Below, piece after piece: positions 1 to 33,454 of a stretch of DNA of 33,454 nt. The stretch's first letter is position 1, and each line of letters opens with the position of its first letter. The notes below the pieces were generated by a model. It was given only the letters and a program-made list of their open reading frames with translations, searched no databases and was not told the DNA's origin. Source of the DNA: Gammaproteobacteria bacterium (lineage in GTDB: Bacteria > Pseudomonadota > Gammaproteobacteria > SZUA-229). The DNA lies in assembly GCA_013041745.1 (NCBI GenBank), contig JABDRN010000079.1, positions 1-33,454 of the forward strand, given 5' to 3'. The translations under genes were made by a program, and so were the position numbers.

Positions 1-233
1 TTGCAGATGCTTACGAGATCCTGATGCATGATGTGCTCACCGGTGATGGCACACTGTTCTCACGTGCCGACGAGGTGGAAACATCATGGCAGATCGTCGA
101 ACCGATACTCGACGCCTGGGAGAACCGTGTTTCGATAGAGCGCTACCGTGCAGGTACCTGGGATATTCCGGCAATGGATGAACTGACAAAAGACTGTGTC
201 GGTGGCTGGCATAAACCAAGCCTTTATAAATAA
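1..233 (+). CDS. zwf: Glucose-6-phosphate 1-dehydrogenase, C-terminal end (partial)
   Basis: This is the tail of a reading frame that enters from the left edge; the first complete codon starts at base 3. The visible 77 or so residues contain ADAYEILMHDVLTGDGTLF followed by a segment with SWQIVEPILDAW and a C-terminal Tyr-Lys. This is the typical end of bacterial glucose-6-phosphate dehydrogenase. The enzyme oxidises glucose-6-phosphate to 6-phosphogluconolactone with reduction of NADP+ in the cytoplasm. The next gene, 17 bases downstream on the same strand, is the lactonase that uses this product, which supports both calls and suggests a zwf-pgl operon. The N-terminal NADP-binding and catalytic parts lie outside the window, so intactness cannot be judged. 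Confidence 0.93.
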   Translation, partial: ADAYEILMHDVLTGDGTLFSRADEVETSWQIVEPILDAWENRVSIERYRAGTWDIPAMDELTKDCVGGWHKPSLYK

Positions 234-250
234 TTACCGAGAGAATATTC

Positions 251-964
251 ATGGCTGCTTCTGCAATAGGTGATTCCGCTTCAGGATGCTTCACTCCAGA
301 GAATACTCGTGTGTTTAAGGATGCAGAAACAGTCGCACAAGCGGCAGCAGATTATGTTTTCGAGCAAATAAATAAATGTGTTACAGAAAAAGGGCAGTGC
401 CATGTCGTACTGCCTGGCGGAACCACACCTGCACGCTGTCTTGAACTGCTGGCGAATAAACCATTACCATGGGCGGCTATCCACTGGTACCCGGGTGATG
501 AACGCTGCTATCCAGTCGGGCATGCTGAACGTAATGACACGATGATTTTCGATAAGTTACTTTCCAGTCAGCCAGGCTTGAACAAAAACTTTCATCCTAT
601 ACCTGCAGAACTCGGGCCAGAGCAGGGTGCTGAAGACTATGCCGCAATACTCGATGCAACCGATGGTATGGATGTCGTGGTACTGGGCATGGGTGAAGAC
701 GGACATACCGCAAGCCTGTTTCCGAATAACATCGCATTGCACAACAGCAATAGCGCAGTACCAGTATATAATTCACCAAAACCGCCAGATGAGCGTGTCT
801 CTATCGGTCTAAATACTTTAAAGAATTCTGCAGAGTGTATCGTTGTAGCCACTGGTGAAGGCAAGCGTGATGCACTGCAAAAATTAAGGCAGGGTGAAAC
901 TCTCCCGGTCGGGCTGGTAGAACCGGATGTCTGGTTTGTTGATGAAGACGCTGTTCGGTTTTAG
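251..964 (+). CDS. pgl: 6-phosphogluconolactonase
   Basis: The 237-residue product has the normal length of the DevB/Pgl family. It hydrolyses 6-phosphogluconolactone to 6-phosphogluconate in the oxidative pentose phosphate or Entner-Doudoroff route. Family motifs are visible: VVLPGGTTPARCLELL near residue 53, WYPGDERCYP near residue 78 followed by ERNDTMI, and GMGEDGHTASLFPN near residue 146, which is the active-site loop. There is no signal peptide, so the enzyme is cytosolic. The ATG at 251 lies 17 bases after the zwf stop with a GAGA-like ribosome site, consistent with cotranscription. No terminator is evident downstream. About 260 bases without a recognisable gene follow. Confidence 0.94.
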   Translation: MAASAIGDSASGCFTPENTRVFKDAETVAQAAADYVFEQINKCVTEKGQCHVVLPGGTTPARCLELLANKPLPWAAIHWYPGDERCYPVGHAERNDTMIFDKLLSSQPGLNKNFHPIPAELGPEQGAEDYAAILDATDGMDVVVLGMGEDGHTASLFPNNIALHNSNSAVPVYNSPKPPDERVSIGLNTLKNSAECIVVATGEGKRDALQKLRQGETLPVGLVEPDVWFVDEDAVRF

Positions 965-1226
965 TTGTGGTATTGAGAATGCAATGTTTCCTGGTGATGA
1001 GTTTTATTTTTCAGTATTTCTATGCAAATATCCCTATACCTTTGTTTTCATTGCAATTATACGCTACGGGGTATCATGCTGAGGAGCCTGTGTTTCTCGG
1101 CTAGGCCAGCTGTTTACAGTGACGTATATAGACCACATACTATAACCCTATATTTGTCAGTATTTTAAAATCAGTATTTATGAATAATAATGGGGCAATG
1201 AAATAATATATCAGGAGTCAAAGAAT

Positions 1227-1469
1227 ATGACAGAAAATCAAGATCAGAAATACGCTCATTATAGAAAAATGGCATGGATCATCTATGCACTGACAAGCAT
1301 CGTCCTTATGGCTGTATTAGTACTATTTGTCGCTCAGGACAATGAAGAAAGGTTTTTCTTTGGATTGATGACTCCTGCAGCTTTTTATGTTTTTCGCCCA
1401 ACCGAGAAGTACATGAGTAAGCTTATCCTCAAGTATACCGGTGTTTCTAAACCGGCAGAGCAGGAATGA
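1227..1469 (+). CDS. Small predicted membrane protein
   Basis: This is an 80-residue hypothetical protein. I do not recognise a family. A hydrophilic N-terminus with several Lys, Gln and His residues is followed by a strong hydrophobic segment at about residues 14-36 (MAWIIYALTSIVLMAVLVLFVA). A weaker second segment lies at about 43-57 (FFFGLMTPAAFYVF), giving a likely two-helix hairpin in the inner membrane. The C-terminus is charged. The start is supported by a good AGGAG ribosome site about 11 bases upstream of the ATG. The gene stands alone between pgl and an acetyltransferase, about 260 bases from the former, so it probably has its own promoter. Context gives no clear function. Confidence 0.6.
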   Translation: MTENQDQKYAHYRKMAWIIYALTSIVLMAVLVLFVAQDNEERFFFGLMTPAAFYVFRPTEKYMSKLILKYTGVSKPAEQE

Positions 1470-1561
1470 GTTGCCACTTAATTTATATTTCATTCAAGCC
1501 TTGTCCTGTCTTCGTTATGATTTCTTAACTCTACGGTGATTATTTTTCCAGAACTGTCTGT

Positions 1562-2098
1562 ATGCTCAAATTGTTAGAAGATGAGTGTTCATACCAAACA
1601 CAAAGGTTAACCGTTCTTGGCTATGCCAAGTATATGAATAAAGCCGATTTACCTGGTCAAGTTTTAAATATCATGACTCCCAGGGTGACGCAGGCTTTGC
1701 CCTCAGGTTGGCAAGATATAAATACAACATCAGATGCTGATAATTGGCTAAAAAGCGTAGATGAGGAGTGCAGCTTTCTTTTAGTACAGCTCAGCGATAC
1801 GCAAGAGATTATTGGATTCGTTTTTCTATATGAGCCATCCAGTATTGTATTTCCGATTGATGTTCGAATTGGCTATTTATTGAATGAAAGATATTGGGGC
1901 GCTGGAATCGCCAGTGAACTGATCAAAGGATTTCTCACCTGGTGTAATAGCTATGGAGCAATAAAATCCATCACTGGTGGTGTTGAGGCTGATAATATCG
2001 GTTCTATCAAGGTGCTTGAAAAAAATGGTTTTGTTCAAATAGAGTCAAATGAAGAAGGTGCTGTATTTTATGTATATAACTCTGAGCGGAATGGTTAA
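1562..2098 (+). CDS. GNAT-family N-acetyltransferase (RimJ/RimL-like)
   Basis: The 178-residue protein has the layout of a RimJ/RimL-type GNAT acetyltransferase, which moves an acetyl group from acetyl-CoA to an amine. The central strand segment ends in DVRIGYLLNERYWGAGIASE (about residues 100-119). This contains the acetyl-CoA pyrophosphate-binding pattern, here G-A-G-I-A rather than the usual Q/R-x-x-G-x-G/A. Near the C-terminus, GGVEADNIGSIKVLEKNGF (about 138-157) is the typical motif B of this subfamily, with the Asn-x-x-Ser followed by a Lys-Asn-Gly-Phe turn. The substrate cannot be predicted; a protein N-terminus or a small amine are both possible. No strong ribosome site precedes the ATG, so the exact start is less secure. 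Confidence 0.78.
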   Translation: MLKLLEDECSYQTQRLTVLGYAKYMNKADLPGQVLNIMTPRVTQALPSGWQDINTTSDADNWLKSVDEECSFLLVQLSDTQEIIGFVFLYEPSSIVFPIDVRIGYLLNERYWGAGIASELIKGFLTWCNSYGAIKSITGGVEADNIGSIKVLEKNGFVQIESNEEGAVFYVYNSERNG

Positions 2099-2151
2099 AT
2101 CAATGAGCTATAAATTTTCTTATCATACATGTTGAGACAGGCACCGAATAA

Positions 2152-2478
2152 TTGAAGCTGATATACAGAGCAAAAGACATAACAGAAGCTCACATAATCT
2201 CTGGTCTGCTCAAGTCTAAAGGCGTAGAAGCATATGTTGGTGGACACTATCTGCAAGGTGGCGTAGGTGACCTGGCAGCAATGGACTTTGCTACCATCAG
2301 TGTTGCCGATGCTGATGCAGATACCGCAATATCGATCATAGCCGAATATGAATCATCAACGAGCTGCAAATCAGAAAAAGGTAATGATAAAAGTATATTT
2401 ACTATGACACTAATAGTTATAGTATTAACAGTCATCATGATGTTATTGTTGGCAATATCGTTCAGCGATTACAGCTAA
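2152..2478 (+). CDS. DUF2007-like protein with C-terminal membrane anchor
   Basis: This 108-residue protein begins with TTG. The first 65 residues (MKLIYRAKDITEAHIISGLL, then a Gly-Val-Glu-Ala-Tyr-Val turn, YLQGGVGDL and a later ISVADADADTAISII) match the small alpha/beta fold called DUF2007, a putative prokaryotic signal-transducing domain. It is followed by a polar linker and one hydrophobic segment at about residues 81-103 that should anchor it in the inner membrane. The biochemical role of this family is not established. The TTG start is chosen because the conserved domain begins directly at that codon and no nearby ATG would retain it. It lies about 50 bases after the acetyltransferase, so cotranscription is possible. 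Confidence 0.72.
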   Translation: MKLIYRAKDITEAHIISGLLKSKGVEAYVGGHYLQGGVGDLAAMDFATISVADADADTAISIIAEYESSTSCKSEKGNDKSIFTMTLIVIVLTVIMMLLLAISFSDYS

Positions 2479-2702
2479 GGTATATAACTATTTTTAAGTT
2501 TACTGGTACTGATTTCACCAGGTTGCTTAATCACATTGAAGAGATGATCAGTCCTGAATAGCAGAGTATGCATTAAGACATTACTCGGATATGAAATACC
2601 ACAGGGTAGTGCCTCAAGTTACAATCTGGATCATGTGAAGAGATGTTCGGTAATGTATAGAGTTATAGGAAAGTTTCAAATATCATAGATAATTGTCTAG
2701 CG

Positions 2703-3653
2703 ATGAAAAAAATAGCAGTTCAAATTTCTCCCGAGGCAAAATCAGCCTACTTTAAAGATTACATCCAGGTCGCTAAACAGGAACTGCAGCAAGTCATGAC
2801 TGTGTCAGATATTGAACTTCGCCAGACGGGAGCGCTGGAGTTCTTCGAACTTGATTGTGAACAGGCAGATATATCCCCTCTGCTGCGTCTATCATTTGTA
2901 CAGGGCTTGTATTCGACCGAGGGTAAGGCGCTTTTTCCGATTGATAAACTCGCTGGTTTTCGCCTGCATGATGATTTTGTCTTTGGTTCTAAATACCGGG
3001 GCAAAACCAATGAACGTCTTACCCAGATGCTGATCAACGTAGGCTTGTCTGCTATCGGTGGTGATAAGGGTAAGCGCTTAAAGCTACTGGATCCCATGTG
3101 TGGCCGTGCGACAACGTTGCTATGGGCCATGCGCTATGGCATTACTGCCAGGGGTATAGAACAGGATGCCAAAGCTATAGCAGATATCCGTCAGAGCCTG
3201 AAGAAATGGAGCAAGATTCACCGGCAAAAACACAAGGTGATGGAGGGTTTTATCGGTAAGCCGAACAAGAGAGCTGCTGGTAAATTTCTTGATTTCAGTG
3301 CGGAAGACACGAGCATGCGTGTTGTAGTAGGCAATGCTCGCGAGGCAGATAAGATATTTAAAAAAGAAAAGTTTGACCTGCTGGTAAGTGACCTGCCTTA
3401 TGGTGTGCAGCATTTCACTACGGATAAAACCCGAAATCCAATAGCAGTTATCAGCGACAGCGTTGCTGCCTGGAAGAACTGCCTGAAAAGCGGTGGAGCG
3501 ATTGTCCTGGCATTCAATAGCTACATTCCAAAACGGTCAGTACTGATACAAACCTTTGAGCAGGGCGGTTTTGAAGCACTGGCATTTTCAGCAGCACACC
3601 GCATGAGTGAATCTATTGTCCGCGATGTGGTCGTATTCAAAGTTTCACATTAA
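2703..3653 (+). CDS. Putative class I SAM-dependent methyltransferase (Trm11/RlmKL-like)
   Basis: The 316-residue protein has an N-terminal region of about 120 residues that ends in KYRGKTNERLTQMLINVGL, a segment often seen before the catalytic domain of Trm11/RlmKL-like RNA methyltransferases. The SAM-binding motif I is LLDPMCGRATTLL (residues 128-140). The catalytic motif IV is SDLPYG (229-234), the N/D-P-P-Y/F-like signature of enzymes that methylate exocyclic amino groups of guanine or adenine. A tRNA or rRNA target is the most likely reading, but the specific base is not predictable. No canonical THUMP domain is obvious, although the N-terminus could hold a diverged one. The gene stands between small accessory genes and shows no operon partner with a related role. 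Confidence 0.78.
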   Translation: MKKIAVQISPEAKSAYFKDYIQVAKQELQQVMTVSDIELRQTGALEFFELDCEQADISPLLRLSFVQGLYSTEGKALFPIDKLAGFRLHDDFVFGSKYRGKTNERLTQMLINVGLSAIGGDKGKRLKLLDPMCGRATTLLWAMRYGITARGIEQDAKAIADIRQSLKKWSKIHRQKHKVMEGFIGKPNKRAAGKFLDFSAEDTSMRVVVGNAREADKIFKKEKFDLLVSDLPYGVQHFTTDKTRNPIAVISDSVAAWKNCLKSGGAIVLAFNSYIPKRSVLIQTFEQGGFEALAFSAAHRMSESIVRDVVVFKVSH

Positions 3654-3690
3654 TTCTTTAAGACATAATAATTATAGAGTTATACAACAA

Positions 3691-4371
3691 ATGAATAATG
3701 ATTACCTGTTAAACATGGACCTGTCAAAAGTTGCCTGCGTGCGCCCGAATGAAGCACAGTGGGTTAAAAGCACAGCCGATGGCGTTTCCCGCATGCACCT
3801 GGAGCGCGAGGCTGAAGAGTCCGGGCACACCACCAGTTTTGTCCGCTTTGAACCAGGCTCTTATTTTCCATGGCATACACATCCTAAAGGTGAAGAGATC
3901 TATGTGCTGCAAGGCGTTTTTTCTGATGAGAACGGCGATTACCCTGCAGGCAGCTATCTGCGCAATCCACCGGGCTCTTCACATAAACCTTTTACCGAAA
4001 CCGGCTGTACTCTATTCGTAAAACTGGAACAGTTTCAAGCTGATGATACGGCGACAGTCGTGCTGCGACCTGAAGACCAGCAATGGCGGCCGGGGATCGG
4101 TAAGCTGAAAGTGCTGCCGTTGCATGCGCATCATACTGAGAGTACTGCACTGGTGTTATGGCCAGAGAATGAAGTTTTTCAGCCACATACTCACTGGGGC
4201 GGTGAAGAGATAGTGGTTATTCGAGGCAGGTTTATCGATGAGTATGGTGAGTATCCTGGCGGCAGCTGGATCCGCAGTCCACACATGAGTAAGCATTTCC
4301 CCCGAGTCGAGGAAGAGACGCTGATCATGGTAAAAGTAGGGCATCTCGATAAAGAGTCAGCTGACCGGTAG
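3691..4371 (+). CDS. Double-cupin protein (ChrR-like cupin domains)
   Basis: From the chosen ATG the product is 226 residues with two tandem cupin repeats. The first has HTHPKGEEIYVLQG and the second HTHWGGEEIVVIRG. Each carries the His-x-His and Glu metal ligands and a later His (SSHK and MSKHFP), so both sites look able to bind a metal. The repeat pattern with DYPAGSYLRNPPGSSH and EYPGGSWIRSPHMSKH resembles the cupin domain of ChrR-type anti-sigma factors, but there is no N-terminal zinc anti-sigma domain and no sigma factor next to it. It may be a dioxygenase-like or sensing protein. A longer frame opens at 3607, but that start lies inside the preceding gene. The ATG at 3691 follows the intergenic gap and matches the domain start. 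Confidence 0.8.
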   Translation: MNNDYLLNMDLSKVACVRPNEAQWVKSTADGVSRMHLEREAEESGHTTSFVRFEPGSYFPWHTHPKGEEIYVLQGVFSDENGDYPAGSYLRNPPGSSHKPFTETGCTLFVKLEQFQADDTATVVLRPEDQQWRPGIGKLKVLPLHAHHTESTALVLWPENEVFQPHTHWGGEEIVVIRGRFIDEYGEYPGGSWIRSPHMSKHFPRVEEETLIMVKVGHLDKESADR

Positions 4372-4474
4372 TCGTGTAGATCTGATAGACTCCGCATTCC
4401 CTGGAAGCAGCAACTACTGTATATTCCGATATAGATAATACTCAAAGATATAATATAATCAGAGGCGAATTAGC

Positions 4475-4768
4475 ATGAGTGAAGAAGCAGTCGTGGCCAG
4501 AAAAGGACCGTATGGTGTCGTTGTTGAGAAAGGTAAAACCTACAACTGGTGTGCCTGTGGTCTCAGTAAATCTCAACCCTTCTGTGATGGCTCGCATCAG
4601 GGGACGGAGTTCGAACCGGTCAGGTTTGTCGCTGAAGACAAAGTGATGGTTGCTTTCTGTGGCTGCAAACAATCACGATACAAGCCGTTCTGTGATGATT
4701 CTCATATTGCTATCGTAGAAGAGCCCAAAGATGATGATGAGTCGATACAGGGTGAAAGAATAATTTAA
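4475..4768 (+). CDS. Double CDGSH iron-sulfur domain protein
   Basis: The 97-residue protein contains two CDGSH-type [2Fe-2S] motifs. The first is [16 protein letters not shown], with Cys26, Cys28, Cys37 and His41. The second is [16 protein letters not shown], with Cys62, Cys64, Cys73 and His77, where Gly of CDGSH is replaced by Asp. Three Cys and one His per motif are retained, so two clusters should form. Proteins of this family act as small cytosolic electron or cluster carriers; here the partner is unknown. The tail is acidic. It sits between the double cupin and cysC on the same strand, with 50-100 base gaps. A sulfur or redox role would suit the genome context, but that is inference. 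Confidence 0.88.
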
Positions 4769-4827
4769 GTGAACCGTTTGTTCACGAGTTACAACTGTGC
4801 AATAGCTGATATAGATGAGATGCGATA

Positions 4828-5487
4828 ATGAATAATGATACAAATGTTACCTGGCATGAACAGAGTGTTTCCAGGGAGATGCGGGAAAACAGCAATGGCC
4901 ATAAAGGCTGTGTTATCTGGTTTACCGGTTTAAGCGGTTCAGGTAAGAGTACGGTGGCAAACACACTTGACCATCTGCTGCATCAGAAGGGGCTGCGAAG
5001 TGTCGTACTTGATGGTGATAATGTCCGTCATGGCCTCAATGCTGGGCCTGGAATGTTGCGTAATACGCATGGTGATGAGTTCTCACAACGATTTGGACTG
5101 GGTTTCTCTGCGATAGACAGAGAAGAGAATATTCGGCGAATCGGAGCAGTTGCAGAGATCTTTGCACAGACAGGCATCATCGCATTGACCGCTTTCATCA
5201 GTCCTTACCGTGTCGATCGCGATAAAGTACGAAATGCTTTGCAGCCTGGCGAGTTTATCGAGGTATTTGTTGATGCGCCTATAGAAGTCTGTGAGCAGCG
5301 AGATCCAAAAGGTCTCTATAAAAAAGCCAGGGCAGGTGAGATAAAAGGTTTTACCGGTATCGATGATCCATATGAAGAGCCGCTATCAGCAGAACTGGTG
5401 CTGCAGGCAGCTGAAAAAACGCCCGATATACTAGCGAACGAGATCGTCTCTTATCTTAAGAGTAAGAATATTATATCTGCAGGCTGA
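4828..5487 (+). CDS. cysC: Adenylylsulfate (APS) kinase
   Basis: The 219-residue enzyme phosphorylates adenosine 5'-phosphosulfate to PAPS with ATP. The P-loop is GLSGSGKS (residues 34-41), followed by LDGDNVRHGLN (61-71), ENIRRIGAVAEIF (100-112), the active-site FISPYR with Ser125, and RDPKGLYKKARAGEIKGFTG (158-177), all characteristic. Compared with the E. coli protein there is an insertion of about 17 residues after DGDNVRHGLN (about 72-88), just before LGFSAIDREENIRR. This accounts for most of the extra length. No sulfate adenylyltransferase domain is fused and none of its usual partners is adjacent. In a sulfur oxidiser that handles APS the enzyme could serve assimilation or sulfonation. 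A strong hairpin terminator follows the gene. Confidence 0.94.
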   Translation: MNNDTNVTWHEQSVSREMRENSNGHKGCVIWFTGLSGSGKSTVANTLDHLLHQKGLRSVVLDGDNVRHGLNAGPGMLRNTHGDEFSQRFGLGFSAIDREENIRRIGAVAEIFAQTGIIALTAFISPYRVDRDKVRNALQPGEFIEVFVDAPIEVCEQRDPKGLYKKARAGEIKGFTGIDDPYEEPLSAELVLQAAEKTPDILANEIVSYLKSKNIISAG

Positions 5488-5506
5488 AAAGCGTCGATGC
5501 TCTAAT

Positions 5507-5540
5507 AAAAAAAGCGCCGACATCGACGGGCGCTTTTTAT
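5507..5540. terminator. Bidirectional intrinsic terminator between cysC and the GPWNN-repeat gene
   Basis: The arms AAAAAGCGCC (5509-5518) and GGCGCTTTTT (5529-5538) pair perfectly around a 10-base loop. There is an A tract on the left and a T tract on the right. This gives a GC stem followed by a U run in both directions, so it can end transcription of cysC (plus) and of the convergent gene at 5563-6162 (minus). Confidence 0.9.
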
Positions 5541-5562
5541 TAAATAGATGTGTCAGGAAACA

Positions 5563-6162
5563 TTACCAGCTCCACCCGCCACCATTGCCCCATGGGCTCA
5601 AACCCGATCGGTTATTGTTCCAGGGTACGCTGAAACTCGAGGCATTATTATTCCATGGGCCGGTAAAACTTGGACCGCCGTTACGGCCACCCCAGGGTCC
5701 GCTGAAGCCTGAACCCCGGTTATTCCATGGTCCATAGAAACCTGTTCGGCGGTTGTTCCATGGACCATAACTGGATCCACGATAGTATGGTCGAGTACCG
5801 TAAGCGTTAGGCATCTGATTCTGGTAATAACCACCGTACGCCGGTTGTTGTAAAGCTGGTTGTGCAGCTGGTTGTGCAGGTTGAATAGCAGTATTCTGCG
5901 CTGCATTCGAAATGGCTGTCTGCTGATTTACCTTGGCTTCAGTATTTTGAGCAGGCTGTGTTTGATTTTGTTCTGTGCTGCGTTCATCACCCAAACCGGA
6001 AAGTTGCTGGTCGATGTCCAGTGGCGGGAAATCACCGTATCCCTTGTTATATCCACCGTAGGGCTGCTTTTGAGACCAGTCGGCGTAACTGCTGGTTGTA
6101 TATAAGGCCGTCGTTAGATATCCCGCTATTTGCAGGCCTTTTATAACTGATCTTCTATTCAT
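5563..6162 (-). CDS. Tat-exported Gly/Trp/Asn-rich repeat protein; possible sulfur-globule-type envelope protein
   Basis: From the ATG at 6162 the protein has 199 residues. It begins with MNRRSVIKG and a hydrophobic stretch to TTSSYA, a twin-arginine signal peptide with a likely cleavage before DWSQ. The middle (about 55-105) is rich in Gln, Ala, Pro and Asn and looks disordered. The C-terminal third has about six repeats built on GPWNN or close variants (GPWGG, VPWNN, SPWGN) spaced 10-13 residues apart and mixed with Gly, Phe and Tyr. It ends in GGGWSW. Low-complexity Gly/aromatic-rich exported proteins coat sulfur globules in purple sulfur bacteria and related organisms, so this is a reasonable candidate in a Dsr genome. 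Those known proteins normally use Sec signals, so the assignment is tentative. A GTG at 6171 is an alternative start. Confidence 0.75.
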   Translation of the reverse strand: MNRRSVIKGLQIAGYLTTALYTTSSYADWSQKQPYGGYNKGYGDFPPLDIDQQLSGLGDERSTEQNQTQPAQNTEAKVNQQTAISNAAQNTAIQPAQPAAQPALQQPAYGGYYQNQMPNAYGTRPYYRGSSYGPWNNRRTGFYGPWNNRGSGFSGPWGGRNGGPSFTGPWNNNASSFSVPWNNNRSGLSPWGNGGGWSW

Positions 6163-6380
6163 TCGCACCACTCAAGGAAAGCTGTATATCGTGCTATAAC
6201 ATTAGCACAACTCGCCCTGCAATCAATAGAATTAGTCTTGATTGCTTTTAGCGTACCGTTTTACTATTTATTCAATCTCTCTGAATGTGTAATCCTTATC
6301 GGTGCTACAGTAGGAGCTTATAAGTGGCTTCTCTGACAGCTGTGCTCAACAGTCATACCTATCAGAGAAGTTCAGCTTAT

Positions 6381-6674
6381 TTATTCAGCGATAATACAGA
6401 TCTTGTTGATCGCTGCTTCTGCCTGTAACCAGTCTTCTGTCGGGTTAACAGTTTCTGATGTGCGGTTAAGTGAGATGTAATAAGCCGCTTCACAGATCAT
6501 CTTGTGATGCTGTTCATGTGTGACTTTTATTTTTGCTTGACCGGCAGATGATTTTTTTGCCGGAGTTTTCTTAACTGCCGCTTTCTTGACTGCTGCTTTC
6601 TTAACTGCTTTCTTTTTTACAGCCTTTTTTTTCACTGTTTTTTTCTTGACTGCTTTCTTTTTAGTTGTTGCCAT
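6381..6674 (-). CDS. Lysine-rich histone-H1-like protein with DUF2934-like C-terminal domain
   Basis: The 97-residue protein has two parts. Residues 1-45 are almost entirely Lys, Ala and Val in repeats such as KKAVKKK and KKAAVKK, resembling the C-terminal tail of histone H1 and the bacterial HctB/AlgP-type DNA-binding proteins. Residues about 50-97 contain HEQHHKMICEAAYYISLNR and EDWLQAEAAINK, the pattern of the DUF2934 domain (a short helix pair with a D-W-L-x-A-E core). The basic tail should bind nucleic acid; the role of the small domain is unknown. The gene is monocistronic, about 200 bases from its neighbours on both sides. The Lys codons are mostly AAA or AAG in runs, so repeat number could vary between strains. 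Confidence 0.82.
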   Translation of the reverse strand: MATTKKKAVKKKTVKKKAVKKKAVKKAAVKKAAVKKTPAKKSSAGQAKIKVTHEQHHKMICEAAYYISLNRTSETVNPTEDWLQAEAAINKICIIAE

Positions 6675-6834
6675 GAAGGTTCCCCGTTTTATGATGCCCT
6701 GTAATTAAAAAAATCCACTTAATTGTAAAACTATCACCGCAGGCATAACTTGTCTTAAGTCAAAAACTGAAAGTGAGTTTTACCATATTAAAGATTCATC
6801 TTAGCTTAACGTCAGTTGTTGAAATCACCTGGCA

Positions 6835-9738
6835 TCAACTGAAGCCATGTCGCTGTTTGTTGTTCTCTTCCTGCTCTCTGAACTGCAGGAATCTTGGCAG
6901 GAATTTATCCCAGTCGATGATATGCGAATCCAGTTCCGGACCATCGATGCAGGCATGCTTACGCACCATCTTGCCTTCGATGGTTACCGGCACCATGCAG
7001 GCGCCGCACATGCCGGTTGCATCTACCATGATAGAGTTAAGGCTGGCCACCGTTTTCACGTCATAGCCCCTGGTCAGGTCGCTTACGGATCGCATCATCA
7101 GTGGTGGGCCAATCGTAACCACCTCGCCGATGGGGCGACCGGTTCCCGCTTTATTCTGTTCCAGCATCTGCTCAAGCGGTCCGGTGACGAAACCCTTGAC
7201 GCCGTAGCTGCCGTCGTTGGTGGCGTAGATCACATCGAGCTGTTCGCCAAACTCTGCGCGCAGTTCTTCGACCCGTTCACCGGCATCGGTCCAGAACATG
7301 ACGTCGGAGCTGCGGAAACCGGCGATGAGTGTGACATGATTGCCCAGTCGCAGGTGCTCACGCATGATGGGATAGACTGGCGGCAGGCCAACACCACCGG
7401 CGGTGAAGACGACGGTCTCGCCGTTCTCATAACGGTGCAGTACACTGGGCCTGCCCAGCGGGCCGGCGACACCCGCCAGGGCTTCGCCCACTTGCATGCG
7501 ATTGATCATCTTTGAGCTGCTGCCGAGACCCTGGATGACCAGGGTGATAGTTCCTGTTTCGCTATTCCAGTCTGCCAGGGTGAGTGGTATCAGTTCACCC
7601 TTTTCCGCCTGCAGCACACGGACAAACTGCCCCGGCCGCGCGTTCTTGGCTACCAGGGGTGCGTGTACCTCCATCTCCACGATGCCCAAACCCAGGTCGG
7701 TCTTGGCGATGATTTCCGCCCGTGCCTGTCCCTGTTTCGTATAGTGTTCCGCCCGGGCCACCAGTTCCCTGATCTCACTAGCGTTGAAGGGGACCCGCTC
7801 GTTGATCTCCTGCAGGGCAGCCTTTTTACCATCGCCCGCAGCGTTGATGGCTGTTGAACCACCCCTGGCCGCATCGCCTCCGGTATAGACGTCGTCCACG
7901 GAAGTCTCCTGACCGGTAACGATCTCGATGGTGCCCCACTTGCTGGTCTTGAGATCGGGTTCCGAATCCTTGACGATAGGATTGGTGGCGTTGCCCAGGG
8001 CCATGATCACCAGATCGGCCTCGATTGTCTCCTCGCGTCCGGTGGCAGCAGGTCGACGTCGCCCTGATGCGTCCGGCTCGCCGAGCTCCATGATGTCTAG
8101 CACCGCATGGGAGACGAAATGGTTTTTTTCATCGCCGAGGAACGCCTTGGGTGAACGCAACACTTTCAGGTCAATCTCTTCTTCGAGAGCATGATGCAGT
8201 TCCTCCACACGAGCAGGCATTTCTTCCTGGGTCCGCCGATAGACGATGCTCACCTGACCACCCAGGCGTCTGGCTGTACGGGCGGCGTCCATCGCGGTAT
8301 TGCCGCCACCGATGACGATCACATGTTTGCCCTCGGTTTCTGGCAGAGGAGTCTCCGAGCCCTGACGATGGCCCTGCATCAGGTTGACGCGGGTGAGGAA
8401 CTCATTCGCGGACATGATGCCGTTCATATGCTCACCGGGTACGTTGAGGAACTTGGGCAGACCGGCACCGGTACCGATGAAGACTTTCCAGAAGCCGGCG
8501 CGCTTGAGCGACTCGAGGGTAGCTGTTTTACCGACCACGAAATTGGTCACGAACTGCCCGCCCAATAACCGGATCTTCTCCACCACGTCGTCCACCAGCT
8601 CATTGGGCAGGCGGAACTCGGGAATACCATAGCGCAGCACGCCGCCGAGTTCGTGGAAAGCCTCGAACACGGTTACCGGAAAACCTTCCTTGGAAAGCAG
8701 GTAGGCATTGATAAGGCCGGAGGGGCCAGAACCCACCACGGCAATCGGTGGCCTGTCCGCCCTGGCCCAGGGACTGACGACCTCACCGATATCGTCAACG
8801 GCATCGGCAGACAGTTTCATACTCTGCGGCAAATACCACTCTATCTGGCCGATCTCGATCGGACGCTTGGTCTGCTTGCAGACCCCCTGGCATTGCAGTT
8901 CCTGGGGGCAGACGCGACCCGTGACATTGGGCAGGGGATTAGACTCGGTGATCACTTCCATGGCACGCCTGAAATTACCTTCACCCATAAGGCGCAGAAC
9001 CTCCGGGATATGGATCCTTACCGGGCAACCGCCCTTCGGTTCCTCCTGGTCCGGGATTTCCACACCCACCTGGCAGGGGCCGTCTTCGCATTGCTTGTCC
9101 CGCAGTACCTCTAGCCAGACCAGTAATTCCACCTCCCTGGCGCTGTAACCCAGTCCCATATAGCCAAGGTAGCCCTGGCTGACCAGGTCGAAGTCTTTGC
9201 AACGTTCAGCCGGCGGACGGATGTAGGGCGAGATACCATTCTCGGCAGGCCAGCCCTGGGACAGACCCTTGAACATGGGGTAACGATCTGTCATGTGATA
9301 ATCCAGGGCACGGACGAACTTACGCTTGTAGCCCAGAGGCACATTCCAGATGAAGCGCATGAGCACGGTGCTCATGGCGTCTTCCCGGGTCAACAGATTC
9401 CAGAAGGAGCAGATGAAATCCTTGCCCAGCTCCGGCTGCTGGAACTCCCAGGTAATCGCGTTGCTGCCTTCGGTGATGAATACCTGGTGGAAGAACTCGG
9501 GCTGTTCGTAGAGCCGTCGTTTGAGCAGGTCGATCTGCTTCTGGAACACCGCGACGTCCTCGGAGCCCTCCAGCTCATGTATGGCCTCGCTGGCGTCGGC
9601 CAGGTGCTTGCGGGTAGCCTCCATCTCTCGGTTGGCCTGGATGTAACGATCGACGTTTTCCCGATGATAAACATGACTGGGTTTGGCTGTGGTTTCACCG
9701 CTAGCGGCGCCCGGGGTTTGCTCTGAATGATCTGACAT
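6835..9738 (-). CDS. NfnB-NfnA-like fusion: NAD(P)H/ferredoxin flavoprotein oxidoreductase with N-terminal extension
   Basis: The 967-residue protein joins three parts. Residues 1-235 are a mostly helical extension that I do not recognise. Residues about 236-645 resemble the GltD/NfnB fold: a Cys-rich iron-sulfur segment (CPVRIHIPEVL from 238; Cys277, 283, 287), an FAD site VVGSGPSGL (334-342) and an NAD(P) site VIGGGNTAMDAARTARRLGG (475-494). Residues about 670-960 resemble NfnA/PyrK: RPGQFVRV near 701, GGVGLPPVYPI at 781-791, and a [2Fe-2S] site with Asp906, Cys911, Cys914 and Cys930 before DGPE. Asp plus three Cys is the ligand set known for NfnA. NfnAB couples ferredoxin to NADH and NADPH by electron bifurcation. 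Here it follows the PFOR gene by 14 bases, so it probably receives PFOR electrons. The gene is GC-richer than the surroundings. Confidence 0.85.
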   Translation of the reverse strand: MSDHSEQTPGAASGETTAKPSHVYHRENVDRYIQANREMEATRKHLADASEAIHELEGSEDVAVFQKQIDLLKRRLYEQPEFFHQVFITEGSNAITWEFQQPELGKDFICSFWNLLTREDAMSTVLMRFIWNVPLGYKRKFVRALDYHMTDRYPMFKGLSQGWPAENGISPYIRPPAERCKDFDLVSQGYLGYMGLGYSAREVELLVWLEVLRDKQCEDGPCQVGVEIPDQEEPKGGCPVRIHIPEVLRLMGEGNFRRAMEVITESNPLPNVTGRVCPQELQCQGVCKQTKRPIEIGQIEWYLPQSMKLSADAVDDIGEVVSPWARADRPPIAVVGSGPSGLINAYLLSKEGFPVTVFEAFHELGGVLRYGIPEFRLPNELVDDVVEKIRLLGGQFVTNFVVGKTATLESLKRAGFWKVFIGTGAGLPKFLNVPGEHMNGIMSANEFLTRVNLMQGHRQGSETPLPETEGKHVIVIGGGNTAMDAARTARRLGGQVSIVYRRTQEEMPARVEELHHALEEEIDLKVLRSPKAFLGDEKNHFVSHAVLDIMELGEPDASGRRRPAATGREETIEADLVIMALGNATNPIVKDSEPDLKTSKWGTIEIVTGQETSVDDVYTGGDAARGGSTAINAAGDGKKAALQEINERVPFNASEIRELVARAEHYTKQGQARAEIIAKTDLGLGIVEMEVHAPLVAKNARPGQFVRVLQAEKGELIPLTLADWNSETGTITLVIQGLGSSSKMINRMQVGEALAGVAGPLGRPSVLHRYENGETVVFTAGGVGLPPVYPIMREHLRLGNHVTLIAGFRSSDVMFWTDAGERVEELRAEFGEQLDVIYATNDGSYGVKGFVTGPLEQMLEQNKAGTGRPIGEVVTIGPPLMMRSVSDLTRGYDVKTVASLNSIMVDATGMCGACMVPVTIEGKMVRKHACIDGPELDSHIIDWDKFLPRFLQFREQEENNKQRHGFS

Positions 9739-9752
9739 GTCTGGTTTCCTGT

Positions 9753-12700
9753 TCAGCCCTGGTTGTGGAAGCGGATGATCTCAGCATCGCAGTTGTCGGC
9801 CACTTTTTTGGCACGCTGGGTCAGCTCGGGGGTGATCTCGATGTTGTCGAAGATGCCCGGAATCACCCGGCTTACCACCTTGCTTTCGCCATCGACCATC
9901 ATCGTGGTCTTTTCAAACAGCTCGCCGAGGTCCTCATAACAGGTCTTGCAATTGGTGCATTGGGCGATGTCTTCATCAGTGATCTCAACCAGGGGCTGAT
10001 CACCTGCCGGGCCGGCCTCGGCGGCGGGCGCCGCGGCAGCAGTCGGTGGCGCTACGGAGACGGAGAAGCCAGCGGCTGGCGTACCTGCAGCAGGGGCGCC
10101 GGAGGAGGCAGCCAGTTCGGCCATGCCCCGGGCGATGGAGTCGATAGAGGCTTCTCTCTCTGCGTTCGCCTGTTCGTACTTGCTACGCCATTCTTCCACC
10201 TCGTGGCTATGGCTCTGCTCCATGCGGTCGATATGCAGACCGCTCAGGTACTCCAGCATGCGCCAGTTGCGTCGCCGCTCCAGGGTGAGTGCAACCATAT
10301 CGCTGGACACCTCCATCTGGATCAGTCGCTTGCTGGCGTCTGTTGTCCAGATGAACGGGGTCTTGCCGTGACTGTCACCGGTATCCAGATCGATGTACTC
10401 ATGCAGAGGTACCAGATCTGCTTCTCCCTTGATCTTTTTGAAATGCTTCTTGAATCGGCCCTCGTTGACGCCAAAGTCTGCAGGGGTGAGGGGGATTTCC
10501 TTGAGCTGGGCCTTACCGTCTTCGTCCAGGTACTCGAGCGTGCCTGTGGTCCAGTCCTTGCCGATGTCCGGATTGCCTTCCAGGGAGAAGCGTTCTGCCA
10601 GGGTATCGCCTTTGCGCGGGTCGTGAACATACACCGGGCTCATGCGAGTATCCACTGCCAGACGAGCGTGACGGTTGCCGACATCATCACCGATGCCGTG
10701 CTCAGGCATACAGGCGGTGTAGGTATTGAACAGTGCCGGGGACTCGTTGTAGTTCAGGAATCCCATGAGGTTTTTCATGAAGTGTCCCTGCAACGCGGAG
10801 TTGGTCTGCACCACCAGCACTTTGGGGTGGAAGGCGGCGATCAGACCCAGTTCCTTGCGATCCTCGTGCTTGCCCCGGTGAGCCACACCGAAACGGGTCA
10901 GGTCCGAGTCCTGGCCTGTAAAGCTGGCGGTGGATGCCTGGCCACCGGTGTTGGAGTAGGCCCCGGTATCAAGCACCACAACCTTAAGCGGCGTTGCCGT
11001 CACTAGCAGTCGTGACAGGGCGCCGAAGCCGATGTCATAGGTGGCGCCATCACCGCCGATGGCCATTACCGCGGGCATGAGATCGAGTTCCTCACTGGAG
11101 AACTGCTGCCAGTAGAAGGTGCGGAAGAAGCCATCATGTTCCTCGGGATCATATTGATCTGACAGGTCCAGCCTGGCCGTGCGTAGGGCGGCGAAGTCGT
11201 CCGCCTCATCAGCGCTTAGTCCCTCGAAGATGCCCTTGGCGACCGGCACTGTATCCTGAAACAGGCTGTTCACCCAGGGCACGGTGTAGGGGTTGAAGGG
11301 AAAAGTGGAAGCATATACGCTACTGCAGCCGGTAGCATTGGCGATGGCGGCCCCGGATGGTCCCATCCCCGTTGGCCCGCTTTCCCATCGGTAGAGACGT
11401 TTCTCCAGGATATCGGCCGTGCGTTCCATGCGCTGGCGCCGGTTCGGGTCCAGTTCGTCCGGCTCGAAGGACTCGGCCTTGGCCTTCAGGCTGTCCAGAA
11501 GTTCCTCCAGTTCAGTGATGTGCCGACGGCGTTTCTGTTCGTGCAGTGCGCGGTTGGTGGCACTGAGCAGGCGCAGGGCGGTAACCTCGCCGCAGCCCCG
11601 GCAGGCGCCGTGGCCGCCGGTCATGGCGTAGTAGTTTTCGTGGTCCAGGATCAGCCGCTTGGTGTCACCGCCGGGCTGTATCGCGTTCTCCGTGAAGCGT
11701 TTCGCGGTATTGGGCATCTTGCTGAGGAACTGGAAACTGTTCTGCAGGGAGACCTGCGCGCCGTGATTTTGCTGCTGCACGGTGAGGGCGCCGGGACCGC
11801 AGACGTCGACACACTCGCCGCAGCCGCTGCACTTCCAGGGATCGACGTTCACCGAGTACAGACCGCCACTGCCTGGTTTTTCCTTTTCCATGACATCGAA
11901 GAAGGGCCGGGTCTTGACCACCGGGTAGACAGCCAGGGCCTCCACCAGTTTCTCGAAGCTGCGCCTCAGGGCGGGGTTGTCGATACCCATGCTCGCCACC
12001 TCATCGGCGGTGATGTCTTTGAAGGAGCGATCGTCCTTGGCGGGTAGTTTGCGGTAGGCATCGCGAATGCCGTTGGCCATGGGGTATACCTGGGCGGTCA
12101 ATAGTTCCTTCTGCTGTTCGGTCACGTCAACTTCTTTGATGGCGGTCAGTAACAGGTCGTGAATCTCGTGCACGGTATTGGGAATAGCGCCATCGGGGCA
12201 GGTTAGGGCGCACTCCATGCAGCCGGTGCAAAGGTGCGCCGTGTAACGCGGCACCGTTAGCCGGAAAAGACCCTTGTCCCTCAGGGCGGCGCTGGCCGAG
12301 GGCATAAACATGCCAACGCCGGGGATGACAGGCGCTTCGGCGATGCTTCCATCCTTGAACCGGTCGGTCATGGTCCTGGCGTAGTATTCCGCGTCGAACA
12401 TGCCGCTGGCACTGGCGCTGCCCATGGACTTCAGCATGGAGGCTGACACCTCGACACCCGGGCCGGCAGGTACCGCCGCCAACTGCTCGGCTTTGACAAA
12501 TTCCTCAGCCTGGTAATCAACGGCATGGGTGGCTTCCAGCCCTTCCTGGACCACGGCCATATTGCTCTCTACTACAACTTCACCCTTGGCGCCGAATTTT
12601 TTGGTCACCTGGGCGCGGACTTTTTCCAGGATCACGTCCACCGGGGCGCCGGATACCACTTGCTCTACCTTGCCGCAGACCGCGCCGATGAAGGCGATAC

Positions 12701-14858
12701 CCATCATGCGTATCTCCAGATCCGGTGAAGGAGCGTGCTTTTTCGCGACACCGAAAGCGTCCACCACGAACAGGCGGATGCTCTTCTCCCGGATGGTCCG
12801 GCGGACATGGGCCGGCAGTTCCTTCCAGGCCTCGAGAGGCGAACTGCCGGACTGTATGATAAGGCTACCGCCCTCGATCAGGCCCTTCAGCGGATCGGTG
12901 TGGTTGAATACTTTGTGGTCCGGTGAGACCACTACTTCTACATCCTCCAGCTCCGCGTTGGTGAGCTTGATGGTCTCGGGACTCAGGGTGATGTAATAGT
13001 TGGTCGGGGCACCGCTCTTCTCCGAGCCATACTTGGGTGCCGATTTGGAATGCATGCCTGTGACGCCAGCGAGGATGTCAGTCAGCAGCTTGCCAGTGGC
13101 GATAGTCCCGTAGCCGCCCACAGAGTGGAAGCGGATACGCAGGGCCTCGTCAGGCAGCAGTGAAGGGTTCGGCTCCAGGTCGAAGGCCATGAACTCGGTC
13201 TCGGGATAGGCTTCGCGCAAGCGTTGCTGAAGACCTGCTGTAGCCGGCGAGGGGTTCTCGTCGAAGAACTGGGAACCCAGGTAGAAAAACGGCACGTTGA
13301 GTACGTTCTCCATGTTCCTGAAGGCGGCGACCAGGTGCCGGGGTTGCAGGTCGTGGGCACCCAGGCCGAAGATGCCGGTACTGATCTTGGGGATACTCTT
13401 GATAGGCGGAATCCATTCGTGGCGGATCAGGGTGTAATTTTCGGCCGCCTTGAACATGGCCTGCGTGACCAGTGTGGTCAGGGCGGTGGTTTCAGAACGC
13501 TCCAGTATGGTAACGGCCTTCTTGCCGCTCAGGGCCGCGACCACGTCGCCTTCTGGGAAGGGCTGCAGCATCTTGATGGAGACCACGCCTACCTTCATGC
13601 CCTGGCTGCGCAGGTGCGTGGCGACCGCTTCGGCATCATCGGTGACCGACCCCAGGCCGACAATGACATAGTCGGCATCTTCAGTCATGAAGGTGCGAAC
13701 CGGCAGGTAGCGCCGTCCCGTCAGTACCGCGTACTCGTCCATGGCCTGGCGTACGAAGGTATGCACCTCATTAGCAAAGTGGGTGTGGTGGTCGACGATG
13801 CCCGCCTGGAAATCCGGCTGGTTTTGCACGCCGCCGGTGAGGCCCGGGTTGTTCACGTCGATCAATGCGGGCACGCGCTGGCGGGTGCCTTTCTCAAAGG
13901 CGTGGAGCCACTGTCGTCGCCACTGGGCATGCAGCTCCTCGGGTATCCATTGCAGACTTTCGCCGATCAGTGTGCCAGCGTTGTCGGCCTCGATGTCGTC
14001 GGCGCGGCTTTCGAGGAAGGCGCCCAGGGCTGACAGTGCGGAAGCGGGAATATCGCCTTCGTGGCGGTGCAGATACTCGCGGAGCTGAAACTCACGGCCC
14101 TTGGCACCGTAAAGCATTTCCTGTGCCATAGTCGGGCACTTGATGCGTCCGGCGGGATCGCCGAGGAACTCCTTCAAAAGCGCCGGCTCGGGCATCCGGG
14201 CTTCACTCAGCATGTGGCTGGTGGCGAAGCCATCAAGGGCATTGGTGACGGGGATTAGAGATTCGGCACTGACCTTGTAGGCAATGGCCGCCAGATCCGC
14301 TGCCTCCTGCTGGTTGCTGCCAAACAATATCGTGTAACCGGATGGTAACAGGGCGTAGATATCATCATGCCCGGCCATGACGTTGAGCGAGTGCCGCGAG
14401 ACCGAGCGCGCTGCGACCTGCAGCACGAAACCACCTATCTTCTTGCCTACGGTGACGTAGTGCGACTCGATACCGTAGAGCACTCCCTGGCTGGAGGAGG
14501 CGTTGGATACGTATTTGCCACCCGTGAGCGTCGCACCCATGGCACCGCTCTGTGCCGAGTGTTCACCTTCCGGTTCGAAGAAGAAAGGATGCTTGCCCCA
14601 GACATTGACGCCGCCTTTTGCACGCCAGGCCTCGAACATCTCGGAGATCTCGGTGGAAGGTGTTATTGGGTAGCCGATAACACCGCCGCAGACATGTCCC
14701 ATGACATGGGCGACTGCGCCATTGCCATGTATGACAGTTTCGATACCCGGATATTTACAGTTCTTTTTCGGCTTCTCGGTGTCTGCAGGCTTTGTTTTTT
14801 CCCCGCTGTCTGATGTAGATTCCACCTGGGTACTTTCTAGGCTTTCGACTTTGTTCAT
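9753..14858 (-). CDS. nifJ: Pyruvate:ferredoxin (2-oxoacid) oxidoreductase, single-chain, with C-terminal ferredoxin domain
   Basis: The 1701-residue protein is far longer than the usual single-chain PFOR (about 1170-1200). It interconverts pyruvate plus CoA with acetyl-CoA, CO2 and reduced ferredoxin in the cytoplasm. Visible parts are: an N-terminal pyrimidine-binding domain (about 37-260, with GYPITPSTE); domain II (about 385-510); a gamma-type domain (about 575-760, RFHSVGGYGTIATGKL); two 4Fe-4S motifs (Cys877/880/883/887 and Cys1010/1013/1016/1020); and a TPP domain with CRGCG (1086-1090) and GGDGATYDIGFGALSRL (1268-1284). An Ala/Pro linker (about 1587-1622) leads to a terminal domain with Cys1634, 1637, 1640 and 1690, the spacing of monocluster Desulfovibrio-type ferredoxins. 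A ribosome site GGAAG precedes the ATG. PPDK lies upstream and the Nfn-like gene downstream. Confidence 0.92.
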   Translation of the reverse strand: MNKVESLESTQVESTSDSGEKTKPADTEKPKKNCKYPGIETVIHGNGAVAHVMGHVCGGVIGYPITPSTEISEMFEAWRAKGGVNVWGKHPFFFEPEGEHSAQSGAMGATLTGGKYVSNASSSQGVLYGIESHYVTVGKKIGGFVLQVAARSVSRHSLNVMAGHDDIYALLPSGYTILFGSNQQEAADLAAIAYKVSAESLIPVTNALDGFATSHMLSEARMPEPALLKEFLGDPAGRIKCPTMAQEMLYGAKGREFQLREYLHRHEGDIPASALSALGAFLESRADDIEADNAGTLIGESLQWIPEELHAQWRRQWLHAFEKGTRQRVPALIDVNNPGLTGGVQNQPDFQAGIVDHHTHFANEVHTFVRQAMDEYAVLTGRRYLPVRTFMTEDADYVIVGLGSVTDDAEAVATHLRSQGMKVGVVSIKMLQPFPEGDVVAALSGKKAVTILERSETTALTTLVTQAMFKAAENYTLIRHEWIPPIKSIPKISTGIFGLGAHDLQPRHLVAAFRNMENVLNVPFFYLGSQFFDENPSPATAGLQQRLREAYPETEFMAFDLEPNPSLLPDEALRIRFHSVGGYGTIATGKLLTDILAGVTGMHSKSAPKYGSEKSGAPTNYYITLSPETIKLTNAELEDVEVVVSPDHKVFNHTDPLKGLIEGGSLIIQSGSSPLEAWKELPAHVRRTIREKSIRLFVVDAFGVAKKHAPSPDLEIRMMGIAFIGAVCGKVEQVVSGAPVDVILEKVRAQVTKKFGAKGEVVVESNMAVVQEGLEATHAVDYQAEEFVKAEQLAAVPAGPGVEVSASMLKSMGSASASGMFDAEYYARTMTDRFKDGSIAEAPVIPGVGMFMPSASAALRDKGLFRLTVPRYTAHLCTGCMECALTCPDGAIPNTVHEIHDLLLTAIKEVDVTEQQKELLTAQVYPMANGIRDAYRKLPAKDDRSFKDITADEVASMGIDNPALRRSFEKLVEALAVYPVVKTRPFFDVMEKEKPGSGGLYSVNVDPWKCSGCGECVDVCGPGALTVQQQNHGAQVSLQNSFQFLSKMPNTAKRFTENAIQPGGDTKRLILDHENYYAMTGGHGACRGCGEVTALRLLSATNRALHEQKRRRHITELEELLDSLKAKAESFEPDELDPNRRQRMERTADILEKRLYRWESGPTGMGPSGAAIANATGCSSVYASTFPFNPYTVPWVNSLFQDTVPVAKGIFEGLSADEADDFAALRTARLDLSDQYDPEEHDGFFRTFYWQQFSSEELDLMPAVMAIGGDGATYDIGFGALSRLLVTATPLKVVVLDTGAYSNTGGQASTASFTGQDSDLTRFGVAHRGKHEDRKELGLIAAFHPKVLVVQTNSALQGHFMKNLMGFLNYNESPALFNTYTACMPEHGIGDDVGNRHARLAVDTRMSPVYVHDPRKGDTLAERFSLEGNPDIGKDWTTGTLEYLDEDGKAQLKEIPLTPADFGVNEGRFKKHFKKIKGEADLVPLHEYIDLDTGDSHGKTPFIWTTDASKRLIQMEVSSDMVALTLERRRNWRMLEYLSGLHIDRMEQSHSHEVEEWRSKYEQANAEREASIDSIARGMAELAASSGAPAAGTPAAGFSVSVAPPTAAAAPAAEAGPAGDQPLVEITDEDIAQCTNCKTCYEDLGELFEKTTMMVDGESKVVSRVIPGIFDNIEITPELTQRAKKVADNCDAEIIRFHNQG

Positions 14859-15112
14859 AGCATTACTTCCGATTAATCTCTTCTACTTGTATGCGATAGT
14901 TAAATATTATATTTAAGTTTTCGTTACGGGGTCACTGATACGGCTACTGCTGGCAGCAGCTTTATCAATAAGGTGCACAGCGTTGTGCCTGAAAAACGTT
15001 GCGTCCTGATCATTTATGACGCATATCTAATGTAAAGTAAAAAATTAAGATAGTTATATAATATATTGAATAATATAGATTTAAACTATCAAAATCTTTT
15101 GCTTAAAGTTTG

Positions 15113-17899
15113 TTACTCGATGCTATATTCTTTCTCTGTCAGCTTGGCCTGTGCAGCAGCCAGGCGGGCGATAGGGACGCGCGGAGCCGAACAGGAAACA
15201 TAATTCAGACCGACGCAGTTACAGAAGCGGATCGATTCTGGATGGCCGCCCTGTTCGCCGCAGATACCGACTTTTAGATCGGGATTGGTCTTGCGTCCCC
15301 ATTGTACCGTGATCTCCATCAGGCGGCCGACACCTTTGACATCGAGTGTTTCAAACGGATTATCCTGCAGGATATTGTTCTCTTCATACAGTGGCAGGAA
15401 TTTATTCTCGGCATCTTCACGCGAGAAAGAGAAACTTGACTGTGTCAGGTCATTGGTACCGAAGGAGAAGAACTCGGCTATCTCGGCCAGTCGACCCGCA
15501 CGCATACAGGCACGGACGACTTCTATCATGGAACCAAATTTAAACTTCAGCTTGATATCATATTGCTGTTCGACTTCTGTGTGAACCGTGTCGACGATGT
15601 CCCTGACCCAGGAAAGTTCTTTACCGGTGCAGACCTGCGGCACCATGATCTCGGGGCAGACATCGAAGCCTTCCTTGTTACATTCAGCAGCAGCTTCCAG
15701 TATCGCCCGTACCTGCATCTCGTAGATCTCGGGGTAGGTGATACCGAGACGCACACCGCGGTGCCCCAGCATCGGGTTGACCTCGAACAGTTCGCGTACT
15801 TTTATTAGCATCTGCTGCTTCTTGGCAATGGCTGATTCCACCAGCTCACGGCCGCCAGGGGCAAATGGTTTAGGCATCGCCTTGATATCAGCCTTACGTT
15901 TTAACAGGTGCAGGGTGTTCATCAGGTCATTGACACCATTCACCGTGTCTCGCAGAGCCCTGAGGTGTTCGATCTCCTGTTCCAGCTGTTTTTCATTGGG
16001 CAGGAATTCGTGGATAGGGGGATCCAGCAAACGGATGGTCACCGGGCGCGGAGCCATGACTTTAAACAGGTCTTTGAAGTCACCTCGCTGGATAGGACGT
16101 AATACATCGAGTGCTTGCTGGCGGTCTGTTTTGTCTTTTGCCAGTATCATGTCGATGACCAGGGGCAGGCGATCCTGCGCGTTAAACATGCGCTCTGTAC
16201 GGCACAGGCCGATACCCATGGCACCGTAATCAGAAGCCTGGGTAGCGGCTTCGATGGTGTCTGCATTACACATGATCTTGAGATCAGCGATCTCGTCGGC
16301 CCAGCCGAGCAGGGTACGAAGTTCATCAGAAAAGGTCGGTGGAACGGTGTCTATCTCACCGAGATAAACATTGCCGTTAGCACCATCGATGGTAATGACG
16401 TCACCCTCATGCAGCACCGTATCACCAACTTTTGCAATGTGTTTTTCGACGTCGACCTCGATGCCTTCAGCACCCGCGACACAGGGTTTACCCATGCCAC
16501 GTGCGACCACTGCAGCATGCGACGTTTTACCGCCGCGACTGGTCAGTACACCTTCCGCCGCAAAAAAGCCATGGATGTCTTCCGGTTTGGTCTCTTCACG
16601 GACCAGGATCACTTTTTCACCTTCATCTCGCGCCAGCTCGGCACTGTCGGCATCGAAAACGATGTGCCCTGAAGCCGCACCTGGAGAAGCGGGCAGACCA
16701 TGGGCGATCGGCATCTCTTTTGAATCAGGATCCAGACGCGGATGCAGCAACTGTTCCAGCTCCTCGGGATTGATGCGTAATAATGCCTGGTCGCGTGTGA
16801 TCAGGCCTTCTTTGCTCATCTCCAGCGAAGTGCGAACACGGGCGGTGGCGTTCATCTTGCCATCACGGGTCTGCAGGCAGTAGAGCACGCCATTTTCGAT
16901 GGTGTACTCGTAATCCTGTACTTCTTTATAATGATCTTCCAGGCGGTCGCGCAAGGCCACCAGCTCTTTGTACATCTGTGGCATCTCATCGGCCAGCTCG
17001 TGCACCGGTTTCGGTGTGCGGATACCGGCGACCACATCTTCACCCTGGGCATTGATCAGGAACTCGCCAAACATGACGTTTTCACCGGTGCCGGGGTTAC
17101 GGGTAAAACCGACGCCGGTGGCGCAGTTATCACCCATGTTGCCGAACACCATGGTCTGGATATTGACTGCTGTACCGTTAGCCATATCCGACGTGATCTT
17201 GAATTCGCGTCGATAATCGATGGCACGTTTCCCCATCCATGAATTGAATACGGCTTTGATGGAAAGCTGCAGCTGCTCATAGACATCTTCAGGAAATGGC
17301 TTGCCGGTTTCACCATGCACCACGTCGAGAAAAACATCACTTATCTCACGACAGTTATCAGCAGTCAGATCGGTGTCCTCGGTAATCCCCTCGCGCTTTT
17401 TGATGGCATCGAACGGTTTGTCGAATTCTTCATCGGCGATGCCGAGAGCAACTTTGCCGAACAGCTGGATGAAACGGCGGTAAGCGTCCCAGGCAAAACG
17501 TTCGTTGCCGGTCTGTTTGATCAGGCCGGGCAGGGTTTGCGAATTTAAGCCCAGGTTTAGGATGGTATCCATCATGCCGGGCATAGACAGCGCTGAACCG
17601 GAGCGCACTGACAGCAGAAGCATATTGTCAGCATCGCCAAAACCTCTGCCGGTATCCTGTTCCAGCATCTTGACCTGTTCACGTACCTGTTCCATCAGCT
17701 CAGCGGGCAGTTCACGCTTTTCGGTTTCCAGGTAACTCAGGCAGGCTTCAGTGCTGATGACGAAACCGGGCGGTACGTTAATACCGATCTGGGTCATCTC
17801 GCAGAGGTTGGCACCTTTACCGCCCAGCAGCTTTTTGTTCTTGCCGTCACCGTCTTTAAATGAATATACGTAAGATGTGGTCGTGGCACTGGCAGACAT
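15113..17899 (-). CDS. ppdK: Pyruvate, phosphate dikinase
   Basis: The 928-residue enzyme interconverts pyruvate, ATP and phosphate with PEP, AMP and PPi. The ATP-grasp part starts with GGKGANLCEMT near residue 26. The swivelling domain has LTSRGGKTSHAAVVARGMGK with the phosphorylated His461. The TIM-barrel domain ends in GICGEQGGHPESIRFC (from 878) and the catalytic Cys903 in NYVSCSAPR. It is about 50 residues longer than the well-studied 874-residue enzyme, without a missing motif. A strong ribosome site AGAGGA precedes the ATG. The gene is upstream of and codirectional with nifJ, with a 254-base gap, and divergent from pgi. Together with PFOR it could drive acetyl-CoA to PEP. Its AMP and PPi products match the adk, hppA and PPi-PFK genes nearby. 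Confidence 0.96.
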   Translation of the reverse strand: MSASATTTSYVYSFKDGDGKNKKLLGGKGANLCEMTQIGINVPPGFVISTEACLSYLETEKRELPAELMEQVREQVKMLEQDTGRGFGDADNMLLLSVRSGSALSMPGMMDTILNLGLNSQTLPGLIKQTGNERFAWDAYRRFIQLFGKVALGIADEEFDKPFDAIKKREGITEDTDLTADNCREISDVFLDVVHGETGKPFPEDVYEQLQLSIKAVFNSWMGKRAIDYRREFKITSDMANGTAVNIQTMVFGNMGDNCATGVGFTRNPGTGENVMFGEFLINAQGEDVVAGIRTPKPVHELADEMPQMYKELVALRDRLEDHYKEVQDYEYTIENGVLYCLQTRDGKMNATARVRTSLEMSKEGLITRDQALLRINPEELEQLLHPRLDPDSKEMPIAHGLPASPGAASGHIVFDADSAELARDEGEKVILVREETKPEDIHGFFAAEGVLTSRGGKTSHAAVVARGMGKPCVAGAEGIEVDVEKHIAKVGDTVLHEGDVITIDGANGNVYLGEIDTVPPTFSDELRTLLGWADEIADLKIMCNADTIEAATQASDYGAMGIGLCRTERMFNAQDRLPLVIDMILAKDKTDRQQALDVLRPIQRGDFKDLFKVMAPRPVTIRLLDPPIHEFLPNEKQLEQEIEHLRALRDTVNGVNDLMNTLHLLKRKADIKAMPKPFAPGGRELVESAIAKKQQMLIKVRELFEVNPMLGHRGVRLGITYPEIYEMQVRAILEAAAECNKEGFDVCPEIMVPQVCTGKELSWVRDIVDTVHTEVEQQYDIKLKFKFGSMIEVVRACMRAGRLAEIAEFFSFGTNDLTQSSFSFSREDAENKFLPLYEENNILQDNPFETLDVKGVGRLMEITVQWGRKTNPDLKVGICGEQGGHPESIRFCNCVGLNYVSCSAPRVPIARLAAAQAKLTEKEYSIE

Positions 17900-18028
17900 T
17901 ATTATTCCTCTTGATATTTATTATTGCATCACAATTTTGTAATGATGATTGTTAACCATATTCTGACCGGCGATGTTGACGCAGGTCAATAGCCGAGCGT
18001 GAACAGTATAGCAAACTCAATTCAGATC

Positions 18029-18049
18029 AGCTGATAGCTGATAGCTGAT
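18029..18049. repeat. Three tandem copies of AGCTGAT between ppdK and pgi
   Basis: The 7-base unit AGCTGAT occurs three times without a gap, directly preceded by a related TCAGATC. It lies in the 224-base divergent region between the ppdK and pgi starts. It may be a protein-binding or slippage-prone site. It has no demonstrated function. Confidence 0.6.
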
Positions 18050-18123
18050 TTTTATTGTTCCTGTCAGCTGTAAATCGTTTAAACTTATCAGCAATCTATT
18101 AAAATATCATCAAATACTTAATT

Positions 18124-19803
18124 ATGTCCCGGATCGCTATGTCTAATCTAACCCAATCGAACACCTGGAAAACACTCGAAGAACATTATGGGGAAATAAG
18201 CGAGTCACACATGCGTGATATGTTCGCTGAAGATCCACAGCGCTTTGAAAAATTTTCTCTGAAGCTTAACGATATCCTGTTCGACTATTCAAAGAATATC
18301 ATCGATAGCAAAACCATGGAACAACTGTACCAGCTCGCGAATGATTGTGACATGGGCCGATGGATCCAGCGGATGTTCGACGGCGAACCGATTAACCAGA
18401 CTGAACACAGAGCTGTATTACATACGGCATTAAGGAATAAGAGTGGTGAAGCCGTCATGGTTGATGGTGAAGACGTCATGCCCGCCGTGCTAGCGGTGCA
18501 ACAACGTGTGAAAAAACTGGCAGAGGCGATCCGTACACGTTCATGGCGCGGTTACTATAACCAGCCGATCACGGATGTGGTTAACATAGGTATCGGCGGC
18601 TCAAATCTCGGGCCGCTCATGGTCACCGAGGCATTAAGACCGTACTCGTTGCATGATCTTAACATTCACTATGTCTCAAATATCGATGAAAACCATATCA
18701 ATGACACCCTGGAGAAACTGAACCCGGGCACGACCTTTTTCATCATCGCATCGAAAAGTTTTACCACGCAGGATACCATGGTCAATGCTGAAACGGCACG
18801 GCAGTGGCACATAAACGCGGCCGGTGATGACCGTAATATCGATAAACATTTTTGTGCAGTCAGTTCGAATGTGAAAGCGGCTGTCGAGTTCGGCATCGAT
18901 GAAAACAATGTATTTCAGATGTGGGACTGGGTCGGCGGACGCTATTCCCTCTGGTCTGCCATCAGCCTGCCTATCGTCATCGCTATCGGACAGGAAAATT
19001 TCGATGAGCTTCTACGAGGGGCTTATGAAGCTGATGTGCATTTCAAGAATGCGCCATTAAATAAAAATATCCCGGTCACCATGGCGATGCTGGGCATCTG
19101 GTATAACAATTTTTTTGGCGCACAGGCAACAGCCGTGCTGCCTTATGATCAGCACCTTCATAAATTCCCAGCCTACATGCAGCAGGCGGATATGGAGAGT
19201 AACGGCAAGAGTGTAGATCGTCAGGGTCAGGTCGTCGATTACTCTACTGGACCTGTGTTGTTCGGAGAGATCGGTATCTCTGGGCAACATGCTTTTTTTC
19301 AGCTGCTGCACCAGGGCACAAAACTGGTTCCGGCCGATATACTGGCGCCGGTATCGAATATAAAATGCATCGCCAGGCATCACCGGGCCCTGATGTCTAA
19401 TGTTTTTGCCCAGGCCGAAGCCTTGATGAAGGGAAGGACAGAGGAAGAAGCCTATGCTGAACTGGTGGCAGCAGGAATGGATGAGGGTGAGATCAAAGCA
19501 CTGCTGCCAAACAAGATTTTTACCGGTAACCGTCCAACCAGTACCTTCTTGTTCAATAGCTTGAGCCCTGCAACACTGGGTTCACTGATAGCCCTTTATG
19601 AACATAAGATCTTTGTTCAGGGTATCATCTGGAATATCAATTCTTTCGATCAGTGGGGTGTCGAACTAGGGAAAAAGCTGGCGTCAGGGATATTGCAGGA
19701 ACTGGATGATAACGAACCTACACTCAGTCATGACAGTTCGACCAATGGGCTGATCAACTATTACAAAGAGTTGCGATTAAAGAATAAAGGTGAGTCAGCC
19801 TGA
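18124..19803 (+). CDS. pgi: Glucose-6-phosphate isomerase
   Basis: The 559-residue enzyme interconverts glucose-6-phosphate and fructose-6-phosphate. Diagnostic segments are NIGIGGSNLGP near residue 156, SKSFTTQDTMVNAETAR (about 210-226), the active-site segment FPAYMQQADMESNGKSVDRQ near residue 350, and GQHAFFQLLHQGT near residue 387. The length is that of the long bacterial form (about 549 in E. coli). The ATG at 18124 gives the longest frame, but an ATG five codons later (18139) is equally plausible because neither has a strong ribosome site. The gene is alone on the plus strand, divergent from ppdK and convergent with hppA. It connects the zwf/pgl branch with the fructose-6-phosphate handled by PPi-PFK. 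A strong terminator follows. Confidence 0.96.
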   Translation: MSRIAMSNLTQSNTWKTLEEHYGEISESHMRDMFAEDPQRFEKFSLKLNDILFDYSKNIIDSKTMEQLYQLANDCDMGRWIQRMFDGEPINQTEHRAVLHTALRNKSGEAVMVDGEDVMPAVLAVQQRVKKLAEAIRTRSWRGYYNQPITDVVNIGIGGSNLGPLMVTEALRPYSLHDLNIHYVSNIDENHINDTLEKLNPGTTFFIIASKSFTTQDTMVNAETARQWHINAAGDDRNIDKHFCAVSSNVKAAVEFGIDENNVFQMWDWVGGRYSLWSAISLPIVIAIGQENFDELLRGAYEADVHFKNAPLNKNIPVTMAMLGIWYNNFFGAQATAVLPYDQHLHKFPAYMQQADMESNGKSVDRQGQVVDYSTGPVLFGEIGISGQHAFFQLLHQGTKLVPADILAPVSNIKCIARHHRALMSNVFAQAEALMKGRTEEEAYAELVAAGMDEGEIKALLPNKIFTGNRPTSTFLFNSLSPATLGSLIALYEHKIFVQGIIWNINSFDQWGVELGKKLASGILQELDDNEPTLSHDSSTNGLINYYKELRLKNKGESA

Positions 19804-19853
19804 TCGGCATATAACAGTCTCTGTGCTGATAAAGATTCTAGATATTTTACAGT

Positions 19854-19895
19854 CACAAAAAAAGCCGGGGCAAAAGTGCCCCGGCTTTTTTTGTG
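19854..19895. terminator. Bidirectional intrinsic terminator between pgi and hppA
   Basis: A 19-base perfect stem (19854-19872 with 19877-19895) closes on an AAAG tetraloop. The GC-rich core GCCGGGGCA is flanked by an A7 tract on one side and a T7 tract on the other. It works as a textbook hairpin for both convergent genes. Confidence 0.95.
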
Positions 19896-19916
19896 TGTAA
19901 TGTTAGCAAGTAACAA

Positions 19917-21935
19917 TTACAGCAGTGGCACCATCATCAAGGCAACGATATTGATGATCTTGATCAATGGATTGATCGCAGGACCCGCAGTGTCTTTGTA
20001 AGGATCGCCTACGGTATCACCGGTAACCGCTGCTTTGTGGGCATCGGAACCTTTACCGCCATGATTTCCATCTTCGATGTATTTCTTGGCGTTATCCCAG
20101 GCACCACCACCAGTGGTCATAGAGATAGCGACGAACAGACCGGTAACGATGGTACCGATCAGCATACCACCTAGCGCCTGTGCGCCCAGAGTCAGACCGA
20201 CGACGACTGGAACAGCGATAGGCAATAATGATGGAATCATCATCTCTTTGATCGCAGCTTTTGTCAGCATGTCGACAGCCTTGGAGTAATCAGGTTTCTC
20301 TGATTTATCCATGATACCTGGCATCTCCTTGAACTGGCGGCGAACCTCGTTAACGATACCGCCGGCAGCACGACCAACAGCTTCCATCGCCATGGCACCG
20401 AACAGGTAAGGGATCAGGCCGCCAATGAACAGGCCGATGATGACCATGTGGTTCGACAGATCAAATGACATGGCCATGCCAGCAGCGTTCAGCGTGTTGG
20501 TGTAATCGGCAAACAGTACCAGTGTTGCCAGGCCGGCAGAACCGATGGCGTAACCCTTGGTGACGGCCTTGGTGGTATTACCAACAGCGTCGAGTGCATC
20601 GGTGGTATTGCGTACGTCTTCTGGAAGTTCAGCCATCTCCGCAACACCACCGGCGTTATCAGTGATCGGACCGTAAGCGTCCAGAGCGACGATGATACCA
20701 GTCATAGACAGCATGGCAGTGGCAGCGATAGCGATACCGTACAGGCCTGCCAGTTCATAGGCGCCCCAGATAGAGGCACAAACTGCTAAAACGGGTGCAG
20801 CAGTCGATTTCATCGAGATGCCAAGACCAGCGATGACATTTGTGCCGTCACCCGTAGTCGATGCAGCAGCGATGCGTCTCACTGGGCCGAATTCTGTTGC
20901 TGTGTAATACTCAGTGATACCGATCATGGCAACGGTCAGACCAAGGCCGATGAGTGCTGAGAAGAACAGGTTGATAGATTCATAACCTTCGAGACCTGAC
21001 ATCATGTGTTCAGTAACGAAATAGAAAGCAATGGCAGAGAGAATCGCTGATATCAATGTGCCTTTGTAGAGCGCATTCATGATCTTGGCGCCATCTTTTG
21101 TTTTCACGAAGAATGTACCGATGATCGATGTTACGATCGATATACCGCCCAGCATCAACGGGTAGGTGACTGCCAGTTCGCCGGCATCTTTCAGTAACAG
21201 GCCACCGAGCAACATGGTAGCAACCAGTGTTACCGCATAGGTTTCGAACAGGTCGGCCGCCATACCGGCACAGTCACCGACATTATCGCCGACATTGTCA
21301 GCGATTACTGCAGGGTTACGAGGATCATCTTCCGGAATGCCTGCTTCAACTTTACCGACGATATCGGCACCGACATCGGCGCCCTTGGTAAAGATACCAC
21401 CGCCGAGACGAGCGAATATAGAGATCAGTGAACCACCGAAAGCCAGGCCAACCAAGGCGTGCAGGGCTTCATTCATATCCATGCCCATAGCCATCAGGAT
21501 ACCGTAGTAACCGGCAACGCCTAAAAGGGCGAGACCAACGACTAACATACCGGTGATAGCACCGCCTTTGAAGGCGATATCTAATGCCGGTGCGATACCT
21601 GTTCGTGCTGCTTCTGCGGTACGTGAATTAGCACGAACAGAAACGTTCATACCGATGAAACCCGCGAGGCCAGAGAAGATCGCACCGATGGCAAAGCCCA
21701 TGGCAGTCGTGGTATCCAGTGCAAACATGACGACCAGGTATACGATGACGCCGACCGCAGCGATCGCAGTATACTGACGTTTCAGATAAGCCTGGGCGCC
21801 TTCCTGGATAGCGCTCTGTATACGTACCATTTCTTCATTACCCATGGGTTTTGAAAGTACGTTGAAAATCGTAAAGACACCATAACCTATCCCGAGAAAG
21901 GAACAGGCCAGTGCGATGAGTAGTTCAGTAGACAT
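19917..21935 (-). CDS. hppA: K+-independent-type H+-translocating membrane pyrophosphatase
   Basis: The 672-residue integral membrane protein has the many hydrophobic segments of the membrane pyrophosphatase family. It hydrolyses PPi to pump H+ across the inner membrane, or can work in reverse. Catalytic acidic motifs are intact: [20 protein letters not shown] (187-206), then [19 protein letters not shown] (213-231), [17 protein letters not shown] (426-442) and [20 protein letters not shown] near the C-terminus. In GNTTKAVT (452-459) the positions that separate subtypes carry Lys456 and Thr459. This is the pattern of K+-independent proton pumps, whereas K+-dependent enzymes have Ala and Gly. 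A GGAG ribosome site precedes the ATG. It sits between pgi and adk near PPi-PFK and ppdK, all linked by PPi. Confidence 0.96.
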
Positions 21936-21980
21936 TATTTAAGACTCCGTATAAAAATTACAATATTTATTATCGATAAT

Positions 21981-22007
21981 CAAAAGCCCTGCTTAACAGG
22001 GCTTTTG
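21981..22007 (-). terminator. Intrinsic terminator after adk
   Basis: The arms CAAAAGCCCTG (21981-21991) and CAGGGCTTTTG (21997-22007) pair perfectly around a 5-base loop. The hairpin lies 12 bases past the adk stop and 45 bases upstream of the hppA start. It should separate the two genes, although the T run is partly inside the stem. Confidence 0.75.
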
Positions 22008-22019
22008 ATGATTTTATAT

Positions 22020-22688
<669 letters not shown>

Positions 22689-22702
22689 TTATTATCGTTA
22701 GC

Positions 22703-22746
22703 AAAAAAATGCCTGTCGCGATTAAGCAGAACAGGCATTCTTTTTT
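22703..22746 (-). terminator. Intrinsic terminator overlapping the stop of the 68-residue gene
   Basis: AATGCCTGT (22708-22716) pairs with ACAGGCATT (22731-22739) around a 14-base loop, with A and T runs outside the stem. On the minus strand it lies immediately at the stop codon of the small gene at 22745-22951 and ahead of adk, so it would separate the two. Confidence 0.7.
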
Positions 22747-22951
22747 AACTTTTAAAGGCACTTTCGAATTTCGTGCCCGGTTTTATTTCCCATTGCTTTT
22801 CCAGGTCATACTCTCGAATCAGCGAATCGACCGCAGCCTGTCCGTGGTCGCGCATGACTTCCCCCAGGACCATCCTGGCGGCATTACGGTTGTAGCCACT
22901 GCCAAGGCTGGAGTGCATGGCGATCAATTCACGTGCTTTTTCGAGAGTCAT
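22745..22951 (-). CDS. Small conserved-looking hypothetical protein
   Basis: The 68-residue soluble protein has no recognised domain. It reads as two or three helices: MTLEKARELIAMHSSLGSGY, then NRNAARMVLGEVMRDHG, then QAAVDSLIREYDLEKQWEI, with a basic C-terminal tail. There is no Cys, no signal peptide and no membrane segment. It begins 19 bases after the PPi-PFK stop, on the same strand, and ends in its own terminator. It is therefore likely the second gene of a pfp operon. The amphipathic helices and regular codon use make it credible as a real gene. A regulatory or assembly role for PFK is possible but unsupported. Confidence 0.65.
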   Translation of the reverse strand: MTLEKARELIAMHSSLGSGYNRNAARMVLGEVMRDHGQAAVDSLIREYDLEKQWEIKPGTKFESAFKS

Positions 22952-22970
22952 GGGATTTTATTTCAAGCTC

Positions 22971-24236
22971 TTATTTTAGTTTGAAGTCAGGGCACTTTTT
23001 AGCGACCATAACCTTCTTCAGCTGAACATATTTTGGCAGACCATTCTTGTTATACGCCGGGTATTCCTCACCACGGATAAGTGGCTCCAGGTAATCGCGA
23101 CATCTCTTGGTTATACCGAAGCCGTCTTTAGAGATAAAGCTCTTAGGCATCATCTTCTCGACGTTAGCGACTTTCTTCAGAGGCGCCATCTCGATCTTCC
23201 AGCGGTATGGCTTGTTGCTGGTGCGCTTGATTGCAGGCATAACTGAGTTATGGCCCTTGATAGCGTATTCAACAGCTGCCTTACCAGTAGCGTAAGCCTG
23301 CTCAACATCGGATTTTGATGCGATGTGACGAGCAGCACGTTGCAGGTAGTCAGCAACAGCCCAGTGATATTTATGGCCAAGTTTTGCCTGGATCATCTCG
23401 GCAACAACCGGAGCTGCGCCACCTAGCTGGCTGTGACCAAAAGCATCTTTCAGGCCTGTTTCAGCCAGGAATTTTCCGTTTGGCCATGCAACACCCTCAG
23501 ACACAACAACAGAGCAGTAACCGAATTTCTTAACTTTGTCGTTTACAGCTTTAAGGAATTTAGTCTGGTTGAATTTAACTTCCGGGAACAGGACGACGAT
23601 AGGGATCTCGTGATCTTCAGTAGAAGCCATTGCACCAGCTGCAGCGATCCAGCCGGCATGACGGCCCATTACTTCAAGCACGAATACTTTGGTAGAAGTC
23701 TTGCACATGGAAGCCACGTCATAACTTGCTTCCATAGTAGAAACGGCGATGTATTTAGCAACAGAACCGAAACCCGGACAGTTGTCAGTGATAGGCAGAT
23801 CGTTATCGACAGTTTTTGGAACGTGTACTGCGGTGATAGGGTACCCCATCTTCTTGCCGATCTGAGATACTTTCAGACAGGTGTCAGCAGAGTCACCGCC
23901 GCCGTTATAGAAGAAATAACCGATGTTATGTGCCTTGAATATCTCGATCAGGCGCTCGTATTCTGCTTTATTATCTTCCAGACTTTTCAGTTTGAAGCGG
24001 CATGAACCAAAAGCACCTGATGGCGTGCTACGCAGGCCAGCGATAGTTGCTTTGGTTTCTTTGCTGGTGTCGATCAGCTCTTCAGTCAAAGCACCGATGA
24101 TGCCGTTGTTACCAGCATAGACTTTACCGATCTTGTCTTTGTGGTTACGTGCTGTTTCGATTACTCCAGCTGCTGATGCATTGATCACTGCAGTTACACC
24201 ACCTGATTGTGCATAGAATGCATTCATTTTTTTCAT
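22971..24236 (-). CDS. pfp: PPi-dependent 6-phosphofructokinase
   Basis: From the chosen ATG the protein has 421 residues. It interconverts fructose-6-phosphate and fructose-1,6-bisphosphate using PPi and phosphate. The family's N-terminal AQSGGVTAVINASAAGV is at about 9-25. Two residues mark PPi rather than ATP use: Asp115 in NGGGDSADT, where ATP enzymes have Gly, and Lys141 in PKTVDNDLP, where ATP enzymes have PGT. MGRHAGWIAA is the substrate segment. The usual GGDDS/T core is here GGGDS. The frame extends to 24374, but that would overlap the next gene. The ATG at 24236 has a GAGGA ribosome site and begins directly at the domain. In autotrophic sulfur and methane oxidisers related enzymes also act on sedoheptulose bisphosphate. 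Confidence 0.93.
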   Translation of the reverse strand: MKKMNAFYAQSGGVTAVINASAAGVIETARNHKDKIGKVYAGNNGIIGALTEELIDTSKETKATIAGLRSTPSGAFGSCRFKLKSLEDNKAEYERLIEIFKAHNIGYFFYNGGGDSADTCLKVSQIGKKMGYPITAVHVPKTVDNDLPITDNCPGFGSVAKYIAVSTMEASYDVASMCKTSTKVFVLEVMGRHAGWIAAAGAMASTEDHEIPIVVLFPEVKFNQTKFLKAVNDKVKKFGYCSVVVSEGVAWPNGKFLAETGLKDAFGHSQLGGAAPVVAEMIQAKLGHKYHWAVADYLQRAARHIASKSDVEQAYATGKAAVEYAIKGHNSVMPAIKRTSNKPYRWKIEMAPLKKVANVEKMMPKSFISKDGFGITKRCRDYLEPLIRGEEYPAYNKNGLPKYVQLKKVMVAKKCPDFKLK

Positions 24237-24282
24237 AATGTTCCTCGAAATAATTAATAAATGGATTATCTTGAATAGGGTT

Positions 24283-24645
24283 TTATTGGTTGCTGTTTTC
24301 TTTTTCTTCTCGCAAATCTGTTTCTTTATCGGCATGAACCTGTAACAAGGTTGTAACGCAGTCTGTGATGTCATCGAACTCTGCTTTTCCGGTGCCGTAT
24401 TGCTGAAAGCCCTTGTAGTAGAATTGACTGCGATATGTGCGTTCGCCGACTTTGACCAGGACGAAGCTGGTATCGCCTACCTGCCAGAATAATGCCGGGC
24501 ATGTCGTCAGCTCGCGGTCATGTGGCATCAGTTTGATTTCAACATCTGCCAGTTGCAAGTCGATGTCCTGACCGGGCCAGCGCTCTTTCAATGTCGTGCT
24601 GACAGCCCAGTGTTCTGTATCAGTTATATCTTTAATCGTTGACAT
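24283..24645 (-). CDS. Hypothetical soluble protein
   Basis: The 120-residue protein belongs to no family I recognise. It is soluble and mixed alpha/beta in character. The core reads CPALFWQVGDTSFVLVKVGE followed by RTYRSQFYYKGFQQYGTGKAEF, which suggests an antiparallel sheet. An acidic helix follows, and the tail is charged (DKETDLREEKENSNQ). Cys residues at about 64 and 100 are not in a metal-binding spacing. It lies 46 bases upstream of pfp on the same strand and could be cotranscribed with it. A stem-loop upstream separates it from slyD. Function is unknown. Confidence 0.65.
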   Translation of the reverse strand: MSTIKDITDTEHWAVSTTLKERWPGQDIDLQLADVEIKLMPHDRELTTCPALFWQVGDTSFVLVKVGERTYRSQFYYKGFQQYGTGKAEFDDITDCVTTLLQVHADKETDLREEKENSNQ

Positions 24646-24691
24646 CAGGCCTTATTAGAATTTTTTCAGGGAGGCGAGGATACCTTAAATT

Positions 24692-24739
24692 GAGATAAAT
24701 TTCAGCCCCCAAGAAGTCATATATAGGGGGCTGTATCTC
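24692..24739 (-). terminator. Stem-loop after slyD, candidate terminator
   Basis: CAGCCCCC (24703-24710) pairs with GGGGGCTG (24726-24733), and the outer GAGATA (24692-24697) pairs with TATCTC (24734-24739). On the minus strand it lies just after the slyD stop. The U run after the stem is weak, so efficiency is uncertain. Confidence 0.5.
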
Positions 24740-24762
24740 TAAATAGTGATCTATATCAAGGC

Positions 24763-25242
24763 TTAATGAAGCGCATTCATGTTTTCGACGCCGTTTTTAA
24801 GTTCCTCGCTTGTTGCATCACGCACATCGACGACAGTGATGTTGTAGCTGATGGTTTTGCCTGCAAACGGGTGATTGCCATCAACGGTCAGTTTTCCATC
24901 CTTGATCTCTGTAACGCGGAATATCTTACTCTCGCCGTGGTCATTCTGAAATTCGACTTCGGCTCCGATGGAGTGAAATTGCGGTGGTACATTGTCGATA
25001 TCATCTGAAAAAGTGAGCTCAGGCTGGTGCGAACCGAAACCTTCTTCCGGGCTGAGTGAGACATGAACCAGATCGCCCGCCTGGTGACCATCGAGGGCAT
25101 TCTCGATTTTCTCTATCACCTGGCTTTTCACGCCCTGAATGTACTGGATAGGCATGTCGATGCGCTCCAGGATGTTATCGTCTTCATCGGTTATGGTGTA
25201 GGTGAGAGATACAAATTTATTTTTGCTGATTTTATCTGACAT
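24763..25242 (-). CDS. FKBP-type peptidyl-prolyl isomerase, SlyD-like
   Basis: The 159-residue protein has the SlyD arrangement: a split FKBP domain with the chaperone IF insert. FKBP parts are visible at the N-terminus (FVSLTYTITDEDDNILE, MPIQYIQG and IENALDGHQAGD, then SPEEGFGSHQPELT). The insert lies at about 70-125 (QFHSIGAEVEFQNDHGESKI and VDGNHPFAGKTISYNITVVDV, the typical end). It assists protein folding in the cytoplasm. The His/Cys-rich metal-binding tail of E. coli SlyD is absent; the C-terminus is ENMNALH. It is divergently transcribed from the S24-like gene, with a 177-base shared region that holds a palindrome and a TATAAT box. Confidence 0.9.
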   Translation of the reverse strand: MSDKISKNKFVSLTYTITDEDDNILERIDMPIQYIQGVKSQVIEKIENALDGHQAGDLVHVSLSPEEGFGSHQPELTFSDDIDNVPPQFHSIGAEVEFQNDHGESKIFRVTEIKDGKLTVDGNHPFAGKTISYNITVVDVRDATSEELKNGVENMNALH

Positions 25243-25354
25243 GTGTTCGCTATTGTGCTGGGAATCAAAGCGCGTATTTTACACGCTTCTTGGATTGTTT
25301 GCAGACAGCTAAACGGGGGATATTATCTATATTTGCCTACATTATCTAAGTGCT

Positions 25355-25378
25355 CTGTCAGTGACAGCAAGGTATAAT
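25355..25378 (+). promoter_or_regulatory. Candidate promoter and operator upstream of the S24-like gene
   Basis: A perfect 13-base palindrome CTGTCAGTGACAG (25355-25367) ends five bases before a consensus -10 box TATAAT (25373-25378). The palindrome would cover the spacer between -35 and -10, a usual repressor position. The -35 region is weak. The gene starts 42 bases after the box with an AGGG-like ribosome site. Confidence 0.5.
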
Positions 25379-25419
25379 AAGATCATGGTTTCAAATGGTG
25401 TACTTTATAGGGTGATTTT

Positions 25420-25743
25420 ATGAATTCAGGTACCGGTTGCGCTGCCAGTGAACCGTTTGCATTGCGTGTTTTAGGTGACAGCATGTTGCCTGAGTTTGCC
25501 GAGGGTGCAATTATCATCATCGACCCTGCAGGGGCGATTCGAGATGGCTGTTATGTCATGGCAGAATATAACAATGAGTATATATTCAGGCAGTTGCGTA
25601 TCGTCGATGGTAAATACTACCTGCAGCCGTTAAATGATCTTTACGATACTGTTGAGATCAGTGGCCAGGAGATGATACAGGGTGTGATCACGCAGAAGGC
25701 AGGGAAGTACAGGAAGGATCATAAGCATTACGGTAAAGAGTGA
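25420..25743 (+). CDS. S24/S26A (LexA-like) domain protein without DNA-binding domain
   Basis: The 107-residue protein consists only of the S24 fold. LRVLGDSMLPEFAEGAIIII (about 15-34) carries the nucleophile Ser21 in the G-D-S-M motif that LexA, UmuD and phage repressors share. The segment NEYIFRQLRI then aligns with the LexA region that holds the catalytic Lys, but the expected position carries Arg57. There is no N-terminal helix-turn-helix, so it is not a repressor by itself, and the missing Lys makes autocleavage doubtful. It may be a protein-binding scaffold or an inactive member. It is divergent from slyD and followed by the repeat-rich region. Its promoter region has a palindrome. Confidence 0.82.
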   Translation: MNSGTGCAASEPFALRVLGDSMLPEFAEGAIIIIDPAGAIRDGCYVMAEYNNEYIFRQLRIVDGKYYLQPLNDLYDTVEISGQEMIQGVITQKAGKYRKDHKHYGKE

Positions 25744-25916
25744 TTGTTACTTTATTCCGATTTCTTGTTCTTTCTTTATTTAGCATTTAACGTAGATTTT
25801 TATCTGAGCATTGTGGTTCTCATCACGGGCGAGTTGCTCGTTCACGTTTTCGGTTTATTCTCTTTTTAACGCTGCTTAGGTACTTATATTCTACCCGTGA
25901 GTTTCGCCTTTTACGG

Positions 25917-25953
25917 CGAGGTACTCTTTTGCAACAGCCCAAAAGAGTACCCA
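25917..25953. repeat. 37-base inverted repeat, left copy
   Basis: This is identical to the reverse complement of 26441-26477. The unit is itself a hairpin, with GGTACTCTTTT pairing with AAAAGAGTACC around a short centre that contains GCAACAGCCC. Perfect identity across 37 bases over a 490-base distance suggests recent duplication, conversion or selection. Confidence 0.9.
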
Positions 25954-26440
25954 GAAAAGGCCGTCGCTACGCCGGGCGCCCCGTAAAAGGCACGGGGTTC
26001 CCATTGCTGTGCTGCCGGCATCATGCTGTGAAAAAACTCGCAAAGAACGCTCAGACAGTTTTCACAGAAAGCCCATGATACCGGCAGCACATCAATGGCT
26101 TGGCTAATGCGAGATAAAGTAATAAAAACAATAACCATAAACAGATAAGATACAAAGAAGTAGTACGGTGCTAAATACACACTCTGTTTTTTCTCTTGAC
26201 CTTCCATCCACCTTTGCAAGCCAGCGAAAGGGGATGGTTAGCATGGGCTTTCTGCGCCAGCCTGTCTGAGTGTTGTTTACGAGTTCTGGCGCAGCATGCT
26301 AACCATGCTCTTTCGATGGGCACCCCTGCTTCTCAAGGGGCGCAGCTGACGTGGAGGCCTTTTACAAAACACGTCCTGTGTTTTGCCCTTCGGGCCAGCC
26401 AAATAACGGCTGTTCAATTTTGCTCCTTGCAAAATTAGTC

Positions 26441-26477
26441 TGGGTACTCTTTTGGGCTGTTGCAAAAGAGTACCTCG
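26441..26477. repeat. 37-base inverted repeat, right copy
   Basis: This is the exact reverse complement of 25917-25953. It abuts and slightly overlaps the outer right arm that starts at 26474, whereas on the left the two arms are separated by about 80 bases. The element is therefore not fully symmetrical. Confidence 0.9.
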
Positions 26478-26714
26478 CCCGTGGTGCGAGAACCACAATG
26501 CTTAAATAAAAATCAGTGGTAAATATTATGAATAAATTAAGTACCAACGAAACTCACATCATTAATCACGTACCAAGGTAGTGTCAACCATGTACCTAAG
26601 CAGCGTCAAAAAAACAGTTGAAATATGGAGCGAGTACCTTACCCGCGGTGCGCAAACCAAATGCTCAAGCACCTGGTAGGAGAGATGGGAATAATAACAG
26701 GAGCAGGGGACTAG

Positions 26715-27188
26715 TTAATCTTCATCTGCCGGTTTATGCTGGTCAGGGAGGATCTTATTAGCAAAATACTTATCTGCGTCTTCCAGGTCAACCGGTTGTT
26801 CTTCGATATCCACCATAGGCAGTTCATAGTCGCTCCAGCCACGTAAACCAGTCTTTAGCGATATAACATTTTCATATCCCATCTGCTGCAATGTATAGGC
26901 TGCCAGTGTGGTGCGGTTGCCAGAGCGGCAGACCAGTAACACCGGTTTTTTTCTTGCTTTAACTAGTTCCGGTTCTGTTTCCTCGAAATCCCACTCACAG
27001 GCATTTTCCAGTATACCCCGCGGCACATGTAGTGAATCAGGGATGTGCATGGTGTCATACTCATGAGTTTCACGTATATCGACGATCAGTGTTTCCGGAT
27101 GCTCTTCGAGGTATTCTTCTGCATCCCAGGGCATCATCTCCTTTATTTTCGGAGCGATTTCAGCGGCGATCTGTGCAAATGTTTTCAT
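26715..27188 (-). CDS. Single-domain rhodanese-like sulfurtransferase
   Basis: The 157-residue protein has one rhodanese domain at about residues 15-120. The start of the domain, LIVDIRETHEYDTMHIPDSL (about 34-53), is typical, and the active loop is CRSGNRT with Cys87 as the persulfide carrier. A six-residue loop is the rhodanese length, rather than the longer Cdc25 type. There is no signal peptide, so it acts in the cytoplasm, where it could move sulfane sulfur. It is codirectional with the two-component genes upstream but separated by about 140 bases and a stem-loop, so it may have its own promoter. The acidic C-terminal tail (about 125-157) is outside the domain. Its position downstream of the dsr cluster fits a role in cytoplasmic sulfur trafficking, which is inference. 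Confidence 0.9.
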   Translation of the reverse strand: MKTFAQIAAEIAPKIKEMMPWDAEEYLEEHPETLIVDIRETHEYDTMHIPDSLHVPRGILENACEWDFEETEPELVKARKKPVLLVCRSGNRTTLAAYTLQQMGYENVISLKTGLRGWSDYELPMVDIEEQPVDLEDADKYFANKILPDQHKPADED

Positions 27189-27308
27189 CGTTTAATTTTA
27201 TATTTCTAGCAAATAAAAATGTAGTTTGTAACAGACAGATTCTACAAGTGTTGAAGTACAGAGATACAGTGGTTAATAGATAATTTAATCAGTAAAACGT
27301 ATTCTCGG

Positions 27309-27330
27309 TAATCTCTATGATGAGAGATTA
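27309..27330 (-). terminator. Stem-loop after the response regulator gene
   Basis: TAATCTCT (27309-27316) pairs with AGAGATTA (27323-27330) around six bases, directly after the response regulator stop on the minus strand. The stem is AT-rich and no U run follows, so it may be only a weak terminator or an mRNA end-protecting hairpin. Confidence 0.35.
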
Positions 27331-27981
27331 TTAGCTGTTTTCTTTTTTGCGCAGTCCATGTTCGACGGCCATCACAGCAGCCTCGACACGTGAATGTATA
27401 TTTAGCTTCCTGAGGATGGCTTTCACATGAAGTTTGACGGTGCCATCAGAGATCCCCAGATTTCGTGCGATTAGTTTATTGCTCTGGCCTTCGGCAAGCA
27501 GACATAAGATTTCTGTCTCACGAGGAGTGAGCTCAGAGAACGGGCCGTCATCGTCATCTATGGTGGTCTCACCCTGTACCATACGGGCCAGCACGTCGGT
27601 CAGGTCTGCTGCCACGACATTCTTACCATTTTCGATATCACGCAGTGCGCCGACAAGCTCTTCTGGCTCCATATCTTTCAACAGGTAGCCCTGGGCACCG
27701 GTTCGTAATGCTTTGATCAGGTCGCTCTCATCATTACTGGTGGTTAACATGACGACGGGTGTTGTCGGCAGCTCTTTGCGTAATACTGGTAGTGTGTCCA
27801 GGCCGCCCATGTTGGGCATGCGCAGGTCCAGCAGGATGATGTCTGGCTGTATCTGCTTGGCCAGTTCAATACCTTCTTTGCCATCCGCAGCTACACCGGC
27901 AACATCGATGCTTCGTTGTTCAAGCAGGCCTTTGAGGCCATCCCGGAAGAGTGCATGGTCATCAATGATTATTACGCGCAT
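27331..27981 (-). CDS. NarL/FixJ-family response regulator
   Basis: The 216-residue protein has a receiver domain (1-120) with acidic Asp7 and Asp8, phosphoacceptor Asp52 in LLDLRMP, the LTTSND switch segment and the conserved Lys in YLLKD near residue 105. A LuxR-type helix-turn-helix follows at about 147-205 (LTPRETEILCLLAEGQSNKL and ISDGTVKLHVKAILRKLNIH). It should bind DNA when phosphorylated by the kinase encoded 51 bases upstream. The gene is the last of a dsrN-dsrR-kinase-regulator run. This order suggests control linked to sulfur oxidation or to the respiratory state, but no target site was identified in the window. Confidence 0.93.
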   Translation of the reverse strand: MRVIIIDDHALFRDGLKGLLEQRSIDVAGVAADGKEGIELAKQIQPDIILLDLRMPNMGGLDTLPVLRKELPTTPVVMLTTSNDESDLIKALRTGAQGYLLKDMEPEELVGALRDIENGKNVVAADLTDVLARMVQGETTIDDDDGPFSELTPRETEILCLLAEGQSNKLIARNLGISDGTVKLHVKAILRKLNIHSRVEAAVMAVEHGLRKKENS

Positions 27982-28032
27982 ATGTATATTCAGTCTTTTA
28001 TATGAAATATTTATATTAGAATACTGAATTTA

Positions 28033-29178
28033 TCACGAATCAGTTGCAGTGTCCTTATAACTGAAACGGAGTTCAACCCGGGTACCTTCATCTGGCTCAC
28101 TCTCGATCTTGAGGCTGCCACCGAGATGTTTGGCCCTTTCTTTCATGATGGTCAGTCCGAGGTGGTCGCCTTCAGTGCTTTGTATCTTCTCCTGATCGAA
28201 GCCTTTGCCGTCATTTTCTATCAGGATACGGATATTGCCTTCATCATCATGGGTTAGCAGTACACGCACGATATAGGCATTGGCATGTTTCTTTATATTT
28301 GTCAGTGCTTCCTGAACGATGCGGTATGCGTTCAGTTCCACATTCGAAGGTAATGCCAGGGTCTGTTCTTCACACTGTAGCAGGATGTGTATGCCGGTTT
28401 CTTTGCGAAATTTTTCGACGGCACGCTTCACGGCAGGGACCAGACCCTGCTGTTCGATTGGCACCCTGCAGTGTGCGATCAGCTCGCGCAGGTCAGTCAT
28501 TGCTTCGTCTAGCGCATGTTCCACTGAATCGATGGTTTTGAAGGCCATGAAATCGCCCACTGGTTGCAGGCTCTGGTCCAGTATACGAACCTGAAAACGT
28601 ACAGATGCTAGAGATTGTGCCAGTGAGTCATGCAGTTCGTTGGCAATGATATTACGTTCATCTTTGATCAACTGCAGACGGTTCTTCTTCTCGTTATGTG
28701 TGCGTTCAAAGAACTCACCCAGGTGTGCTCCCAGTGACAGCAGCAGGTAGGCCATCTCTTCATTGATGTCTATCTCGTTGTCAACGAACAGGTTGATCAC
28801 GCCGAGGGTCCGGATCTTGAAACGCACTGGAATACACAGCTGTTTGGGCGGCAGGATGTCGATATTCAGCTCGTTCTGGCGTATCTGTATCTCATCGATG
28901 ACATCGGTCTCAAAACTGAAGAGGTGACCATCGATGGGCGCATGCTGGATGCTGTTGGCCTGTTCCTCTGTAATACCGAAATATGCGATAAGGTCCATCA
29001 GGCCCTCATCTGTTATCAGCTGAATGGATCCGGCTTTAGCATTGAAGTGCTGTTTTAACAGGACCAGAAAATCATGAAGCACCTGGTCTTTTTCATGGGC
29101 TGAACTTAATGCACTGGTTATCCGATAGAGCAGGGTAAGTGATGAAGGGCTCCATTCGAATGTTGATGTCTCAGCCAT
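28033..29178 (-). CDS. Soluble NarX/NreB-like histidine kinase with GAF domain
   Basis: The 381-residue kinase has no membrane segment. Residues about 25-160 form a GAF-type sensor domain (KQHFNAKAGSIQLIT to KQLCIPVRFKIRTLGVINLF). The HisKA_3 dimerisation helix follows, with ERNIIANELHDSLAQSL and phosphoacceptor His183. The ATPase domain has QEALTNIKKHA (289-299), ENDGKGF (321-327) and GLTIMKERAKHLGG (341-354). This is the architecture of cytoplasmic NarX/NreB-like sensors that pair with NarL-family regulators, and such a regulator is next. The Cys in the GAF domain is single, so an NreB-type iron-sulfur sensor is not supported; the signal is unknown. It begins 23 bases after dsrR, so it is probably cotranscribed. 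Confidence 0.9.
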   Translation of the reverse strand: MAETSTFEWSPSSLTLLYRITSALSSAHEKDQVLHDFLVLLKQHFNAKAGSIQLITDEGLMDLIAYFGITEEQANSIQHAPIDGHLFSFETDVIDEIQIRQNELNIDILPPKQLCIPVRFKIRTLGVINLFVDNEIDINEEMAYLLLSLGAHLGEFFERTHNEKKNRLQLIKDERNIIANELHDSLAQSLASVRFQVRILDQSLQPVGDFMAFKTIDSVEHALDEAMTDLRELIAHCRVPIEQQGLVPAVKRAVEKFRKETGIHILLQCEEQTLALPSNVELNAYRIVQEALTNIKKHANAYIVRVLLTHDDEGNIRILIENDGKGFDQEKIQSTEGDHLGLTIMKERAKHLGGSLKIESEPDEGTRVELRFSYKDTATDS

Positions 29179-29201
29179 AGGTGTCGATGGATCCTGGCCG
29201 G

Positions 29202-29513
29202 TTATTCAACTGGCGGTACGTAATTAGGATCGTTTGGATTAAGGAATATAAACTGAAATTTTTCCGGCTCAAGTTCGACGAAATCGATAGTCGTATCCTT
29301 CAATAATTCAGCACTGGAGGCAGATAATATGATCTCTATATCTTCAGTGGTGATGGTGACATCATCTTCTTTATTGTCATCAAATCCCATACCGTAATGG
29401 ATGCTGTTGTCCTCGTTGCGTGTTGCAGCGATACGCAGTGCCATACCTTCGGCCTTTCCCTGGTCCGCAGATAGTTTGATTTGTGCAGCTGCTGCTGGAG
29501 TTACTGTAATCAT
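29202..29513 (-). CDS. dsrR: DsrR, A-type carrier-like protein lacking cysteines
   Basis: The 103-residue protein has the IscA/HesB-like fold pattern: MITVTPAAAAQIKLSADQ, a LRIAATRNEDNSIHYGMGFD strand pair and an acidic C-terminus. It contains no cysteine at all, so it cannot bind the [Fe-S] cluster that A-type carriers do. This absence of Cys is the known feature of DsrR in Allochromatium vinosum, where it helps normal sulfur-globule oxidation. It starts five bases after the dsrN stop, in the same order as in the reference cluster. Its location in the cytoplasm is supported by the lack of a signal peptide. Confidence 0.88.
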   Translation of the reverse strand: MITVTPAAAAQIKLSADQGKAEGMALRIAATRNEDNSIHYGMGFDDNKEDDVTITTEDIEIILSASSAELLKDTTIDFVELEPEKFQFIFLNPNDPNYVPPVE

Positions 29514-29518
29514 AGTTT

Positions 29519-30922
29519 TTAAGTATTGTTACTGGTTAAGGTTTTGTGGTTTCTAGCAAAGTCTATAAACCGTTGTGCCCATGGGTTATTCCAGGTATTT
29601 CTCTGATGCGTGTAGTTTGCCAGCAGGTTTTTATACATATAACCATCAGACTGACCATTTATGCCCATGCCACGTTTAACTTCAAAGGCAAATTGTACAT
29701 CATTCCCAACTTTATTAAAGCGTGAATAATGAAACTCGTGTGCTTTGATGGTATGGCCTTCCTTCCAGGAAGCCGGCCTCGGCCAGAGGCTGTTCTCGGT
29801 TTCCTGTAACTGTACGTAGCCCCGGCCCTGTGGGCGCTTTTCCATGATGATATCGGCGTCGATGCAGCCGACCATCTCACGGCTATCGTCGTCCCACTGG
29901 ATGGAACGGGCGAGGTACATCAAGCCGCCACACTCTGCATAGGTGGGCAGACCATTGTCGATAGCTGTCTTGATGGCTGTACGCAACGTTATATTGGCTT
30001 CCAGCTCTTTCATATGGGTTTCGGGGAAACCGCCACCGATAAACAGGGCATCGATCTCTGGAAGGTGCGTCTGATGACAGGGATCTATCTCGATGATTTC
30101 AGCGCCTGCATCCTGCAGCGCCTCAATGTCGTCAGGATAATAAAAACCGAATGCGGAGCAGCGCACCAGGCCAAGTTTTATATCTTTTGCAGATGTTTTA
30201 TTCGGAACTTTCGGCGCTGAGGAAGCCTGTTTGAATTGCGCTGCGCTGTTCGCGATAGATAGCACGGCATCGAGGTCAACCTGTTCATTGACTGCTTCAG
30301 CCAACAGCTTGATCTTCTGTTCACAGAAAGGGTCTTCATGGCCAGGCACGAGCCCGAGATGACGTTCATCGATGTCAAAGCGCTTGTCGGTATGTATGGC
30401 ACCGACCACTTCGACGTCGGTATAATGCTCGATGACGTTGCGCAGTTTGCCTTCATGGCGTGAGCCACCAAGCTGATTGAGGATGACGCCCTTGATCGAT
30501 ACATTCTTATCAAAAGCCTGGTAACCGAGTATCAAGGGCGCAATGCCACGGGTCATACCGCGGGCATTCAATACCAGGATGACCGGTGTTTCTGTGAGCG
30601 TCGCCAGTGCCGCATTGCTGTTGCTGCCGTCCAGATCGAGTCCATCATACAGGCCTTTGTTGCCCTCTATCAGCATTATGTCAGCGTCTTCCGATTTGTT
30701 CTTCATCAACGACAGGATTTCATCGCGCTCCATAGTGTAGAAATCGAGGTTGTAACAGTTTCTGGCCGTAGCCTGCGACAGCCAGTAGGGGTCGATGTAA
30801 TCAGGTCCCTTCTTGAAGCTCTGTACTTCCAGTCCACGATTCTTTAATGCTGCACATATGCCTATGCTGACTGTGGTTTTGCCAGAGGATTTGTGGGCTG
30901 CTGATATAAATAGTCGTGACAT
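29519..30922 (-). CDS. dsrN: DsrN, cobyrinic acid a,c-diamide synthase-like protein (siroheme amidation)
   Basis: The 467-residue protein is of the CobB/CbiA family. It uses glutamine and ATP to amidate carboxyl groups. The N-terminal ATPase domain has SSGKTTVSIGICAAL (about 12-26) and KKGPDYIDPYWLSQAT. The C-terminal amidotransferase has DALFIGGGFPETHMKELEANI and YAECGGLMYLARSI with the nucleophilic Cys. In the dsr cluster it is proposed to make the siro(heme)amide of the sulfite reductase. Cobalamin synthesis is the other possibility, but the adjacent dsrR and dsrPOJ favour DsrN. No strong ribosome site precedes the ATG. A hairpin between dsrP and dsrN may let this gene be expressed at a different level. 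Confidence 0.92.
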   Translation of the reverse strand: MSRLFISAAHKSSGKTTVSIGICAALKNRGLEVQSFKKGPDYIDPYWLSQATARNCYNLDFYTMERDEILSLMKNKSEDADIMLIEGNKGLYDGLDLDGSNSNAALATLTETPVILVLNARGMTRGIAPLILGYQAFDKNVSIKGVILNQLGGSRHEGKLRNVIEHYTDVEVVGAIHTDKRFDIDERHLGLVPGHEDPFCEQKIKLLAEAVNEQVDLDAVLSIANSAAQFKQASSAPKVPNKTSAKDIKLGLVRCSAFGFYYPDDIEALQDAGAEIIEIDPCHQTHLPEIDALFIGGGFPETHMKELEANITLRTAIKTAIDNGLPTYAECGGLMYLARSIQWDDDSREMVGCIDADIIMEKRPQGRGYVQLQETENSLWPRPASWKEGHTIKAHEFHYSRFNKVGNDVQFAFEVKRGMGINGQSDGYMYKNLLANYTHQRNTWNNPWAQRFIDFARNHKTLTSNNT

Positions 30923-30968
30923 AGTTACAGGTTACAGGAGAAAGTAGGTAAAAAAAACTCATAACTAA

Positions 30969-31006
30969 AAAGGTCGCCCTCGTGTATAAACACAAGGGCG
31001 ACCTTT
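30969..31006 (-). terminator. Strong stem-loop between dsrP and dsrN
   Basis: Arms 30969-30984 and 30991-31006 pair over 16 positions with one C-A mismatch, around a 6-base loop, with AAAGGTCGCCC on the left. On the minus strand it follows the dsrP stop by about 18 bases and is followed by a short T run. It should end or reduce the dsr transcript before dsrN. Confidence 0.8.
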
Positions 31007-31023
31007 ATAGTTGATCTTATATT

Positions 31024-32229
31024 TTATTTGGCGTGCGGATCAACTACAGAGTCTGCTAATGAAGTAGGCAGGAAGCGCAGAACCTTAAGCGCAAAAGCAA
31101 CGATGAAGAGGGTCAGCGCCACGCCACCTAGACCTAACATTATCTCTGGCAGGCTAGGAGTATAGCTATTGACTACACCGTCATAGAACGAACTGCTAAC
31201 CTCGTAGCCTGGGAATATCTCCAGCGGATATGCCTGGCCAGCGATGAGGATAGTATATATCTTGGCCATACCGCCGATGATAACCAATGTGCAGATCAGG
31301 CCTAATGTCTTACGGCAATTCTTAACACCGGGGGCATAAATCAGTGCCAGTGGTATCAAACCACCAATGATGACTTCACCGACCCAGAATATAGCAGTAT
31401 ATACGCCACCTTCCATGAGCAGGAATTTTTCGACACCGTGGTGTTGTGTGGCGTAAAGATTGGTCAGGTGATAGACAGCAGTGAAGTATAGGACTGATGC
31501 GACAAAAACGCCGAGCAGGTTTCTCAGGCGGTTGATTACAGAGTCACCCAGCTCCATACCGGTCCATTTGTATGTTGCCATCAGTACCAGCAGGAAAATC
31601 GCCAGTCCGAAAGAGAATGACATGATGATAAACATCGGTGCCATCAGTGCTGCATCATAAGCCGAACGTGCTACCAGGAAGCCGAAGATAGAGCCGGTAC
31701 CAGTTGTCAGTATCAGGCGCCATACAAAAGCTGAAAAGCCGGCATACGGTTTAAATTTATATACGTTGTGATCCATCATGGTCCACAGGTATACACCGAC
31801 AAAGGCAAAAAAACCTGTGTACAGGATGATGTTCCATGCGAATATCGATTTGAAGTTGTAGTAGGTCATGGCAACGATCAGACGATCAGGACGGCCGAGA
31901 TCAAGCAGTAGTACGATCAGGCCACCGGTTAGCAGGGCGATTGCTAATAGTGCAGATAGCCTCGCCATAGGCTCATATATCTTCTTGCGAAAAACCGATG
32001 CGATGGAAGCGACATTTAATGCACCGGATGCAGCGACGATAAGAAAAATAGCGAACACATGCGGCGTACCCCAGACGATCTGGTTGGTCATGCCAGTTAC
32101 ATAATGGCCTTCATGCTCCATGTAAAACACGGAAACCAGGGCCAGCAACATGATAAAAGCCAGTCCGCCTAGTAAACCGAAATAGGCAAGACTTTTTCCT
32201 TCTAAAGAAGTGTATTCTATTTTGCTCAT
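31024..32229 (-). CDS. dsrP: DsrP, NrfD-family membrane subunit of DsrMKJOP
   Basis: The 401-residue protein is strongly hydrophobic, with about ten membrane segments, as expected for the NrfD/PsrC family. It is the quinone-reactive membrane subunit of the DsrMKJOP complex, which links cytoplasmic or periplasmic redox partners to the quinone pool during sulfur oxidation. NrfD-like segments include LDLGRPDRLIVAMTYYNFKS and ILYTGFFAFVGVYLW. No heme-binding motif is present. It starts 13 bases after the dsrO stop, so dsrJ, dsrO and dsrP form one unit. A strong hairpin follows the stop. Confidence 0.95.
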   Translation of the reverse strand: MSKIEYTSLEGKSLAYFGLLGGLAFIMLLALVSVFYMEHEGHYVTGMTNQIVWGTPHVFAIFLIVAASGALNVASIASVFRKKIYEPMARLSALLAIALLTGGLIVLLLDLGRPDRLIVAMTYYNFKSIFAWNIILYTGFFAFVGVYLWTMMDHNVYKFKPYAGFSAFVWRLILTTGTGSIFGFLVARSAYDAALMAPMFIIMSFSFGLAIFLLVLMATYKWTGMELGDSVINRLRNLLGVFVASVLYFTAVYHLTNLYATQHHGVEKFLLMEGGVYTAIFWVGEVIIGGLIPLALIYAPGVKNCRKTLGLICTLVIIGGMAKIYTILIAGQAYPLEIFPGYEVSSSFYDGVVNSYTPSLPEIMLGLGGVALTLFIVAFALKVLRFLPTSLADSVVDPHAK

Positions 32230-32242
32230 TATTACTCTCTAA

Positions 32243-33013
32243 TTACTCATTCAAACCCTGGTAACGAACACCAGTATTCAAAGCCAGGTCAGGTCGGAGT
32301 TGTTTTCCGCCACGTTCTCTCAGAGCGATGGAAATCTCGCTGTTGGCATCGTTCAGGTCACCGAACATCAATGCGTTGTGGTTATCCTCTGTACATGCTT
32401 CTACGCAGGCAGGGATGCCGCCGTTATCGACGCGTGTCACGCACATGGTGCATGATTCAACAGTACCTTTACCTCGTGGTGCAGTAAGCTTCTGATTCTG
32501 TACTGACTCATGTACGAAAGAGCGGGCTTTATAAGGGCAGGCCATCATGCAATAACGGCAGCCGATACAGATATGCTTGTCGACCAGTGCGATACCGTCT
32601 GCGCGGACGAAAGATGCGCCGGTAGGGCATACATCGGCACAAGGAGCTGTTTCACAGTGCTGACACATCAATGGTAACGATGTCTCGTGACCTGTAGCTT
32701 TATTTTTCAGAGTGACTTTACGGATGTACTGGGTGTCTGTTTCAGGGCGACCGTTACCGACCAGTCCGTTCTCTTCGTTACAGGCATCGACGCAAGCTGT
32801 ACAGCCGTTTGCGCACTTGCTGGTATCGATCAGCATGCCCCAGCGATTCTTGCTGCTGACAGCTCCGTCATGTGATCCGCTAGATGCCGAGGCCTGTGCT
32901 GTCCGATGTAAAAGTACACCGGGTGCGATGGTGATAGTGCCAGCAACGGCTGCTTTAGATAAAAAATCGCGTCTTGAATTATCGACTGCTGATTTATTCG
33001 TAGAGTCAGTCAT
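32243..33013 (-). CDS. dsrO: DsrO, periplasmic ferredoxin-like iron-sulfur subunit
   Basis: The 256-residue protein has a twin-arginine signal (SRRDFLSKAAVAG, with the Arg pair at 14-15) and a hydrophobic stretch to the likely cleavage near ASA. It has 16 cysteines in four groups: 67/71/74/78, 117/120/125/129, 149/152/155/159 and 188/191/203/207. This suits four [4Fe-4S] clusters as in NrfC/DmsB-type electron carriers. It is folded in the cytoplasm with its clusters and exported by Tat to work with DsrP and DsrJ in the DsrMKJOP complex. The start overlaps the dsrJ stop in a TAATG junction, which indicates translational coupling. Confidence 0.95.
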   Translation of the reverse strand: MTDSTNKSAVDNSRRDFLSKAAVAGTITIAPGVLLHRTAQASASSGSHDGAVSSKNRWGMLIDTSKCANGCTACVDACNEENGLVGNGRPETDTQYIRKVTLKNKATGHETSLPLMCQHCETAPCADVCPTGASFVRADGIALVDKHICIGCRYCMMACPYKARSFVHESVQNQKLTAPRGKGTVESCTMCVTRVDNGGIPACVEACTEDNHNALMFGDLNDANSEISIALRERGGKQLRPDLALNTGVRYQGLNE

Positions 33014-33454
33014 TACTGGTTAACTCCTGCATTGTTAGCAAGCGCTTGTTGTAGGTTATGTCTAAGCGACGATGTCTGCCTGTCGCGTTTGATGTATTTC
33101 TGCGGGCGATCTGCATGGCACTGGAAGCAGTCGATCTGTACAGAGGTGTACTGGTGACAACCGTTGCAGAAGTGCTCCTTACTTTCGATACTTGCGATCT
33201 CACCATTCTCATCGGGCTTTACGTGACAGTCGATACAGTTTGCCAGGCTCTCCGGTTCATTGCGGACACCTTCATACATGGTCTCATCACGTTCATGCAG
33301 GATGTAATTCATGTGATTTCTACGCATATCATCTGTCGGATGGATACACTTTTCAGCTTCGCCAGCCGCTTCATCAATGGTAGGGAAAGGCGTTTCAGCC
33401 ATTGCCGAAGTTGACAGCAGCGTTAAGCCGATCAGAGCATGAACTAAAACTGCA
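33013..33454 (-). CDS. dsrJ: DsrJ, periplasmic triheme cytochrome c subunit (5' end outside the window)
   Basis: The frame continues to the right edge, so the start codon lies outside. Upstream of an internal ATG at 33402 the frame encodes a hydrophobic stretch (AVLVHALIGLTLLSTSAMA) followed by ETPFP, which is a Sec signal with cleavage after Ala-Met-Ala. The ATG at 33402 is therefore not the start. Three CxxCH motifs, CIDCH, CNGCH and CFQCH, attach three hemes, as in DsrJ. An additional Cys in EKCIHP, 19 residues from that Met, matches the position of the Cys that ligates one heme in the Allochromatium protein. The subunit transfers electrons in the periplasm, and the gene overlaps dsrO by one base. 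Confidence 0.92.
   Translation of the reverse strand, partial: AVLVHALIGLTLLSTSAMAETPFPTIDEAAGEAEKCIHPTDDMRRNHMNYILHERDETMYEGVRNEPESLANCIDCHVKPDENGEIASIESKEHFCNGCHQYTSVQIDCFQCHADRPQKYIKRDRQTSSLRHNLQQALANNAGVNQ

Follow-up and report, generated by a model that had tools for sequence, protein, structure and literature searches.

Why does a gammaproteobacterium carry a long PFOR-like gene directly before a gene for a single protein that joins NfnB and NfnA, and do the two products work together? The question is raised by the window, the whole 33,454-nt stretch of contig JABDRN010000079.1 (assembly GCA_013041745.1) analysed here. Both reading frames were confirmed on the same strand (Table 1), and the coordinates agree with the earlier statement that the fusion gene begins 14 bases after the PFOR gene. 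A gene-prediction artefact was rejected, as reading frames, domains and conservation all agree.

Table 1. Features of the PFOR-Nfn locus in the window
Feature	Position	Strand	Remarks
Pyruvate phosphate dikinase (PPDK)	15113..17899	-	TIGR01828 1272 bits; upstream of PFOR
PFOR-like gene	9753-14858	-	1701 aa; ORF confirmed
PFOR core, residues 1-1424	10587..14858	-	Pfam; PDB PFOR alignments
PFOR internal two-cluster ferredoxin domain	11784..12254	-	C877, C880, C883, C887 and C1010, C1013, C1016, C1020
PFOR C-terminal extension, residues 1425-1584	10107..10586	-	ends in ~45-residue helix
PFOR Ala/Pro/Gly-rich tether, residues 1585-1622	9993..10106	-	pLDDT <50
PFOR tail, predicted single-cluster ferredoxin-like domain	9756..9986	-	C1634, C1637, C1640, C1690
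Gap between PFOR-like and fusion genes	9739-9752		14 nt
NfnB/NfnA fusion gene	6835-9738	-	967 aa; ORF confirmed
Fusion N-terminal helical domain, residues 1-212	9103..9738	-	without NfnAB counterpart
Distal-cluster motif R-D214-x2-C217-x4-C222-x15-C238-PV	9025..9099	-	D214 at NfnB first-Cys position
NfnB (GltD-like) half	7801..9102	-	two [4Fe-4S] motifs, FAD and NADP(H) Rossmann folds
NfnA (PyrK-like) half	6838..7731	-	FAD and NAD(H) domains, [2Fe-2S]
[2Fe-2S] D906/C911/C914/C930	7023-6949	-	invariant in 53 homologues

Conservation of the gene pair

In 76 of the 80 named loci the gene next upstream of the fusion, in the same orientation, is PFOR, and the pair spans five lineages (gamma-, beta- and alphaproteobacteria, Magnetococcales and Actinomycetota). 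Stop and start overlap by 4 nt at 54 of 72 PFOR-fusion junctions; as this overlap is found in most relatives, the 14-nt gap was rejected as a special feature. In two phylum samples of about 400 genomes each, both genes were carried by the same nine genomes, and these together with the 76 paired loci led us to reject chance adjacency. PFOR and Nfn distances are correlated (Mantel r=0.91). Three Thiosymbion genomes have both genes, unlinked, and no plasmid-borne copies were found. PFOR and Nfn form a translationally coupled unit that is widely conserved, so the objection foreseen in the preliminary description, that a genome search might find the pair not conserved, fails. A PPDK gene is present upstream of PFOR in the window and in four relative loci (L037, L038, L057 and L069), the intergenic region of about 250 nt in the window being PPDK's own. 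PPDK is a neighbour in close relatives only and stands outside the core pair.

The long PFOR and its tail

Pfam recognises POR_N, PFOR_II, POR, ferredoxin and TPP domains in the PFOR-like protein, whose core comprises THDP domains, a CoA/gamma domain, a 2x[4Fe-4S] ferredoxin domain and a beta domain. The THDP domains and the 12 cluster Cys for three [4Fe-4S] clusters, which all align with NifJ and are present in 65 of 65 relatives, place it in the PFOR superfamily. Domain order and the pyruvate-site region are also shared with PFOR/NifJ of D. africanus and M. thermoacetica (TIGR02176). In contrast to these, the window PFOR is about 500 aa longer, with core inserts that have no NifJ counterpart (residues about 250-325, 901-995 and 1101-1150), an internal two-cluster ferredoxin domain interrupted by an insert of about 100 aa, a C-terminal tether and a putative fourth-cluster ferredoxin domain. 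It scores 384 bits on the PFOR equivalog TIGR02176, below the cut-off of 911, and its relatives score 378-421 bits. Pyruvate is probably the substrate, an assignment drawn solely from aligned residues because the protein falls below this cut-off.

The preliminary description had pointed to the PFOR tail, and the pointer was a good one: profile and model indicate a tethered ferredoxin-like domain. Residues 1425-1584 align poorly to NifJ, and an AlphaFold2 model of the last 300 aa gives pLDDT mostly >90 over this extension. The tether that follows is 33-50 aa long in 61 relatives and has 58% A+P+G, whereas the window PFOR as a whole has 24%; it varies in length and sequence among relatives (27% conservation in block 1601-1625). 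The four tail Cys are kept in 64-65 of 65 relatives, and the CxxCxxC...C pattern and fold of a single-cluster ferredoxin are recognised through profile, model and the tail of a sister PFOR. The profile match is to H. thermophilus ferredoxin 1 (E=4e-4), the ferredoxin match scores under the Pfam gathering cut-off, and Foldseek against 7m1n/7m1o returned prob 1.00, but E=0.016. None of the three aligned NifJ proteins has the domain. This long form of PFOR, with a linker and a single-cluster ferredoxin domain without NifJ equivalent, is newly described here; a literature search covering few subscription papers found no account of such a ferredoxin-fused PFOR next to Nfn or in rnf operons.

The sister long PFOR has a like tail, which matches D. 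africanus ferredoxin I (E=2e-7). Because it lies between rnfB and rnfC, in rnf operons, the partner of a tailed PFOR can be one or the other of two ferredoxin:NAD(P) modules. At one locus (L087) Nfn-type and rnf-type operons are found side by side, and PEP-synthase-like genes adjoin some rnf-type operons. Tailed PFORs seem to be equipped with both a ferredoxin on a tether and a dedicated ferredoxin:NAD(P) module, either Nfn or Rnf.

The fused Nfn and its cluster motifs

That a single protein carries NfnB-like and NfnA-like halves, as first described, was confirmed by Pfam domains (Fer4_20, Pyr_redox_2, NAD_binding_1 and DHODB_Fe-S_bind) and by structure-database matches. The NfnB half matches 5jca_L (phmmer, 5.8e-106) and the NfnI L chain (Foldseek, TMt 0.85), scoring NfnI over GltD (358 vs 215 bits); the NfnA half matches 5jca_S (3e-68; Foldseek TMt 0.90), scoring NfnI over the Xfn small subunit (234 vs 112 bits). 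By these scores the fusion is NfnB+NfnA-like, with NfnI as a nearer relative than GltD or Xfn. A PHROGs scan of a C-terminal stretch gave no match and was uninformative. The fusion itself is already known, as NCBIfam NF009415 (PRK12779), which it matches with 1672.4 bits over residues 27-966 (cut-off 1519), and as the uncharacterised 'Pattern C' fused Nfn of Alpha-/Gammaproteobacteria and Actinobacteria (Liang 2019, PMC6405883). It is no different from these as a protein, with the same NfnB-then-NfnA order, about 200 extra aa at the N-terminus and the same taxa. The present analysis adds its fixed pairing with a tailed PFOR, the N-terminal domain and an Asp in the distal-cluster motif. The N-terminal domain (~210 aa) is all-helical in the model and lies within the PRK12779 coverage. 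A domain search with the N-terminal 237 aa, Pfam included, gave no credible match, and no second protein with a similar domain was found among the fetched loci. It may be a PFOR-docking domain.

Like NfnAB of Pattern A (C. kluyveri, T. maritima and P. furiosus NfnI), the fusion combines an NfnB half and an NfnA half with folds for FAD and NAD(P)H, and it keeps the Glu of the proximal cluster and the Asp plus three Cys of the [2Fe-2S] cluster. It differs in being one PFOR-tied chain with NfnB before NfnA and an additional N-terminal domain, and in its distal cluster, where Asp replaces the first Cys and the Cys3-Cys4 spacing is 15. The L-FAD/S-FAD and NAD(P)H signatures are kept, including an invariant Thr (T720) at FAD N5 in NfnA. 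The proximal motif GRVCPQExQCx3C...Gx2E is present as GRVCPQELQCQGVC...GQIE, with C277, C283, C287 and E300 invariant in 53 homologues; here the last Cys is followed by a spacing of 9 where the motif has 13, and EW stands in place of ER. The [2Fe-2S] pattern of NfnA reported earlier holds, its motif D(G)TGMCGxC...C being found as DATGMCGAC-x15-C930, with x15 and not x10. The distal motif RCx2Cx4Cx3CPV, taken from T. maritima NfnB and Liang 2019, is replaced by RDKQCEDGPCx15CPV, and Asp occupies the first Cys position of this ferredoxin-side cluster in 80 of 80 relatives. Such an invariant exchange could alter the low-potential branch. Cofactor distances cannot be judged from the AlphaFold model of the fusion, because its confidence is only moderate overall (mean pLDDT 76) and falls to low values in the cluster loops of NfnB. 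The proposal of Nfn-like bifurcation is supported by the FAD, NAD(P)H, proximal and [2Fe-2S] signatures and is not established, given the changed distal [4Fe-4S] motif; bifurcation appears likely from the sequence, yet unproven because of the invariant Asp, and we put true bifurcation at slightly better than an even chance.

Proposed electron transfer by the pair and its direction

The explanation that we favour, with fair confidence, is that the long PFOR, its tethered ferredoxin and the dedicated fused Nfn form one electron-transfer machine. PFOR would interconvert pyruvate + CoA and acetyl-CoA + CO2, and low-potential electrons would pass between its three core [4Fe-4S] clusters and the C-terminally tethered ferredoxin, which a flexible Ala/Pro-rich arm would carry to the fused Nfn. 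We infer a physical contact between PFOR and Nfn for this swinging-arm transfer. The fused Nfn would couple the ferredoxin electrons to NADPH in its NfnB half and to NADH in its NfnA half, most likely by flavin-based bifurcation/confurcation, with the net reaction pyruvate + CoA + NADH + 2 NADP+ <-> acetyl-CoA + CO2 + NAD+ + 2 NADPH. The fused Nfn is very probably the dedicated electron partner of PFOR, and electron transfer through the tethered ferredoxin is probable.

The PNO of Euglena and Cryptosporidium has a P450-reductase-type domain fused to PFOR. The window pair resembles it in joining PFOR to a dedicated NADP-reactive flavoprotein, but has a tethered ferredoxin and a separate Nfn in place of the fused domain. 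If the fused Nfn were a plain ferredoxin:NAD(P) oxidoreductase, the linked pair would be a bacterial pyruvate:NADP+ (or NAD+) oxidoreductase resembling the Euglena PNO in function. We consider this unlikely, since a simple reductase needs no whole NfnA half and both flavin halves, the [2Fe-2S] Asp plus three Cys and the proximal Glu are invariant, although the invariant distal Asp and longer Cys3-Cys4 spacing speak for it and bifurcating and non-bifurcating homologues are indistinguishable by sequence (Liang 2019). It is rather improbable that co-expression is the only link between PFOR and a bifurcating fused Nfn, both drawing on one soluble ferredoxin pool, with the tail being structural or an extra cluster without special role. 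The unlinked genes of Thiosymbion and the soluble ferredoxin that serves conventional NifJ PFORs would fit such an arrangement, but all four Cys of the tail are almost invariant next to a drifting linker, and both long PFOR types, each adjoining a ferredoxin:NAD(P) module, have the tail, which the aligned NifJ proteins lack. A PFOR+Nfn-like complex with energy coupling has been proposed for propionibacteria (PMC7650540); the likeness to the window pair is by description, and there separate GltD-like and DHODH-like genes flank PFOR and quinol is the proposed donor.

For the direction of the favoured machine in the window organism, we give mainly pyruvate synthesis an even chance. The PPDK gene next door favours it in the window lineage, fitting pyruvate -> PEP assimilation, as do the PEP-synthase-like genes of some rnf-type operons, and the Kentron PFOR was assigned to acetyl-CoA carboxylation (PMC6593406). 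That the pair mainly oxidises pyruvate under anoxia, giving NADPH (e.g. for PHA synthesis), comes just short of even odds. Lineages that cycle PHA or ferment (Accumulibacter, Propionivibrio, Propionibacterium and Actinotalea) have homologues, a PFOR knockout crippled fermentative growth of P. freudenreichii (PMC7650540), and for Nfn the 2 NADPH direction is exergonic. FNR/FixK-like boxes upstream in the Rhodopseudomonas, Rhodoferax-like and Rhodopila groups point the same way and suggest use without oxygen in these relatives. The 'aerobic-type' label of the preliminary description needs care in view of these three groups; upstream of the window PFOR no such box was found, the best site having 3 mismatches.

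More tentatively, there may be a class of PFOR whose swinging-arm ferredoxin feeds interchangeable modules, a fused bifurcating Nfn or an ion-pumping Rnf, with electrons that never enter a common ferredoxin pool. It would be a redox counterpart of the lipoyl swinging arms of pyruvate dehydrogenase. If the explanation is right, the uncharacterised Pattern C Nfn would gain a function, the presence of PFOR inside some rnf operons would be explained, and a defined two-gene system would be at hand for studying substrate-like electron channelling. The explanation would also show how facultative and partly aerobic proteobacteria can use ferredoxin and yet lose no low-potential electrons, by tying the carrier to PFOR and passing it to a private partner, which bears on CO2 fixation into pyruvate by thiotrophic symbionts and PHA-storing bacteria.

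Conservation of the PFOR and fused Nfn genes

The long pyruvate:ferredoxin oxidoreductase (PFOR)-like gene of the window is followed, 14 nt past its stop codon, by a gene for a single chain with NfnB-like and NfnA-like parts (fused Nfn). The preliminary description had reported this fusion and spacing, and ORFs, domains and family models confirmed both. The pair it proposed also recurs across genomes. The best 80 of 303 relatives from a scan of GTDB genomes were fetched, and in 76 of these loci the gene immediately upstream, on the same strand, encodes a PFOR homologue; because the 80 are the closest relatives, the figure describes the family of the window, not all fused Nfn proteins. Of 72 readable junctions, 54 show a 4-nt overlap of stop and start codons. 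The loci without an adjoining PFOR are one short contig and three from Candidatus Thiosymbion. Whole-genome searches found both genes in these three genomes, on different contigs, with PFORs 69-71% identical to that of the window. In L060, L063 and L065, the Thiosymbion loci, the fusion is gone from the PFOR operon while both genes are kept, a natural unlinking. The fusion occurs in 5 of 54 genomes of the order and the long PFOR in the same five; in two samples of about 400 genomes each from the phylum, both genes were found in the same nine genomes, eight of them from one genus, placed in Magnetococcales by a shared contig position. The PFOR and Nfn distance matrices are correlated (Mantel r = 0.91, 46 pairs, 0 of 999 permutations as high), as expected for genes inherited or transferred together. 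The pair is a real, widespread two-gene unit.

Two pairs are present in Proteobacteria bacterium C4.bin.7 (L066 and L069; PFORs 70% and 63% identical to that of the window) and in MAG SJ731 (L089 and L091). Duplication of fused nfn was not seen by Liang et al. 2019 (PMC6405883), and the two pairs of C4.bin.7 could be a real duplication or reflect mixed bins. About 3 kb downstream of the pair in locus L130 (14053-20676) are genes for a NuoF-like protein, KorA and KorB, followed by an ORF of 613 aa or more with no Pfam match and a 29% alignment to the beta/C-extension region of PFOR; this set may encode an NADH-linked 2-oxoacid oxidoreductase that includes a degenerate PFOR part.

Features of the window discussed in the text
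Feature	Position	Strand	Remarks
Repeat protein	5563-6171		Gly/Asn/Pro/Trp-rich (GPWNNN repeats), signal-like N-terminus, no Pfam match
Fused Nfn gene	6835-9738	minus	967 aa; GltD/NfnB-like part, then PyrK/NfnA-like part
PFOR-like gene	9753-14858	minus	1701 aa
Pyrophosphate gene cluster	15113-24374		PPDK, glucose-6-phosphate isomerase, membrane pyrophosphatase, adenylate kinase, PPi-dependent phosphofructokinase
End of dsr operon	29519-33402		
CobB/CfbB-like a,c-diamide synthase	29519-30922		Directly after NrfD-like
NrfD-like	31024-32229		
DsrO	32243-33013		

Cluster sites of the fused Nfn and the PFOR tail

The fused Nfn belongs to NCBIfam NF009415 (PRK12779; 1672 bits, cut-off 1519) and is already known as a family. 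This architecture is the 'Pattern C' of Liang et al. (PMC6405883), uncharacterised and described from Actinobacteria, Alpha- and Gammaproteobacteria; PFOR is named among the nfn neighbours in their Figure 2 legend, and is not discussed as a neighbour in the text. By sequence and fold, both halves group with NfnI and not with glutamate synthase or Xfn: the NfnB half scores 358.6 bits to 5jca_L versus 215 to GltD chains, the NfnA half 233.7 bits to 5jca_S versus 112.2 to the Xfn small subunit, and Foldseek TM-scores normalised to the NfnI chains are 0.85 and 0.90, respectively. The N-terminal ~210 residues are helical in the structure model and had no known match in the domain search, nor was a second protein with this domain found among the fetched loci; from co-occurrence, we suggest that they may dock PFOR.

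The division of ligands between the two NfnB clusters is presumed to be that of the DPD/Nfn fold. The Asp plus three Cys [2Fe-2S] pattern of NfnA, noted previously, stands: D906, C911, C914 and C930 are invariant in 53 relatives, as are T720 and the proximal-cluster ligands C238, C277, C283 and E300. The likeness to NfnAB, from which bifurcation had been proposed, does not extend to one defining motif, that of the distal, ferredoxin-side [4Fe-4S] cluster. The motif RCx2Cx4Cx3CPV (in T. maritima, RCLQCPTHPCVSGCPV) is replaced in the window by RDKQC-x4-C-x15-CPV, and Asp occupies the first Cys position (D214) in 80 of 80 relatives. The distal cluster is likely carboxylate-ligated, next to the ferredoxin docking side, and the Asp could tune its potential towards the tethered ferredoxin or guard it against oxygen. 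Due to this residue, the energetics of NfnAB are not directly transferable. Ligands were assigned according to the motifs in Liang et al. 2019.

All 12 Cys of the three core [4Fe-4S] clusters of PFOR have aligned counterparts in NifJ, and 65 of 65 relatives retain them. Inserts and a C-terminal extension make the protein ~500 aa longer than NifJ, and it scores 384 bits with TIGR02176, below the cut-off of 911. Its tail consists of a helix, a linker of 33-50 residues (58% Ala+Pro+Gly) and a four-Cys domain. The linker drifts, and cysteines 1634, 1637, 1640 and 1690 are conserved in 64-65 of 65 sequences, the motif being lost in L120 through an apparent frameshift in the contig. The tail profile matched two PDB entries best, both of Hydrogenobacter thermophilus ferredoxin 1 (E = 4e-4). 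In the AlphaFold2 model the domain is confident and the linker disordered, and single-cluster ferredoxins were the only high-probability Foldseek matches, with weak E-values owing to the small domain. We interpret the tail as a ferredoxin tethered by a flexible arm.

A sister PFOR in rnf-type operons

Some genomes of the order, and others elsewhere in the phylum, encode a second long PFOR (1639-1648 aa, 36-46% identity over aligned parts). It shares the core cysteines and carries a tail of the same kind, recognised by sequence as a Desulfovibrio-type ferredoxin (ferredoxin I in the PDB entry name, E = 2e-7; presumably from D. africanus). All six loci whose flanking DNA is long enough (L152-L156 and L087) have an rnfB-like gene directly before this PFOR, and rnfC-like and other rnf-like genes follow wherever downstream genes are readable; a seventh locus (L041) shows the end of an rnfB-like gene upstream. 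Family models confirm the rnfB-like gene in L087, L153, L154 and L155, rnfC, rnfD, rnfE and rnfA in L155, and rnfC in L087, where the operon begins a few hundred bases past a PFOR-Nfn pair. Therefore, the tailed PFOR is found with one or the other of two ferredoxin:NAD(P) modules, and we regard this alternation as the best argument for the tail delivering electrons to a dedicated partner. Neither the tethered ferredoxin nor the alternation turned up in the literature searched, whose coverage is incomplete, so their novelty is likely rather than certain; the points that are probably new are the tethered-ferredoxin PFOR, its sister within rnf operons and the replacement of the distal-cluster Cys by an invariant Asp.

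Electron transfer and reaction direction

In propionibacteria, PFOR and its Nfn-like neighbours were proposed to form one complex, and a PFOR knockout crippled growth (PMC7650540); unlike the fusion, the partners there are described as two genes, with quinol as donor. A Propionibacterium MAG (L132) holds a pair of the window's type, with both tail and fusion.

The window contains PPi-type glycolysis genes (PPi-PFK, membrane pyrophosphatase, PPDK) and DsrO, and the cluster adjoining the pair is a pyrophosphate-based glycolysis/gluconeogenesis neighbourhood. The source genome further carries genes for RuBisCO, AceE, RnfC and a conventional NifJ (1226 aa). PPDK adjoins the pair in the window, L037, L038, L057 and L069, and not in other lineages; in L154 and L155, the rnf-type operon has a PEP-synthase-like gene, named from its N-terminal sequence, close by. 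Such neighbours speak for synthesis of pyruvate and its onward conversion to PEP, and in Kentron thiotrophic symbionts PFOR has been discussed as a CO2-fixing pyruvate synthase (PMC6593406). A fixed direction is countered by the PHA-cycling and fermentative bacteria among the relatives, and we give synthesis and oxidation about equal chances. In 15 of 64 relatives, versus 1.1 expected from shuffles, the region upstream of PFOR holds FNR/FixK-like boxes (TTGATNNNNATCAA, at most one mismatch). These loci (L068, L070, L082-L084, L090, L092, L095, L097, L100, L101, L106-L108 and L119) are concentrated in only three related groups, Rhodopseudomonas, Rhodoferax-like and Rhodopila; the same scan found none upstream of the window's PFOR.

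We conclude that PFOR and the fused Nfn probably form a dedicated electron link, in which the latter likely bifurcates. Joined to the Nfn reaction (PMC6405883), PFOR would catalyse pyruvate + CoA + NADH + 2 NADP+ <-> acetyl-CoA + CO2 + NAD+ + 2 NADPH.
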